64,000 nucleotides of DNA. It comes from Limibacter armeniacum. Its GTDB lineage: Bacteria; Bacteroidota; Bacteroidia; Cytophagales; Flammeovirgaceae. This document shows, piece after piece, positions 1 through 64,000 of this stretch. The stretch covers positions 1,922,001-1,986,000 of the forward strand of contig NZ_JBAJNO010000009.1 of the NCBI RefSeq assembly GCF_036880985.1, given 5' to 3'. The position numbers and the translations under genes were made by a program. The notes beneath the pieces are model-generated. The model was not told the DNA's origin and did no database searches. It saw only the letters and a program-made list of their open reading frames with translations. Within the stretch, counting starts at the first letter, position 1. Each line of letters begins with the position of its first letter.

Positions 1-641
1 ACTGTATAGCCCTTACGACCTACTGCTGTATTCTTATCCAGTTCGATCTTTTCAAAGGCAGGCTCCACCACTACTTTCCCTTCACGATTAAGTAACCCTA
101 GGCTCCCCTCTGTTCCAAATACTGTCACCTGTTGCTTGTCTTCCTCAAACGGATTTAATATCGTGTATTGGGCAGGTACAAGTTCATTTCCCTGCTCATC
201 TGCCAAACCAAACTTTCTGTTTTGGAGAAAAACATAAGTCTGGTCTGTAAATGGCTTGATTCCCTCATAAGAGATAGGCATAACTACCATCCCTTTGAGG
301 TTAACCATACCACACAGGAAATTTTTCCATACCACAGCATGGCTATCATCAATCAGTGTGATTTTTTGGTATTCAAACGGCAGAATTTCCTTATTGGAAG
401 CATCAATTAGCCCTACTTTTCCATCTTTTTCTGCAACAGCTAGGTTATTGGCCGTAAAGTCTTCCAGAAAGCTGTAATTAGGAGCAATAACCATTTCTCC
501 CTTGGCATTAATAGCTCCCCACTTACCCTCTTTAATAACCGGAAACGCATCCTGTGCATATGTAGCTGATGCACCAAACAATAGAAATAAAAGCTTAAAA
601 CAGTTCTTCAGCATATGTTCAGTAAGTTTTATCAATCTCAT
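1..641 (-). CDS. WG-repeat secreted protein (3' end outside window)
   Basis: Reading leftward, the frame is open from 641 to the window edge, so the C-terminus is missing. The product begins with a signal peptide (hydrophobic FKLLFLLFG, then ATYAQD) followed by at least five WG/KWG-type repeats, recognisable as G-K-W-G, G-K-V-G-L-I-D, F-G-L-A-D and L-G-L-L-N segments each followed by a P-x-x-Y/F stretch. WG-repeat proteins are common surface or periplasmic proteins in Bacteroidota, with no general enzymatic role. Two starts are possible: ATG at 641, preceded by a purine-rich GGAGAG, or ATG at 614. I prefer 641 because of that spacing. A promoter fits at 745-774. Family assignment is firm, function unknown. 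Confidence 0.8.
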   Translation of the reverse strand, partial: MRLIKLTEHMLKNCFKLLFLLFGASATYAQDAFPVIKEGKWGAINAKGEMVIAPNYSFLEDFTANNLAVAEKDGKVGLIDASNKEILPFEYQKITLIDDSHAVVWKNFLCGMVNLKGMVVMPISYEGIKPFTDQTYVFLQNRKFGLADEQGNELVPAQYTILNPFEEDKQQVTVFGTEGSLGLLNREGKVVVEPAFEKIELDKNTAVGRKGYT

Positions 642-744
642 AAGAGAGATCTCTCCTTCCTACGGATAGGAATCTTGTAATAGCAGCAAATCATCTGAAA
701 TTGGCATTTGCTACACAATTTTATGACTTTATCTGCCGATAAAA

Positions 745-774
745 CAAAAATAGTGCTATTGATAATCATTCAAA
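745..774 (-). promoter_or_regulatory. Bacteroidota-type promoter for the WG-repeat gene
   Basis: Reading leftward there is TTTG (771-774), an 18-base spacer and TATTTTTG (745-752). This matches the Bacteroidota -33/-7 consensus TTTG / TAnnTTTG. It lies about 100 bases upstream of the proposed start codon. Confidence 0.5.
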
Positions 775-853
775 GTCTAGATACCAATCGTTAGCAGATA
801 AATCAGCGCTTCAAAATAGGGTTTACGGTGTTAGAGAGGTCTACAAGAGGCAT

Positions 854-886
854 AAAAAAAACCACCAACATTTCTGTTGGTGGTTT
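854..886 (-). terminator. Rho-independent terminator of the first tRNA trio
   Basis: Twelve-base perfect inverted repeat (859-870 with 875-886) with a four-base loop, followed on the minus strand by a T-run. It lies directly downstream of tRNA-Arg. Confidence 0.8.
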
Positions 887-887
887 G

Positions 888-961
888 TGATCCGGCCAGG
901 ACTCGAACCTGGAACCTTCTGCTTAGAAGGCAGAAGCTCTATCCAGTTGAGCTACCGGACC
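888..961 (-). tRNA. tRNA-Arg (TCT anticodon)
   Basis: Cloverleaf read leftward: acceptor GGTCCGG pairs with CCGGATC, the T-arm contains GGTTCGAGTCC, and the anticodon loop CTTCTAA gives TCT. No CCA is encoded. It is the last gene of a Ser-Pro-Arg trio and is identical in its structural part to the copy at 1316-1389. Confidence 0.95.
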
Positions 962-1018
962 CTTTTGCCTAAGCAATATCTTAATAAATTTAGTCAGGAT
1001 AAATGACCAATGTTGTTG

Positions 1019-1093
1019 TCGGGGCGGCAGGATTCGAACCTGCGACCCCCTGCTCCCAAAGCAGGTGCGCTAACCGGGCTGCGCTACGCCCCG
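1019..1093 (-). tRNA. tRNA-Pro (TGG anticodon)
   Basis: Acceptor CGGGGCG pairs with CGCCCCG. Anticodon loop TTTGGGA gives TGG, and the T-loop contains GGTTCGAATCC. Middle gene of the downstream tRNA trio; same sequence as 1450-1524. Confidence 0.95.
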
Positions 1094-1123
1094 AACAATT
1101 TTGGGTATTATAAAAATTACCTG

Positions 1124-1207
1124 CGGAGAGTGTGGGGATCGAACCCACGACACGAAAAACCGTGCACAGCTTAGCAGGCTGCTGCATTACCACTCTGCCA
1201 ACTCTCC
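1124..1207 (-). tRNA. tRNA-Ser (GCT anticodon)
   Basis: An 84-nt class II tRNA: acceptor GGAGAGT pairs with ACTCTCC, the anticodon loop CTGCTAA gives GCT, there is a long variable arm, and the discriminator is G as expected for serine. First gene of the downstream trio. Confidence 0.95.
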
Positions 1208-1220
1208 TTCTTTGCAGATG

Positions 1221-1250
1221 CAAAGTTAGTAGTATTTTATAATAACCAAA
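1221..1250 (-). promoter_or_regulatory. Promoter of the downstream tRNA trio
   Basis: Reading leftward: TTTG (1247-1250), 18-base spacer, TAACTTTG (1221-1228). It matches the Bacteroidota consensus and sits about 14 bases before tRNA-Ser, so this trio can be transcribed independently of the other copy. Confidence 0.6.
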
Positions 1251-1282
1251 CTAATACATTTGATAAGTTTCATAAAGAAACG

Positions 1283-1308
1283 AAAACCACTGACGATTCA
1301 GTGGTTTT
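1283..1308 (-). terminator. Terminator between the two tRNA trios
   Basis: Eleven-base perfect inverted repeat with a CGAT loop, flanked by T-rich sequence, just after the upstream tRNA-Arg. It separates the two tRNA transcription units. Confidence 0.7.
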
Positions 1309-1315
1309 AACTGTG

Positions 1316-1389
1316 TGATCCGGCCAGGACTCGAACCTGGAACCTTCTGCTTAGAAGGCAGAAGCTCTATCCAGTTGAGCTACCGGACC
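1316..1389 (-). tRNA. tRNA-Arg (TCT anticodon), second copy
   Basis: Same 74-nt sequence and anticodon loop (CTTCTAA) as 888-961. End of the upstream Ser-Pro-Arg unit. Confidence 0.95.
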
Positions 1390-1449
1390 AAGTTTCTTAG
1401 ATCTAAGATTTAGAAGTATACTCGAAATACACTTCAAAACATAAATTCG

Positions 1450-1524
1450 TCGGGGCGGCAGGATTCGAACCTGCGACCCCCTGCTCCCAAAGCAGGTGCG
1501 CTAACCGGGCTGCGCTACGCCCCG
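1450..1524 (-). tRNA. tRNA-Pro (TGG anticodon), second copy
   Basis: Same 75-nt sequence as 1019-1093, with anticodon loop TTTGGGA. Confidence 0.95.
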
Positions 1525-1546
1525 AACTTATATTCAAGAAACATTG

Positions 1547-1630
1547 CGGAGAGTGTGGGGATCGAACCCACGACACGAAAAACCGTGCACAGCTTAGCAG
1601 GCTGCTGCATTACCACTCTGCCAACTCTCC
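1547..1630 (-). tRNA. tRNA-Ser (GCT anticodon), second copy
   Basis: Same 84-nt class II tRNA as 1124-1207. First gene of the upstream trio. Confidence 0.95.
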
Positions 1631-1663
1631 AAACGAGAACCTGCTGTTCCCGTTATTGCGATG

Positions 1664-1696
1664 CAAATATAGCAGCCCCTTTCTCTTTATTCCAAA
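1664..1696 (-). promoter_or_regulatory. Promoter of the upstream tRNA trio
   Basis: Reading leftward: TTTG (1693-1696), about 20-base spacer, TATATTTG (1664-1671), matching the Bacteroidota consensus and lying about 35 bases before tRNA-Ser. Confidence 0.55.
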
Positions 1697-1787
1697 TCGC
1701 CTCACAAAAAAATGTTAAATAAATAGCCATAATCTATTCACATGACTGATAATCAAAGAGAAATTTTTTTACTTTTTTTTATACTAT

Positions 1788-1817
1788 TTTGACTCTTAAC
1801 ATGATTCTATAAATTTG
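1788..1817 (+). promoter_or_regulatory. Promoter of the VWA-domain gene
   Basis: TTTG (1788-1791), 18-base spacer, TAAATTTG (1810-1817). A perfect Bacteroidota-type promoter, about 45 bases upstream of the start codon at 1863. Confidence 0.6.
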
Positions 1818-1862
1818 GAAATACACAATAGACAAAAATCAACTAATCAATAAATGTAAGCG

Positions 1863-2840
1863 ATGACGTTCGGCAGAGATTTTGGAATACTGGAAGTTAC
1901 ATTGATTGTCCTGTTTGGAGTACTGTACCTAGGCTACCTGATGCGTGTACAGTTTGTAAACAAAGCCATGAAAGGTAAAGGCAATGCAGTTGCTTATAAG
2001 CTCCTGCTTCGTACAACCTACTTTGCACTACTCATTTTTGCACTGTTAGGCCCTTCTTTTGGGGAAATGAAGCGTGAAGTAAAATCCGTTGGAAAAGATA
2101 TTTACTTGTGTGTAGACTTGTCAAAGTCTATGGATGCTACTGACATTCAGCCATCCCGCCTTTCCAAAGTGAAATTCGAGATGAAAAACCTGATTCAGTC
2201 TTTCAGCTCAGACCGAATCGGACTGATTGTTTTTACCAATGATGCCTTTTTGCAATGTCCATTGACCTATGATGGCAATGCGCTCAATATGTTTATTGAG
2301 ACCATGAGTACCGGCTTAATCTCAAGTGCAGGTACTGATTTCGCACCTCCATTAGAGATGGCACTAGAAAAACTTAATGATGCAGAAGAAGGCTTACCTC
2401 CAACAAAGGCACAAGCTAAAATCATTGTCCTGATCAGTGATGGAGAAGATTTTGGGGAAACTACCGATGCAGCACTAAGCAAGATTAAAAGTGAAAACAT
2501 AAAACTATTTACTTTAGGGGTCGGAACAGAATCAGGTGGCAAGATTCCTCACGGCTACAGATTTAAGCGTGACAAAAATGGCAATGATGTCCTTACCCAA
2601 TTGAATGAGCAATCTCTTCAGAAGCTAGCAGATATGACTGATGGAAAATACTTTGAAATCAGTGATCAACGCAATGATATCAACAGAATGATCTCTGCGA
2701 TCAACAACATTGAGGGTGAAATGAGAGGCTCCAAAAAAGTGGATGCTGTAAACAACAAGTATTATTACTTCTTGGCATTGGCTATCCTATTGATGATTAT
2801 TGATGTATTATTCACTGTCAAAGTAGTTAAACTGAACTAA
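1863..2840 (+). CDS. BatA/BatB-like VWA-domain membrane protein
   Basis: A 325-residue inner-membrane protein. Two transmembrane segments lie near residues 10-28 and 46-63, then a von Willebrand A domain, then a C-terminal membrane helix near 300-318. The metal-binding MIDAS motif is intact as D85-x-S87-x-S89 (DLSKS), and a later SDGEDFG segment is typical of the fold. This architecture matches the aerotolerance-related BatA/BatB family, in which a membrane-anchored VWA domain faces the periplasm. In many relatives the gene sits in a moxR-DUF58-batA-batB-batC cluster. Here it stands alone with its own promoter and terminator, so its partner is not apparent. Family confident, role inferred only from relatives. 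Confidence 0.85.
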   Translation: MTFGRDFGILEVTLIVLFGVLYLGYLMRVQFVNKAMKGKGNAVAYKLLLRTTYFALLIFALLGPSFGEMKREVKSVGKDIYLCVDLSKSMDATDIQPSRLSKVKFEMKNLIQSFSSDRIGLIVFTNDAFLQCPLTYDGNALNMFIETMSTGLISSAGTDFAPPLEMALEKLNDAEEGLPPTKAQAKIIVLISDGEDFGETTDAALSKIKSENIKLFTLGVGTESGGKIPHGYRFKRDKNGNDVLTQLNEQSLQKLADMTDGKYFEISDQRNDINRMISAINNIEGEMRGSKKVDAVNNKYYYFLALAILLMIIDVLFTVKVVKLN

Positions 2841-2864
2841 CTACTCAGTTTTAATTCAATATAC

Positions 2865-2902
2865 AAATGGCTCAAGAGTATACGTCTCTTGAGCCATTTT
2901 TC
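2865..2902 (+). terminator. Terminator after the VWA gene
   Basis: Fourteen-base perfect inverted repeat (2865-2878 with 2886-2899) followed by T's, just downstream of the VWA gene stop. It could also serve the leftward GNAT gene. Confidence 0.8.
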
Positions 2903-2928
2903 AATGCAATTCTTTTTATACAAAACGA

Positions 2929-3456
2929 TTAGTTCAGAGGTAGTCTAAAACCAAATACTGGAAGCTCTCCTTGCATAAAATCCAAGTCTTCTGACCTTTT
3001 AAAACCAAGTCCTTCATACATCCCCCAAGCCACTTTCATAGCTTCAGTAGAATGAAGTATAAGTTGTTGCTGTTCTTCGTCCTTAGCCATCTGTATACAC
3101 GCCAGCGTCAATACTTTTCCAATTCCTTTCCCTCTAACTGATGAGTCAACTGCCAACAACCGAAAGCCTGCCGCATTGGTCTCCTGTGTAGCCGTACCCC
3201 CAGAACCATAAAACTGCATATCCCCAAAGTAAACAACACCTCCATAAATCGCTCCATCTGAAGAAACAGCAACCAAAAGCTTCACTTTAGGTTTTTCAGT
3301 CCAAGCTCCCACTGCCGCCAGCTTCTTATAGTATTCAGGTTGTTCGTCCTGCTTTGGAAAACCCTCAAGTTGGGAATATGCCTTCACCATTAGTTTTCCT
3401 ACTTTTTCAAACTCTTGAGGCTCTGCTTCTCGGATAATATATTTATGTTGGTTCAT
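2929..3456 (-). CDS. GNAT-family N-acetyltransferase
   Basis: A 175-residue protein with the GNAT acetyl-CoA-binding signature V-R-G-K-G-I-G-K-V-L in the middle (motif A, R/QxxGxG/A). A C-terminal GMYEGLGFKR segment matches the usual motif B 'Y..lGF' turn. It should transfer an acetyl group from acetyl-CoA to an amine. The substrate cannot be told from sequence. The start lies two bases after the stop of the upstream membrane protein gene (3459-3929), so the two are probably co-transcribed. Confidence 0.85.
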   Translation of the reverse strand: MNQHKYIIREAEPQEFEKVGKLMVKAYSQLEGFPKQDEQPEYYKKLAAVGAWTEKPKVKLLVAVSSDGAIYGGVVYFGDMQFYGSGGTATQETNAAGFRLLAVDSSVRGKGIGKVLTLACIQMAKDEEQQQLILHSTEAMKVAWGMYEGLGFKRSEDLDFMQGELPVFGFRLPLN

Positions 3457-3458
3457 TA

Positions 3459-3929
3459 TTATTGATCTTCAGATTTTTTATCCATTTCTATTTTGTACAT
3501 AAGAAAACTCATCGCACCCACTGAAGTACCTACACCTACTAAACTATCAATTTCAAACAAAGCCCCTATGATTCCCGTAGGAATTCCAAAAAGAACAGCA
3601 CCAATAATAGCCCACAATATGTAATGGAAGCTTTTTAATTTAGTCTTTCTTAGTTCTTTTCTATTATCAGCGATTTTACCCACTCCCAATTGCATGGCTT
3701 GTTGATAATTTTCAACAAAAGTATCCCACAACTTCTCTTCTTTTGCTGTCAGACTCTGTCCTATAGTTGAAACATCAAAATTAGCTGATATCATATTATC
3801 TTGTATACTTATTGAAATCAGGGATTTCCATTTAAGCGGATTGAAGGTAACCATATTCAATAAAGTACTCCCTCTTTCAAAAACAAGCTCATTTTCCAAT
3901 TCGCTTTTAAGTTTAAAACCGCTTTTCAA
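3459..3929 (-). CDS. Hypothetical two-helix membrane protein, start uncertain
   Basis: The frame gives 156 residues from a TTG codon at 3929. A soluble N-terminal part is followed by two adjacent hydrophobic segments (about residues 104-122 and 128-146) and a charged tail, so it is probably anchored in the inner membrane. I do not recognise a family. The same frame continues upstream of the TTG, reading FDGDVFRFKRETKKYF as plausible protein, until a TAG near 3990. It contains no ATG or GTG there, so the true start may be this TTG, an unusual codon, or a start lost by mutation. It probably forms an operon with the GNAT gene two bases downstream. Confidence 0.55.
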   Translation of the reverse strand: MKSGFKLKSELENELVFERGSTLLNMVTFNPLKWKSLISISIQDNMISANFDVSTIGQSLTAKEEKLWDTFVENYQQAMQLGVGKIADNRKELRKTKLKSFHYILWAIIGAVLFGIPTGIIGALFEIDSLVGVGTSVGAMSFLMYKIEMDKKSEDQ

Positions 3930-4171
3930 AAAATACTTTTTGGTTTCTCTCTTGAATCTAAATACATCACCATCAAAGCTAAATCCCTATTCATACATTA
4001 CATCATTGTATAATACACAAATCATTTCCACCTGAAAATCAACACATTTCAATACACACATCAACCTTCTTAAATTTCATCGATGAAATTTAATTTTCCC
4101 AGAACACACTAAATACCTCCAGATAAAATATCAATCTTAACTAACCACTAAAAAAACTCCCTTCCAGAAGT

Positions 4172-4378
4172 TCACTCTTCAATCTCTAAAATTTCAAAAT
4201 CCTTTCCTTCACCATATCGGATTAGATCTTCCAATTCATAGATTTCTAGCGTTTCCATATCTTTCACCTTGAAGTTACCCTCTTCCAAAGCTTCTATCAC
4301 TTGGAACTTATGTGTCTCTCCATAGTTGGTCAGTACATACTTCAGACCTACACGAATGGTGTTGATTGCTATTCCCAT
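4172..4378 (-). CDS. Small conserved-looking acidic protein
   Basis: A 68-residue protein with no signal peptide or membrane helix. It begins with a short GIAINTIRVGLKYVLTN stretch and ends in an acidic region rich in E and I/L. Alternating charged and hydrophobic residues suggest a small beta-rich fold of the SH3/Tudor type, which is inference only. I do not recognise a named family. It is followed upstream by the terminator of the S24 regulator gene, so it has its own transcription unit. Confidence 0.6.
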   Translation of the reverse strand: MGIAINTIRVGLKYVLTNYGETHKFQVIEALEEGNFKVKDMETLEIYELEDLIRYGEGKDFEILEIEE

Positions 4379-4403
4379 TTATTTGGTTGATTAATTTTTT
4401 AAT

Positions 4404-4459
4404 AGAAAAAGGCTAGGTACCAACTTATCTTTCTGTCAAATTGTCTAGCACCTAGCCTT
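4404..4459 (-). terminator. Terminator of the S24 regulator gene
   Basis: Ten-base arms AAGGCTAGGT (4409-4418) and ACCTAGCCTT (4450-4459) around a roughly 30-base loop. On the minus strand they are followed by a T-run. Lies just past the stop codon at 4483. Confidence 0.65.
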
Positions 4460-4482
4460 GTAATATATATTAGGCTTCGTTT

Positions 4483-5262
4483 TTATTTCAGCCTAATCTT
4501 GTAAAGATCATCCTTTAGCTGCTCAATGGTTTCTCTTAAACCATCTTGTTGCTCAGGCTCAGGAAACTCTCTTCCAACATGGGCTGCATACTTCCAAATC
4601 TCATGTACCTCATTGATAGGCACTTCGTAATGTGGATACAATGGATTGGTTGATTTCAGAAGGAAAATGCCTTTATCCTTTGCCTGACTATATACTTTTT
4701 TCAAGACAATCCCCTCATCAGTTACCAACACACAGACAGTTCCATCCTTAATGTTGCTCCAATCCATCATGAGCTCTCCTACCACGACACTTCCTGACTG
4801 TAATGGCAACATAGAGTCTCCTGTTATTTCAAATGCCCTATAGGTCTTTGAGTCTGATAGAAACGGCAACTGATACTTTGGCAACTCTTTCAGGTATTCA
4901 GGATCAGAAAAACCTGCTGTATATCCTGCAGCCGCTTTTTGCGGTACAAGTTCAACATTTTCTTTATTGTCCTGATCTACCGTGATACTTAACACGCGCA
5001 TCTTTGCCCCTTTCAAAGCTTCCTCCACTTCCTTTTTGGTTGCAGATTTCTCGATGGCTTCGGCTGCCAGATCCTTGTTCATTAAATCATCAATCGCAAT
5101 GTTAAAATAATTAGCGATTTTAATTAAAGTATCATACCGAGCCTCACTTCCTTGCTCGTAAGCACTGATATTTTTGCGTGAAACACCTATTCTCTCTGCT
5201 AGCTCCTTTTGTGTCATTCCGTGCAGCACACGCAGGTGTTTGCTATTTTTGTTAAAAAACAT
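4483..5262 (-). CDS. LexA-like HTH/S24 transcriptional regulator
   Basis: A 259-residue repressor-type protein. Residues 8-62 form an XRE-type helix-turn-helix (MTQKELAERIGVSRKNISAYEQG). The C-terminal half is a LexA/UmuD-type S24 peptidase domain, with catalytic serine in GDSM (S150) and lysine about 38 residues later in IVLKKV (K188). An Ala-Gly pair at about 112-113 is a candidate self-cleavage site. The fold suggests a stress- or DNA-damage-responsive repressor that cleaves itself, like LexA or phage CI. The gene is divergent from the glucosaminidase gene with about 200 bases between them, so it may control that promoter and its own. A short charged tail follows the peptidase domain. Confidence 0.9.
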   Translation of the reverse strand: MFFNKNSKHLRVLHGMTQKELAERIGVSRKNISAYEQGSEARYDTLIKIANYFNIAIDDLMNKDLAAEAIEKSATKKEVEEALKGAKMRVLSITVDQDNKENVELVPQKAAAGYTAGFSDPEYLKELPKYQLPFLSDSKTYRAFEITGDSMLPLQSGSVVVGELMMDWSNIKDGTVCVLVTDEGIVLKKVYSQAKDKGIFLLKSTNPLYPHYEVPINEVHEIWKYAAHVGREFPEPEQQDGLRETIEQLKDDLYKIRLK

Positions 5263-5459
5263 AACATTTATTTGCTAATAATATTGACAATTAAATTCAA
5301 ACTGCTTTTATTTGTATCAACATAAGAAGGAAATGACAAAGGGATTGACTCATTTCCTTCTGATAAAAGCAATAAAATTGATACTCTGTGGAAGCTGGTT
5401 TCTTGTTGAATTCGCTTCCAAATAAAAACTGAAACTTGGCTCAAAAACTTTACATAAAC

Positions 5460-6506
5460 ATGAGAACTGTACACCTCACCCTACCAATGCGCTACAAAGG
5501 AGATATGGTCAGATGTGGCTACGATCAAGGCAGCTTCTACCTAGGTGCACGCGGCAACATCTACTACTTTGTAATTAGCAACAAAGTTACCCTTGCAATA
5601 GTTGGAGCGGCTATTATCTACCTGATTGCCCAATTTGTTCCCGGTTACCAGAATAACGTTCCAACTTTGCAGGCTTCAGCTGCTACAAGCTTTGCTGAAG
5701 TAAGTCACAAAGCTCCCAATAGTGATACCAACGATGTCTTAGGACTTATCCTTGACGAATTTGAAGATCTCAAGTCCACTAGTCTTGCTACTGCTAAAGA
5801 TTCTCGAGAAAAATTCACTGTCCAAAAGCAACTTATACTCTCAAGGTTCTTGATTGAGTCAAAGGTTAGCAGAACCGATCAGCTTTCTGATGAAAAGCTC
5901 TTAGACCTTAACCGTGAGGTCAGTGAGTTGTTTATCAAAGAAATGATGATTGACCCGAGTATCCCCAAGCATGTCTATCAGTTTTTTGCCGCAGAATATC
6001 CTTTAAGAAAAATTGAAACTGCCTTGATGGAACAGACCAAATACCATGTTCCGGCCTCTATTACACTAGCGCAAGCTGCTCTTGAGACAGGCTACGGTAA
6101 TCGTGTAATCAATAACAATTTCTTTGGAATCAAGGACAAAGATAAACAGACAACCCCAATTTACACTACAGAATATTACACCCACAGGGAACTTCAGTAT
6201 AACCAACACAAAGTGGTATCCAGCTCTGAGGTTCTAAAGGGTGGACGCAAGCTCTATAAGTGCCTTGTCAAGGACAGCTTTGCAAGTTACAAAACTCCAT
6301 GGGAGTCTTTCAGGTCACACTCTATTTTCCTGAACCAAAGTAAACGTTACTCTCCTTTGTTCACCAATGGTCGTGACTACAAGGCTTGGGCTGAAAAAAT
6401 TGGATCTACCAAATACGGTGGGGTAGGCTATGCAACATCGCCTATATACGGCGAGCTGCTGAAAAAAATCATTAAACGATATAATCTTGATTTGCTTGAT
6501 TATTAA
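5460..6506 (+). CDS. Glucosaminidase-domain peptidoglycan hydrolase
   Basis: About 348 residues: a cytoplasmic N-terminus, one membrane helix (around KVTLAIVGAAIIYLIAQFV), a variable linker and a C-terminal FlgJ/Bax-type glucosaminidase domain. The domain shows the hallmark ITLAQAALETGYGN, with the predicted catalytic glutamate in ALETGYG, followed by NNFFGIK. It should cleave the GlcNAc-beta-1,4-MurNAc bond of peptidoglycan in the periplasm, while anchored to the inner membrane. I prefer the ATG at 5460 over the upstream TTG at 5436. The gene is divergent from the S24 repressor. Confidence 0.9.
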   Translation: MRTVHLTLPMRYKGDMVRCGYDQGSFYLGARGNIYYFVISNKVTLAIVGAAIIYLIAQFVPGYQNNVPTLQASAATSFAEVSHKAPNSDTNDVLGLILDEFEDLKSTSLATAKDSREKFTVQKQLILSRFLIESKVSRTDQLSDEKLLDLNREVSELFIKEMMIDPSIPKHVYQFFAAEYPLRKIETALMEQTKYHVPASITLAQAALETGYGNRVINNNFFGIKDKDKQTTPIYTTEYYTHRELQYNQHKVVSSSEVLKGGRKLYKCLVKDSFASYKTPWESFRSHSIFLNQSKRYSPLFTNGRDYKAWAEKIGSTKYGGVGYATSPIYGELLKKIIKRYNLDLLDY

Positions 6507-6541
6507 TTCCTCTGAATGCAACTGAATTCAACGATTTAAAT

Positions 6542-6567
6542 GCCGGCAGTTTCTGCCGGCTTTTTTT
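6542..6567 (+). terminator. Strong terminator after the glucosaminidase gene
   Basis: GCCGGCAG / CTGCCGGC stem with a TTT loop, followed by seven T's. Confidence 0.9.
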
Positions 6568-6584
6568 CTTTCATGCAGAATCAC

Positions 6585-8063
6585 CTACATCCCTATCATA
6601 CTCATATTACCCTCAAAGTCGTAGAGTGTTTTCATACGGAGGTCATAATAAGCCAACCAATAATCTTTTAGAGCTTTCAAGTATTCCCTTGTTGACTTGT
6701 CTTTTTCCTGAAGCGCCAGGTTATAGTCTGTCGCTGATATCTTTTGTCTCATATATTGCTTATGAGAAAGGTTAAAACGCTTTTCAGCAATTTCATTAGC
6801 CTTATTGGTTGTTTTTACCTTATTGACAAGAATGGGAAACTGCTTGGTCAACACCACGATTTCTTGCTCAAAGTTTATCTCGTCTTGCGCTACACTACTC
6901 TCCACCAACTTTTGGTTAGCAATGGCTGTTTGCAAATTTGCTTTCCTCCTACCAAAGTCAGCAACTGGAATAACAAACCCCAATCGTACACGCTGTTGGT
7001 TTTGCGGGTTCTCATATACTCCCGGCAAATTATCTGCCTGTTGGGTAAGACCAAAGCTACCTGTCAAGTATAAGTCAAGGTTACTTTCTGCTTTTGCTCT
7101 TGCCACATCACGTTCTGCTTCCAGTTTTCTTCTCTTAAAACTCAAATAACGCTGACGGTTTTTCTTGGCATACTTTACCGCAATTTTATCATCTATCTTA
7201 AACTCCGGAATTTCTTTGGGTATTTCCAGATCAAAACTTTTATCTGATTCAGACAAGCCTATAAATGTCTTCAATCTCAACATGGCATTATCTGCTCTCA
7301 ACTCAGCAGAAGCTACATCACTTTGCGCCTTCATGATACTTAGCTCCATCTGAAGCTTTTCACTTTCAGAAACATTCGTATTCTCTTCGCTTTTTTCAAG
7401 AATGTTAGTACTGCTTTTTAGGTTCTTTTGGGCTATACGATAGTTAATTTGCTCAATCATCAGGTTGAAATACAAGTCGGTTGCTTTCCAAGCAATCCAT
7501 TCCAGCTCCTCATCATATTTCTTTTCTGCTTCCTGATACCTAATCGGCTCAATCTTTTTACTCCATTTCAACCAGTTATGTGTAAAAATTGGTTGGTAAA
7601 ACCCTAAAACCAATGGATTACCAGAGTAAGAGGTTGTACTTCCTCCTTCTTCTTCAGCCAAGTTATCTATTCTTGTGATTTGAGACTCCAAATAGATTTC
7701 GCCACCGGTTGCGGATATAGTTTGTTTTAATTTCAAGCCCAAATAGGAGTTGGCAAAACTCCTCGGAATAAACTTCTGTGTACCGTCAGGCTGTGTCACA
7801 GGATCAATAGCTCTACTAAAATCCGGTAATGCTCCCTCCAATGAAAGCTGCGGGTAAAAGTTGGATTTATACTTCAGGTAACTTCCATAGCGGTTCTCTT
7901 TTTTATTCTCAGCTTGCTGGGCAGACAGGGAATTATCTCTTGCTAACCTTATAATCTGATCCAGTGAAAACTGCTGTTGTGCATTGACTTTACAAAAAGG
8001 AACTAAAAATAATACTGTTAATAGGCTTGTACTTAATAATACTTGGTAGTAGTTGAGACGCAT
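6585..8063 (-). CDS. TolC-family outer-membrane efflux protein
   Basis: A 492-residue protein with a signal peptide (cleavage predicted after KVNA) and two homologous OEP-type halves rich in long alpha-helical coiled-coil stretches (for example ANQKLVESSVAQDE and NLALQEKDKSTREYLKAL). TolC-family proteins trimerise into an outer-membrane channel with a periplasmic tunnel. No inner-membrane pump or adaptor gene is adjacent, so its partner system is not visible. About 260 bases upstream (8064-8268) hold no recognisable gene. Confidence 0.88.
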   Translation of the reverse strand: MRLNYYQVLLSTSLLTVLFLVPFCKVNAQQQFSLDQIIRLARDNSLSAQQAENKKENRYGSYLKYKSNFYPQLSLEGALPDFSRAIDPVTQPDGTQKFIPRSFANSYLGLKLKQTISATGGEIYLESQITRIDNLAEEEGGSTTSYSGNPLVLGFYQPIFTHNWLKWSKKIEPIRYQEAEKKYDEELEWIAWKATDLYFNLMIEQINYRIAQKNLKSSTNILEKSEENTNVSESEKLQMELSIMKAQSDVASAELRADNAMLRLKTFIGLSESDKSFDLEIPKEIPEFKIDDKIAVKYAKKNRQRYLSFKRRKLEAERDVARAKAESNLDLYLTGSFGLTQQADNLPGVYENPQNQQRVRLGFVIPVADFGRRKANLQTAIANQKLVESSVAQDEINFEQEIVVLTKQFPILVNKVKTTNKANEIAEKRFNLSHKQYMRQKISATDYNLALQEKDKSTREYLKALKDYWLAYYDLRMKTLYDFEGNMSMIGM

Positions 8064-8268
8064 TTTTTAATTGAAGTTATAAGATATTACACATAGTGCT
8101 AGTCGAAAGCTTTTAGCTTTATTAAATAAATCACAAATAGAAGGATAGAATAGACAAAAGAAACATCATATATAATACACATTACATAATGTTTGTTAAT
8201 AATTGAATTAAACAAAATATAACTTTAGATAATCAAACACTTAAATCAAATTCACCCAATTTCATCAT

Positions 8269-8303
8269 CAAAAAAAGGGACACTCAATTGAAGTGTCCCT
8301 TTT
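8269..8303 (-). terminator. Terminator of the adenosyltransferase operon
   Basis: Twelve-base inverted repeat AAAAGGGACACT (8273-8284) and its complement (8292-8303) with a seven-base loop, T-run on the minus strand. Located just past the stop at 8327. Confidence 0.8.
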
Positions 8304-8326
8304 GGTATATTTATCAATTTATCTCC

Positions 8327-8887
8327 TTACTTGGATACAGTCCTTGGTATCCAAGGTACTTCCTCTGCATCGATTTCTTTTGCCATTTTCCTTGATAGTA
8401 CAAAAAGGTAATCAGATAACCTGTTTAGGTATTTGGTAATCAGCTCATCGACTTCTTCTCCATCTTCCATCAAGCGAATGGTCAACCTTTCTGCTCTACG
8501 GCATACAACTCTCGCCAAATGACAGAATGAAACTGACTGATGTCCTCCAGGTAATACAAAATGTGTCAATGCTGGCAACTCCTCATTCATTTTATCCATT
8601 TCTGACTCCAACCACTCAACATCACTTTCAAACAGATCTGGTTTTTTCAGTTTTGGCTTATCAGGGTCTGCCGCCAATGCAGCCCCTAGTGTGAACAACC
8701 TATCCTGTATTTCTTTCAGGTCTTCTTTCCTAGATTTGTTTACTTCCTGATCCCTTACCAAGCCTATATATGACAACAACTCATCTACTGTTCCATATGC
8801 TTCAATTCGTAGGTGTGCCTTAGAAACTCTTTTACCTCCAAACAGGGAAGTCTGTCCTTTATCACCAGTCTTTGTGTATATTTTCAT
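8327..8887 (-). CDS. PduO-type cob(I)alamin adenosyltransferase
   Basis: A 186-residue protein that should transfer the adenosyl group of ATP to cob(I)alamin to make adenosylcobalamin. The ATP-binding N-terminus TKTGDKGQTSLFGGKRV, the middle ALTHFVLPGG and the CRRAERLT motif with its conserved arginines and glutamate are all present, at full family length. It follows the large TPR membrane protein gene by 25 bases on the same strand, so the two are probably co-transcribed. No cobalamin-dependent enzyme is encoded nearby. Confidence 0.95.
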   Translation of the reverse strand: MKIYTKTGDKGQTSLFGGKRVSKAHLRIEAYGTVDELLSYIGLVRDQEVNKSRKEDLKEIQDRLFTLGAALAADPDKPKLKKPDLFESDVEWLESEMDKMNEELPALTHFVLPGGHQSVSFCHLARVVCRRAERLTIRLMEDGEEVDELITKYLNRLSDYLFVLSRKMAKEIDAEEVPWIPRTVSK

Positions 8888-8912
8888 GTGTTTATGGTCT
8901 GTTTGTTAATTA

Positions 8913-11900
8913 CTATTGGACTAAATCCTCTTCCCCCCACTGCAATGCCCTTTTTGCTTCCAGTTCCTTCTTGGCTTTATACTCCAATTCTAGCTTTTGA
9001 TATTGCTCAGGGGTCAAGTATTCTGAAATTTCAAGCAATGCCTCAGCTGCATAGTTGTCTCTACCGATCTCAAGGCAATAGAACATGTAAGCCTTTGCAA
9101 TTTTCAATGAAGACGGATTGTACAAGTAAGCACTGTAAATAGAATTATACACCTCTTCACTCAAATGGTTTTCTTTACAGAAGGTGAAATAAGCCAATTG
9201 TACCTCATCCTCAAACAATAACCCTTTCAATGCTTCCTTATAATAAGCTTTAGCATTCTCTAAATCCTTGTTTTTATCATAGTAAACAGCCTGGTAAAAC
9301 GACTTCCAGCCTTTGGCAAAGTCTGGGTAATCAAAAGCCGTTACATCCTGATAAAAACGCTGGTCTACTTCACCTTTCAAATATGATATATGAAATTGAC
9401 AAAGCTGAAAACGTTGCTGCATTTCCAACGAGTATTTTGACATATCTGAAGGCTGCCAACCTTCGGCTTCTTGCCATTTCCCTTCTCGCAATAAACTTTT
9501 TGACCTTTCAATAGCCAATGAGGCGCGAATATCAGCCTCTCCAATCGAGCTAAGTATTGCCCCAAATGCCTCATCAGACATCTTATCACCCTTATAGTGC
9601 AAGTAACGATACTTTGTAATGTCACTCACACTTGAGCTAAGGTAATTTTGACTATCTGTTGATTTGTCATTCAGAATGTTGATGATCTCATTAGCTGTCT
9701 CTGCTGTTCCTGATATCTGTAGCCTTGCTACATTATCCAATGCGGTAAATGCTTTGGATTTATCTTCTAATTCAGCCATTGCTAATGCCATTGGTAAGGC
9801 AGCTTCCCGATTACCTAAATAAAAGGCATTCTTGAAATGCTCAGCAGCCTGACCATACTCTCCCACTTTCAGCATTAACAACCCTAACTGATAAGGGTAA
9901 TATGAACTATATTGTCCTGCATCTTTTGCTACCCATCTAAGCAAATTATAAGCTTCTTCTACATTGCCTTCTGATATACTCACATATGACCTTGCAAACC
10001 TCAAATACCTTAAGAAACTATTATTCACTCCTATATTTTCAAACTCTTTTGAGATCTGAATAGTCGTAGAATCTGTTTCTCCTCCTTTATTCAACATATA
10101 GTTATACAAGTAACAAAGCTCTGGAGTACCCAATACTGAGTCTTTCAACAATTCAGTATTCAATGACAAGACAGAACGGATTTGCTGCTTATTCATATAA
10201 GCCATTCTATTTGCAGCAGCAGCCACATACTCGTCTTTAGCGCCTCCTTTTGCTAGGTACTGATTCACCATCTCATTGTCAGGGTCAATTTGAGCTGTCA
10301 AAGCAAACAAATTACTTTCCATCAATGGGGCATTCTCATTTGCCACCATTCCTTTTTCCATATATACCAAAGCACTATCTGGCATGTTGGTTTTACTATA
10401 TAGCAAAGCAAGATTGTTCATCAAGTGACTCTCATTTGGGTATTTTTCCAATCCTTCCTTTAAAGTAAATATGGCATCAAATGGTTTCTCATCTTTTGTG
10501 TACAAGTCTGCTAACTGGACATAAGTTTGTGGAATTGCCAGTCTACGAGTTGCGTCTTTCAAATAGACACTTGCAGCGGCATTATTATTTTCACTTAATG
10601 CCAAAGATGCCATTGAGTAATCTGCACGATGGTTAGGCCTGTAAGTTCCTGCTATTCGATAGTACTGTGAAGCCAACAGCTTTTCGTTATTAACGGCTTC
10701 CATATCTCCTAACATGATATAATAAGCTGATACAACCTGTCTGTATTGTGGAAACCTCTTAATTCCTACCAAAACCGCAACAAGGAAGATTCCGACTGTC
10801 CATGCAATTAGAAAGTCTACTTTTGGAGCGTTGAACACCACCTTATATACTGGCATATTTTGCTTAAGCAATACATAAAAATTGCTCCCAACATATACCA
10901 TAAAGGCCATTGCGAAGCCCAAATAAATAGCACTTAAAGTTCCTGTTAAAGCTCTGATCAAAGGTTCATTTGCTGTTGCGAAAGCAAACCCAATATTAGC
11001 AAAAGCAATAATGGCTAACCCAACATACAAATAGGCTCCTGCAGGAAGGTAAGGAAGAACTTTTTGATATAATGGCTCTTGCTTTTTGATCATCCATATT
11101 CCAATAACTGTACTTATTGGAAATATCAACAGAGGGTGAAGGAAGTATAATCCTAAATCTAAAAAGTAAAAATGATGGGCATAGGCATAAAGTAAATTGA
11201 ATACATATATCCCCATCAACCCATAAAAGTGATTGAAGGTATTTCCCGAAGTCCCGTCATTTTTATCAGTTACCAAATACAGAATACCTAATGGAATCGT
11301 CAAGGCATCGATCAAGATAAAAATGGCAGTCAATATAACAGGAATTGCAATACCATAACTGAGTACAGATTCCAGTGGATGTGGATTCCCTGTATTGGTC
11401 GCAGCAAACCAAATAAAACCTACCTCAACTATTAAATAAGCTACTAACCTTACACTATAACTTGCATACTGATTGAAACTATGGAAATAAAAAGTCAACA
11501 GTAAAAACACAACCAGAACCAAAAACATAAATGCCTTAGGATGTATTCCTACTAACAGTCCAAGTTCCTCTAAATGCATACTAGCTACCAGTAAACAAAA
11601 AAGACCTGCACTTACTATATACCATATCCGTTTTAAATCAGAAATACTACTTAGGTAAAAAGCCAAACCAACTACCAATAACCCACCATAAAGCTTATAT
11701 GCCAGACTACTAATCTGTAGTTCTCTTACTTTGAAAGACTCAAGCAGCAAGTATGAATCTGCTGTCGATGAAAACTCAAAGAAGTTAAAGTTAAATCCAT
11801 ATAGAAAAGTCTTCAAGAGTTCCAATTCCCCATCCTTTCCCCAAGGAAACACCAGCTTTTCACCTAAAAAGTAAAAGGTTCCAAAAAATGCAACCCCTCC

Positions 11901-11978
11901 TATCAATATAGCCAGTCCTAATAGGTAAGGTAATTTATAGCCTAGTTTCCAGTCTTTCCAGAAGAAAAAATTATTCAT
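8913..11978 (-). CDS. Large polytopic membrane protein with C-terminal TPR region
   Basis: A 1,021-residue protein. The N-terminal 410 residues hold about a dozen hydrophobic segments of transmembrane length. The remainder is soluble and made of tetratricopeptide-like helical repeats (for example SQYYRIAGTYRPNHRADYSMASLALSE and MNNLALLYSKTNMPDSALVYMEKG). The layout suggests an inner-membrane protein with a large scaffold on one side of the membrane. I do not recognise a named family and assign no activity. The membrane half somewhat resembles DUF-type glycosyltransferase-like or O-antigen-ligase-like proteins only in overall topology. It probably heads an operon with the adenosyltransferase gene. 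Confidence 0.75.
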   Translation of the reverse strand: MNNFFFWKDWKLGYKLPYLLGLAILIGGVAFFGTFYFLGEKLVFPWGKDGELELLKTFLYGFNFNFFEFSSTADSYLLLESFKVRELQISSLAYKLYGGLLVVGLAFYLSSISDLKRIWYIVSAGLFCLLVASMHLEELGLLVGIHPKAFMFLVLVVFLLLTFYFHSFNQYASYSVRLVAYLIVEVGFIWFAATNTGNPHPLESVLSYGIAIPVILTAIFILIDALTIPLGILYLVTDKNDGTSGNTFNHFYGLMGIYVFNLLYAYAHHFYFLDLGLYFLHPLLIFPISTVIGIWMIKKQEPLYQKVLPYLPAGAYLYVGLAIIAFANIGFAFATANEPLIRALTGTLSAIYLGFAMAFMVYVGSNFYVLLKQNMPVYKVVFNAPKVDFLIAWTVGIFLVAVLVGIKRFPQYRQVVSAYYIMLGDMEAVNNEKLLASQYYRIAGTYRPNHRADYSMASLALSENNNAAASVYLKDATRRLAIPQTYVQLADLYTKDEKPFDAIFTLKEGLEKYPNESHLMNNLALLYSKTNMPDSALVYMEKGMVANENAPLMESNLFALTAQIDPDNEMVNQYLAKGGAKDEYVAAAANRMAYMNKQQIRSVLSLNTELLKDSVLGTPELCYLYNYMLNKGGETDSTTIQISKEFENIGVNNSFLRYLRFARSYVSISEGNVEEAYNLLRWVAKDAGQYSSYYPYQLGLLMLKVGEYGQAAEHFKNAFYLGNREAALPMALAMAELEDKSKAFTALDNVARLQISGTAETANEIINILNDKSTDSQNYLSSSVSDITKYRYLHYKGDKMSDEAFGAILSSIGEADIRASLAIERSKSLLREGKWQEAEGWQPSDMSKYSLEMQQRFQLCQFHISYLKGEVDQRFYQDVTAFDYPDFAKGWKSFYQAVYYDKNKDLENAKAYYKEALKGLLFEDEVQLAYFTFCKENHLSEEVYNSIYSAYLYNPSSLKIAKAYMFYCLEIGRDNYAAEALLEISEYLTPEQYQKLELEYKAKKELEAKRALQWGEEDLVQ

Positions 11979-12230
11979 TGCCTATAGATTAATGTTAAGG
12001 TTTTTAGTGTATTAGATGAGACACATCACAGCTACAAAGATATAAAGCTCAAAGCACAAAATGTGCCTTATCGTTTTATTTCACGAAATCATAAAAGCAT
12101 TTGATTACCAGCACATCTATCTTCACAACCTCTAAAACTTGATTATTGCTACTGCCTAAATAGATCAGTATGTCTCATTACTCATAACGGTTTTTCACTA
12201 CTGTATTGTCAAAAATACAAAACGGGCATA
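11979..12230. other. Intergenic region without a recognisable gene
   Basis: About 250 bases between the TPR membrane protein start and the clpC terminator. I see no coding frame, RNA gene or repeat. It must contain the leftward promoter for the TPR gene, but I could not identify a convincing TAnnTTTG box. Confidence 0.5.
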
Positions 12231-12258
12231 AAAAAAGGAGCCTATATGAGGCTCCTTT
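12231..12258 (-). terminator. Terminator of clpC
   Basis: AAAGGAGCCT / AGGCTCCTTT stem (12234-12243 and 12249-12258), with a five-base loop. A T-run follows on the minus strand. Confidence 0.85.
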
Positions 12259-12287
12259 CATATTTCAATTAAATCAACTTATCTGTT

Positions 12288-14825
12288 TTATTCCTCTGCT
12301 TTCTGAGGTGTTCCACTCTTTACAGAGACCGAAAGCTCATCTCCTTTACCATCATGGTCTGCAAGGATGATATCACCTTCATTGATCTCTCCTTTGAGCA
12401 ACTCTTCGGCAATCGGGTCTTCCAAAAACTTCTGAATGGCTCTATTAAGAGGTCTTGCCCCATATTGAGGATCGTACCCTTTCTCTGCCAAGAAGTCTTT
12501 TGCTGCTGTAGTCAACTCAATCTTGTAACCAAGTGATTGAACTCTTCCAAACAGTTTACCCAACGAGATATCGATGATTTTGTGAATGTGTTGTCTTTCC
12601 AAAGAATTAAATACAATCACATCATCCAACCTGTTTAGGAATTCTGGAGAGAATGCCTTCTTCAAAGCACTTTGGATTGTGCTTTTCATGATCTCATCCT
12701 GACTGTTGGATTTTGCTTGAGTATTGAAACCAATACCTGCACCAAAATCTTTCAAGTCTTTCACCCCAATATTTGAGGTCATGATTATAATCGTGTTTCG
12801 GAAGTCAACTCTTCGACCTAAACCATCTGTCAGGATACCGTCATCCAACACTTGAAGTAACAGGTTAAATACATCTGGGTGAGCTTTTTCGATCTCATCC
12901 AAAAGCACAACGCTGTACGGTTTACGACGAATCTTTTCAGTCAGCTGTCCACCTTCTTCATAACCTACATAACCTGGAGGCGCTCCAACAAGTCTAGATA
13001 CCGAGAATTTCTCCATGTATTCACTCATGTCAATTCTCACCAAGGCATCTTCTTTGTCGAACAAGTAAGTTGCTAACACTTTAGCCAACTCTGTTTTACC
13101 AACACCTGTAGGACCTAGGAATATAAATGAACCAATTGGCTTCTTAGGGTCTTTCAGACCAACACGTGTACGTTGAATAGCTTTAGTTAGCTTCACAATC
13201 GCATCGTCCTGTCCAATAACCTTAGCCTGCAATTCATTTGACATTCCTAGCAGTTTCTGGCCTTCGTTCTGAGCTACACGATTTACCGGAATACCTGTCA
13301 TCATTGCGATTACAGCAGCAACATCTTCCTCACTTACAGGATAGACTTTTTCATTGCTTTCTTTTTCCCATCGTGTTTTGGCTTGGTCCAGCTGATCAAT
13401 CAGTTTTTTCTCTGTATCACGCAGCCTTGCAGCCTCCTCATATTTCTGGCTTTTAACTACCTTATTTTTCTGTGTCTTGATATCTTCAATCTGCTCTTCC
13501 AGTTTTACAATATCTTCTGGTACATGGATGTTATTGATGTGCACACGTGCACCTGCCTCATCCAGTACATCAATTGCTTTATCTGGCAAGAACCTATCAC
13601 TAATATATCTGTCTGACAGTTTCACACAAGCATCAATCGCCTCATCTGAGTAACTTACTCTATGGTGCTCTTCATACTTGTTCTTGATATTTGACAAGAT
13701 CTCGATTGTCTCCTCTGGTGTAGTAGCATCTACCATTACCATTTGGAAACGTCTTGCCAAAGCGCCATCTTTCTCAATGTACTGACGGTATTCGTCAAGT
13801 GTTGTAGCACCAATACATTGAATATCACCTCTTGCTAATGCAGGCTTAAACATATTGGAGGCATCAAGTGAACCTGAAGCACCACCTGCTCCTACAATTG
13901 TATGGATCTCATCAATGAACAGAATTACTTCCGGTGCTTTTTCCAGCTCGTTCATCACAGCCTTCATTCTTTCTTCAAACTGACCACGGTACTTTGTACC
14001 TGCCACCAATGAAGCAAGATCAAGCGTAACGACACGTTTACCGAAAAGCACACGTGAAACTTTCTTCTGAACAATTCTTAGCGCCAAACCTTCTGCTATC
14101 GCAGTTTTACCAACACCTGGTTCACCTATTAGAATCGGGTTGTTTTTCTTACGACGGCTTAGAATTTGTGCTACGCGCTCAATTTCATTTTCACGACCTA
14201 CAATTGGGTCTAGCTTACCATCTTCTGCATACTTGGTAAGGTCACGACCAAAGTTATCCAAGACTGGTGTTTTGGACTTTTCTGTCGAAGACCTAGAGGA
14301 TTCACCTCTTGAACCTCCGCCTCCACCTGAGAAGCTCCTAGTTGGTTCATCACCTTCGTCATCAGCACTTGAAGAACTGATTGGATTTTCAGTATGATAT
14401 TCCAACAACTCTTTTACTACATCATAATTCACATCGAATTTATGGAGTATCTGAGTTGCCAAATTATCATCATCTCTTAATATAGATAACAGTAAATGTT
14501 CTGTTCCAATTAAGCTGGCTTTAAATATTTTCGCTTCTAGATATGTAATCTTCAGCGTTTTTTCTGACTGACGGGTTAAAGGTATATTTGCAAGGTTTTT
14601 CACATTGTGGCTGGCAGTACCTCTAGTTGCCTGCTCGATAGACTGTCGTAAATTGTTCAAATCTACCCCAAGCTTCTTGAGTAAAGTAACGGCAATACCC
14701 TCACCCTCACGGATCATACCCAACAAGAGATGCTCCGTTCCAATGTAGTCATGTCCTAACCGCAATGCCTCTTCTCTACTGAGAGATATGACCTCTTTAA
14801 CCCTATTTGAGAATTTAGCTTCCAT
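12288..14825 (-). CDS. clpC: ClpC-type ATP-dependent protease ATPase
   Basis: An 845-residue Clp/Hsp100 unfoldase that should feed substrates to ClpP. It has two Clp N repeats (residues 1-145), a Ser/Gly-rich linker (about 150-185), AAA module 1 with Walker A GEPGVGKT (234-241) and Walker [10 protein letters not shown], and a UVR-like helical insert ([15 protein letters not shown]). AAA module 2 has Walker A GPTGVGKT near residue 570, followed by the C-terminal small domain. The UVR-like helix and domain order fit ClpC rather than ClpB or ClpA. Full length, single gene with its own terminator. Confidence 0.97.
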
Positions 14826-14932
14826 GGCTGTGGGTTTATATGTTTTATGTCTTTATTTCTTGATAGTTATTATTCAAAATACTTGAGCATACTTCATAAA
14901 ATAAAGCAATACATTTCTATATTACAAAACGA

Positions 14933-15613
14933 TTAAGTTGAAATATGCCCTGCAATTCCCCAATCCTTGTGCAACAAAACACTGTCTTGATTTCTCAATA
15001 AACGGATGGCGTTGGGTCCTTCGCAAAAGAGTAAGTCCAAAATACTCAAGTTCGGTTCAAAATTATCCCCAAACACCTGCACATACTCCTGTAATTGTGT
15101 CAGACCTGTGGCTTTTTTGGGATGTATCTCTGATCTGAGATCTATCCCGGTTTCTTGATAATTTTCAATATACTCCTCCGTGTAATAGATACGTGATTTT
15201 AGTCCTAATAGTTTACTACAAAGTCCTAATATTTCTTTATTCAAGTCAATCAGGTATTGAAAATCGGTAAAGATGATCTCTTTGAAGTAATCTTGGTAAA
15301 ATTCAAAGAAAGGTGCCCTCGCATAAGCAGACTCTATTGCTTTCCAGTGACGATGCTGCCACTTATGCTTATAGTCAATCTCCATTGCGCCAATTGGCAA
15401 TCCTTTATTTGCCCCCAAAACTGGCACCGTCAAACGATCAATTTTGTTCGCAGTAAGTATATAACTACGATTCCTGTAACTCTGTTTTTGAAAATGTTCC
15501 TGACGCTCAATAAACACTTCATCAGCCTTTTCTAGAATCGTGAAATATTCTACACACGGAAAGTACTGCGACTCAATGACTATCCTTTTCTGTCTCTCTA
15601 CTTGTTGCCCCAT
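14933..15613 (-). CDS. WbqC-like family protein
   Basis: A 226-residue soluble protein matching the WbqC-like family. The N-terminal IVIESQYFPCVEYFTIL resembles the family's 'QPxYFPxxxyf' opening. A central stretch after 'Q(H)WKAIESAYARAPFFEFY' (tryptophan-rich region with 'iyxxAPyf') and the C-terminal LSILDLLFCEG match the rest. WbqC-like proteins occur near polysaccharide or lipid-modification genes, but their reaction is not established. It lies 71 bases downstream of trmB on the same strand. Confidence 0.85.
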   Translation of the reverse strand: MGQQVERQKRIVIESQYFPCVEYFTILEKADEVFIERQEHFQKQSYRNRSYILTANKIDRLTVPVLGANKGLPIGAMEIDYKHKWQHRHWKAIESAYARAPFFEFYQDYFKEIIFTDFQYLIDLNKEILGLCSKLLGLKSRIYYTEEYIENYQETGIDLRSEIHPKKATGLTQLQEYVQVFGDNFEPNLSILDLLFCEGPNAIRLLRNQDSVLLHKDWGIAGHIST

Positions 15614-15684
15614 CAGGTGAATTGTAGTTCAGTTCTTTTGAGTAATATAGCAATTAATCCCACTTAAGCTACTTGCTTCACAAA

Positions 15685-16341
15685 TTATTGGAAACGGAAC
15701 CTCATATAATGAATCTTATGACCTTCTTGTGTAAACTTTCGTTCATAACGGGTAGAAATACCATGATGTTCTACTTTCAAGTCTGACTCATACAAATCAA
15801 AAGTAATCGCTTCCAGATTGAGTTTTTCATGTACCACAGTTTCCACGCTATACTCAAAAAGCGACCTGCTATCTGTCTTAAGTCTCATCAACCCATTCTC
15901 TTTCAGTAGTTTCTTGTATATTTTCAAGAATCTTGGGTGTGTCAACCTGCGTTTAGCATCTTTATTTTTAGGACGTGGATCAGGGTGTATAATCCAGATT
16001 TCGTCAATCTCATGTTTAGCAAAAAACTCTTCAAGGTGTTGAATCTGACATCTTAGAAAAGCCACATTATCCAACTCATTCTCGATAGCCACATTGCTAC
16101 CAAACCAGAGTCTGTCGCCTTTCATGTCAATACCAATAAAGTTTTTATTAGGATACTCTTTTGCTAGACCAGTAGTATACTCTCCTCTTCCACATGCCAA
16201 TTCCAAAACTATTGGATTGTCGTTTTTGAAATATTCACTTCTCCACTTGCCTTTGCAATTATCATAGAACGGCTTTTCAGCCTGTATTACGTTTGCTCTT
16301 TCTTTGTTTTCGGCAAACTTTCTCAGTTTTTGTCTTGCCAT
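15685..16341 (-). CDS. trmB: tRNA (guanine-N7)-methyltransferase
   Basis: A 218-residue class I SAM-dependent methyltransferase that forms m7G at position 46 of tRNA. The SAM-binding motif LELACGRGEYTTGLA is followed by GIDMKGDRLW. The characteristic catalytic/RNA-binding segment appears as IHPDPRPKNKDAKRRL, a variant of the usual FPDPWPKxxHxKRR. Full family length. Upstream of the WbqC gene on the same strand. Confidence 0.95.
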   Translation of the reverse strand: MARQKLRKFAENKERANVIQAEKPFYDNCKGKWRSEYFKNDNPIVLELACGRGEYTTGLAKEYPNKNFIGIDMKGDRLWFGSNVAIENELDNVAFLRCQIQHLEEFFAKHEIDEIWIIHPDPRPKNKDAKRRLTHPRFLKIYKKLLKENGLMRLKTDSRSLFEYSVETVVHEKLNLEAITFDLYESDLKVEHHGISTRYERKFTQEGHKIHYMRFRFQ

Positions 16342-16598
16342 AATACTATTGATTGGAATAAGGGTGCAAAATTACAAAAAATGAATGAAAGCTTGCGTAT
16401 ATTTGATTTTCGGAATAAGTTACGGCGTATTATTCTATGCTAGGAACCGAGACCTTAAGAATTATTAATTTTTTAATCGGTAATCATTGCTCGGAAACAG
16501 CTTTTTTCTTAGCATCATAACGCTATACTTCTGTTATTCAAAGAAGTATTCAGGGACAGTAAACTCCTTTAGAGTTACTGTAAAAGATCTACTAACAA

Positions 16599-17264
16599 AT
16601 GGCTAAGGTAATTTCATTCGCAACACAAAAAGGTGGTGTAGGCAAAAGCACTTTGCTTATGCTAACGGCATCAGCATTGCATAACCGCACAGATAAGAAA
16701 GTGCTGGTCATTGATTGTGACCCTCAGAAATCCGTTAAGGACATCTACAATCATGAAAAAGACAATAAAGACTCTTATGACGTGATTGCCTTCAACTGGA
16801 AGCAGCCCAAACCAGAGGTGAACTTTGACAAGACTTTGGCTTTGGCTGAAAAAAAGTATGATGTTATTTTCTTGGACGTTCCAGGACGTATCGAAGGAAA
16901 AGAAATCTACTTCAGTATTCTGGTATCTGATATTGTGGTAGTACCTATTGTTGCCAGTGTATTGGATATAAAAGCAACGGTAAGTTTCCTTAAAACACTT
17001 CCTAGAATCAAGCAGCTCAAAGAAGAGCAAGGATACAGCTTCCAAGTCTTTGGTGTAGTCAATAAGAAAGACCAAACGGTCGAACATATGAGACTCAAGG
17101 AAATGGCAGGCATTGGAGATATGCAGTTTTTCTACTCTCCTATTTCCAACCTTGTCCGCTACAAAAGAGGCATTTCAACAGTATATGATATTACAGACCC
17201 TAAATTGAGGGATGATGAATTCAATAAATACTTTGATGAATTCCTCACTAAATGTGTTCTCTAA
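16599..17264 (+). CDS. Orphan ParA-family (MinD/ParA) ATPase
   Basis: A 221-residue P-loop ATPase. The deviant Walker A is KGGVGKST near residue 11, with the signature lysine, and the Walker B-like FLDVPGR follows at about 90-97. ParA-type ATPases form nucleotide-dependent dimers that bind DNA or membrane and position cargo. No parB, segregation centromere or flagellar/chemotaxis partner is adjacent, so the cargo is unknown. It has its own downstream bidirectional terminator. Confidence 0.88.
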   Translation: MAKVISFATQKGGVGKSTLLMLTASALHNRTDKKVLVIDCDPQKSVKDIYNHEKDNKDSYDVIAFNWKQPKPEVNFDKTLALAEKKYDVIFLDVPGRIEGKEIYFSILVSDIVVVPIVASVLDIKATVSFLKTLPRIKQLKEEQGYSFQVFGVVNKKDQTVEHMRLKEMAGIGDMQFFYSPISNLVRYKRGISTVYDITDPKLRDDEFNKYFDEFLTKCVL

Positions 17265-17284
17265 TATTCGTTAGCTCTAATAAA

Positions 17285-17324
17285 GAAAGCCCTCTCAAAT
17301 AAGATTTTGAGAGGGCTTTCTTTA
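17285..17324. terminator. Bidirectional terminator between parA-like and dehydrogenase genes
   Basis: Fourteen-base inverted repeat AAAGCCCTCTCAAA and its complement (17286-17299 / 17306-17319), with flanking A and T runs, between two convergent genes. Confidence 0.85.
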
Positions 17325-18260
17325 TGCTTTATTCAATAGCTTATCAATCTTCTCCGTCAATACTTTGTTGATTCGTTCATAAGACTCAAAAGTCCAGCCA
17401 CCAACATGTGGAGAGAAAAGTACATTGTCCTGTTCTGCCAGCCAATCAAAAATAACTTCTTGCTCTGTCGTTAATGTTTGTAGCTTTTCATTTTCCAATA
17501 CATCCAACCCTGCTGCAGTCACTTTCCCTGTCTCTAAAGCCCATTTTATTGTCTTCAGTTTCATAATCTCCCCTCTTGCAAGGTTGATCAAATAAAGAGG
17601 CTTCTTGAACTTACCTAGATACTCCTCATCTACTAAGTATTTGTTATAATCATTCAGGGGAATATGAAAACTGAGTACATCTGCTTGTCCATGTAATTCC
17701 TCCAGTGATGCTTCTTTTGCAAACTCATCACTGTATCCTGTTTTTACATTATCATAAGCCAAGACTTCACAACCAAAACCTTTCAGTCTTTTTGCAAACG
17801 CTTGCCCCATATTACCATAACCAATAATACCCACCGTACGAGTATGCAATTCATACCCACGATTTGCCTCTCTACGCCATTTTTTGGCTCTCACTTCTCT
17901 ATCACCTGTATGCAAGTTATTCATCAAGCATAAAAGTATTCCCAATGCATGTTCTCCTACCGCATCACAATTCCCTTCTGGAGCATTAAGCAAAGTAATA
18001 TTTCTTTTATCAAGGTAATCATTGTCAATCTCATCAACACCAGCTCCTGCTCTTGCTACAAATTTCAGTCTTGGTGCTTTTTCCAACAAATCCACCTTTA
18101 CCTTCATCTTGCTTCTCAGAATCAACCCTTCGTAATTAGGCAGCAATTCATGCACCTCCTCAGCCGTAATATCCGGTCTATAATCAGGGTTGATTCCAAT
18201 ACCTTTTAGCATTGGCACAATGGAATCGTGCATCTGATCTATTATAAGTACATTAATCAT
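17322..18260 (-). CDS. D-2-hydroxyacid dehydrogenase (phosphoglycerate dehydrogenase-like)
   Basis: A 312-residue NAD(P)-dependent dehydrogenase. The substrate domain is at both ends and a Rossmann NAD-binding domain lies in the middle, with GIIGYGNMGQAF. The catalytic arginine is in NLARGEI and the histidine in FSPHVGG, and an acidic residue in DVLENE completes the usual Arg-Glu-His set. It could act as a 3-phosphoglycerate dehydrogenase (serine synthesis), as commonly annotated for Bacteroidota relatives lacking the ACT domain. A general 2-hydroxyacid role is equally consistent. Confidence 0.88.
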   Translation of the reverse strand: MINVLIIDQMHDSIVPMLKGIGINPDYRPDITAEEVHELLPNYEGLILRSKMKVKVDLLEKAPRLKFVARAGAGVDEIDNDYLDKRNITLLNAPEGNCDAVGEHALGILLCLMNNLHTGDREVRAKKWRREANRGYELHTRTVGIIGYGNMGQAFAKRLKGFGCEVLAYDNVKTGYSDEFAKEASLEELHGQADVLSFHIPLNDYNKYLVDEEYLGKFKKPLYLINLARGEIMKLKTIKWALETGKVTAAGLDVLENEKLQTLTTEQEVIFDWLAEQDNVLFSPHVGGWTFESYERINKVLTEKIDKLLNKA

Positions 18261-18373
18261 ATTTGAGTACTATTGGTTATTATTCAATTCTCTATGCTTA
18301 ACACATCTCTTTTATCACCTGATTTTTCATTATTTAAAGTAATAGAAGATGTTATATCACAATGTATTTAAAC

Positions 18374-18413
18374 AGAAAAAAAGCCCGTAAATGTTTTGAA
18401 CATGTACGAGCTT
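18374..18413 (-). terminator. Probable terminator of ftsY
   Basis: Imperfect hairpin (AAGC-CGTA-ATGTT with its complement) and a following T-run on the minus strand, just past the ftsY stop. Confidence 0.55.
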
Positions 18414-18434
18414 AATTATTATCGTTATGAGAAA

Positions 18435-19433
18435 TTAAATATTTGTAGCATCCTTGCCTCCAAATAGGGATTCAACGAATTCCATTTTATTGAAAGCTTG
18501 CAAGTGGTCTACACTTTCTCCAACTCCGATGTATTTAACCGGAATTTTGAACTCATCTGAAATACCTATCACTACGCCTCCCTTGGCTGTTCCGTCAAGT
18601 TTGGTTACTGCGATAGCTGTTACATCTGTCGCTTTCGTAAAGTGTCTGGCTTGCTCTACGGCATTCTGACCTGTACTTCCATCCAACACCAACAACACTT
18701 CGTGAGGAACTCCGTCAATCACTTTCTCCATCACACGTCTGATTTTGGAAAGCTCGTTCATCAAATTCACCTTATTGTGAAGACGACCAGCTGTATCCAC
18801 AATCACAACATCAGCGCCAGAGTCTATACCCACCTTTACTGCGTCAAATGCTACAGAAGAAGGGTCTGTATTCATTCCTTTTGAAACGACCTCTGCACCT
18901 ACACGCTCACCCCACATTTTCAATTGGTCAACAGCTGCTGCACGGAAAGTGTCTGCCGCACCCAATACCACTTTCTTGTTCTGAGCAATATATTTTGCAG
19001 CAAGCTTACCTATCGTTGTAGTTTTTCCAACACCATTTACCCCTACTACCAAGATCACATAAGGTTTCTTGTCTTCAGGAACTGTAAATCCGTTGACATC
19101 ATCACTTTGATTCTCTGCCAGCAACCCTGCAATTTCCTCATGCAAAATCCTGTTCAGGTCTGCAGTCGTTACATATTTGTCACGCTCTGCCCTAGCCTCG
19201 ATACGCTCAATAATCTTGAGTGTGGTATCTACCCCCACATCTGAAGTAACAAGGATTTCCTCCAGGTTATCCAAGACTTCATCATCCACTTTAGACTTAC
19301 CGGCAACTGCTTTGCTCAGTTTCGAGAAAAAATCTCCTCTCGTTTTCTCAAGACCCTTATCAAGGTTTTCCTTGTCTTCCTCAGTGATTGGTTTTCCCGA
19401 GAATTTATCTTTGAGTTTATCAAAAAAGCCCAT
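18435..19433 (-). CDS. ftsY: Signal recognition particle receptor FtsY
   Basis: A 332-residue SRP-type GTPase that docks SRP-ribosome complexes at the membrane. The N and G domains are complete: G1 GVNGVGKTTTIGKLA, DTFRAAA, DTAGR and TKLDGTAKGG are all visible. The acidic A domain found in some proteobacterial FtsY is absent, as is usual in Bacteroidota. Separate leftward transcription unit. Confidence 0.97.
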   Translation of the reverse strand: MGFFDKLKDKFSGKPITEEDKENLDKGLEKTRGDFFSKLSKAVAGKSKVDDEVLDNLEEILVTSDVGVDTTLKIIERIEARAERDKYVTTADLNRILHEEIAGLLAENQSDDVNGFTVPEDKKPYVILVVGVNGVGKTTTIGKLAAKYIAQNKKVVLGAADTFRAAAVDQLKMWGERVGAEVVSKGMNTDPSSVAFDAVKVGIDSGADVVIVDTAGRLHNKVNLMNELSKIRRVMEKVIDGVPHEVLLVLDGSTGQNAVEQARHFTKATDVTAIAVTKLDGTAKGGVVIGISDEFKIPVKYIGVGESVDHLQAFNKMEFVESLFGGKDATNI

Positions 19434-19677
19434 TTTCTTTTTTCATTTAAGTCAAAAAGACAGACCGGCTGTCATTTCTCAATCTTTGATGGTGGATAAG
19501 ATCCTACGTACCGAAGAACGTACGAGCACTTTACAAACCTGCCTTCTCAGCGGATTTATTTAGTGAAATTAGGTGAAAGGATACTGAAAGACAAGCGTTC
19601 ACATTATATCCTTATATCAAATAACACCAAAAATGCTATTTATCTCCCAAAATGACCTTTGGGAAAAGGCCCTCCAC

Positions 19678-19707
19678 AAAAAAAAACCCTACTAATGCAG
19701 GGTTTTT
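19678..19707 (-). terminator. Terminator of the rpmB-rpmG-DUF4295 operon
   Basis: AAAAACCCT / AGGGTTTTT stem (19682-19690 / 19699-19707) with an eight-base loop, and a T-run on the minus strand. It ends the ribosomal operon. Confidence 0.8.
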
Positions 19708-19739
19708 CCACGAGAGACTCGTTTTATATCTTAAGCGAA

Positions 19740-19892
19740 TTACTTCGCAAGAAAATCTTTTACTTGATCTTCAGGCATGATCTCTTCTTTGAAAGTATAT
19801 GCGCCTGATTTTGGTGATTTCACCGCTTTGATTACTTTGGCGAATTTAACTCCACCTTTCTGCTTAAGTGTTGCTACTACCTTCTTAGCCAT
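19740..19892 (-). CDS. DUF4295 small basic protein
   Basis: A 50-residue lysine-rich protein (MAKKVVATLKQKGGVKFAKV at the start), recognised as the DUF4295 family. This family is found in Bacteroidota directly after rpmG and is probably ribosome-associated, since the gene order is conserved. Its stop is at 19740 and its ATG at 19892, two bases beyond the rpmG stop. Function is inferred from context only. Confidence 0.9.
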   Translation of the reverse strand: MAKKVVATLKQKGGVKFAKVIKAVKSPKSGAYTFKEEIMPEDQVKDFLAK

Positions 19893-19894
19893 AA

Positions 19895-20077
19895 TTATTT
19901 AATTTCTCTGTGAACAGTATATTTCTTCAGGATAGGATTGAACTTCTTAAGCTCCATTCTGTCTGGAGTGTTCTTTCTGTTTTTAGTAGTAATGTATCTT
20001 GAAGTACCTGGCATGCCAGAAGCTTTATGCTCAGTGCACTCAAGAATCACCTGTACTCTATTACCTTTTTTTGCCAT
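19895..20077 (-). CDS. rpmG: 50S ribosomal protein L33
   Basis: A 60-residue basic protein matching bL33 ([18 protein letters not shown] at the start and [10 protein letters not shown] at the end). Only one cysteine is present where zinc-binding forms have two CxxC pairs, so this is the zinc-independent C-minus form. Middle gene of rpmB-rpmG-DUF4295. Confidence 0.95.
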
Positions 20078-20125
20078 GACTTTAATAGATTAAAGATTCT
20101 TAAGATTCCGTTAACTTACGCCAAC

Positions 20126-20365
20126 TTACACCAGGGTGTTGCCCTGCTTTCTAGCTTTCTTCAGTACTGCAGAGATACCATTCTTGTTGATAGTTCTCAG
20201 TGCTGTTGTAGAAACCTTCAAAGTAATCCACTTGTCCTCTTCAGGAATGTAGAATTTCTTCTTGTGCAGGTTTGGAGAGAATGTTCTTTTTGTTTTGTTG
20301 TTAGCGTGCGACACATTGTTGCCCACTCTAACTCTTTTACCAGTTATATCGCAAACTTTTGACAT
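20126..20365 (-). CDS. rpmB: 50S ribosomal protein L28
   Basis: A 79-residue protein matching bL28 ([19 protein letters not shown], then [12 protein letters not shown]). Only the first cysteine of the usual CxxC pair is present, so it is probably the zinc-free form. First gene of its operon. A near-consensus -7 box, GATATTTG (20394-20401, one mismatch), lies about 30 bases upstream. Confidence 0.95.
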
Positions 20366-20516
20366 CGTTATATTCTTTTTAGTTTGAGGTCTGCAAATAT
20401 CTGAAAATTAAGTCAAACTCCAAAATCATATCTGCTCTTAAAGCCTTGATTTGAAGCAAACAACCTCCTGAAACAAGTTTTTATACTTAGATAGGAAGAT
20501 TAAAATTCAGACAACG

Positions 20517-20554
20517 AAAAAAACCTTTCAAAACATAAATGCTTTAAAAGGTTT
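20517..20554 (-). terminator. Terminator of the tRNA-Thr array
   Basis: AAACCTTT / AAAGGTTT stem (20521-20528 / 20547-20554), T-run on the minus strand. Lies directly past the last tRNA-Thr gene. Confidence 0.6.
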
Positions 20555-20563
20555 CCCTGTTGG

Positions 20564-20636
20564 AGCCTCCTGCCGGAGTCGAACCAGCGACCTACTGATT
20601 ACAAATCAGTTGCTCTACCAGCTGAGCTAAGGAGGC
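20564..20636 (-). tRNA. tRNA-Thr (TGT), array copy 1 (transcribed last)
   Basis: Acceptor GCCTCCT pairs with AGGAGGC, anticodon loop TTTGTAA gives TGT. CCA is encoded. Differs slightly from the other five copies, in the T-arm and near the 3' acceptor strand. Confidence 0.95.
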
Positions 20637-20685
20637 TAAAATAATCAAGAAATACACCACACATGTTTTGTTGGTGGATGTATAG

Positions 20686-20758
20686 AGCCTCCTACCGGAG
20701 TCGAACCAGTGACCTACTGATTACAAATCAGTTGCTCTACCAGCTGAGCTAAGGAGGC
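20686..20758 (-). tRNA. tRNA-Thr (TGT), array copy 2
   Basis: 73-nt cloverleaf with anticodon loop TTTGTAA and T-arm GGTTCGACTCC. CCA is not encoded. Confidence 0.95.
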
Positions 20759-20907
20759 TAATTATACAAGGAATACAACCACTACATCAAAACGCCAACT
20801 GTATGGCTTACTTTTCAGAAGGCTTAAGTTCTAACTAAATTTAGAAGGTCAGCTATTCAAATCGTCACCGTCTGTGACATTCAGTACTTCTGAACAAGTA
20901 TTTTGAG

Positions 20908-20980
20908 AGCCTCCTACCGGAGTCGAACCAGTGACCTACTGATTACAAATCAGTTGCTCTACCAGCTGAGCTAAGGAGGC
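20908..20980 (-). tRNA. tRNA-Thr (TGT), array copy 3
   Basis: Same tRNA as copy 2. Lies farthest from its neighbour (about 150 bases), then three closely spaced copies follow. Confidence 0.95.
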
Positions 20981-21018
20981 TTTATTGAAACTTATTTCAA
21001 TATTGAAAGACTGTTTAG

Positions 21019-21091
21019 AGCCTCCTACCGGAGTCGAACCAGTGACCTACTGATTACAAATCAGTTGCTCTACCAGCTGAGCTAAGGAGGC
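21019..21091 (-). tRNA. tRNA-Thr (TGT), array copy 4
   Basis: Same 73-nt tRNA. The spacer next to it contains the perfect inverted repeat ATTGAAAC-TT-GTTTCAAT. Confidence 0.95.
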
Positions 21092-21130
21092 TTCATTGAA
21101 ACTTGTTTCAATCTTAAACAGACTTTTTGG

Positions 21131-21203
21131 AGCCTCCTACCGGAGTCGAACCAGTGACCTACTGATTACAAATCAGTTGCTCTACCAGCTGAGCTAAGGA
21201 GGC
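21131..21203 (-). tRNA. tRNA-Thr (TGT), array copy 5
   Basis: Same 73-nt tRNA with CCA encoded (TGG on the + strand just before it). Separated from copies 4 and 6 by nearly identical spacers. Confidence 0.95.
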
Positions 21204-21243
21204 TTCATTGAAACTTGTTTCAATCTTAAACAGACTTTTTTGG

Positions 21244-21316
21244 AGCCTCCTACCGGAGTCGAACCAGTGACCTACTGATTACAAATCAGTTGCTCTACCA
21301 GCTGAGCTAAGGAGGC
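21244..21316 (-). tRNA. tRNA-Thr (TGT), array copy 6 (transcribed first)
   Basis: Same 73-nt tRNA with CCA encoded. Lies downstream of the array's promoter at 21355-21384. Confidence 0.95.
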
Positions 21317-21354
21317 TTACCATTCTTTAGAGACCATTTATCCCAAAAGCGTTG

Positions 21355-21384
21355 CAAAGGTACTACTATTTTCATTTTTGTCAA
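21355..21384 (-). promoter_or_regulatory. Promoter of the tRNA-Thr array
   Basis: Reading leftward: TTGACA (21379-21384) and TACCTTTG (21355-21362), matching the Bacteroidota TTG / TAnnTTTG pattern about 40 bases before the first tRNA. Confidence 0.7.
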
Positions 21385-21581
21385 TAGTAGCTATTAAAAT
21401 AATTATCTCTTCTTTATCCCTCAATTTCTTTATGTAAAATAAACACTCTGATTCACAAATGATTAATTTGTAAGATTTCCATTACCCGTTCTGATTTTTT
21501 TTTCAGAGTTTTGCAGACTTCTCTTCCATATAGTAGATAAACAAGGCAAACGAATAAACAATCTCACACTATCAGCAGAAT

Positions 21582-22277
21582 ATGAAAAAGTGGTTTAAGA
21601 TCTTAAGAAAAAACAGTGTATCCCTAACCTACTGCATACTTTTATGCACATTACCCCTTATAGTCAGTTCTAGTTTAGGATATGCTGCCATCCAATATGA
21701 ATCTGAGCTACGCAGTTTTACATTTCTTCAATGGGGAGTCGTATTTCTCATCACTGTATTTACCATGGGGTTTGCCTTGACTCCTACTACGTTTATCTCA
21801 CTTCTTAGTGGATATTTATTGGGTTGGGAAGCCATTCCTGCCTTAATATGCTCATATATGGGAGCTTCTTTACTTTGCTATTCAGTAGCCAAAAAATTAG
21901 ATAACGGGACTTTCTTGGATAGCCTTCATGAAATTGATGGGGTAGACCGGATTATACATGGACTAAAAAAAGAAGAATTAAAAATAGTTATCCTCTCCAA
22001 ACTCTCTCCTATACTTCCTTTTGCTGCCAGTAATGTCCTATTGTCAATTGGAGGAGCTAGTGTTCCTAATTTTTTACTAGGTAGTCTGATCGGGATGCTT
22101 CCTCGAACCTTGGCTGCTATTTGGGTAGGAAGAAGTGCCCATACATTTCAACAAGTAATGGAAGGCAATGCTAATAACAGCTTGGTTACATGGCTAATTG
22201 GAGGTCTAATTGTTATCTCAGTGTGGGGCATCTCAATTGTATTCAAACGTGCACTCAATGAAAAAGCCCAACCTTAA
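21582..22277 (+). CDS. TVP38/TMEM64-family (VTT-domain) membrane protein
   Basis: A 231-residue inner-membrane protein with about five to six hydrophobic segments and the VTT/SNARE-associated-type core. A first glycine-rich stretch (LLSGYLLGWEAIPALICSYMG) is followed by the paired SKLSPILPFAASNVLLSIGG re-entrant segment. Relatives belong to the DedA/TVP38 superfamily of lipid scramblases or transporters. Substrate unknown. Convergent with the FecR-like gene, whose stop lies 39 bases downstream. Confidence 0.85.
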   Translation: MKKWFKILRKNSVSLTYCILLCTLPLIVSSSLGYAAIQYESELRSFTFLQWGVVFLITVFTMGFALTPTTFISLLSGYLLGWEAIPALICSYMGASLLCYSVAKKLDNGTFLDSLHEIDGVDRIIHGLKKEELKIVILSKLSPILPFAASNVLLSIGGASVPNFLLGSLIGMLPRTLAAIWVGRSAHTFQQVMEGNANNSLVTWLIGGLIVISVWGISIVFKRALNEKAQP

Positions 22278-22316
22278 TGGATGGGCTCTTCTACACTTTA
22301 TTACAAACCTAATATC

Positions 22317-23207
22317 TTACAGTCCGTACCTTGCTGCAAAGCGTTCATATACTTTTTGGTACTGCTCACTTCCAAAAGACAGCTTGATCGCCTCATGATA
22401 AGCCATCTTCGCATTTGGAAGTAAACCTTTGTCTTCATAAAACTTCGCCAGCATCATTTTGCCTAGTGCAGAATCTTTGCTTTTCAGGGCTTCATACTGC
22501 TCTTTATCTGCTTGTGGTACCTCTGCCTCTTTTACTTCAAAAAGATACTGACCTGACTCTAGTCTTTTGTTATCAATAGCTTCTACAAAATAAACCAGTC
22601 TATCATGACCTTTCAGTTTTTCATCATTCAAGTCCAAAACTGTACTATTACCCTCCACAGGGGTCTCCATCAGGATATTCTGTGAGATATCTTTAACAAC
22701 CAGTTTGAATGGTCCTGTCTGAACATGATCTTGCTTACCTTTCAATTCCCAATCCAGTGCCACTTCTCCTCTTAGTACAGCTGTTTTGGAAGGCATATTA
22801 ATCTTGACTGGTTTCGTATTTCTCGTCACCGATCCATACTTAACTTGACGGGATCCATTACCATCATCACTTTTACCTGTTATCTCATCAATGACGAAAG
22901 AAGCAAACTTACCAGTCAAAGCATCTTCTTTCGAGATTTTTGCTTCCAGGTCTTTCACCTTATAAGTTCCTGGCTGTGTAATTTCAAGTGTACTTCCACT
23001 TGCATGTGCCAACCCCAAATAAGCATTTGGAGGGACTGTAACTGTATGGTTTGCTAATAGGTTCTCACCTACTTTAGGTGTTTTACCATTAACCTGTACA
23101 TTTCCTTTTGTTCCCAAGATCATAAAAGTATAATCTTGCGCGCTTACAGAAAGTGGTATTAGTGCCATCAGCGCAATGACACCAAGTATTTGTTTGATGT
23201 TTTTCAT
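22317..23207 (-). CDS. Secreted FecR-like protein, CHASE2 partner
   Basis: A 296-residue exported protein with a signal peptide (MKNIKQILGVIALMALIPL, then SVSAQD). The N-terminal half resembles a FecR-type domain (ILGTKGNVQVNGKTPKVGENL). The rest is beta-rich with a helical C-terminus that may form TPR-like helices (LGKMMLAKFYEDKGLL, then MAYHEAIK). FecR-like periplasmic domains bound to CHASE2 proteins are a recurrent pairing in bacteria. The start codon is 22 bases after the stop of the CHASE2 gene, so the two are co-transcribed. Confidence 0.7.
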   Translation of the reverse strand: MKNIKQILGVIALMALIPLSVSAQDYTFMILGTKGNVQVNGKTPKVGENLLANHTVTVPPNAYLGLAHASGSTLEITQPGTYKVKDLEAKISKEDALTGKFASFVIDEITGKSDDGNGSRQVKYGSVTRNTKPVKINMPSKTAVLRGEVALDWELKGKQDHVQTGPFKLVVKDISQNILMETPVEGNSTVLDLNDEKLKGHDRLVYFVEAIDNKRLESGQYLFEVKEAEVPQADKEQYEALKSKDSALGKMMLAKFYEDKGLLPNAKMAYHEAIKLSFGSEQYQKVYERFAARYGL

Positions 23208-23229
23208 GATTTTTAAAAGGATTTAGCTT

Positions 23230-24507
23230 TTAGTCTTGTATAATATCAGTTTTGGGTGTTGATGATGAAACCTGTCCATCAACTGCTAGCTTTTTGGTTT
23301 CCTTAAATTTTTTAAAACGATGGTAATAAGCTTTGGTTGCTCTAAGCCCTACCTCTACAAAAATTTCTATAAGGTCTCCCGAAATCAATATTACGAGAAA
23401 AGTGATTGTAAAGTTGAAAGAAATGTGCCATTCAGCAAAAGTAAATACACTTAGTCCTAAGACTACAACAGCTTCCAGTAGCTGAATACTTTTGGTTATG
23501 GCATTATACCAAACAGCATACCTGTGTATTTCAAGTATATAACTGAACAATATCATATTGAAATAGCATACCAAGACAGCGACAGCCACTGCCCAGAAGA
23601 TTGGTACCTCATTTATATAATTACCTTCCAGTATCATGGAAAGTATATTAGCATGTACTACAACCCCGTACATATCTGGCACACCTCTACCAATAGAATT
23701 TTTATTTAGTGGTGTATAAAAGCGGTCTTCCTGAAAAAAGTAATCTGTATAGCCAGCTCCCATATACCCCATCAGAACAATCTTATCTTTGATTAAGCTA
23801 GGGTCAAAATTCTCTTCCAGCACATCCTTCACATCTAACTTATTGAATTTGTCCAGATTTCCTTTGAAGTAGATCGTCTCACGCTCATTTCCCCGCTCTA
23901 CCATTGCTTTAGCTACAGTAGAATCATATTGCTCCATGATGGCTAACGCTAAGCAAGGCTCTTCCTTTCCTGACGTTGTTTTTACTTTTACAGGAATATC
24001 TCTCCATGTAACAAAGTCACCATACTTTACTCCTGTATAAACATGTCCTGTGGATACCACAGGTCTAATCATCTCAAAAGGCAATGCCAATGAATCAAAT
24101 TCTTGGTTTTGGCTAAGACCTACTGGTTTTGATCCCAGCACCACATTTCCAGCAGTTCTCATGGCATGCATAAGCTGAAAATTTCCAACAGGATCGTCTT
24201 TTGGGGTGTCAAAAAGAACGTCCATCCCTATTACCTTTGGATTATATTGATTCAAAATCTGAATCTGTCTAGCTATCCCTCTTCTATCCAGATCTCCAAT
24301 ATTGACCAATACAACATTCCTTTCAAAGGGTACACTTTGAGGGTTTCTCAAACGGGTATAGTAAACATCTGTCAACTCAAAGTTGTCAAATACCTGCTCA
24401 AATACATTGAGTAACTCTAATTGCAGTCCAATACCTTTCAACATCCATAAAAATAGAAAGACCGTGACTGTACCTATAAGATTTCTAATTCGTAATAATT
24501 GTTTCAT
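23230..24507 (-). CDS. CHASE2-domain sensor without output domain
   Basis: A 425-residue protein with an N-terminal membrane helix (IGTVTVFLFLWMLKGIG), a large periplasmic CHASE2 domain (with IGMDVLFDTP and DKIVLMGYMG segments) and three C-terminal membrane helices (about 305-385). CHASE2 is an extracytoplasmic sensor that normally precedes a cyclase, kinase or GGDEF domain. Here the protein ends after a short cytoplasmic tail with no catalytic domain. It is transcribed together with the FecR-like gene, which may be its functional partner. Ligand unknown. Confidence 0.85.
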   Translation of the reverse strand: MKQLLRIRNLIGTVTVFLFLWMLKGIGLQLELLNVFEQVFDNFELTDVYYTRLRNPQSVPFERNVVLVNIGDLDRRGIARQIQILNQYNPKVIGMDVLFDTPKDDPVGNFQLMHAMRTAGNVVLGSKPVGLSQNQEFDSLALPFEMIRPVVSTGHVYTGVKYGDFVTWRDIPVKVKTTSGKEEPCLALAIMEQYDSTVAKAMVERGNERETIYFKGNLDKFNKLDVKDVLEENFDPSLIKDKIVLMGYMGAGYTDYFFQEDRFYTPLNKNSIGRGVPDMYGVVVHANILSMILEGNYINEVPIFWAVAVAVLVCYFNMILFSYILEIHRYAVWYNAITKSIQLLEAVVVLGLSVFTFAEWHISFNFTITFLVILISGDLIEIFVEVGLRATKAYYHRFKKFKETKKLAVDGQVSSSTPKTDIIQD

Positions 24508-24577
24508 ACTTTCGGGTTATAAAAAACAACAGGCAATACATGCCTGAAAGCAATGATACCTTATCACTACCAACGTC

Positions 24578-24787
24578 ATGAAACTCAAATATGCATGTAA
24601 GGGTAGATTAAAAAATGCTTTCAATCGGGATTTTCATTTAGTTACCCCCAATCAAACTTACACTTTGTTAGCAAAAAAGCACAATAATTATATTGTGTAT
24701 ATACAAAAGGGGAGTGATGACCTCACCCCCCTCAAGAATACTTTACAAGTTATATTTACAGCACAGGAACGGCTGCCTTATAAATAA
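24578..24787 (+). CDS. Small hypothetical protein, doubtful
   Basis: A 69-residue frame with no signal peptide and no recognised family. Its 3' end overlaps the convergent manA stop region by 32 bases (24756-24787). It opens in a convergent gap and may or may not be expressed. Kept because its start and composition look coding and no other gene occupies 24508-24755. Confidence 0.35.
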   Translation: MKLKYACKGRLKNAFNRDFHLVTPNQTYTLLAKKHNNYIVYIQKGSDDLTPLKNTLQVIFTAQERLPYK

Positions 24788-25973
24788 CTACATCACTTGA
24801 TGTTGATAATGAATAATTCTCTCCACTAAATACAACAGCAGCTTCTCCACTTTTCAACAATACAGATGCAGAACCGTCAACTGTCACTTCTCCTTCATTC
24901 ACAAAAAGGACTTCAGCAGAATAAGCTTCATGCGTGTAAGTTTCTCCTGCATTCAACTCAATCCTACTCAATTCAAAATCAGGCACAGGACTTTTATAAA
25001 TACGCTCAAGCCCTGACTTTACTGCTTCCCCCTTCATTATATTAGGGTGTACGGCCTCGAAAGTGACATGCTTAAGCAGCTCAGGAACATCTACATGCTT
25101 TGGCGTCAGTCCTCCTCTCAATACATTATCAGAGTTAGCCATCAGTTCCATATTCTGTCCTTCCAAATAAGCATGTGGCACACCAGCATCCTGAAATACT
25201 GCCTCCCCCTTGTTCACCTTGACAATATTGAAAAAGTAAATAGAGAAGATACCTCTGTCATAATCTGAAGAGTCAGCTGAATCCACAGCTTTTGCTGTCC
25301 AGTAATCAGCAGATGATTTTTCTAGTTTTCCTTCTTTATATAATGGTAGTACACGTTCTACCAAAGGCTTCAGCAACTGATTTACCTCTTCTTGAGACAA
25401 CTCCATTACATACTTGTAAAGCCCAAAGTAACCTTCATTATCAAATATTTCCTGTAGGTGTCTAAACTCAGGAACTGAGGCTAAGATTTCTTTCAGTTCG
25501 TTTTCAGGACGAAAACCATGTAATAACCAAAACTCACTTAGAGCTACCATAATTTCAGGTTTGTGGTTATCATCCTTATAGTTTCTGTTTGAAGCAGAAA
25601 TAGGTATACCAGCTTTATTTTCCAAAGCAAAACCCTTTTCAGCTTCCTCCTTTGTTGGGTGTACCTGAATAGATAGCATATCCTTAACATCCAATACCTT
25701 AAAAAGATAAGGAAGTCTACCGAATTTCGCTGCTACATCAGCATTCAATAATACATTCTTATCTGCCTCCAGTACCTTGTTCAAAGGTTGCTTGTCATCT
25801 CCAATCAGTGCAGGGGCATTATCATGTGCTCCCATCCAATATTCTGCATATTTTTTACCTTGCTCTGCTTCTACTTCAAGGAGTGCAGGAATATAGGATT
25901 CTCCTCCCCATGCATAATGCTGTACAACTCCCTCTAGTTTATAGATTTTCTTTTGGCTCATGATTTTGCTCAA
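24756..25973 (-). CDS. manA: Class I mannose-6-phosphate isomerase
   Basis: A 405-residue zinc enzyme that interconverts mannose-6-phosphate and fructose-6-phosphate. Zinc-site motifs are present: SIQVHPTKEEAEKG (Gln and His ligands), KPEIMVAL (Glu ligand) and GVPHAYLEGQNMELMANSDN (His ligand). The C-terminal cupin-like region is complete. Stands alone, about 6 kb left of the N-glycan locus, and would be the natural entry point for mannose released there. Confidence 0.95.
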   Translation of the reverse strand: MSKIMSQKKIYKLEGVVQHYAWGGESYIPALLEVEAEQGKKYAEYWMGAHDNAPALIGDDKQPLNKVLEADKNVLLNADVAAKFGRLPYLFKVLDVKDMLSIQVHPTKEEAEKGFALENKAGIPISASNRNYKDDNHKPEIMVALSEFWLLHGFRPENELKEILASVPEFRHLQEIFDNEGYFGLYKYVMELSQEEVNQLLKPLVERVLPLYKEGKLEKSSADYWTAKAVDSADSSDYDRGIFSIYFFNIVKVNKGEAVFQDAGVPHAYLEGQNMELMANSDNVLRGGLTPKHVDVPELLKHVTFEAVHPNIMKGEAVKSGLERIYKSPVPDFELSRIELNAGETYTHEAYSAEVLFVNEGEVTVDGSASVLLKSGEAAVVFSGENYSLSTSSDVVIYKAAVPVL

Positions 25974-26177
25974 ACTTAAGTGATTAAAAAGTTGATGTCT
26001 TGTTAAAGCGCCATAAAGGTAGGTAAATCCTTAAAAAATGCTTGCAGGATTTTTATCATCTACACTTCATTCTTCACCCTTTAGAAGTCTTCCAAAAAGA
26101 AAATAACATTGTATAAATAAACTATTGTAATGGAACTTCCTTTAATAATCATTGAGAAAGTCCTACTCCGCATTTAT

Positions 26178-26191
26178 ATTGTATATACAAT
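26178..26191. promoter_or_regulatory. AT-rich perfect palindrome upstream of 26227 gene
   Basis: ATTGTATATACAAT, a perfect 14-bp palindrome 36 bases before the start of the next gene. It could be an operator, but AT-rich palindromes are common by chance. Confidence 0.2.
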
Positions 26192-26226
26192 TAAATCCAA
26201 ACCTTTACTAACCTACCCTTACTATC

Positions 26227-26565
26227 ATGAAAGTGAACATTAAGACCAAAGAATTAATCCAAATGTTTGTACTATGCTCCAACTATAATACCGACGTTAG
26301 TGCAGACTTCAATAGTGACAAAATCCAATTCTCATTCAAAAAACACTCACACTCTATTTTCAACACCCATATCCTCTTTAATCAGGATCTCCATTTCCAA
26401 ATAGAGGTAAGAGATAAACACGGTCAAATAGTGCTTACCAAAGCTTTGGATTCAGCTACTGACTCTCTTAGTGAGATGATTGACTTACCGATTGGAGAGT
26501 ATAGTTTCACTTACAGTTCAGGTCACAATATCTTGACAAGAAACCTAGTTGTATCTTCTTACTAG
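26227..26565 (+). CDS. Hypothetical protein, 112 residues
   Basis: Soluble, no signal peptide, no recognised family. It reads as a beta-strand-rich domain (for example DKIQFSFKKHSHSIFNTHILFN and ending EYSFTYSSGHNILTRNLVVSSY), perhaps an immunoglobulin-like or lipocalin-like fold, which is inference. A bidirectional terminator follows. Confidence 0.5.
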   Translation: MKVNIKTKELIQMFVLCSNYNTDVSADFNSDKIQFSFKKHSHSIFNTHILFNQDLHFQIEVRDKHGQIVLTKALDSATDSLSEMIDLPIGEYSFTYSSGHNILTRNLVVSSY

Positions 26566-26580
26566 GAGAAAAAGCTTATA

Positions 26581-26620
26581 AAAAAAGCCTTCCAGATTAC
26601 TCTGGAAGGCTTATATTTTT
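26581..26620. terminator. Bidirectional terminator, 26227 gene and rpoC
   Basis: AAGCCTTCCAGA / TCTGGAAGGCTT stem (26585-26596 / 26601-26612) with flanking A-run on the left and T-run on the right. It lies between convergent genes and can end both. Confidence 0.85.
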
Positions 26621-26639
26621 TAGAAACCGCAATAGCTGA

Positions 26640-29600
26640 TTATCTGATGATATCCTTTTCAGTAGTTGAAGCTAAAAGCGCTTCATACTCATCCTTAGGA
26701 CCCACCTTGATCTTCTGGTATTCTCTCAGACCAGTACCAGCTGGAATCAGGTGACCTACAATCACGTTCTCTTTCAGACCGTTCAAGTGATCTTCCTTAC
26801 CACGGATAGATGCCTCACTCAATACCTTAGTAGTTTCCTGGAAGGAAGCTGCTGAGATAAATGATTTCGTATCCAGTGATGCTTGCGTGATACCTTGCAG
26901 TGTAGGTCTTGAGATTGCAGGTTGCGCGTCTCTTACTTTCACTAGCTTCATATCACGACGACGCAATGTAGAGTTCTCATCTCTAAGCTCTTTAGCTGTT
27001 ACCAGCTGACCTGCTTTGAAACGATCCGACTCACCTGCATCAGTTACCACTTTCATGTTCAGGATCTTATCGTTTTCTTCACGGAACTCCCACTTGTCTA
27101 CCACTTGGTTAGGCAAGAATAGTGTATCACCGTTGTCTTCGATAATTACCTTCTGCATCATTTGGCGTACGATTACCTCAATGTGCTTGTCATTGATTTT
27201 TACACCTTGCAGACGGTATACATCCTGAATTTCATTTACCAGGTATTCCTGTACTGCCGTTGGACCCATGATTTTCAGAATATCAGAAGGAGTAATCACA
27301 CCATCTGACAACTGCATACCAGCTTTCACGAAGTCATTTTCCTGTACCAGGATGTGCTTCGACAGCTGTACCATGTATCTCATCTTCACGCCATCCTTAG
27401 ACTCAACGAATAACTCACGGTTACCACGTTTCACAGCACCATAAGTTACAAAACCGTCGATATCAGACACAACAGCAGGGCTAGATGGGTTACGAGCCTC
27501 AAACAACTCTGTTACCCTTGGCAGACCACCCGTAATATCTCTTGCACGACCTACGGCTCTTGCAATCTTCACGAGGATATCACCTGCCTTCACACGCTGA
27601 CCATCTTCTACTGACAGACGTGCACCTACTGGAATGTTGGATGCCACTACTTCACCGTTGTCAGCTTCGATCACGATCGTAGGGTTTTTAGCCTTATCCT
27701 TCGTATCGATGATCACTTTCTCTGACATACCTGTGATTTCGTCAGTATCAGTACGGAACGTAATACCTTCTTCGATTGCTTCGAAGCGTACAGTACCGTT
27801 AAATTGTGAAAGGATTACGGCGTTGTAAGGGTCCCAGCTACATAGCTCCTGACCTTGCTCTACAACATCTCCTTCTTTCACTTTCAAGTATGAACCGTAA
27901 GGAATGTTCACGTTGTAAACCACTTTACCTTTATCATCAGTAATGTTGATTTCCGCTGTACGTGCCATTACGATATCTACTTGTTCATCGTCTTTTACGG
28001 TAGGTACAGAACGCATTTCTGTGAATGCTACTTTACCACCTTTCTTGGCGTTGATAGTTGATTCTACTCCAGAACCACCGGCCACACCACCAACGTGGAA
28101 TGTACGTAGTGTCAGCTGTGTACCTGGCTCACCAATTGACTGTGCGGCAATTACACCTACAGCCTCACCTTTACCTACATTTTTACCTGTAGCAAGGTTT
28201 TTACCGTAACATTTCGAACAAACCCCTTGTTTCGCTTCACAAGTAAGTACTGATCTGATTTCAATCTCTTCAATACCTGCCTGCTCAATTTTCAGGGCTA
28301 ATTCTTCTGAGATTCTCTCTCCAGCACCTACGATCAGTTCATTTGTAGCTGGGTGATAAACATCTTCCAAGCTTGAACGACCTTCAATTCTGTCTGAGAT
28401 TGACTCAACGATTTCATCGTTTTGTCTCAGAGGAGTCATAGTCAGACCTCTCAATGTTCCACAGTCCCGTTCAGTTACTACTACGTCCTGTGCAACGTCA
28501 ACCAAACGACGAGTCAGGTAACCCGCATCGGCTGTTTTAAGGGCTGTATCGGCAAGACCTTTACGAGCACCGTGAGTGGAGATAAAGTACTCCAATACGT
28601 CCAGACCTTCCTTAAAGTTTGAAAGGATCGGGTTTTCAATGATGTTACCATCACTTGCTCCTGAAAGGTTCTTCTGAGGTTTCGCCATCAGACCACGCAT
28701 ACCACCCAACTGACGAATCTGCTCTCTTGAACCACGGGCTCCTGAGTGCATCATCATGTAAATTGAGTTGAAGCCTTGTCTGTCTTCCTCCATTTGCTTC
28801 ATCAGTTCGTTGGTCAAAGCACTGTTGGCTTTAGTCCAAACGTCAATCACCTGGTTGTAACGTTCGTTGTCTGTAATCAGACCCATCATAAAGTTACCAG
28901 TAATTGATTCCACTTCTTCTTTAGCTTCTTCAATCAGTGATACTTTTTCTTCTGGGATAATTACATCATCCAAACCGAATGAAAGACCACCTTTATAAGC
29001 CATGTGGAAACCTAATGACTTGATATCATCAAGGAAGTGTGCAGCTCTTGCCATACCAGCAATCTTCACAACCCTTGCGATAATCACCTGAAGTGACTTT
29101 TTCGAAAGTAGTTCGTTTACGTAACCTACTTCCTCCGGTACGTGCTGGTTAAATACCACACGACCAGCTACTGTCTCAACAAGTTGTTCTGTCAACTCTC
29201 CAGTATCGTCATTACGAACCTTAGTTTTCACTTTGATCCATGCATGACGGGAGATTTTATTTTCGTTTAGGGCGATGATTACTTCTTCAGCACTGTAGAA
29301 GATCATTCCTTCACCTTTTACTACTTCATCTCCCATAGTACGCTTACCTTTCGAGATGTAGTACAGACCCAATACCATGTCCTGAGAAGGTACCGCAATT
29401 GGTTTACCGTTCGCAGGGTTCAGGATATTGTGCGAAGACAACATCAAGGTAGACGCTTCCAAGATAGCCTCGTGTCCTAGTGGCACATGAACCGCCATCT
29501 GGTCACCGTCAAAGTCGGCGTTGAAGGCCGTACATACTAGTGGGTGCAACTGGATCGCTTTACCCTCGATCAGTTTTGGTTGGAATGCCTGAATACCCAA

Positions 29601-30935
29601 TCTGTGAAGCGTAGGAGCACGGTTCAACAGTACAGGGTGTCCTTTCAGTACATTTTCCAAGATATCCCAAACAACAGGATCTTTTCTGTCTACAATTTTC
29701 TTGGCAGACTTCACTGTTTTTACGATACCACGCTCAATCAGCTTACGGATGATAAACGGCTTAAACAGCTCGGCTGCCATATTCTTAGGCAGACCACATT
29801 CGTGCAGCTTAAGTTCAGGACCTACTACAATTACCGAACGGCCTGAGTAGTCCACACGTTTACCCAACAAGTTTTGACGGAAACGACCTTGCTTACCTTT
29901 CAGCATATCTGAAAGTGATTTCAATGGTCTGTTACCATCCGAACGCACTGCGTTCACTTTACGTGAGTTGTCAAACAGTGAGTCAACTGCTTCCTGAAGC
30001 ATACGCTTCTCGTTACGAAGGATTACTTCAGGAGCTTTAATATCGATCAGTCTTTTCAGACGGTTGTTACGAATAATAACACGTCTGTAAAGATCGTTCA
30101 AATCTGATGTCGCAAAACGACCACCATCCAAAGGCACCAATGGACGAAGTTCTGGTGGAATTACCGGCACCATGCTGATTACCATCCACTCAGGACGGTT
30201 CTCAATGCGTGAACCTGCATCTCTGAATGCTTCTACTACTCTCAGACGTTTCAAGGCCTCAGCCTTACGCTGTTGAGAAGTATCGTTGTTTGCCGCATCT
30301 CTCAATTGAGCAGACAAGTCATCCAAAGCAATTCTTGACAGGAGCATTTCAAGTGATTCAGCACCCATCTTAGCAATAAACTTATCAGGGTGATCATCAT
30401 CCAGCATTTGGTTTTCTCTAGGCAGTTTATCCAGTATATCCAAATACTCGTCCTCTGTCAGGAAATCCATTTTCTGAATGCCGTCCTCTGCCTTAACACC
30501 CGCTTGGATTACTACATATCTTTCGTAATAGATAATTTGATCCAGTTTTTTGGTAGGCAGCCCCAGCAAGTAACCAATTTTGTTAGGCAGAGATCTGAAG
30601 TACCAAATATGTGCAACAGGCACAACCAACTGGATGTGTCCCATACGCTCACGACGTACTTTCTTCTCAGTAACTTCTACCCCACATCTATCACAGATAA
30701 TGCCCTTGTAGCGAATACGCTTGTATTTACCACAGTGACACTCCCAGTCCTTTACAGGACCGAAGATGCGCTCACAAAACAAACCGCCCATTTCAGGCTT
30801 GTAAGTTCTGTAGTTGATGGTTTCCGGCTGAGTCACTTCACCATGAGAGCTTTCCAGAATTGATTCTGGTGACGCTAAGCTAATGGTGACTTTCGTAAAG
30901 TCGTTGTTGATTTTTTTGTTTTTTCTGAATGCCAT
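26640..30935 (-). CDS. rpoC: DNA-directed RNA polymerase subunit beta-prime
   Basis: About 1,431 residues from ATG at 30935. The frame could extend to a TTG at 30941, but MAFRKNKK is the expected start. Both zinc sites are visible: [20 protein letters not shown] near the N-terminus and the [13 protein letters not shown] set near the C-terminus. The active-site magnesium motif [12 protein letters not shown] is intact. A TATATTTG box (30963-30970) lies 28 bases upstream, without a clear -33 element. Upstream is a divergent outer-membrane gene, not rpoB, so rpoC here is its own transcription unit. In most bacteria rpoB immediately precedes rpoC. Confidence 0.98.
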
Positions 30936-31377
30936 TTGCAATTTGCGGTTTTTCTAAGCTTGCAAATATATCTATTAATAAATAATTTTTCTACCCGCAC
31001 CCTTTTTTTATTTCTTTTTTTTATTAATAGACATTAAAAAACACAATTTCATCACTGCATTAATCCAAATTCAGCCTTATATCAACACAAAAAAATATAA
31101 CTCCCTTAAAATTTATATTGCAATTTTTTTGTCTACACCGGAGTTTCAGCCATCTTTATGATACAGTTGACAAGACCAATTACATAGAAATGTTACATTC
31201 AGTAAATCACAATCAGACTTTATTTAAACCCTAGTAAATTGGACTTAGTCTCATTGTTATACTGAAATTCCTTTCTTGAGCTTTACCTACTTGTAAAGCA
31301 GTAACGTCTTAAAATTTAGCGCTAAACTGTTGTAAATACTTTTTATAAGAATAACCTCAAAATACGATTAATTGTCG
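30936..31377. other. Divergent intergenic region rpoC / OMP gene
   Basis: About 440 A+T-rich bases between rpoC and the divergent outer-membrane gene. It holds the rpoC TATATTTG box (30963-30970) but no gene, RNA or repeat that I can support. No trace of rpoB coding sequence was seen here. Confidence 0.7.
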
Positions 31378-32055
31378 ATGAAAAAACTATTTGCCTTAGC
31401 AGCATTGCTGTTCGTAGCTAATGTCACTTTTGCCCAGGTACCATCGAATTTACCAGGCAACTTTTACTTCGATCTTGGTCTAGCAATGCTTGATGAAGAA
31501 CCGTTCGATTTAGAAACCCAATCAAGAGGAATCAATATATCATACATGTATGAGTTCACTCTAGGCAGTGAGAAATTCACATTCCACCCAGGTTTAGGAT
31601 ATGGCCATGAAAGTTACTTCTTTGATGATGATATTACCTTGGGTAAAGTGGATGGCAAAACAGTAGGCTTTCCTATAAGCGAGGGACTGATTGTTGATGA
31701 TGTCAAAAAAACTAAACTTGCTGTGAACTATATTGATGTTCCATTAGAGTTCAGGTTCAGAACACACCCAGGGAAAAATGCTTTTAGAATTGGTGTTGGT
31801 GTAAAAGGTGGTGTTTTGTTTGACGCTCATACAAAAGTGAAGTATGAAGTCGGTGATGACAATCAGAAGCTGAAAAACAAAGCGGACTTCAACCTGAATC
31901 GTTTTAGAGCAGGAGGCACATTACGTATTGGATATGGCGCTTTCAATGTATTTGGTTACTACAGTTTCACCAACTTGTTTGAAGACGATGCCTTCGTTAA
32001 CTTCTCTGATGATACACGTACCATCGTTGTGGGTCTAACACTTTCAAGCTTTTAA
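31378..32055 (+). CDS. Outer-membrane beta-barrel protein
   Basis: About 225 residues. A signal peptide (KKLFALAALLFVANVTFAQ) is followed by alternating aromatic/hydrophobic beta-strands typical of an 8-10-strand outer-membrane barrel, ending in the strand-like DTRTIVVGLTLSSF. ATG at 31378 is chosen over the TTG at 31372. No specific function can be assigned; it probably belongs to the porin-like/OmpW-like barrel group. Confidence 0.8.
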   Translation: MKKLFALAALLFVANVTFAQVPSNLPGNFYFDLGLAMLDEEPFDLETQSRGINISYMYEFTLGSEKFTFHPGLGYGHESYFFDDDITLGKVDGKTVGFPISEGLIVDDVKKTKLAVNYIDVPLEFRFRTHPGKNAFRIGVGVKGGVLFDAHTKVKYEVGDDNQKLKNKADFNLNRFRAGGTLRIGYGAFNVFGYYSFTNLFEDDAFVNFSDDTRTIVVGLTLSSF

Positions 32056-32081
32056 ATAAAAAAACATAGAGTACTTATATA

Positions 32082-32122
32082 ATAAGCGGTTCAAATCTTA
32101 AAGATTTGAACCGCTTTATTTT
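32082..32122. terminator. Bidirectional terminator, OMP gene and PUL operon end
   Basis: Sixteen-base perfect inverted repeat AAGCGGTTCAAATCTT and its complement (32084-32099 / 32101-32116), with flanking A and T runs. Confidence 0.85.
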
Positions 32123-32134
32123 TAGCATATCAAA

Positions 32135-33220
32135 CTATCGAACTGAGCGTTGCTTCAGTGCGTCCCAATGCGCTGTCGTCATTGAGTTAAGATCAAAAAC
32201 AGAGACTCCCTTTGCTCCTCCCTTTTTTGCCATTTTCAATGCTTCGTCAAAGTCTGTAGCTTCAATAGAAGGAATAAAAAGTCCTGCATAAAGAGGAAAC
32301 TTACCATCCAATGCTTTCACACCTTTTTTGGCTGAGGACTTCACCCAATCCAGCTCCTCACTATAGAAGTTCTGATACAACATCGGGAAGATCATATCCA
32401 AACTCCAATCATCCCAAGACTGACGGCAAATCTTACGTGCCAAATCCGGTTGTGGGAACACTGCAGCCGAAAGCAGTTTATCATATTCATGCGTTACTTT
32501 GTACAAGTGATTCACCAACCTTGTGACGCTGTCGTAACGATACTGCCTCCAATCCGCATCAGCAGTAGGGTCTTCCAGTTTCATCACATCTTTTCCATAT
32601 TCCTCCTTGAATTTCTGCTGACAGGTTGGGCAATAGCAAAAGTCAAACTCAGGGTACTCCTTATCCTGAACAAGATTATACTTAGGCTGAAGTGCTATCG
32701 GTAAAATCACATCTGCATAACGTACATAATCCAAATGCACTCCTTTTAGCCCTTCTATTTGCGCTAATTCCCTTACTTGTGCTTCAATATGTTCCCGCAC
32801 TTCCTTTTTGGAAGGACAAGTCCATTTATAATATTCTACATAAGGCTGATGCTCGTGGCAGGATTTCCCTTCACGACTTACGGCAAACCAATCCGGATGC
32901 TTCCAAGCTTCTTCATCACCATTACGGTTTAAGGTCCACATCCAAGCATGCACTTCGATCCCTGCCTTTTCTGCCAACGGAATCACCTTTTCCAACATAT
33001 TTTTACCTCCACCCAATAGCAGTCCTTCAATATTGGCTTCCTTAAGTTGAGTCAACGTTGATAGCCACTTGTCTTCTGTCCACTCAGGTTTAGCGTGCAT
33101 CCACATCCAGTTCGTGGGAAGGTTCGGCACCCTGCCAAATGCGTTTGACAATAATGAAGTTCCCATTACAACGCCCGCAGAGGCAATACCTACATTCTTG
33201 ATAAAGTTTCTTCTTTGCAT
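32135..33220 (-). CDS. Tat-exported GH10-like putative glycoside hydrolase
   Basis: A 361-residue protein with a Tat-type signal peptide (MQRRNFIKN, then a hydrophobic stretch). The body looks like a TIM-barrel of the GHL10/'family 10-like' group: GVHLDYVRYADV resembles the family's conserved DYVRY strand, with WMWTLNRNG and a cysteine-containing CYCPTCQQKF insertion (possible zinc or disulfide). It is the last gene of the leftward N-glycan operon. I cannot name its substrate. Since no endo-beta-N-acetylglucosaminidase is encoded nearby, a role on N-glycan core or another linkage is a candidate, but this is speculation. Confidence 0.6.
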   Translation of the reverse strand: MQRRNFIKNVGIASAGVVMGTSLLSNAFGRVPNLPTNWMWMHAKPEWTEDKWLSTLTQLKEANIEGLLLGGGKNMLEKVIPLAEKAGIEVHAWMWTLNRNGDEEAWKHPDWFAVSREGKSCHEHQPYVEYYKWTCPSKKEVREHIEAQVRELAQIEGLKGVHLDYVRYADVILPIALQPKYNLVQDKEYPEFDFCYCPTCQQKFKEEYGKDVMKLEDPTADADWRQYRYDSVTRLVNHLYKVTHEYDKLLSAAVFPQPDLARKICRQSWDDWSLDMIFPMLYQNFYSEELDWVKSSAKKGVKALDGKFPLYAGLFIPSIEATDFDEALKMAKKGGAKGVSVFDLNSMTTAHWDALKQRSVR

Positions 33221-33247
33221 GATGTTATTTATGAATTGAATTGCTGT

Positions 33248-34357
33248 TTAGTTTACTTTTTGGGTTTGTTCCTTCTCAATCCAACTTCTGCTATCTTCAC
33301 GGAGATAGAAATACTGTTTTGCTATTTTATCGAAAAGCCTAACTGTAAAAGCACTCCCTAACGCCACCATTTCAAGAGGAAAAACCTCATCTCCCACTTT
33401 GATCGATGTAACACCTAAGTCTTTTAAATGTGTTGCATAGCTGCCGTTTTGTTTTCTATAAGCTGTTTGCAAGGATAGTATATCATATAGATGTCTTCTA
33501 ATTTTCTCTTCTCTCATTTCTGGCTTCAATGAAACAGCTCCCGATGGTTTGCTGGTAAACTGAAGATATCCCCACTGCTCAGGTACATGCATGTTAATAA
33601 CTCCTTGAGGAGACCATACCCAGTTGTACTCTGGCAATAGTTTTCTTGTTTGAGGGTTTCTCTTACGCTGATAGCTTCCATTTACCAATTCATGCTCCCA
33701 CTGTACCCGTGAAAAGTTGATTTTCCATCGATCACCCTCTTTTGGCTGCTTTTTACCTGAGGACTCTATCAGTGATGAAATAGGCAGGGCAATTTCTACA
33801 CTCCACTTCCTATCTACATCATTAGGATTGTTTATAGTACCTTCATGGCTTACCGCAGACTTTAACCCTTGCATATCCCAAGAGTTCATATATCTCCCCC
33901 AATTCCTGTAAGGCTTATTCAGCATTAAGTCCCAAACTGTATTCAATACATTCACCTCAAACTCCATATAGTTGTGGGTATCGCCATCTGGGTCCAGAAA
34001 AATCTCAAAGTCATTATTGTGAAAAATCACCGCATCCCTTTCGGTAATGTCTCCCCATATATGAGGCTCTTCCATCTCAGCCCCTACATATAAGTAGTCC
34101 TTATCCCATAGTAGCTTGATACGTGTCCTATAAAATGGCTTTGGTTTTTCATCCCCTTCTATATCAACAAAGTCAGCACTCCAAGCTGCCATCTCCCATG
34201 ATGTATCATCCAGTTTCCCATCAATTTTCAAAGGCTCCTTAGAGTGATAGCATAAATAAGCCTGAGGGGTTATTTCTTCCGGTTTTTCATAAACCTGAGT
34301 AAAACCACAATGAAAAGTCAGTAATAAAAAAAGTGTCAGAAAGTAAATGCGAGTCAT
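33248..34357 (-). CDS. CBM9-like/DOMON secreted carbohydrate-binding protein
   Basis: A 369-residue protein with a signal peptide (RIYFLTLFLLLTFHCGFTQ). The mature part begins PLKIDGKLDDTSW, typical of carbohydrate-binding family 9-like domains. It continues with the family's 'LYVGAEMEEPHIWG', FEIFLDPDGDTHNYMEFEVN and WKINFSRVQW motifs. No catalytic residues are recognisable, so it probably binds glycan or tethers a partner at the surface. Part of the leftward N-glycan operon, 43 bases downstream of GH125 and 27 upstream of the GH10-like gene. Confidence 0.85.
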   Translation of the reverse strand: MTRIYFLTLFLLLTFHCGFTQVYEKPEEITPQAYLCYHSKEPLKIDGKLDDTSWEMAAWSADFVDIEGDEKPKPFYRTRIKLLWDKDYLYVGAEMEEPHIWGDITERDAVIFHNNDFEIFLDPDGDTHNYMEFEVNVLNTVWDLMLNKPYRNWGRYMNSWDMQGLKSAVSHEGTINNPNDVDRKWSVEIALPISSLIESSGKKQPKEGDRWKINFSRVQWEHELVNGSYQRKRNPQTRKLLPEYNWVWSPQGVINMHVPEQWGYLQFTSKPSGAVSLKPEMREEKIRRHLYDILSLQTAYRKQNGSYATHLKDLGVTSIKVGDEVFPLEMVALGSAFTVRLFDKIAKQYFYLREDSRSWIEKEQTQKVN

Positions 34358-34400
34358 CTGAGGTTTCTGGTTTAGTTTGATATTCTAAAAAGTTACTTCA

Positions 34401-35831
34401 TCAGGATAATAGGTATGATCTTTCCTTATGAATCTTCAGGATCAATTCCCCGAACAAGGTGTTTGCCCAAGCAAACCAAGAGCGGGTAAACTTACTCGCA
34501 TCATCCTTATGAAAAGACTCATGCATAAACCCTGTATCAGCATGGGTTGTCTTCAGCAGCTGTAGACACTTTCTGATTTCATTGTCATCAATACTCGTCA
34601 TCCCCCTCATGATAATACTCATAGGCCAGATGTAGTCCAACCCAACATGTGGGCCGCCTACTCCTTCACCTGCCTTCCCCCTAAAAAAGTAAGGGTTATC
34701 TTCACTTAACACCAGCTGCCGGGTTTGTTGATAAAGGAGATCTTTTACATCGATACTATCCAAGTAAGGCAAGGCTAACAAGTTAGGTACATTAGCGTCA
34801 TCCATCAACACCCTGTTCCCAAACCCATCTACCTCATAAGCCAGTACCTCTCCATATTTGGCGTGATTTACCCTAGCATATTGTCCGAGTGCCACTTCTA
34901 CTTCTTCTCTCAAAGATTTAGCAGCTCCTAACAACTCCTTATCACTCAAAACTTCTTGGGCAATTTCTTCCAGTTGCTTTAGTGAGGTCACGGCAAAATA
35001 GTTGGAAGGAATCAGGAAAGGGAAAAGGGTTGCATCATCAGAAGGTCTGAAGGAGGAAACAATCAACCCAACTGGCTTGATTGGCGCACCGGCTCCCCAG
35101 TTTGGCAATGTATCTTCCTGTTTCTGTGTTTTCCGCATAAAACTATAAGGACCAACTCCATCCTTCCGTTGCTGTTCCCTAAAAGTCTTGATCACTGTTT
35201 GCATTGCGGACTTCCACTCATCATCAAAAACAGACCTATCCCCTGTTTCTTTCCAATAACCATACGCCAAACGAATCGGGTAACAAAGAGAATCAATCTC
35301 CCACTTACGTTCATGCAAACCTGGTTTCATCGTTGTAAAATCCGAGCCCCACATAGATGCTTTGGTTGGATCTACCTCAAAGGCATTCGCATAAGGATCT
35401 ATCAGAATGCAATAGCTTTGCCTGTGAATAAGTCCCCGAACAAGCCTCTTTAACTTTACATCCTGATTCACCAAGGGCAAATAAGGCCAAACCTGTGCCG
35501 TTGAATCCCTCAACCACATTGCTGGAATATCACCTGTAATGATCACTGTATCTGGTTTCCCATCCCTTTCCCCAAATACTTCCACTGTAGTATCTAGCGT
35601 ATTGGGATAACAGTTTTCAAACATCCACGCCAGTTCTGGATCATTGATTTGCTTTTTCACTTTAGCAATCAACTTATCCACTGCTTCAGAACGGAATTTC
35701 CTATCTTCTTTCTTCGGTCTCTTTGAAAGGAAAGTAGCCTGACTTGAACCATAAGCTACATTCAAATTGCCTAATGCGACAGTCCCAACAAACGCGACTG
35801 ATGTGTTTTTTAAAAAATCCCTTCTTCTCAT
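34401..35831 (-). CDS. GH125 exo-alpha-1,6-mannosidase
   Basis: A 476-residue protein with a Tat signal (MRRRDFLKN). The body matches GH125: [18 protein letters not shown] and the [17 protein letters not shown] region are typical, and a [10 protein letters not shown] segment probably contains the catalytic glutamate. GH125 enzymes remove non-reducing terminal alpha-1,6-linked mannose, the branch that remains on high-mannose N-glycans after alpha-1,2/1,3 trimming. Third-from-last gene of the operon; its start lies three bases after the stop of the GH2 gene. Confidence 0.93.
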
Positions 35832-35834
35832 TGC

Positions 35835-38396
35835 TTATGATTTTTGTGGATAACAATCTGTCAATGACTTTACCTGAATTGCTTTTTCCAGCTCTGCTGC
35901 ATTTTCAAAAGTTGTATCAGATATTGTAATAACCTTTTCCTCTCCTGGTAAAAGATCAAAATAGTTATCAGAGCAATAACCTTCTCCATCTAACTGAAGG
36001 AATATATATCTTGCCAACTTATCAGAGGTAAGTTTTACCTCAAACCCTGCTTTCACCTTGTTTATATGCATCTCTATCTGTGGGTTTGGCAATTGCTGAT
36101 TTTTTGGTTTTTGGAAGAAAAGTACATTCTCTAAAACACTATTATCTGCTCCTTGGAAGGTGACTTTCACAAAAGCATTTTTGTACTTATCACTAGACGG
36201 CAAAGCCAAATACACATCACTTTTGTTAGGTTGAACCACAACTGCTTTTTCCTGACTTGCCAGCACTTTCCCATTAAAGTCTTTTACCTCCACTTTCAAT
36301 AAACCTTTTCGACTCTCAAGCAGATCAGAAACGATATATACCTTGACTTCCCCATTTTCTTCAACAGGAGATACCAGAATAGGAGCAAAAGCTTTGCGCG
36401 TATAGTAATGCATGGCTTTCCATTCTCCATAATAGTCTATTGATGACCAAGAGGCAGCAGGCCAACAGTCGTTGAATTGCCAATACAAGGTCCCCATACA
36501 ATAAGGCATCGCCCTACGCTGTGCTTCAAAAGCCAACTTCATTCCTTCTGCCTGTAAGAGTTGCCCTACATAAACAAAATCCTCAAATGATTCAGGAATG
36601 ATAAAGTCCCGCTCCATATAGGTCTTAATCAGCTTATTTCCTTTATAACTTTTCTGATGAGTATTCATCACCTCAGTAGTCAACCCGAGATCCTCAGACT
36701 TAGTAATTTTCTGAAGTGTTTTAAAAGAGGGGAATGACTGAAAGCCAAATTCGCTCATAAAGCGGGGAATATACTCCTTGAAACTTTCAAACGGATACTC
36801 TCCATGCCAAACACCCCAAAAGTGATTATCTCCCTTAGCAAAGTCTTCTTTCTTTCCCCAATTGCTGATAGGAGAAGATGGGTAATAGAAACGTCCTGCA
36901 TCATATTCAGCTACCACTTCAGGCAGCAGCTCCTTAAACAGGCTTTCATAAAAACTATATAGCTTCTGGCGTAACTCATCCGAATACTGATAGGTGATTT
37001 CCCAACCCCAATTATCAAAACCTACCTGTATCTCATTGTTACCACACCAAAGGGCTAAAGAAGGATGGTTTCTCAAGCGTTTGACGTTGTAAATGGCTTC
37101 CCGCCTTACATTATCCAAAAAGTCCTTATCTCCAGGGTAAAGCGTACAAGCAAACATAAAATCTTGCCATACCAATAACCCTTTCTCATCTGCCAACTCA
37201 TAAAAAGTGTCACTCTCATATACGCCGCCACCCCAAATTCTAAGCATATTCATATTGGCAGTGACTGCATCATCCATCATTTTTTCATACTTCTGACGGG
37301 TCACCCTCGGCAAGAAGGAGTCGGAAGGAATTACATTCGCTCCTTTCATAAAAACAGGAACTCCGTTGACTTTCACATAAAAGCTCTCTCCCAAGCTATC
37401 CGGCTCATTGATTACTTCAAGGGTTCTAAGCCCCATTCTTTCATCCTGCTGGTCACAAACTTCCCCTGCCACTTCAACCGAAGTATTGATATTGTACAAG
37501 AATGCTTCCCCTAAACCATTAGGCCACCATCGTTTTGGATTATTCACCTGAAAAGTCAGTGGCAAACGATTTTCACCAGCCTTTAACCTTACTTTTGCCG
37601 TTTGGCTCGCAAACAAGTGATCAGCACTTGACACTGTCAATATTGCCTCACATTCCATAGCAGCGGTCAGTTCAAAATTGGCAGTCACTTCAGCAAGCTC
37701 ATCTGTCAGTTTTTTCTGTACCAACTGCACATTTTCAATCTTGGCACTATTCCATGCTTTCAAGCTTACTGGTTTCCAAACACCAGAAGTCACAAACCGA
37801 GGTCCCCAATCCCAACCATAGTGATAAGGTGCCTTACGGGTAAAAATACTCAGCTTTTCATCAGAAGCATCATTATCTGCTGGATAGGTAAAGTCCAGCT
37901 TTGAGGCTTTTTCTTTCACAAAATTGATAGGAGAGTGAAAGTAAATCTTCAACTCATTTTCACCTTCTTTCAAGTACTGCTTGCTTGGGATTGTCCACCC
38001 CACAAACATGTTATTGGTTTGCTTAACAAGCTTTCCGTTCAGATAGAGATCTGCATAGGTATCCAGACCTTTAAAATTCAAGTCGATACTGTCTTTTTCT
38101 ATCATAGAAGCCGAGACATTGAAGGTAGTTTTATACTCCCAATCCTCTTTTTCTATCCATTGTAGCTTCTTCTCATTATCTCTATAGAATGGGTCCTCTA
38201 TCTTACCGTTTGAATGCAAGTCCGTATGTACAGTACCGGGCACTGTAGCCTTTAGCCACTCATCAGTTCCTACCTGACGAAACTGCCAATTGGTGTGCAA
38301 TGTGATTTCTTCTGAAGAAACAGGGGCTACTTTTGAGCACCCCCACACTGTGAAGAGAATTCCCAAAAGTAGCCCGATATTGAATTTTGAATGCAT
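35835..38396 (-). CDS. GH2 beta-mannosidase lipoprotein
   Basis: An 853-residue protein with a lipoprotein signal (lipobox ending at Cys20) and the three-domain GH2 layout. The sugar-binding domain comes first, then the immunoglobulin-like domain, then the TIM barrel. The acid/base glutamate is in CGNNEIQ (E455) and the nucleophile in MSEFGFQS (E549). The N-terminal WQF and the later GGGVYESDTFYELADEKG match beta-mannosidases rather than beta-galactosidases. Predicted role: hydrolyse the core Man-beta-1,4-GlcNAc linkage of N-glycans. Full length. Confidence 0.93.
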   Translation of the reverse strand: MHSKFNIGLLLGILFTVWGCSKVAPVSSEEITLHTNWQFRQVGTDEWLKATVPGTVHTDLHSNGKIEDPFYRDNEKKLQWIEKEDWEYKTTFNVSASMIEKDSIDLNFKGLDTYADLYLNGKLVKQTNNMFVGWTIPSKQYLKEGENELKIYFHSPINFVKEKASKLDFTYPADNDASDEKLSIFTRKAPYHYGWDWGPRFVTSGVWKPVSLKAWNSAKIENVQLVQKKLTDELAEVTANFELTAAMECEAILTVSSADHLFASQTAKVRLKAGENRLPLTFQVNNPKRWWPNGLGEAFLYNINTSVEVAGEVCDQQDERMGLRTLEVINEPDSLGESFYVKVNGVPVFMKGANVIPSDSFLPRVTRQKYEKMMDDAVTANMNMLRIWGGGVYESDTFYELADEKGLLVWQDFMFACTLYPGDKDFLDNVRREAIYNVKRLRNHPSLALWCGNNEIQVGFDNWGWEITYQYSDELRQKLYSFYESLFKELLPEVVAEYDAGRFYYPSSPISNWGKKEDFAKGDNHFWGVWHGEYPFESFKEYIPRFMSEFGFQSFPSFKTLQKITKSEDLGLTTEVMNTHQKSYKGNKLIKTYMERDFIIPESFEDFVYVGQLLQAEGMKLAFEAQRRAMPYCMGTLYWQFNDCWPAASWSSIDYYGEWKAMHYYTRKAFAPILVSPVEENGEVKVYIVSDLLESRKGLLKVEVKDFNGKVLASQEKAVVVQPNKSDVYLALPSSDKYKNAFVKVTFQGADNSVLENVLFFQKPKNQQLPNPQIEMHINKVKAGFEVKLTSDKLARYIFLQLDGEGYCSDNYFDLLPGEEKVITISDTTFENAAELEKAIQVKSLTDCYPQKS

Positions 38397-38423
38397 GTTG
38401 TTTATGACTTGAAAGTGAAAAAA

Positions 38424-39698
38424 TTATTCTGCCATCTCTCCTACTAAATAAGCCGACACCAACCAGTGGTTGAATTCATTCTTTTCGGTATCCAATGGCT
38501 GTGCATCCGGAATACTGATAGTCAGCGTATGTTGTCCTGCCTCAACCCCTACCAATGGAATCATCAATGGCGTTACCGATGAACCCGGACACCAGTTAGA
38601 ACGCGATAGGTCAGAAGATGCCTGAAACTCTTCAATCTCTGTCTCTACCAATTGTTTGGTTGACTTGTCCCTTACCTTCGTTGATCTCTTGATCTGCCAT
38701 GTTCCTGAATGAGGATTGAAACGACGGAAAGATGCACAATCGTCTCTCCAAGGGAAAAATCGATAAAGCGGTTCTCCATCAAGGGAGAGAATATTCTCTT
38801 CTTTTACAAACTCATCTCCCTTAGCATGTCCACCATGACCTGTTGTGATATAAGCCAATTGCACATGCTTTGCACCTTCTGGTACTTCAAAGGATAGTGT
38901 CAGGTCATTTTTAGAGAAACCGTCATAATGTTTGATAGGTCCCATATAAGGAACTGTATTTAAAACTGGGGTAACAAAACGTCTCTTCTTTTGCTCTACG
39001 GCCAACTCACTCTCATCAAAGTCCAGTTCCATAGACAGCTTATAGCCCTCTTTGGTCCAAGTATCAATCCAGACACCGACCCAAACCTCATCTTCCAGTT
39101 CAGGCAAAAGCTTAGTGATATCTTCCTCCCAAACAACCTCATGTTCCCAATGAGGAATATACACGGGTTTTCGGAAATCCATCTCACCTCCTGATTCACT
39201 GTAGTGACCTACGCCAAAAGGAGTCATAAAGCGCATTAATTCTAATGACGGGATGTAACCTTCTTCCTTTACAATACCTGGAAATATCTCTCCTTCTGTC
39301 TCTGCACCTTTTAGTTTCAGCTCTTTCTTTGCCAACTGCATCAGGGTTTCAGGAGCTGCCTTCGGCAATACAAATGCTGAACCTGACTTATCCCAAGGGT
39401 CTCCCGCTGAAGTAAGTATGATCTTGATACTCGCTTTTGTTTCCCTCAAATAATGTGGTAGTGTTACCTTCTTCAGCAGCATCCGTCCTGATTCCAACCT
39501 TACGACTCCATTTTCTGCTTCCAACAGTGGCTTGCCCTCCATCATATCAGGCTCAAACCTGATTGATTCTTCCTCAAAGACGGTAATACGTTTATCTCCT
39601 ACTGCATCTAGCTCCTTGTATTTTGAACAGGATGATAGTACGAATGCCACCATAACCAATAATTGCCCTACTTTCCTGTAGCCCAACGGTAAGTTCAT
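38424..39698 (-). CDS. PNGase F-type peptide-N-glycosidase lipoprotein
   Basis: A 424-residue protein with a lipoprotein signal (LSSC). The mature region carries the two jelly-roll domains of the peptide-N-glycosidase F family: LTSAGDPWDKSGSAFVLP and LMRFMTPFGVGHYSES in the first, and ITTGHGGHAKGDEFV, FFPWRDDCASFRRFNP and SSDLSRSNWCPGSS in the second. The acidic residues (D in GDPWD, and D/E near 'RDDCAS') fit the catalytic site. It should cleave the glycan-Asn bond of N-glycoproteins, releasing a glycan with a 1-amino-GlcNAc end. The flanking glycosidases then have a free substrate. Confidence 0.9.
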   Translation of the reverse strand: MNLPLGYRKVGQLLVMVAFVLSSCSKYKELDAVGDKRITVFEEESIRFEPDMMEGKPLLEAENGVVRLESGRMLLKKVTLPHYLRETKASIKIILTSAGDPWDKSGSAFVLPKAAPETLMQLAKKELKLKGAETEGEIFPGIVKEEGYIPSLELMRFMTPFGVGHYSESGGEMDFRKPVYIPHWEHEVVWEEDITKLLPELEDEVWVGVWIDTWTKEGYKLSMELDFDESELAVEQKKRRFVTPVLNTVPYMGPIKHYDGFSKNDLTLSFEVPEGAKHVQLAYITTGHGGHAKGDEFVKEENILSLDGEPLYRFFPWRDDCASFRRFNPHSGTWQIKRSTKVRDKSTKQLVETEIEEFQASSDLSRSNWCPGSSVTPLMIPLVGVEAGQHTLTISIPDAQPLDTEKNEFNHWLVSAYLVGEMAE

Positions 39699-39715
39699 AA
39701 CAGTAAAAATTTGGT

Positions 39716-40477
39716 TTAAAAAAGTGTATGATGCTTGTCCAGAGTACTACGCATGGCTCGTACCTTATCTTCTCCCACCATATGCAATTCATACTCTGAC
39801 CCCGTATAATTCTTGTTCATATTGATACGTGTGTTACGGAACTTGACACGGCTCGGTACTGTAATACTTGCCGAAGAGTGAAATTCTACAGCGTCTGTAT
39901 CCATCATCAGTTGTGCAATATTCTGTTCTGTTACGCCACTACCCAACATAATGGTAATCCGACCATTGGCTTGGGTTACCAGCTTCCGAATATTTTCAAC
40001 TCCTTCTATTACAGTATTCGCCTGCCCTGATGTCAGCACTCGATCAACCCCTAACTCAATTAAGTCTTCCAGTGCCTCTTCTGGGTTACAACACATATCA
40101 AAAGCCCTATGGAAAGTCACCTTCATTGGCCTGGCAAGATCAATTAGTTCCTTGATTCTAGCTTTGTCAACCCTTCCATTATCATTCAGTAAACCAATCA
40201 CTACCCCATCAACACCCAATTCCTTGGCATTCTGAATATCCGCTTTCATTTGCTCCACCTCTAGGTCTGAGTAGCAAAAATCACCTCCTCTAGGCCTTAT
40301 AATAGGGAACAGTTGAATTTTCAGATACTTTCGCGCCAATGCAATTGCTCCCATACTTGGAGTTGTTCCACCTTCCAAAAAGCCACTACATAGTTCTACC
40401 CTATCAGCTCCACCACTTTGGGCTGCAATAGCTGACTCAACTGAGTAAGCGCATATTTCCAATAATTTCTTTTCCAT
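39716..40477 (-). CDS. cutC: CutC-family TIM-barrel protein
   Basis: A 253-residue protein matching the CutC family: RVELCSGFLEGGTTPSMGAI, IIRPRGGDFCYSDLEVEQM, LGVDGVVIGLLNDNGRVD and VTFHRAFDMC are all present. CutC was named for copper homeostasis in E. coli, but its biochemical activity is not settled. Here the gene sits inside the N-glycan operon, 80 bases after GH92 and 17 before PNGase F, with no copper genes nearby. That context suggests a role tied to N-glycan breakdown, perhaps on an amino-sugar or glycosylamine product, which is inference. Confidence 0.9.
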   Translation of the reverse strand: MEKKLLEICAYSVESAIAAQSGGADRVELCSGFLEGGTTPSMGAIALARKYLKIQLFPIIRPRGGDFCYSDLEVEQMKADIQNAKELGVDGVVIGLLNDNGRVDKARIKELIDLARPMKVTFHRAFDMCCNPEEALEDLIELGVDRVLTSGQANTVIEGVENIRKLVTQANGRITIMLGSGVTEQNIAQLMMDTDAVEFHSSASITVPSRVKFRNTRINMNKNYTGSEYELHMVGEDKVRAMRSTLDKHHTLF

Positions 40478-40557
40478 CTTAGGTTAAATATCTGTGACCT
40501 CTGATCAAATTAACGATTAGCCCTTAATAGATAAGGACTTCACCCTTTCTTTACTGA

Positions 40558-42825
40558 CTAAATCGATGGTTTTGCGCTCATCTCAAATTCCAGTTTTCCG
40601 CCATTCAAAATTTCCTGATGGGTGATCAAGTGGCCTTTCAGAACCTTTCCGTTCAGTTTGACCGATTTGACATAGATATTCTGATCAGATTTGTTATTTG
40701 TCGTAATTTCCAATGTTTTGCCATTTTTCAGCTGAATCTGTACACGATCAAAAAGTGGTGTCCCGATTACATACTGTCCCGAGGCAGGGTTTACAGGGTA
40801 TATTCCCATTGCACTCATTACATACCAAGCTGACATCTGTCCACAATCCTCATTTCCACTAATCCCTTCTGGTTGTGCTGAGTATTGGGTGGTCATAATT
40901 TCATGCACTTTTTCTGCTGTCTTCTCTGGCGCCCCAGCCAATGCATACAAGTAAGTAATATGATGACTTGGTTCATTGCCATGTGCATATTGGCCTATCA
41001 GTCCCGAAATATCCGGTGATGCATGATCTCCTGTAATCTCAGAACTTTCAGAAAACAGTAGATCCAACTTATTAACAAATGCCTTATTGCCACCGTGAGC
41101 CTTGATCAACCCTTCTACATCCTGCAACACAAACCAGCTATGTTGCCAAGCATTCCCCTCTGTATAATCAGTATCCTTTCTGTGCTCAGACCGTTTAGGA
41201 TCAAATGGTGTTCTCCAGTTTTCTTTTGAATCCTTACCCCTCATAAAACCTGTCTCCTTATCAAAAAGGTATTGCCAAGCTTCAGAGCGTTTCAGAAACG
41301 CCTTATAGTCTGACTGTTTTCCCAGTTTTTGGGCCACTTGTGCAACACACCAGTCATCAAAAGCATATTCCAAAGTAATGGTCACTGACTCGTCCTGCTT
41401 ATCCAAAGGGATATAACCATACTTCTTATAATGATTCAATCCTCTGATATCTTTCATCTGCGTTTCCTTCATGGCCTCAAAAGCTTTGTCATAATCAAAA
41501 CCTTTAACTCCTTTCAGAATCGCATCTGTAATAACAGGAATTGAATGATTACCAGTCATACAGTCTGTCTCATTGGCTGCCAGTGCCCAAACAGGCAAAC
41601 GTCCATTTTCATCATAATGCCTCAACATGGTATTGACCATATCAGACACTCTATCTGCATCAAGAATGGTGAAAAGTGGATTGTTGGCACGGAAAGTATC
41701 CCAAAGTGAAAAGGTTGAGTAATAAGTTCCAGCCGTCTTATGTACCTGTTGATCTGCACCTCTATACTGGCCATCCACATCGGAAAGAATTGTTGGTGCT
41801 AGTTTGGTATGATATAATGCAGTGTAAAAAATAGACTTCAGCGAATCAGTATCAGCACTTACCTGAATTTGATTCAGCTCTTTGTCCCAAAGCTTGAATG
41901 CTTTGTTTTTGATTGTTTCAAAATCCCAATCCGGATTCTCTTTAGCTAAATTGTTTTTTGCTCCTTCAACACTTACTGTTGATAATCCGACCTTTACTAA
42001 CACTTCCTCATCAGCTTCCACATCAAAGAAAAATTGTCCTTTGGTCTTGGCCGCCATCACTGATTGTGCATTCTCGTTTGCCAATGAAGTTCCCTCTACA
42101 AGCTTATAGGATTTAATTGGCTTGGAAAACTCCATCACAAAATACACTTGCTGATTGGCTGCCCAACCTTTACTGAACCTGTATCCTGAAACAATGGTTG
42201 GGGCTTCAACCCTGATTTCCGTATCATAAGGTCCATCCCAGTTGATTGCAAAACCAAGATCCATAACAACAGAGGCTTCCCCTATTTCAGGAAACGTATA
42301 ACGGTGCATACCGCTACGTTCTGTCGTTGTGAGTTCTGCCTTAATCTGAGAAGGCTGTAAGGTCACCTGGTAAAAGCCTGGTCGGGCTACTTCCTGCTGA
42401 TGGCTATACTTCGCTTTATAATCATAGTCATCTCTAGACTTGATCTTCTTAGTCAAATCTACAGATGCTGTGGTTGGCATAATCAGGATATCAGACAAAT
42501 CTCCAATTCCTGTACCTGAAAGTGCGGTATGCGTGAAACCCACAATGATACTATCCGAATAATGATAGCCTGACACCCAGTCCCAGCCACTCTTACCATT
42601 GTTAGGACTAAGCTGTACCATCCCAAAAGGCACTGTTGCTCCAGGGTAAGTATGTCCGTGTTCACCAGTACCTATAAACACATCCACTTCCTCGGCAGGA
42701 GTCTTTGCTATTTCCTGTGTTGTATTTTTCGGGGTGGTACAACTTCCTAAGCACACCGCCAACAATGCGGTTCCCCATATATGCCATTTGTGGTTTTCAA
42801 AAAATCTCTTCTTTGATGCTTTCAT
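40558..42825 (-). CDS. GH92 alpha-mannosidase lipoprotein (operon head)
   Basis: A 755-residue protein with a lipoprotein signal (Cys at residue 29, GSCTT). All hallmark GH92 segments are present: YPGATVPFGMVQLSPN, HTALSGTGIGDL, HGNEPSHHITYLY and the calcium/catalytic-region SGNEDCGQMSAW near the C-terminus. GH92 enzymes are calcium-dependent inverting exo-alpha-mannosidases, commonly acting on alpha-1,2 or alpha-1,3 links in N-glycans. This is the first gene of the seven-gene leftward operon, preceded by two copies of the YGCAYAAACRYGCA motif. Confidence 0.95.
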   Translation of the reverse strand: MKASKKRFFENHKWHIWGTALLAVCLGSCTTPKNTTQEIAKTPAEEVDVFIGTGEHGHTYPGATVPFGMVQLSPNNGKSGWDWVSGYHYSDSIIVGFTHTALSGTGIGDLSDILIMPTTASVDLTKKIKSRDDYDYKAKYSHQQEVARPGFYQVTLQPSQIKAELTTTERSGMHRYTFPEIGEASVVMDLGFAINWDGPYDTEIRVEAPTIVSGYRFSKGWAANQQVYFVMEFSKPIKSYKLVEGTSLANENAQSVMAAKTKGQFFFDVEADEEVLVKVGLSTVSVEGAKNNLAKENPDWDFETIKNKAFKLWDKELNQIQVSADTDSLKSIFYTALYHTKLAPTILSDVDGQYRGADQQVHKTAGTYYSTFSLWDTFRANNPLFTILDADRVSDMVNTMLRHYDENGRLPVWALAANETDCMTGNHSIPVITDAILKGVKGFDYDKAFEAMKETQMKDIRGLNHYKKYGYIPLDKQDESVTITLEYAFDDWCVAQVAQKLGKQSDYKAFLKRSEAWQYLFDKETGFMRGKDSKENWRTPFDPKRSEHRKDTDYTEGNAWQHSWFVLQDVEGLIKAHGGNKAFVNKLDLLFSESSEITGDHASPDISGLIGQYAHGNEPSHHITYLYALAGAPEKTAEKVHEIMTTQYSAQPEGISGNEDCGQMSAWYVMSAMGIYPVNPASGQYVIGTPLFDRVQIQLKNGKTLEITTNNKSDQNIYVKSVKLNGKVLKGHLITHQEILNGGKLEFEMSAKPSI

Positions 42826-42926
42826 TTGCTGGTTAGTGGTTTATGCTTTTCCTTTTGTTGTCATCAGGAAAAAGCGATGCCTATTATTCGCCAGTGTGTA
42901 TGGTCTAACTCAGAATCATTCACTTA

Positions 42927-42940
42927 CGCACAAACCTACT
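42927..42940 (+). promoter_or_regulatory. Candidate operator, site A (GH92 operon)
   Basis: CGCACAAACCTACT, the weakest of the seven motif copies (last six bases diverge). It starts exactly 20 bp, two helical turns, before site B. Confidence 0.45.
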
Positions 42941-42946
42941 AAAACA

Positions 42947-42960
42947 TGCATAAACACGCA
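42947..42960 (+). promoter_or_regulatory. Candidate operator, site B (GH92 operon)
   Basis: TGCATAAACACGCA, an exact match to YGCAYAAACRYGCA. It sits between the deoR-type gene and the start of the leftward operon, in the expected control region. Confidence 0.55.
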
Positions 42961-42982
42961 AAGCGTTTACAATCTTTTGCTT

Positions 42983-43762
42983 TTATATATGCTCAATTCC
43001 TAAATGACGAAACGGTGAAAATGCAGCAGGTTCCTGCCCTGCCTCTGTGATAATAGTATGGATTTTATCGACAGGAACAGCTAAAAATGGCTGTGCAGAG
43101 CCTAATTTTTCCTGAAGTGCCACTGCCACAACTCTTTTGGATGCCATTGCCATAGCACGCTTCACTCTAACTTCTTCTCTGTCAATATCCGTCACTCCTC
43201 TGACGGCATCAATACTTCTGACACCCAAGAAAAAGATATCAGCATGCATATCTTTCAACGCTTCTGTCACTTCGTGTCCAATAGTAACCTGAGCATTTGG
43301 CAAGATCTTTCCTCCTAAAAAGTAAACATCTACAAACCTGTACTCCACTAATTTTGAAGCTACTAACAAGCAGTTTGTAAAAAAGGTAGCTTTCAAGTCC
43401 GCTGGAAGATTCTTTACAATTTCAAGGTTAGTTGTTCCGCCATCAATTAAGACTACTGAATCATCATGAATCAGTTCTACTGCTTTTTTGGCTATAACTG
43501 TTTTCTCATCACGGGCATATATTTCCCTATCCTCATAACTAAAAGGAATATATGACGAAGAAGCTGTCTTATTATTTGATTCACTTGAGATCGCTCCACC
43601 ATGTACTCGTCTGATCTTGCCTGCATCCGAAAGTTCTCTCAAATCTCTCCTGATGGTATCTTCCGACACATTCAGTTCGGTGCTTAATTCTGATGACAAT
43701 ACTTTATTGTTTTTGCGCACAATATCCAGAATATAGTTCTGGCGCTCTTCTTTCAGCATCAT
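42983..43762 (-). CDS. DeoR/GlpR-family transcriptional regulator
   Basis: A 259-residue regulator with the N-terminal DeoR helix-turn-helix (VSEDTIRRDLRELSDAGKIRRVHGGA) and a C-terminal sugar-phosphate-sensing isomerase-like domain (IDGGTTNLEIVKNL, then FLGGKIL). DeoR proteins respond to phosphorylated sugar intermediates, so it could sense mannose-6-phosphate or N-acetylglucosamine-6-phosphate made from released N-glycan. It lies between the leftward operon and the rightward M28-AGA-GH92 genes. Candidate operators lie on both sides of it, so it is the best local candidate for the motif's regulator. It shares a start region with site G at 43809-43822. Confidence 0.92.
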   Translation of the reverse strand: MMLKEERQNYILDIVRKNNKVLSSELSTELNVSEDTIRRDLRELSDAGKIRRVHGGAISSESNNKTASSSYIPFSYEDREIYARDEKTVIAKKAVELIHDDSVVLIDGGTTNLEIVKNLPADLKATFFTNCLLVASKLVEYRFVDVYFLGGKILPNAQVTIGHEVTEALKDMHADIFFLGVRSIDAVRGVTDIDREEVRVKRAMAMASKRVVAVALQEKLGSAQPFLAVPVDKIHTIITEAGQEPAAFSPFRHLGIEHI

Positions 43763-43808
43763 AACGGTTAAAATTTCCTTTAAAAACGCACGAATCTACT
43801 TGTTTTAG

Positions 43809-43822
43809 TCCGCGTTTTTGCA
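43809..43822 (-). promoter_or_regulatory. Candidate operator, site G (deoR/M28 promoter)
   Basis: On the minus strand TGCAAAAACGCGGA, a 12-of-14 match to YGCAYAAACRYGCA. An inverted AAAAACGC (43782-43789) faces GCGTTTTT (43812-43819) across 22 bases, a symmetric arrangement in the divergent promoter region of deoR and the M28 gene. Confidence 0.5.
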
Positions 43823-43930
43823 CGTTATTAGTATTTGATAACAACACCAATGCAGTTTGGTGTTGTTAAGCTAATTAAATTTGAATCAAATTTAGGAAAA
43901 ACCATACAAACAGGCAGACTTACTATTAAC

Positions 43931-45510
43931 ATGAAGAGGTTTTTTATTCTTAACCTATTGTGGTGCTATTTTACTTTTTCATTGATGGCACAAGTTCCCA
44001 AAGAAAAAGGGCTACAAGCCATTGACATCAATACTTGTCAAGGACAGCTCGAATTCTTAGCATCCGACTGGATGGAAGGCAGGGAGGCTGGTCAGAAAGG
44101 GGGATATATGGCTGCTGATTATCTCGCCAGCATGTTCAAAGTATTTGGATTATCTCCAGCTGGTGATTCTATCAATGGCACTCCTACCTATTTTCAGACA
44201 TTCAATGTAATCGAATACAAAGCCGCTAAGGAGCAAGCCTTTGAAGTAATACATGCGACAAAAACAGGCAAAAGCACTCAAAAACTCACCTACCATACTG
44301 ACTTCATTATAGATGTATCAAGTATTGGTATTGATGTAGAAGCACCCTGGTTTTTGTCGGATATGGGCTGGACACGGAGGAATACAGCGATTACCAAAAA
44401 ATCCAAGTGAAAGACAAAATTGTCATTAGGCTTACTGGTTTTCCTGGACATTCAGACTCTCTCTCAACTGGTTTCAAATTGTTCGCTTCTTATACACCAA
44501 AACAGCTTCGCAAAGCAAAGGATGAGGCAGCTATTAACAATGGTGCTTTAGCCGTAATTGAATTTACGCCTGAGCAAGATGTCATGTCCAGCAAATGGAC
44601 TGCAAATGCACCTTTTCGTTATAACCGATCCTATTATGAAGGAGATTCCCAATTACCTTCTTTCTATGAAACCAAGCTATCTTCAGTAGATCAGCCCGTG
44701 AATATTACAGTTGCCCATATTGGCCCTAGAGCTGTCCATAACCTTTTTAAAGATGAAAGCATTGACCTTAAAAAAGGCGAAAAACAAGCAGCTAAAACAC
44801 TTGTTCCATTCTCTCAAAATCTGAATGGAAAAAAGGTACACCTTTCTACCTCTGTTGATTCTCGCCTAATGGAAGTGAAAAATGTATTGGCGATGATTCC
44901 TGGCAAAACAGATGAAATTGTGGTTGTTGGTGCGCATTATGACCATTTGGGAAAACATGGTGGATATATTTTCAATGGAGCTGATGACAATGCTTCGGGG
45001 TCAGTAGCGGTCACGTCTATTGCGAAAGCATTCATTGCATCAGGAGTACAACCTGAACGCAGTGTGATATTTGCCCTGTGGACAGCAGAAGAAAAAGGGC
45101 TACACGGCTCTCGGTATTTCACACACCATTTCCCTAAAATGGAAAAAGTAAAAATGTACCTTAACTTCGATATGATTGGAAGAAAAGCAGATTGGCATAG
45201 CAAAGAGAATGAAGTCAGTATGATTTATACAAAAGGCAACACCCATATTACAAGCACCAATCAGCAAAACTTGGATAAGTACCAACTGGATTTGGGCATC
45301 ATTGATGGTGCTACAGAAAAAGGTAAAGCAGCCAACAGTGATCAAGTAAATTTCGACGCTTTTGGGGTTCCTTATTTTTGGTACCATACAGGAGGGCATC
45401 AACACTACCATCAGGCAGGTGACCACTCCAATGAAATCATGTGGGACAAAATGCTACGAATCATTAAACTGAGCTACTTAAACATTTGGGACTTTGCTCA
45501 CAACCTATAG
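43931..45510 (+). pseudogene. M28 metallopeptidase gene, interrupted by one missing base
   Basis: Two overlapping frames encode one M28 (Zn aminopeptidase-type) protein of about 526 residues. The upstream part, from ATG at 43931 (signal peptide MKRFFILNLLW), reads to 44410. The downstream part is open from before 44407. At 44351-44355 a T5 run would need a sixth T: the sequence then reads WFFVGYGLDTEEYSDY, a natural continuation. The metal-binding residues lie downstream and look intact: AHYDHLG, GADDNASG, AEEKG, NFDMIGR and HTGGHQHYH. As written, the protein would lose its catalytic half. A homopolymer position makes a sequencing error possible. Its downstream neighbour AGA, 49 bases away, suggests trimming of glycopeptides. 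Confidence 0.85.
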
Positions 45511-45559
45511 TCACTACATTCAATTTGTTACTTTATAAAACTTCACATCACAGATAAAT

Positions 45560-46543
45560 ATGGAAAACAACAGCAGAAGAAACTTCATAAAAAAATTATC
45601 AGTTGCATCACTAGCTGGAGCATCAATTCCAGCACTTTCATTTGCAATGGAAGGAAAAGCAAAAGGCAACAAACCACTTATGGTCTCTACTTGGAATCAC
45701 GGAATGGGAGCCAACGAAGCAGGATGGGAAATCCTGAAAAATGGTGGATCTGCCTTAGATGCTGTTGAGGCAGGCGTAAGAGTACCAGAAGGCGACCCAA
45801 TGGAAAGAAGTGTAGGATTTGGTGGATTACCTGACCGTGAAGGTCGTGTAACTTTGGATGCTTGTATCATGGACCACGAGAGCCAATGTGGTGCCGTAGC
45901 CTTTCTACAAGACATCAAGCACCCTATATCGGTTGCAAGACTTGTTATGGAGAAAACGCCTCACGTCATGCTTGTTGGAAAAGGAGCCAAGCAGTTTGCC
46001 CTTTCTCAAGGATTCAAAGAAGAAAACCTCTTAACTGAGCAGTCAAGAAAAGACTGGGAAGAATGGAAGAAAAAATCAAAATACCAACCTGTTATCAATA
46101 TCGAAAACCACGATACTATTGGCTCTCTAGCAATTGACTCAAAGGGCAATCTGGCAGGCGCATGTACCACTTCTGGTGCAGCCTACAAGCTTCATGGTAG
46201 AGTAGGCGATTCTCCTATTATTGGCGCCGGATTGTTTGTTGATGGTGAAGTGGGAGCTGCCTGTGCTACAGGTTTGGGTGAAGCCGTAATCAGAACTGCT
46301 GGCAGTGCCATTGTCGTAGAGTTGATGAGACAAGGCCTATCACCTAAAGACGCTTGTGAGGAAGCTGTAAAGAGAATCATTCATAAACACAAAGACCTCA
46401 CTAACCTACAGGTTGGCTTCCTTGCGCTCAATAAGGATGGCGTTTATGGTGGCTATAGCGTCTATGCAGGTTTCAACTGGGCAGTTGTTGACAATAAAGG
46501 CGGCAACAGAATGGAAGATGCCGAATACAAAAAGGAATGGTAA
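45560..46543 (+). CDS. N4-(beta-N-acetylglucosaminyl)-L-asparaginase (glycosylasparaginase)
   Basis: A 327-residue Ntn-hydrolase with a Tat signal (SRRNFIKK). The self-cleavage and nucleophile site is intact, with the threonine T186 in NHDTIGSLAID preceded by Asp185. Other family segments: STWNHGMGANEAGWEIL, GFGGLPDREGRVTLDAC and GDSPIIGAGLFVDGEVGAACATGLGE. The enzyme cleaves the bond between GlcNAc and Asn in glycoasparagines, generally needing a free Asn alpha-amino and carboxyl group. That fits an upstream aminopeptidase (M28). The gene is followed after 67 bases by a GH92 gene, in one rightward unit. Confidence 0.93.
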   Translation: MENNSRRNFIKKLSVASLAGASIPALSFAMEGKAKGNKPLMVSTWNHGMGANEAGWEILKNGGSALDAVEAGVRVPEGDPMERSVGFGGLPDREGRVTLDACIMDHESQCGAVAFLQDIKHPISVARLVMEKTPHVMLVGKGAKQFALSQGFKEENLLTEQSRKDWEEWKKKSKYQPVINIENHDTIGSLAIDSKGNLAGACTTSGAAYKLHGRVGDSPIIGAGLFVDGEVGAACATGLGEAVIRTAGSAIVVELMRQGLSPKDACEEAVKRIIHKHKDLTNLQVGFLALNKDGVYGGYSVYAGFNWAVVDNKGGNRMEDAEYKKEW

Positions 46544-46552
46544 TACCCCTTC

Positions 46553-46576
46553 ACTCCCTACTTCTTGGTAGGGAGT
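46553..46576. other. Hairpin between AGA and GH92 genes
   Basis: ACTCCCTAC / GTAGGGAGT nine-base arms (46553-46561 / 46568-46576). No T-run follows, so it is not a clear terminator; it may be an mRNA-stability or processing element. Confidence 0.4.
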
Positions 46577-46610
46577 CTCTCTATTACAACTAAACTTCAC
46601 ACAGACATAC

Positions 46611-48875
46611 ATGAAACGTTTCAGCTATTGGGTTTCACTTCTACTTATAGGAATCCTTTCGGGATGTACCAACAATCAACCAACAGAAGAACAAACAAAC
46701 AACGTACAACTCACCTCATATGTAAATCCTTTTGTCGGGACCGACGGCCCTGGCAATACTTACCCAGGTGCTACAGTTCCTTACGGGATGGTACAACTAA
46801 GCCCTGACAACGGATATTCAGGGTGGGACAGAATTGCTGGATATTTCTGGCCAGACACTACTATTGCCGGATTCAGTCATTTACACCTTTCGGGGACTGG
46901 TGCCGGAGACCTTTACGACTTACTTTTCATGCCTTTCAACAGTCGTTCAGACAGGGCATTGGTGGAGAATGGTGACCGAAGACCTGCCTCTCTTTTTTCT
47001 CATGAGGAAGAACATGCTGAACCGGGTTACTATCAAGTGAAGTTACAAGACTTTGACATCAATGCTGAAATGACAACCAGCAGAAGAGCCGGCATGCAAC
47101 GGTACACATTTCCTGCTGATAATAAATCTCAGATTGTCCTTAACCTTGGCTATGCACTCAACTGGGATTGGCCTACAGAAACCTTCATAAAAATAGAAGA
47201 TGACCATACGCTAGTTGGTTACAGGAAATCAGCTGGGTGGGCAGCCAACCAACATGTATATTTTGTTGCACAGTTCGACAAGCCATTTACCTATGAACTT
47301 AAGGAAATTGAAGAGCCTAAAGAAAAGAAGAAATACAGAAAGCCTTTTAAAGAGCGATTGATTAAAAGTGCTGAAGTTAAAGGATTGCGCACGAAAGCAT
47401 ACCTTACTTTTGCCACACCTGAGCAGACCACCGTACAAGTCAAGGTAGGTATCTCCTCGAGTAGCATTGAAGGAGCAAAGCAAAACCTCAACACAGAGAT
47501 TACTGACTTTGATTTCGACAAAGTCAAAACGAATGCATCCAAGGCATGGGAAGATCAACTGGAAAAAATCATTATCAAGTCTGACAACCATACAGAAAAG
47601 CAGGTATTCTATACAGCTATGTACCAAAGTATGTTAGCACCTACGCTTTTCTCTGACATTGATGGTAAATACAAAGGAGCTGATGGCAAGATACAAACAG
47701 CAAAAGGTTTTGAACGTTACGATACCTTTTCTCTTTGGGATACTTTCCGTGCCGCTCACCCTTTATATACTTTAATCCACACAGACAGGGCTAGAGACAT
47801 GGTTGCTTCTTTGATGGCTCATTACCGTGAGACGGGCTTACTCCCTGTTTGGTCATTTCAAGGCAACGAGACCAATATGATGATTGGTTATCATGCTGTC
47901 CCTGTCATTGTTGATGCCTACACAAAAGGAATACTCAATGACTTTGACGCTGAAGAGCTTTTTCAAGCATGTAAAGCCAGTGCAATGAATACGAAAAACG
48001 AGGATATCGCTGCCTACATCAACCATGGCTATGTACCTGTCGTGGAAAAGCACGAACATTGGTCAGTTTCCAAAACACTTGAATATGCCTATGATGACTG
48101 GTGTGTGGCCCAACTGGCAAAAGCACTAAACAAGCAGGAAGATTATAAGTACTTCTCAAAGCGCGCTGAAAACTGGCAAAATGTATATGACAGTACATCT
48201 ACATTTATGCGACCAAAATTAGCTGATGGAGAATTTCAGCAGCCATTTATTCCTAAAGAGTACACAGACCCTTTCTGTGAAAGCAATGCATGGCAATATT
48301 TCTGGTTTGTTCCACAAAATGTACAAGGACTAGTAGAGACAGTTGGAGGTAAAGATAAGTTTACTGCAAAATTAGATTCCATGTTCACATTTGACCCGCT
48401 TCCAGAAGACAAATTACCTATCTTCTCAACGGGCATGATTGGACAATATGCACATGGCAACGAGCCAAGTCACCACGTAGCTTACCTGTACAATTACATT
48501 GGAAAGCCTCACAAAACTCAGGAAATGGTACACAGGATTCTCAAGTCACAATATAAGCCAACACCTGATGGGGTCTGTGGCAATGAGGATTGTGGACAAA
48601 TGTCAGCATGGTTTATCATGAGTTCACTGGGCATCTACCCAGTCAACCCAGCATCTGGAGTATACGATCTTACAACTCCACTCTTCAGCAACTCAGAAAT
48701 TTCATTAGGCAATGGACATAAGCTAACCATCAAAACCTCTAAACCACCACAAGATTACCCTTATATTAAATCTGTAAGGCTAAATGGAAAGCCAATTCAG
48801 CATTTGCAGGTTAGCCACAAAGAACTTGCAGAAGGCGGCACACTCGAATTTGAATTAACAAACAGTATCCACTAA
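46611..48875 (+). CDS. GH92 alpha-mannosidase lipoprotein
   Basis: A 754-residue protein with a lipoprotein signal (LLIGILSGCTNN). Typical GH92 motifs are present: YPGATVPYGMVQLSPD, HLHLSGTGAGDLYD, HGNEPSHHVAYLY and CGNEDCGQMSAW. Predicted alpha-1,2/1,3-mannosidase. Follows the M28 and AGA genes in the same orientation and is probably in their operon. Confidence 0.95.
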   Translation: MKRFSYWVSLLLIGILSGCTNNQPTEEQTNNVQLTSYVNPFVGTDGPGNTYPGATVPYGMVQLSPDNGYSGWDRIAGYFWPDTTIAGFSHLHLSGTGAGDLYDLLFMPFNSRSDRALVENGDRRPASLFSHEEEHAEPGYYQVKLQDFDINAEMTTSRRAGMQRYTFPADNKSQIVLNLGYALNWDWPTETFIKIEDDHTLVGYRKSAGWAANQHVYFVAQFDKPFTYELKEIEEPKEKKKYRKPFKERLIKSAEVKGLRTKAYLTFATPEQTTVQVKVGISSSSIEGAKQNLNTEITDFDFDKVKTNASKAWEDQLEKIIIKSDNHTEKQVFYTAMYQSMLAPTLFSDIDGKYKGADGKIQTAKGFERYDTFSLWDTFRAAHPLYTLIHTDRARDMVASLMAHYRETGLLPVWSFQGNETNMMIGYHAVPVIVDAYTKGILNDFDAEELFQACKASAMNTKNEDIAAYINHGYVPVVEKHEHWSVSKTLEYAYDDWCVAQLAKALNKQEDYKYFSKRAENWQNVYDSTSTFMRPKLADGEFQQPFIPKEYTDPFCESNAWQYFWFVPQNVQGLVETVGGKDKFTAKLDSMFTFDPLPEDKLPIFSTGMIGQYAHGNEPSHHVAYLYNYIGKPHKTQEMVHRILKSQYKPTPDGVCGNEDCGQMSAWFIMSSLGIYPVNPASGVYDLTTPLFSNSEISLGNGHKLTIKTSKPPQDYPYIKSVRLNGKPIQHLQVSHKELAEGGTLEFELTNSIH

Positions 48876-48904
48876 GTGTAATTCCAACACACTACATTCA
48901 CTAA

Positions 48905-48946
48905 AGGCGATTGCAGTTCAAACAATGAACTCGCAATCGCTTTTTT
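48905..48946 (+). terminator. Terminator after the GH92 gene
   Basis: GCGATTGC (48907-48914) and GCAATCGC (48933-48940) with an internal GTTCA/TGAAC stem, followed by six T's. Confidence 0.8.
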
Positions 48947-49154
48947 GTTTCATAACACAGACACTCAAGCGCCATTAAGTGCACATTTACCCTCATTCAC
49001 AAACCAAACACAACACAACAGACACAAACAAACTCCAAACACTGACCAAAAAAGTGAGTAATAAAAATGCCCAAACACACTTAATAGCAAACTTTTAAAT
49101 AAAAAAACTTCTAAATACCTAACATTAACACTCATAACGAAGTAATCCTATACA

Positions 49155-49168
49155 CGCACAAACACGCA
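49155..49168 (+). promoter_or_regulatory. Candidate operator, site C (susC)
   Basis: CGCACAAACACGCA, a full match to YGCAYAAACRYGCA, about 240 bases upstream of the susC start. Confidence 0.55.
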
Positions 49169-49248
49169 TTAAAACGTATAAATAATCAAATAAATGACAT
49201 TTATTAACGAATATTTCATGCGTATTCTTGACGTTTTATAATCATATA

Positions 49249-49262
49249 CGTACGTTTACGCA
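49249..49262 (-). promoter_or_regulatory. Candidate operator, site D (susC)
   Basis: On the minus strand TGCGTAAACGTACG, a partial match to the motif, about 140 bases upstream of susC and opposite in orientation to site C. Confidence 0.4.
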
Positions 49263-49401
49263 TCGCTTATCGAAAAGACGCTTTCATGTTAACCAAAAAA
49301 CTCAATTAAGCGCACATTTACGAAAAGTGACAACAGCATTAATTCATGCGATTACACATGCAAAATCAATAGTTTTTTATTTGGTGAAATTTTTACTCTA
49401 A

Positions 49402-52400
49402 ATGGTAAATCTAATGGACAGAAGCAGAAAACTGCTGCTGTTACTGGCTACAATCTTTGCTATAGCTAGTTCGGCATTCGCACAAGAGCGTGTCATCAGT
49501 GGCGTCATCACCGACGCAAATGACAACTCACCTTTACCTGGCGCTAGTGTACAGATTAAAGGAACTACTACAGGTACTATCTCAGACTTTGACGGTAGGT
49601 TTCAATTAAAAATCGACCAGTCACAACCAACCATTACTATCAGCTATGTTGGCTACCAACCAAAAGAAATAGTATTGGGAGAGAACCAAAGTAATCTTAC
49701 AATCCAACTAGAAGCTGACGCTGAACAGCTAGATGAAGTAGTAGTTACAGCACTAGGCATCAAAAGAGAGGAAAGATCACTTGGTTATGCAGTATCAGAA
49801 GTAAGCTCTGAAGATTTGGGGGTTACAGGTACCAATGCCAACGTAATGAACTCACTGAATGGTAAAGTTGCCGGTGTACAGATCTCTCCAGTAGGTGGTG
49901 GCGCTGGCGCTTCTTCAAGAGTTGTTATTCGTGGTAATGCAGTCTTAGGAGGCAGCAACCAACCGCTTTATGTGGTAGACGGTGTACCAATGTCCAACAG
50001 TAACTACAAGAATGCTGAAGACAAAGATAATGGCGACGTTGACTCTGGTGATGGTCTCTCTTCTATCAACCCTGATGATGTTGCCTCAGTATCAGTACTG
50101 AAAGGCCCTGCTGCTACAGCACTTTACGGCTCAAGAGCAATTAACGGTGTTGTCTTAATTACAACTAAGTCTGGTAAGGACAGAAAAGGATTGGGTATTG
50201 ACTATTCTGGTGGGGTTACAATAGATATGTTAGGTATTACTCCAAATGAACAAACTCAATATGCACATGGTACTCAAGGAAACCTTCCTAATGACCCTAA
50301 GCAAGATTACAGTATGTGGGGACCAAAAATCACTGGTCAAAGCAACAGTAATTATTACGATGGACAGGAGCGCAACCTACAAACTTATGACAACTACAAA
50401 AACTTCTTTAGAAATGGTGTAACATTCAACAACAGCATTTCCTTAACTGGAGGTAACGAGTCTTCACAAGTTCGCTTTTCCTACTCTAACCTGAACAACT
50501 CAGGTATGGTTGAGAACTCTGACTACAACCGTCACACATTCAACCTACGTGGTACTACTAAGTTAATCAATGAGAAACTAACTCTAGATTCTCGTATCAC
50601 TTATACGAATCAGTACGCGCTTAACCGTATGGAATTGGGTAACTCAGTAAACAACTACATGGGACAAATGCTCTCAATTCCGACTACATATGATGTAACT
50701 TGGTTAAAGAATTATGAAAGTGCAGATGGCAGACCTATTGGATATAACAATAAGGAAATGAACCCTTACTGGACGATCAATAAGGTGAGAAATGAAGATA
50801 CTCAAAACCGTGTTCTTGGTATGTTATCCCTTAACTACCAATTGACTAACGAACTATCAATCATGGCTAGAGGTGGTACTGACTTCACTTCATGGAGACA
50901 AGATGTACTACAACCTCTTTACACTCCTTACTATGACCAAGGCAGAGCATACCAAAGAACAAACCTTGATCGTGAAGACAACTATGACTTCCTAATCAGT
51001 TACCACAAAGAGCTTGGCGACTTTGATATCTCTGCCAACGCAGGTGGTAGCTATATGCACCAAACTAGAGAATACAATGATGCAGGTTCATCAGGGTTCT
51101 CTTCTCCAACATTCCAAAACCCTGGTGCAGGTAGTGAGCGATATATCGAGTTTAACAAATTTGAGCGCGTAATCAGCTCAGTATATGCAATGGCTTCAAT
51201 TGGTTACAAAGGCTACTTATTCCTAGATGTAACAGGAAGAAATGACTGGTCTTCTACGCTGCCTGCAAATAATAACTCTTACTTCTACCCTTCAGTAAGT
51301 ACTAGCTGGGTATTCTCAGATATGGATTGGGACACACCTGACTGGTTATCATTCGGTAAACTGAGAGCTTCATGGGCACAAGTAGGATCTGACACAGACC
51401 CTTATAGCTTATTTGTTCAATATGAACTTGATGGACAGGATCATAAGGGTATAAATGTAGGTGGTATTCAAGGTAACCAAATCCCTAACTTTGAACTTAA
51501 GCCTGCCATGCAAACTTCTTATGAAGTCGGTTTTGATGTACGTATGTTTAACAGCCGTGTAAACCTTGACCTGTCATATTACAACTCTTCTTCTGTTGAC
51601 CAGATCCTTGCGGTGGATATTTCTAATGGGTCAGGATTCAACTCAGCATTGATCAATGCAGGTGAAATCAAAAACAGTGGTGTAGAGATGATGTTAAACC
51701 TTATCCCTGTACAATCTCAAGACTTTACTTGGGAAGCTACTGTAAACGCTGCATACAACAACAACGAAGTAATCTCACTTTCAGAAGGTGTAGAGCAATA
51801 CATGTTGCTTCCTACAACTGGTGATGTTTCGGTGCAAGCTCGTCCAAATTCAGCCTACGGCCAAATTATTGGCTCAAAATACAGAAGAGATGATGCAGGC
51901 AACATTGTAGTAGATGAAAACGGTTTACCAATGAAAGAAGATGGACTTGATATCATTGGTAATGGTGTCCAACCTTGGATGGCTGGTTTGAGAAATACAT
52001 TTACATACAAAAATGTTTCATTCGGATTCCTAATTGACGGCAAGTTTGGTGGTGATCTTTATTCAAACACTAACGCAAGTCTCTATGCATCTGGAAAGCA
52101 CGAAGCAACATTGGTTGGTCGAGATGAATACTACAACGAAGGATACTGGAACCCAGGAGGCTTGGTTACATCTGACGGCGAGGCATTCACTGGAAGCATC
52201 GACCCTGAGTTATACTATGGCAGAATATCAGGCATCAGTGAGCAGTTTATTTACGATGCTTCATTCATCAAGCTTCGTGAAGTGATACTAACATATCGTT
52301 TACCAAACAAACTGATTGATAAAACACCATTCCGTAATGTTTCATTGTCAGCGGTTGCAAACAACTTGACATACCTGTGGAAAAACACTGAGAACATTGA

Positions 52401-52500
52401 CCCTGAGGCAACTTTCACCAATGGTAACGGTCAAGGTATCGAGGTTTCAAACCTTGCACTTCCAAGAACATTCGGATTTAAGCTTAATGCGAACCTGTAA
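49402..52500 (+). CDS. SusC-like TonB-dependent outer-membrane transporter
   Basis: A 1,032-residue receptor with a signal peptide (LLLLLATIFAIASSAFAQ). A carboxypeptidase-like domain follows (VISGVITDANDNSPLPGAS, residues about 30-105), then a plug (EVVVTALGIKREERSLGYAV, then LYVVDGVP) and a beta-barrel ending in the typical aromatic/hydrophobic LPRTFGFKLNANL strand. SusC-type proteins import glycans across the outer membrane using TonB energy. Paired with the SusD-like gene 13 bases downstream. Given the neighbouring enzymes, it probably imports N-glycan oligosaccharides. The start could be 49402 or the next ATG at 49414. Confidence 0.95.
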   Translation: MVNLMDRSRKLLLLLATIFAIASSAFAQERVISGVITDANDNSPLPGASVQIKGTTTGTISDFDGRFQLKIDQSQPTITISYVGYQPKEIVLGENQSNLTIQLEADAEQLDEVVVTALGIKREERSLGYAVSEVSSEDLGVTGTNANVMNSLNGKVAGVQISPVGGGAGASSRVVIRGNAVLGGSNQPLYVVDGVPMSNSNYKNAEDKDNGDVDSGDGLSSINPDDVASVSVLKGPAATALYGSRAINGVVLITTKSGKDRKGLGIDYSGGVTIDMLGITPNEQTQYAHGTQGNLPNDPKQDYSMWGPKITGQSNSNYYDGQERNLQTYDNYKNFFRNGVTFNNSISLTGGNESSQVRFSYSNLNNSGMVENSDYNRHTFNLRGTTKLINEKLTLDSRITYTNQYALNRMELGNSVNNYMGQMLSIPTTYDVTWLKNYESADGRPIGYNNKEMNPYWTINKVRNEDTQNRVLGMLSLNYQLTNELSIMARGGTDFTSWRQDVLQPLYTPYYDQGRAYQRTNLDREDNYDFLISYHKELGDFDISANAGGSYMHQTREYNDAGSSGFSSPTFQNPGAGSERYIEFNKFERVISSVYAMASIGYKGYLFLDVTGRNDWSSTLPANNNSYFYPSVSTSWVFSDMDWDTPDWLSFGKLRASWAQVGSDTDPYSLFVQYELDGQDHKGINVGGIQGNQIPNFELKPAMQTSYEVGFDVRMFNSRVNLDLSYYNSSSVDQILAVDISNGSGFNSALINAGEIKNSGVEMMLNLIPVQSQDFTWEATVNAAYNNNEVISLSEGVEQYMLLPTTGDVSVQARPNSAYGQIIGSKYRRDDAGNIVVDENGLPMKEDGLDIIGNGVQPWMAGLRNTFTYKNVSFGFLIDGKFGGDLYSNTNASLYASGKHEATLVGRDEYYNEGYWNPGGLVTSDGEAFTGSIDPELYYGRISGISEQFIYDASFIKLREVILTYRLPNKLIDKTPFRNVSLSAVANNLTYLWKNTENIDPEATFTNGNGQGIEVSNLALPRTFGFKLNANL

Positions 52501-52513
52501 TCGATAACCAATC

Positions 52514-54457
52514 ATGAAATTCAAGTTCAATAAATTTATACTTTCAGCAGCCATCGCTGCATCCGTTCTCTCTTCTTGTACAAATGATTTTGACGAGATC
52601 AATGAGAACCCATATACGTCCAACTCACTGGATGAAAAACATCAGTTTACTTATTCACAACTGAAAATGTTTGCCAGTGGCCATGAAGGCTGGAGAGGAA
52701 ACTTAATCATGTCTAGTAGTTATGCGATGACATCCACTAATGCTTACACAACTGGTGTAGGTTTTGGCACAAGTGATAGTTATACGGAAGCTACATGGAG
52801 CTTAATCATGGGTGATGTAGCAAAAAACATCACTGACGTTAATACCAAGTTGGAGGAAGAAAATACAGACAACCATAACGACGCCAAATTGGCACAATCG
52901 ACAGTGGTAAAAGTAGTTAATTTCCTTCGCCTAACATCTCTTTATGGAGACATCCCTTACTCTGAAGCAGGCAAAGGTTACTCAGAGAAAGTATTCTACC
53001 CTAAATATGATGCCCAAAAGGACGTCCTTTATGCGATGGTCGATGAACTAAAAGAGGCAAGATCAAAATTTGCTGATGCAAATCTGGAGCTGTTCAACTA
53101 CGACTTGTACTATGAAGGCAATGCTAGCAATTGGGCTAAGTTAACTAACAGCTTGCTAATGCGTATTGGCTTGATGATGTCAGCAGCCGACCCAGGAAAA
53201 GGGCAAGAGGTTTTTGCTGAAGCATATAACGACAGCAACGGATATATTCAGTCTCTAAATGAATCATGTATGGTAGAACATACAGAGAATGGTGGAGCAT
53301 GGGGACAGCATATCAATGGTGCTGGTGTTGCTATGCAAGGTAGAGTTGGTGGTTTCTCGTACACATTTATGAGTGACACTACACTTAGACTTATGCAAGA
53401 GAAACAAGACCCAAGAATTTTCTGGGTATGTGGTCAACTGGATTACTCTTCTGGTACAGCTACTGTAATTACAGATATTCCAAACTTTGATCCTTTTGCT
53501 ATGGCTGAAAGCTCTGCTTCAGAACCATTCAAGCCTGTTCACTATCGAGGGATGAAATACGGAAACAGAGGAGATGCTAGCCGAGGTCTATTCAAAGTGG
53601 GAGATGGAATAAAACAGCTAGGATTCCATACTACAACCAATGAAGGTGTCTTAACAACCACTAATGGACGTGAGTATAAAAAAGACGGTCAGTTTGCACT
53701 ACTTACAGGATTGAACCCTGAAACTATCCTAAATGCTACTTCACCTTCTACTGTAATGGGTGCTGACGAAGTACAATTTATGATCGCAGAAGCAATTAAC
53801 AGAGGTTGGATTGGTGGCGATGCATCAGCTGCCTTTGAAGACGGTGTGAGAAAGGCAATCATGAAGTACCCTTCACTCTACCCAGGTCAAACTACAGTTG
53901 ATAAGCTTATCGCTGCTTACAATACACATTTGACTGATGAAGGAGAACCTGTTTATAACTGGAGTGCCTCTGTTGAAAACTATATTCAAGATCAGGTTGC
54001 TGAATTCGGTACGGCAAGTCAAGATGCTCAATTGGAGATGATTGTTTACCAACACTGGATGTCACAAATCGGAAATGGTCAGCGTGCATTTGCACTATGG
54101 AACAGAACGCACCTTCCATCATTTGTAAAAGCAAAACTTACAGAAGAAGACATGTCTGTTCAGCTTCCTGTTTATGAAATTCCAGCAGGTTTGAGCGAAG
54201 AGGAGCAAAAAGCATTTGATCCACTAACAGAGTATGCTTCAACAGGTGATGCTTCAATATTTACTACAAGCAACTTTGAAAAAGTGGAGCTGCACACTGG
54301 AGGAAACACTGCAGGTGTTCGTCCTACACGCTTCCCTTATCCAAACAGGGAGTTAACAGTAAACGCAGCAAATGCTAACGAAGCTATGCAACGTCAAGGA
54401 TCTACAGGTGGAGATGATAGCTTTATCTCAATCCCACAGTGGTTCAGCCATAAGTAA
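52514..54457 (+). CDS. SusD/RagB-like outer-membrane lipoprotein
   Basis: A 647-residue lipoprotein (LSSC lipobox at residues 19-22) with the helical TPR-like SusD fold, of the SusD_2/RagB group (GLMMSAADPG and the later VQFMIAEAINRGWIGGDAS). These surface proteins bind glycan and form the lid of the SusC pore. Only 13 bases separate it from susC. Glycan specificity cannot be read directly, but the surrounding genes point to N-glycans. Confidence 0.93.
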   Translation: MKFKFNKFILSAAIAASVLSSCTNDFDEINENPYTSNSLDEKHQFTYSQLKMFASGHEGWRGNLIMSSSYAMTSTNAYTTGVGFGTSDSYTEATWSLIMGDVAKNITDVNTKLEEENTDNHNDAKLAQSTVVKVVNFLRLTSLYGDIPYSEAGKGYSEKVFYPKYDAQKDVLYAMVDELKEARSKFADANLELFNYDLYYEGNASNWAKLTNSLLMRIGLMMSAADPGKGQEVFAEAYNDSNGYIQSLNESCMVEHTENGGAWGQHINGAGVAMQGRVGGFSYTFMSDTTLRLMQEKQDPRIFWVCGQLDYSSGTATVITDIPNFDPFAMAESSASEPFKPVHYRGMKYGNRGDASRGLFKVGDGIKQLGFHTTTNEGVLTTTNGREYKKDGQFALLTGLNPETILNATSPSTVMGADEVQFMIAEAINRGWIGGDASAAFEDGVRKAIMKYPSLYPGQTTVDKLIAAYNTHLTDEGEPVYNWSASVENYIQDQVAEFGTASQDAQLEMIVYQHWMSQIGNGQRAFALWNRTHLPSFVKAKLTEEDMSVQLPVYEIPAGLSEEEQKAFDPLTEYASTGDASIFTTSNFEKVELHTGGNTAGVRPTRFPYPNRELTVNAANANEAMQRQGSTGGDDSFISIPQWFSHK

Positions 54458-54481
54458 GAAGTTTTAAATTTCCATTCCCCT

Positions 54482-54524
54482 AACCGCTATGGAGTGATTC
54501 ATTTCACTTCATAGCGGTTTTTTT
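54482..54524 (+). terminator. Terminator after susD
   Basis: AACCGCTATG-AGTG / CACT-CATAGCGGTT imperfect stem (54482-54496 / 54505-54519), then seven T's. Confidence 0.85.
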
Positions 54525-54611
54525 ATTTACTAATTTCTTCTTGTTTAAGGTAGATATTTGCACGATTTGAAATTATTAACCACCATTCATACACTTATTA
54601 TTGCACTTTTA

Positions 54612-54625
54612 TACACGTTTATGTA
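54612..54625 (-). promoter_or_regulatory. Candidate operator, site E (GH92)
   Basis: On the minus strand TACATAAACGTGTA, a 12-of-14 match to YGCAYAAACRYGCA. Confidence 0.45.
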
Positions 54626-54654
54626 GGTTTGTTAAATACAAAGCAAACAAAATA

Positions 54655-54668
54655 CGCATAAACAGGCA
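54655..54668 (+). promoter_or_regulatory. Candidate operator, site F (GH92)
   Basis: CGCATAAACAGGCA, 13-of-14 match to the motif, about 100 bases before the GTG start at 54768. Confidence 0.5.
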
Positions 54669-54767
54669 TTTTAATTTTATATGGAACAAGGCTAGTATTT
54701 TTTAAGATTCATTTTTTAAACTGCGTATTTCTATAGGGATTTAATCAGAACAATAAACTTTACGCTA

Positions 54768-57700
54768 GTGAAAAGGATTTCTACCTACTTGGCGGCTATA
54801 CTGATCGCAACTTCATGTGTACCTTCAGCAAAGCATACAAACCAACAACTAACAAATAGTGAGGTAAGCATCAATGCTGTTGATTATATAAACCCTCTTA
54901 TCGGTACAGGAGGACATGGGCATACCTTTCCAGGTGCTACTATGCCTTTCGGAATGGTTCAACTCTCACCTGACACAGGTACTGAAGGCTGGGATTGGTG
55001 TTCTGGTTATCACGTGTCTGACAGCTCTATTATGGGTTTTTCACACACACACTTAAGTGGAACAGGAGGCCCTGATTATGGAGATATACTAGTAATGCCA
55101 CAAGTAGGAAAACCACTTTTCACTCCTGGGTCAAAAGATAATCCCGATGAAGGATATCGCTCTAGATTCAAGAAAGATAAAGAAATTGCCGAGGCAGGAT
55201 ACTACTCAGTTATGCTGGATGATAGCGGCGTAAAGGCTGAACTGACTGCAACGCAGCGTGCAGGTTTTCACCGTTATACATTTCCTGCTTCTAGTAATAG
55301 CCATATCCTGATTGACCTGACACACGGTATTGGTGATCAGACTAGAGAAACATGGTTGGAATTTATTGGAAATGATGAAATCAGAGGGATGCGTCGTTCT
55401 AGAGGATGGGCAGCAGACCAATATGTTTACTTCGTTGCCAAATTCTCAAAACCGTTCAAGCAATTTGCCGCTGTTGCTGGTGAAAAAGTAGAAACTGGCA
55501 TTCGTAAGGCTGATGGTGACAACCTGAAAGCATTGCTGGATTTTGACACAAAAGAAGGAGAAGCAATACTTGTAAAGGTGGGTATTTCAGCTGTTGATAT
55601 TCAAGGGGCTGAACAAAACCTGAAACACGACATTCAGGATTGGGATTTTGACGCTGTTCGCCTAGAGGCTAAGAAAGCATGGAGTAAGGAAGTGGCTAAA
55701 GTCGAAATAGAAGGAGGCAATGAAGAAGATAGAGAAATCTTCTATACAGCACTTTATCATGCCTTGGTGGCTCCAAACCTATTCATGGACACTGATGGCA
55801 GGTATAGAGGTATGGACCAGAAGGTCCATAAAGCTGATGATTTCACTAACTACACGCTGTTTTCTATCTGGGACACCTACCGTGCTACTCACCCACTGTT
55901 CAATATCCTGAAACCAGAAGAAAACAATGATTTCATTATCTCGATGCTCAAAAAATATGAGCAATCAGGACAGTTACCTATTTGGGAACTAGCTGCCAAC
56001 GAAACTGGAACCATGATTGGCTTCCACTCGGTGTCGATTATCGCTGAAGCCATTATAAAAGGTACTGCTGACTTTGATAAGGAACTGGCATTTGAAGCCA
56101 TGAAAGTAGCTGCCAATGATCCAAACAGAGGGTTGGAGTACTTTAATGAAATGGGCTTTATTCCTTTGGATAAGGAAGCCAATGCTGTTTCGAAACAGGT
56201 AGAATACGCTTACGACATGTGGTGTATTGCACAAGTTGCCAAAGTATTGGGTAAAACGGATGAATACGTTGATTACAGCAGACGTGCAGGTTATTATAAA
56301 AACGTATTCGACAAAGAATCTGGCTTTATGAGAGGCAGGTATATCACTGGTGTTTGGGAAGAGAATTTTGACCCGATGAAAATCTCAATCTTAGGTTCAG
56401 GTTCCTATACTGAAGGCAATGCATGGCATTATACATTCTATGCTCCTCAAGACGTAGATGGGCTTATGGAGCTATACGGAGGTAAAGCTGACTTTGCAGG
56501 CAAACTCGATGAAATGTTTAACCAAGAATCGGTTAACGATAATGAGCATGCGCATGACGTAACTGGTCTAATCGGTCAGTACGCACAAGGCAATGAGCCA
56601 AGCCATCATGTCATTTATTTATACAACTTTGCTGACCAACCGTGGAAAGCACAAGCTAGAGTTCGAGAAGTACTCAAAACCCAATACCATGCAGACCGTG
56701 ATGGTCTCAGTGGTAATGAAGACTGTGGACAAATGTCAGCCTGGATGTTTTCTCTTCTATGGGCTTCTACCCCGTTAATCCTGTAAGCGGCGAATATATT
56801 ATTGGCAGCCCATTATTCAACAAGGTTAACATCACCCTGCCTAATGGCAATCAGTTTAAAGTAATTGCACACAACAACTCGGAAGAAAACATTTATATCC
56901 AATCAGCTAAACTGAATGGAAAAGCATATAACAAGAGCTTTATCACACACGAAGATATTGTAAATGGAGGCACATTGGAATTTGAAATGGGCAATCAACC
57001 TAACAAACAATGGGCTGTATCAGGAGCTCCTGTTTCAAAGGCGATTCCTGAAGATATGTCTATCACTACTGAACCTTCACAGCTCTTCATGCCTTATACA
57101 GCATCCAACGGCAGGCTCTTTCTTGACAGTCGTACCATTGAGCTGAAAAACATGAATGATAATGTAGCGATTCATTATACATTGGATGGCTCCATTCCAA
57201 CAGAAAAATCTCCACTTTACACAGGAGGATTCACTATTAAGGAAACAGCTGTATTAAAGGCAATAGCCATTAAAAATGGTTACGAGCCAAGCAGGTTACT
57301 TGAAACAAAATTCACTAAAGCCATTTTCAATAGTGGTGGTGAGCTCCCTAGTATCCAAAGAAACTATACGGTACGCTCAAAATATGATAATGGCGAAAAT
57401 GGACTACTGGACGGTCAGTATGGCAGTGAAAACCTGCATGACGGCAGATGGGCAGGGGTTGTACGTGAAAACCTTGAAGCTGTAGTTGACTTGGGCAAAG
57501 CAACAACTATTGAAAGCCTTGAACTAGGTTTCCTAATCAATACAAGCTCATGGCTTTTTCCTCCTCAAAAAGTCACCTATTACACTTCAGAGAATGGTAA
57601 AGACTTTATTGAAGTTGGTAGTGTTGTAAACAATATGCCTGAAACTCATCCTAAGATTCATATTGAACGATATACAAAGAAATTACAACAAGCAACCACT

Positions 57701-57808
57701 ACAAGATATATTAAAGTGATAGCAAAACCATTTGATGCTATACCTGCATGGCATATGGGAGCAGGTAACAACCCATGGATATTTGCTGATGAACTTGTGA
57801 TCGAGTAA
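54768..57808 (+). pseudogene. GH92 gene with chitobiase-like and discoidin domains, single-base frameshift
   Basis: Two overlapping frames together encode one protein of about 1,013 residues, beginning at GTG 54768 with a lipoprotein signal (IATSC). The first frame carries the GH92 domain (FPGATMPFGMVQLSPD, QGNEPSHHVIYLY, SGNEDCGQMSAW) and breaks at 56745-56746. Two bases, AT, lie between TGG and GTT where three are expected. Restoring one gives SAWYVFSSMGFYPVNP, as in the intact paralogues. The second frame continues the C-terminal GH92 strands, then a chitobiase/FN3-like module (HYTLDGSIPTEKSPLYTGGF) and an F5/8 discoidin-type domain (LHDGRWAGVVRENLEAVVDLGKA, ending WIFADELVIE). No long homopolymer is at the break, so it may be a real mutation. 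The gene product would be truncated at the catalytic end as written. Confidence 0.85.
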
Positions 57809-57818
57809 TAGGGGTTTC

Positions 57819-57852
57819 AGGGAAGTCTTACAACTTAGGTTGTGGCTTCCCT
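57819..57852. other. Hairpin between GH92 genes
   Basis: AGGGAAG...CTTCCCT with an inner ACAAC/GTTGT stem. No T-run follows, so it may mark a boundary or act as a processing/stability element rather than a terminator. Confidence 0.35.
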
Positions 57853-57903
57853 CCTCCTCTATTGAAAGTAACTACTACTCCATACTCTTAGTAGATTTCG
57901 GAA

Positions 57904-60171
57904 ATGAAAAGACATATACTTACCGGATGGTTATTGCTTTTGAGCTATACCCTGATGGGGCAACAACTGACAGACTACGTCAACCCTTTTATCGGCTCTT
58001 CTAACTACGGAGCTACCAACCCTGGAGCCATTGTCCCAAGAGGAATGGTTTCGGTTGTCCCATTCAATACAGCTGGCAAGCAAAACAAGCTGGACAAAGA
58101 TAGTGATTGGGTATCCTTCCCATATCTACATGAAAATACATTCTTCACAGGTTTCAGTCATGTAAACTTAAGCGGTGTAGGATGCCCTGACCTTGGCGTT
58201 CTTCTCCTAATGCCTACAACCGGAGAGCTTTCTGCATCTCCTGAGGTATATGGAAGTACTTACACCCATGAACAAGCTCATCCTGCCTACTATTCCAATA
58301 TTCTTTCCAAATACAACATCAAGACAGAAGTAACCGCAACCCAACGTACAGGTATTTCCCGATTCACCTTCCCTGCTGGAAAAAGCAATGTGTTACTGAA
58401 TTTGGGACAAGGGCTGACCAATGAAAGTGGAGCCATGTACAAGGTCGTTTCTGATTCCGAAGTGGAAGGCATGCGAATGGTAGGTGGTTTCTGCTACAAC
58501 AATTCAGAAGCCGCATACCCAGTGTACTTTGTCATGAAAGTGTCAAAGCCTGCCGACAGGTTTGGGGGATGGACACAGCACAAAAAAATTGAAGGTATTG
58601 AAGCAAACTGGGCAGGTAGTTACAATGGCAAAGTCCGTTGGAAAAATGAAGACTACAGTACTGTATTAGGAGATAGTATCGGGGTTTATTTTTCTTATGA
58701 CTTTGAGGAGCAGACACAGGTTGAAGTAAAAGTGGGTGTTTCTTATGTTTCTATAGAAAATGCCCGTGAGAATCTTCAAAAAGAAGTTGGTGAGCAGACA
58801 TTTGACCTAATACATCAGCAAGGCCAAAAGGCTTGGGAAAAGGCACTTTCAAGTATCAAGGTTGAAGGTGGGACAAAAGATGACAAGACCATTTTTTACA
58901 CGGCTCTTTACCACACTCTGATTCACCCCAATGTATTCAATGACGTCAATGGTGAGTACCTGAAAGTAGGCTCCCACCAGACAGGCAATAGCAAACATGA
59001 CCGTTACACTGTCTTTTCCTTATGGGATACTTACCGCTGCATGAATCAGTTGATGACCTTGCTTTATCCTGAACAGCAATTGGACATGGTCAGGTCAATG
59101 CTTGAGATGTACGATGAAAACGGATGGCTTCCAAAATGGGAACTGAATTCGACTGAAACCTTTACAATGGTAGGAGACCCTGCTGCAGCTGTAATTGCAG
59201 ACACTTACACCAAAGGACTACATGACTTCAATGCTGAAAAAGCAATGGAAGCAATGCTGAAAAGTGCTTATAAAGGAGAAACCGAAACCAACCCTTTACG
59301 TCCGGGAATTGCTGACTATGAAAAGCATGGTTATCTTCCTGCTGATCTTGAAATTGGTAAAGATGCACACCTCCATGGAACGGTATCCACCACATTGGAA
59401 TATTGCATTGCTGATTTTGGTATTGCCCAAATGGCAAAAGCAATGGGAAAGGAAAATATTTACAAGGAGTTTATCAAGCGCTCCAGAAACTATCAAAACC
59501 TATACGACAAGCAAACAGGACTCTTCAGACCTAAGATGGCGAATGGAGAATGGCATACTCCATTTGACCCAAAAGCAGGAGCAAACTTCCAAGCCAATGT
59601 TGGCTATATTGAAGGCAATGCGTGGCAATACTCCATGATGGCACCTCATGACATGCCTAATGTTGTAAAGCTGATGGGGGGCAAAAAGAAGTTTATAAAC
59701 CACCTCCAGTCGCTATTTGACACTGAAGAATTTGATATGGCTAATGAACCGGACATTAACTACCCGTTCTGTTTTAACTATGTAAAAGGAGAAGAACACA
59801 GAACACAAACAACCGTTCGCAACCTAATCAGAAAGCACTTCACTAATCAACCTGCCGGATTACCTGGCAATGATGATACAGGTACCATGTCAGCATGGCT
59901 GGTATTCTCTATGATGGGGCTTTACCCCGATGCCCCAGGAGTACCTCATTATACCTTGTCAGCTCCTTTCTTTGATAAGGTCACTATCCAGTTGAGTGAA
60001 GCGCATTATGGAGGAAAAGTCATTGAAATTACAGCAGACAAATCAGGAGAAAATGGCGTCATTCAAACTATATTGCTGAATGGAAAACCATATCGCAACT
60101 ATTTTATTTCACATCAGGAATTAGTCAATGGTGCCAATTTACATTTTGACATGAAGTCATCAGCCAAGTAA
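57904..60171 (+). CDS. Divergent GH92-family enzyme
   Basis: A 755-residue GH92-family protein (signal peptide ending LMGQQ, with no lipobox cysteine). It keeps the family core (NPGAIVPRGMVSVVPFN, FSHVNLSGVGCPDLGV), but the region that reads HGNEPSHH in its paralogues here reads MANEPDINYPFCF. The usual GNEDCGQMSAW is here GNDDTGTMSAW. These differences suggest another linkage or substrate (perhaps alpha-1,3, alpha-1,4, or mannose-phosphate), but the actual specificity cannot be read from sequence. Followed by the ROK gene after 33 bases. Confidence 0.85.
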   Translation: MKRHILTGWLLLLSYTLMGQQLTDYVNPFIGSSNYGATNPGAIVPRGMVSVVPFNTAGKQNKLDKDSDWVSFPYLHENTFFTGFSHVNLSGVGCPDLGVLLLMPTTGELSASPEVYGSTYTHEQAHPAYYSNILSKYNIKTEVTATQRTGISRFTFPAGKSNVLLNLGQGLTNESGAMYKVVSDSEVEGMRMVGGFCYNNSEAAYPVYFVMKVSKPADRFGGWTQHKKIEGIEANWAGSYNGKVRWKNEDYSTVLGDSIGVYFSYDFEEQTQVEVKVGVSYVSIENARENLQKEVGEQTFDLIHQQGQKAWEKALSSIKVEGGTKDDKTIFYTALYHTLIHPNVFNDVNGEYLKVGSHQTGNSKHDRYTVFSLWDTYRCMNQLMTLLYPEQQLDMVRSMLEMYDENGWLPKWELNSTETFTMVGDPAAAVIADTYTKGLHDFNAEKAMEAMLKSAYKGETETNPLRPGIADYEKHGYLPADLEIGKDAHLHGTVSTTLEYCIADFGIAQMAKAMGKENIYKEFIKRSRNYQNLYDKQTGLFRPKMANGEWHTPFDPKAGANFQANVGYIEGNAWQYSMMAPHDMPNVVKLMGGKKKFINHLQSLFDTEEFDMANEPDINYPFCFNYVKGEEHRTQTTVRNLIRKHFTNQPAGLPGNDDTGTMSAWLVFSMMGLYPDAPGVPHYTLSAPFFDKVTIQLSEAHYGGKVIEITADKSGENGVIQTILLNGKPYRNYFISHQELVNGANLHFDMKSSAK

Positions 60172-60204
60172 TTTCGGATAGACAACAAGAAACTATTAAC
60201 TGTC

Positions 60205-61302
60205 ATGAGCATTTTCAACGACCAAAGAGTAGTGATGACACTCGATGCAGGAGGAACAAACTTTGTTTTTTCTGCGATTCAGGGTGGTGAGCAAATAGTA
60301 GAACCTATTCAATATCCATCCAACGGACACAATCTGGAAAAAAGCCTTACCACTATCATTGAAGGCTTTGAGTTAGTCAGAAGTAAACTAGATGCTGAGC
60401 CTGTTGCCATCAGCTTTGCATTTCCTGGCCCAGCGGACTACCCTAAGGGAATTATCAAGGATTTACAAAACCTGAGCGGTTTCAAAGGAGGTGTTGCATT
60501 GGGACCCATGCTTGAACGAAAATTCAAGCTGCCTGTATTTATCAACAATGATGGAGACCTATATGCATACGGTGAAGCAATTGCTGGGCTACTTCCTCAA
60601 GTAAACAGTCAACTTGCACAGAAAGGGATCCAACATAGGTACAAAAACCTTGTGGGAATCACACTAGGTACAGGACTCGGAGGAGGAATTGTTACGGATG
60701 GAAGGCTCCTGATTGGTGATAACTCATTGGGTGGTGAAATCTGGATTTTCCGTAATAGGCTCGAACAAGAAATGAATGCAGAGGAAGGTGCTTGTATTCG
60801 TGCCGTACAACGTTATTATGCACAGGAAACCGGCATCGAAAATCCTCAATCGCTATCACCTAAAGATATCTACGAAATTGGTATTGGTGAACAGGAAGGG
60901 AATCAGCAGGCCGCAATTTTGGCTTTTGAAAAGCTAGGTACTGTATTGGGAGAAGTCTTGTCTCACTTGACCACTCTTGTAGATGGCCTGATTGTTATTG
61001 GTGGCGGACTATCCGGTGCTTACAAACTGTTTATGCCTGCTGCTATCAAAGAAATGCAAAGTCATTACCAGACTGCCAAAGGAGAAGCGTTTCCACGCTT
61101 GCAGGCTAACATTTATGACTTGACTAATAAAGACGATTTAAATGGTTTTTACACTACCAATGAGAAAGCCATCAAGATTCCTTTTACAGATGAGGAAATC
61201 ATCTACAATCCTGATGCAAAAGTTGGAGTTGGAGTATCAACTATCGGCACCAGTAAAGCCATCAGTATAGGGGCCTATGCTTATGCCCTATCAAAGCTTT
61301 AG
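60205..61302 (+). CDS. ROK-family sugar kinase-like protein lacking the zinc motif
   Basis: A 365-residue ROK protein with the phosphate-binding LDAGGTNFVFSAI, the catalytic Asp in INNDGDLYAYGEA and the glycine-rich TLGTGLGGGIVTDGRLL. The usual ROK zinc motif (CxCGxxGCxE) and preceding histidine are absent: the region reads GGEIWIFRNRLEQEMNAEEG. No helix-turn-helix is present, so it is an enzyme, not a NagC-type regulator. It could phosphorylate mannose or N-acetylglucosamine, upstream of ManA or the GlcNAc pathway. Confidence 0.85.
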   Translation: MSIFNDQRVVMTLDAGGTNFVFSAIQGGEQIVEPIQYPSNGHNLEKSLTTIIEGFELVRSKLDAEPVAISFAFPGPADYPKGIIKDLQNLSGFKGGVALGPMLERKFKLPVFINNDGDLYAYGEAIAGLLPQVNSQLAQKGIQHRYKNLVGITLGTGLGGGIVTDGRLLIGDNSLGGEIWIFRNRLEQEMNAEEGACIRAVQRYYAQETGIENPQSLSPKDIYEIGIGEQEGNQQAAILAFEKLGTVLGEVLSHLTTLVDGLIVIGGGLSGAYKLFMPAAIKEMQSHYQTAKGEAFPRLQANIYDLTNKDDLNGFYTTNEKAIKIPFTDEEIIYNPDAKVGVGVSTIGTSKAISIGAYAYALSKL

Positions 61303-61552
61303 ACAAAAGCTGATTTCAAAATATTTCTTCGCCTGAGACAACCCACATTTAGCACCTTTAGATATTGAGCAATCATTATCTTGGGTGCTTTTATGTTAGT
61401 ATCCCCGACCTTTCTTCCACAGAGTTATCAACATAATATCACGTAGGTTTGTGTATCTTGCACCACTTATTGCACAAGGCAATTTTCAAGAATCTGTCAA
61501 AACTATATTCCACTCCGATTGACTGGAATAACAATCGCATACGGTCAGTTAT
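61303..61552. other. Intergenic region between ROK and crotonase genes
   Basis: About 250 bases without a gene that I can support. It presumably carries the promoter for the crotonase-family gene. Confidence 0.5.
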
Positions 61553-62329
61553 ATGTATAAGTTCATTGAATATAGCGTAAGAAATAGGGTTGCATACATT
61601 ACACTCAACAAGGTCAATACGGGAAATGCACTCGATAAGCTTTTGATTCAGGAATTGGCTGATGCGATGGATACAGCCCTCAAAGACTACTCTACCAAAG
61701 TCATTGTAATCAAAGCCAATGGCCCAACATTCTGTACAGGAATCGATACCGCCTATCACAAAAAGATGCAGGAGCAACCCTATACTGAAAACCTGCATGC
61801 ATCCAATCAGATCAAAGAATTGCTTAAGAGTATTTATCATCACCCAAAAGTGGTTATTGCCCAAGTACAGGGTGATGCTGTTGCCTTAGGCTTTGCACTG
61901 GCTTATTCTTGTGATTTTGTCTTTGCCTCAACTAATGTCAGAATGGGACACCCTGAAGTCAGCCTCGGACTGATACCCGCCATAGCATTACCTATCCTCC
62001 TCCGAAAGACCAATGAAGCAACAGCACGAATGCTACTCTTATCTGGAAAACTGATTTCGGCGACCGAAGCCTTAGATTATGGTCTTATTTCCCATACCTG
62101 TACGGCTGAACAGTTGGATATCAAAGTTGAACAATTTGCCTCTGCTCTTTGTCTCGACAATTCAACACAGTCTATGGCTGTTACCAAGAAGCTCATTGCC
62201 CAGCTACAAGGCATGCCACTGGAAGATGCACTCACCTATGCAGCTGAATCAAGTGCACAAAATCGCCTGAATGAGGACAGTAGAAAGGGAATCGCTTCCC
62301 TTATATTACAAGAAAAACCTAGATGGTAA
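61553..62329 (+). CDS. Crotonase-family protein (enoyl-CoA hydratase/isomerase-like)
   Basis: A 258-residue crotonase-fold protein with the oxyanion-hole region GPTFCTGIDTAY and the second conserved glutamate in HPEVSLGLIP. The first crotonase glutamate (Glu144 in rat crotonase, in the CELAMMCD segment) is replaced here: the aligned segment is FALAYSCD, with alanine. It may therefore not be a hydratase but an isomerase or another crotonase activity. Stand-alone gene; no fatty-acid genes are nearby. Confidence 0.85.
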   Translation: MYKFIEYSVRNRVAYITLNKVNTGNALDKLLIQELADAMDTALKDYSTKVIVIKANGPTFCTGIDTAYHKKMQEQPYTENLHASNQIKELLKSIYHHPKVVIAQVQGDAVALGFALAYSCDFVFASTNVRMGHPEVSLGLIPAIALPILLRKTNEATARMLLLSGKLISATEALDYGLISHTCTAEQLDIKVEQFASALCLDNSTQSMAVTKKLIAQLQGMPLEDALTYAAESSAQNRLNEDSRKGIASLILQEKPRW

Positions 62330-62456
62330 CAGTTTGTCAATGTTTTCAGAGGTCTCAACATTTTAAAAAGTAAAGTCGTTTAATTTTTTCAAAAGAATTA
62401 ATTAATTTAATTACTGATAATCATTGCCAAACACTACAAAAATCGCTTAACCAATC

Positions 62457-62705
62457 ATGGTATCTACGCTTAACATTATATGTCTGGTAATAATATATGC
62501 AGTGTTGATTATCTTAATGCTCACATATTTTAAAAGAAACCTGAACAACGACGCCAGGCGAGATGAAGATGACGACAACAATGGAGGTGGTTGGGACAAC
62601 CCAAGCGATGAACCTAAGATAGACTTACCTCCCGGTGTTTTTATACTTCCGCCAGACAAACCAGACCCCTCAAGAAAAAGAAAAAAGACCGAACCTGTTA
62701 TCTAA
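62457..62705 (+). CDS. Small single-pass membrane protein
   Basis: An 82-residue protein with one N-terminal membrane helix (LNIICLVIIYAVLIILMLTYF), then an acidic and glycine-rich middle (DEDDDNNGGGWD) and a proline- and lysine-rich tail. No family recognised. Its stop codon lies inside the terminator hairpin that follows. Confidence 0.6.
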   Translation: MVSTLNIICLVIIYAVLIILMLTYFKRNLNNDARRDEDDDNNGGGWDNPSDEPKIDLPPGVFILPPDKPDPSRKRKKTEPVI

Positions 62706-62727
62706 AAGCAGGCTCGGTCTTTTTTTA
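62684..62727 (+). terminator. Terminator overlapping the small gene's stop
   Basis: AAAGACCGAACCTG and CAGGCTCGGTCTTT (one mismatch; 62684-62697 / 62709-62722), then T's. The TAA stop codon sits in the loop. Confidence 0.8.
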
Positions 62728-62732
62728 TCCAC

Positions 62733-62766
62733 AATAAAAAGACACTTGATACACAAGTGTCTTTTT
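62733..62766 (-). terminator. Terminator of the TPR gene
   Basis: AAAAGACACTTG / CAAGTGTCTTTT stem (62737-62748 / 62754-62765), T-run on the minus strand, past the TPR gene stop at 62819. Confidence 0.75.
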
Positions 62767-62818
62767 ATTTTAAGTATCTGTAAACATTCACTCCAAGGTA
62801 TTATCAGGTTTAAGTTGA

Positions 62819-63298
62819 CTAAAGCTTTTCTTCAAGTGCCTTGATCTGTTCTTCAAGGGTCTCCCTGTTTGGAGAGATTCGGGTCATATACTTCAGTACT
62901 TTCAGGGCTTTTCTATAAGCCAGCATTTCCCGAAAGATGTTAGCAAGTCCAGACATTGCTGCAAAGTGTCTTGGCTCTAACTGGAGCGTCCTTTGAATAT
63001 CCCTGATCGCTAACTTGAACTCTCCTCTCAGATAATAAACGATTGCCCGCTTATTCCACCCTTCCGCGTAGTCAGGATCAATATGTGTGACTTTTGAAAA
63101 TGCTTCCAAAGCATCTTCATACTGGTAATTACCCATCAGCTGCATTCCATCCTCCATCAAATCATCGACAAGCCTGTTGTCTGTTTTAAGCCACAAAGAC
63201 AGGATACTTGATTCTATGTCTTTAATCTGCTCCTGATCTGTGGTAGATTGTAACTGGTCGAATAATTTTTCGATCTCAATGTTCTTATTGTTACTCAT
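62819..63298 (-). CDS. Small TPR-repeat protein
   Basis: A 159-residue soluble protein with at least two tetratricopeptide repeats in its C-terminal half (EDALEAFSKVTHIDPDYAEGW, then KLAIRDIQRTLQLEPRHFA). TPRs usually mediate protein contacts. No signal peptide. Partner unknown. Confidence 0.8.
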   Translation of the reverse strand: MSNNKNIEIEKLFDQLQSTTDQEQIKDIESSILSLWLKTDNRLVDDLMEDGMQLMGNYQYEDALEAFSKVTHIDPDYAEGWNKRAIVYYLRGEFKLAIRDIQRTLQLEPRHFAAMSGLANIFREMLAYRKALKVLKYMTRISPNRETLEEQIKALEEKL

Positions 63299-63623
63299 GA
63301 TGAATCAGAATTTTGGTAAAACCTCCAGTAAGTCGAAGCAGTTGACTTACATTCTGATAATAATAGTGCTGGTTGAATGAGCTGAAGGTTTTTTGGTGCT
63401 GGTTTGACGAAATTGCCTGCGGTACTGGCGGTGCTTCCAGAGAGAGGTAATTATGCAGGGCTGAATATAAAATCGTTTTCGAAGAAAAAACTACATTCGA
63501 ATGTTATCTTAAATATAAACAATATTATGCTAACTTTTGGTGATATTTGCTTGCTAAAATCCTTATTTGTTTATGTAAGTATTTAAAGTTTTGTAAACGT
63601 ATTATCCGATAAATCAATTAAAA
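63299..63623. other. Intergenic region before the second M28 gene
   Basis: About 325 bases. A short frame at 63404-63586 has no coding features that I trust. It must contain the rightward promoter of the M28 gene, but I see no confident box. Confidence 0.5.
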
Positions 63624-64000
63624 ATGAGTTATAAAAAGATTTCAATTTTTCTATTAAACAGCCTGACAACAACTTTTTTATGCGCCCTTAATCCAGTTTT
63701 TGCTCAAGATGCCATCAGTGATGCTGAATCAGAACGTATTGTAAGTATTCTGGCCAATGATGACATGGAAGGCAGGGAAACAGGCACGAAAGGAAATGAA
63801 AAAGCAGCCCGTTTTATCGAAGAAGAATTCAAGAAAGCGGGTCTTTCTTACATGGAAGGAATGAACAGTTACCAACAGTCATTCACACTTTACACCACTA
63901 CAACTCAATCACAATCGATAAAGCTGAATAAGCAGAAGTTCTCTTCAAACAATAGTTTTGCGCTGACTGACCGTACTTATTTCAAGACAAAAAAAGTTTC
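63624..64000 (+). CDS. M28-like secreted peptidase (3' end outside window)
   Basis: From ATG at 63624 the frame is open to the window edge: 125 residues with a signal peptide (FLLNSLTTTFLCALNPVFAQD) and an M28-type N-terminus (ESERIVSILANDDMEGRETGTKGNEKAARFIEEEFKKAGL). It resembles the frameshifted M28 at 43931-45510 in the same ASDWMEGREAG/GNEKAA area. The catalytic part lies beyond the window. It could compensate for the frameshifted copy. Confidence 0.85.
   Translation, partial: MSYKKISIFLLNSLTTTFLCALNPVFAQDAISDAESERIVSILANDDMEGRETGTKGNEKAARFIEEEFKKAGLSYMEGMNSYQQSFTLYTTTTQSQSIKLNKQKFSSNNSFALTDRTYFKTKKV

Follow-up and report, generated by a model that had tools for sequence, protein, structure and literature searches.

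Why should a protein named for copper homeostasis be encoded in the middle of an operon for N-glycan breakdown? The question is raised by a cutC gene of Limibacter armeniacum, which we examined within a 64,000-nucleotide stretch of contig NZ_JBAJNO010000009.1 (the window), together with its counterparts and their neighbours in other genomes.

An intact cutC gene in an N-glycan cluster

The sole open frame at 39716-40477 lies on the minus strand and encodes an intact CutC of 253 residues. The Pfam profile PF03932 (CutC) matches residues 5-204 with 249.1 bits, relative to a curated cut-off of 23.3, and is covered from position 2 to 201 of 202; a whole-genome search found a single copy of CutC in the 8.04-Mb genome. 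The minus-strand cluster reads DeoR regulator, GH92, CutC, PNGase F, GH2 mannosidase, GH125, CBM9-like and GHL10-like protein, with GH92 upstream of cutC and PNGase F only 17 bp downstream, and the divergent plus-strand cluster reads M28 peptidase, AGA (glycosylasparaginase), GH92, SusC, SusD, GH92, GH92 and ROK kinase (Table 1). Reading frame, Pfam assignment and gene order agree with the initial annotation, which named no strand and had placed CutC between GH92 and PNGase F inside an N-glycan operon with no copper genes near; Pfam named no copper family in the 26 window ORFs scanned (of 35 that are at least 200 aa long).

Table 1. Genes of the two divergent clusters around cutC (positions in the window)
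Feature	Position	Strand	Evidence and remarks
GHL10-like putative glycoside hydrolase	32135..33220	-	Pfam
CBM9-like protein	33248..34357	-	Pfam
GH125 alpha-mannosidase	34401..35831	-	Pfam
GH2 family, mannosidase type	35835..38396	-	Pfam
PNGase F, both N-glycanase domains	38424..39698	-	Pfam; best solved match 3ks7, 426 bits
CutC (PF03932), 253 aa	39716..40477	-	Pfam; signal peptide not apparent by eye; predicted phosphate-binding-type TIM barrel
GH92 alpha-mannosidase, upstream of cutC	40558..42825	-	Pfam
DeoR/GlpR-type regulator, first gene of minus cluster	42983..43762	-	Profile match
M28 peptidase, two overlapping ORFs (43835-44410, 44407-45510)	43835..45510	+	PF04389 matched by second ORF only
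Glycosylasparaginase (AGA), N-terminal RR (Tat-like) signal	45560..46543	+	PF01112; solved-structure match 3ljq
GH92	46611..48875	+	Pfam
SusC-type TonB-dependent transporter	49402..52500	+	Pfam
SusD-like lipoprotein	52514..54457	+	Pfam
GH92, two overlapping ORFs (54768-56786, 56759-57808)	54768..57808	+	Pfam
GH92	57904..60171	+	Pfam
ROK-family sugar kinase	60205..61302	+	PF00480; best solved match 3mcp 'glucokinase'

By similarity, the AGA gene of the plus cluster encodes a true glycosylasparaginase: its product scores 421 bits against the solved glycosylasparaginase 3ljq versus 152 bits against an isoaspartyl peptidase, and H184, D185 and T186, which we take to be the nucleophile motif, are invariant in all 17 aligned AGAs. 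The two M28 ORFs upstream of it overlap by four bases, a split that may be a genuine frameshift or an error in the sequence. One GH92 gene is likewise split, with a break at approximately 56759-56786; its second ORF holds the rest of the catalytic domain (profile positions 386-464) and C-terminal carbohydrate-binding-type domains. A second PNGase F gene is found on another contig of the same genome (640482-640955), with no CutC there.

The gene content of the window matches that of Bacteroidota N-glycan utilisation loci (GH92, GH125, GH2, PNGase F, SusC/D), although CutC, present here, is not among their described parts in the searchable literature. The closest precedent is the nix N-glycan cluster of Xanthomonas, in which N-glycan glycosidase genes and cutC (XAC3091) share one region, as in the window, with cutC filed under copper metabolism/resistance (PMC6718126). 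The accessible part of that paper does not tie cutC to glycan chemistry and mentions no pairing with AGA (PMC6718126).

Glycosylasparaginase is the recurrent neighbour of cutC in Bacteroidota

In a sample of 296 Bacteroidota genomes, 92 of which have CutC, we retrieved up to 20 kb around each match and clustered the genes; 94 of the 95 loci were used, the one left out being a locus with a broken CutC. A seeded search recovered AGA at 48 of the 94 loci when the whole surveyed region is counted, and at 46 within 2.5 kb (47 of 95 loci by gene clustering). By our own arithmetic, one given gene of a 4-Mb genome would fall within such a 20-kb region by chance about 0.5% of the time. AGA lies directly upstream of CutC on the same strand and at most 300 bp away in 34/94 loci, and forms a divergent pair with it in 8/94. 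The second-commonest neighbour cluster, an ABC ATPase, occurs at 17 of the 95 loci and is never adjacent to CutC. When same-strand AGA-CutC pairs from the Bacteroidota, named and Pseudomonadota sets are taken together, 67 of 80 are separated by 250 bp or less and 20 touch or overlap. A separate scan of named loci placed AGA beside CutC in 36/80, one of them from Acidobacteriales.

Genes for other N-glycan enzymes are much rarer within 2.5 kb of CutC at the 94 loci: GH2 mannosidase at 10, GH20 at 5, GH92 at 4 and PNGase F at 1, which is the window itself. The expectation that cutC would be linked to N-glycan or amino-sugar genes in relatives was borne out by this survey, with AGA as the dominant neighbour, while the emphasis of the initial annotation on PNGase F was not. 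We also considered PNGase F as the key partner of CutC at the level of whole genomes and rejected it, since it is present in 18 of the 92 genomes with CutC and 27 of the 204 without (p = 0.17).

The linkage is far from universal. AGA is absent from the surveyed region at 46 of the 94 loci, and neither AGA nor a nag gene lies within 2.5 kb at 45. When the neighbours at loci lacking AGA are sorted by Pfam family, the result is scattered and adds little: Epimerase accounts for 5, Esterase for 5, pseudouridine synthase for 4 and GH20 for 3 of 97 proteins (167 were prepared and 124 of them listed, and 27 of these, mostly repeats from similar loci, were omitted). Mapped onto a CutC tree, the label linked or unlinked requires 21 changes, which suggests that linkage has been lost or regained many times, on a quick tree in which 55 of 140 inner branches are weak.

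AGA and CutC co-occur across Bacteroidota genomes

To follow AGA irrespective of its position, a profile of 17 AGAs was searched over the 296 genomes with a threshold of 388 bits, set at a visible gap between 388 and 353 bits. An AGA orthologue is present in 84 of the 92 genomes with CutC and 35 of the 204 without (Fisher p 1e-35, in a test that ignores kinship). GH125 served as a control alongside PNGase F and is found in 31/92 versus 16/204 genomes. Judged by the two controls, the link to AGA exceeds what a general N-glycan lifestyle would give. The 35 genomes that carry AGA without CutC count against it. The broken CutC excluded above (locus L124, G037:C34) has in-frame stops, and its genome keeps an AGA orthologue elsewhere.

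Outside Bacteroidota cutC tracks N-acetylglucosamine genes

A different partner emerges in Pseudomonadota, for which 199 genomes were sampled and 31 have CutC. NagA occurs in 30/31 genomes with CutC and 35/168 without, and AGA in 6/31 and 2/168 (Fisher tests on these counts ignore kinship), so that 25 of the 31 have no AGA match of 388 bits; among 19 CutC-containing genomes probed from outside Bacteroidota, AGA above 340 bits was not found in 15. Xylose isomerase, taken as a control, is also enriched (17/31 versus 19/168), from which it follows that sugar-rich lifestyles account for part of the NagA signal. Among Pseudomonadota without xylose isomerase, NagA is present in 13 of 14 genomes with CutC and 21 of 149 without. 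Of the 31 CutC carriers, Chitinibacter tainanensis (G311; L221, L237) is the only one for which no NagA was detected at E 1e-40.

The local operons outside Bacteroidota include SIS-ROK-GatZ-NagA-CutC, SIS-SIS-ROK-NagA-CutC, CutC-GH2-GH125-GH92 and AGA-GH85-CutC-GH2-GH92. Annotated plasmid clusters with CutC carry NagA, NagB, ROK or BadF kinases, GH20, MurQ and sugar transporters, and in Listeria the neighbours of CutC are a mannose-type PTS and a sugar isomerase. An amino-sugar-type gene lies within 2.5 kb of CutC at 12 of 18 plasmid loci, hand-picked rather than random from 67 records (L144 and L145 were left out as they have no annotation), versus 10 of 31 Pseudomonadota loci. No AGA or nag-type neighbour was seen at the other 21 of these 31, totals that include one CutC (L252) absent from the gene map, whose greedy ORF calls are rough in GC-rich loci. 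Enteric and Pseudomonas-like CutC loci, labels guessed from gene order, adjoin argS or a GNAT gene, and the CutC contexts of E. coli, Enterococcus, Parabacteroides and Cetobacterium have no amino-sugar-type neighbour.

Several other patterns recur. At seven Pseudomonadota loci (L244-L250), a gene of 162-169 aa directly follows CutC on the same strand, that of L245 encoding a GNAT acetyltransferase. Plasmid clusters of alphaproteobacteria repeatedly have an M81 metallopeptidase gene close to CutC (L126, L138, L139, L140). At L129, L137 and L253, the genes near CutC encode GatZ/KbaZ, a sugar isomerase, ROK and either NagA or an amidohydrolase, a grouping that suggests a branch for GalNAc in addition to the one for GlcNAc.

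CutC is predicted to form an enzyme-like TIM barrel

The AlphaFold model of the window CutC (pLDDT 96.5) superimposes on human CUTC (3iwp; 48% identity, Z 38.5, rmsd 1.0) and on Shigella CutC (1twd; 44% identity, Z 37.3). The window protein is thus predicted to have the fold of its family, of which Bacillus 4r9x and Streptococcus 2bdq are further structures, and it keeps the conserved barrel residues. The best solved folds outside the family are MfnB (Z 21.6) and hexulose-6-phosphate synthase (Z 20.9), followed by RuBisCO-like proteins, PdxJ, TrpF and DeoC. All of these are enzymes that bind phosphorylated substrates. MfnB, hexulose-6-phosphate synthase, PdxJ, TrpF and DeoC, the nearest phosphate-binding TIM barrels outside the family with Z ~17-22, share 10-20% identity with the window CutC, a likeness of fold that shows no function; Foldseek/VIA on the model returned no function either. 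The model and its fold matches are consistent with the earlier description of CutC as a TIM-barrel enzyme.

A rich set of conserved residues is found in an alignment of 223 CutCs. E7, E28, D127, G151 and H200 are present in all 223, H123 in 220, and R26 and R61 are nearly invariant; E7, E28, H123, D127 and H200, together with R26 and R61, would form a putative acid/base set in the mouth of the modelled barrel. G179 (214/223) and G181 (215/223) are also conserved and, with H200, were considered as signs of a phosphate bound at strands 7-8, where no ligand was seen; strands 6-8 of the modelled barrel would form a putative phosphate site. With regard to the cysteines, the window protein has both C9 and C30, which we take to be the proposed Cu+ site; C30 is kept in 219 of the 223 and C9 in 161. 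Judged from the alignment, conservation is of the kind that marks a catalytic pocket and not a metal site made of two cysteines.

Less likely roles: copper, housekeeping or glycosylamine hydrolysis

Could CutC nevertheless bind or handle copper, its position in sugar operons being incidental? We regard this as very improbable. The reading has in its favour the curated family name, the near-universal C30, and the properties of the human protein: according to the accessible part of a review, CUTC binds one Cu+ weakly, and its knock-down in worm and in human HepG2 cells raises copper sensitivity (PMC11083455). These eukaryotic data are the reason for keeping copper as a minor rival, and they stand against our conclusion that the present evidence lends no support to a role in copper handling. 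In E. coli, by comparison, cutC mutants reportedly owe all of their copper sensitivity to the missing MicL, an sRNA whose gene overlaps cutC (PMC6538781; MicL also PMC6338753), and micL does overlap cutC in the E. coli K-12 record. The other cysteine of the proposed pair, C9, is missing from more than a quarter of the aligned CutCs. The surroundings of the gene do not match the copper label, either in the window, where it lies in an N-glycan operon near AGA, or elsewhere: none of the 18 annotated plasmid neighbourhoods contains a copper gene (one has an RND efflux set, substrate unstated), and the 25 families seen most often among the 97 neighbours at loci without AGA include none for copper. 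The window CutC scores 278.9 bits against the NCBIfam equivalog PRK11572, 'copper homeostasis protein CutC', below its cut-off of 311.

Two further readings have to be weighed. The dispersed, unlinked contexts of about half of the loci, and the presence of CutC in humans and in enteric bacteria, would be accommodated if it were a housekeeping or metabolite-repair enzyme, only incidentally useful to amino-sugar eaters; the patchy distribution of CutC (92/296 Bacteroidota, 31/199 Pseudomonadota), which tracks AGA or NagA, is unlike general housekeeping and makes us consider this quite unlikely. AGA releases 1-amino-GlcNAc. The initial annotation had proposed a glycosylamine or another N-glycan intermediate as the substrate, and the dominance of AGA among the neighbours, together with its co-occurrence in both phyla, fits an enzyme that removes ammonia from the 1-amino-GlcNAc which AGA, or an enzyme of the PNGase type, leaves behind. 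Yet that proposal is weakened by the CutC genes found in pure NagA/ROK/SIS operons, by the many CutC-containing genomes outside Bacteroidota in which AGA was not detected at 388 or 340 bits while NagA is nearly always present, and by the lack of association with PNGase F. In addition, 83 of 89 CutC-linked AGAs carry an RR (Tat-like) export-type signal, from which one would expect the amine to form outside the cytoplasm; 1-amino-GlcNAc also hydrolyses spontaneously. The proposal is kept as one variant of the role put forward below but does not account for CutC in nag operons of genomes in which AGA was not detected, and glycosylamine hydrolysis as the main activity seems to us unlikely, somewhat less so than a housekeeping role.

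A proposed role in N-acetylhexosamine catabolism

The common denominator of AGA, NagA, NagB, ROK, BadF and GH20 is N-acetylhexosamine, not glycosylamine, and this points to the substrate class of CutC. We therefore think that CutC is probably an enzyme that works in the cytoplasm on the catabolism of N-acetylhexosamines, chiefly GlcNAc, and that in the window it serves the N-glycan pathway. The cellular compartment is predicted from the signals: AGA has one for export and none is apparent by eye on CutC, which should accordingly meet the products in the cytoplasm.

We infer the following steps. Once exported, PNGase F and the GH92, GH125 and GH2 enzymes would strip the N-glycan, and exported AGA would cut the remaining GlcNAc-Asn to aspartate and 1-amino-GlcNAc, which would become GlcNAc. 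The sugar would then enter the cell and be phosphorylated by a ROK or BadF kinase, and CutC would act on this pool in the cytoplasm, either ahead of NagA and NagB or alongside them. The predicted phosphate site and the conserved acid/base set point to a substrate that is either the 6-phosphate of an N-acetylhexosamine or the unphosphorylated sugar. The chemistry would most likely take place at C1/C2: anomers could be exchanged, the sugar epimerised, or an adduct at C1, for instance a glycosylamine, hydrolysed.

The CutC family has long been known, and it is the functional assignment that would be new. Our literature search found no paper joining CutC with glycosylasparaginase, and two in which CutC, as a copper homeostasis protein, and N-glycan both occur; most subscription papers were outside its reach, and we do not claim that the connection is unpublished. 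A bolder version, which we hold only tentatively and consider rather doubtful, is that the CutC proteins, with human CUTC among them, supply a missing step of GlcNAc salvage by acting at C1 of N-acetylhexosamine or its 6-phosphate (on the anomer, epimer or glycosylamine), downstream of glycosylasparaginase and hexosaminidases, and that their copper name is a historical error arising from the MicL overlap in E. coli. Loss of glycosylasparaginase causes the lysosomal disease aspartylglucosaminuria. CutC spans bacteria to humans and has carried its copper label without a known activity; its linkage to AGA and its near-obligate co-occurrence with NagA in Pseudomonadota would now give it a concrete substrate class.
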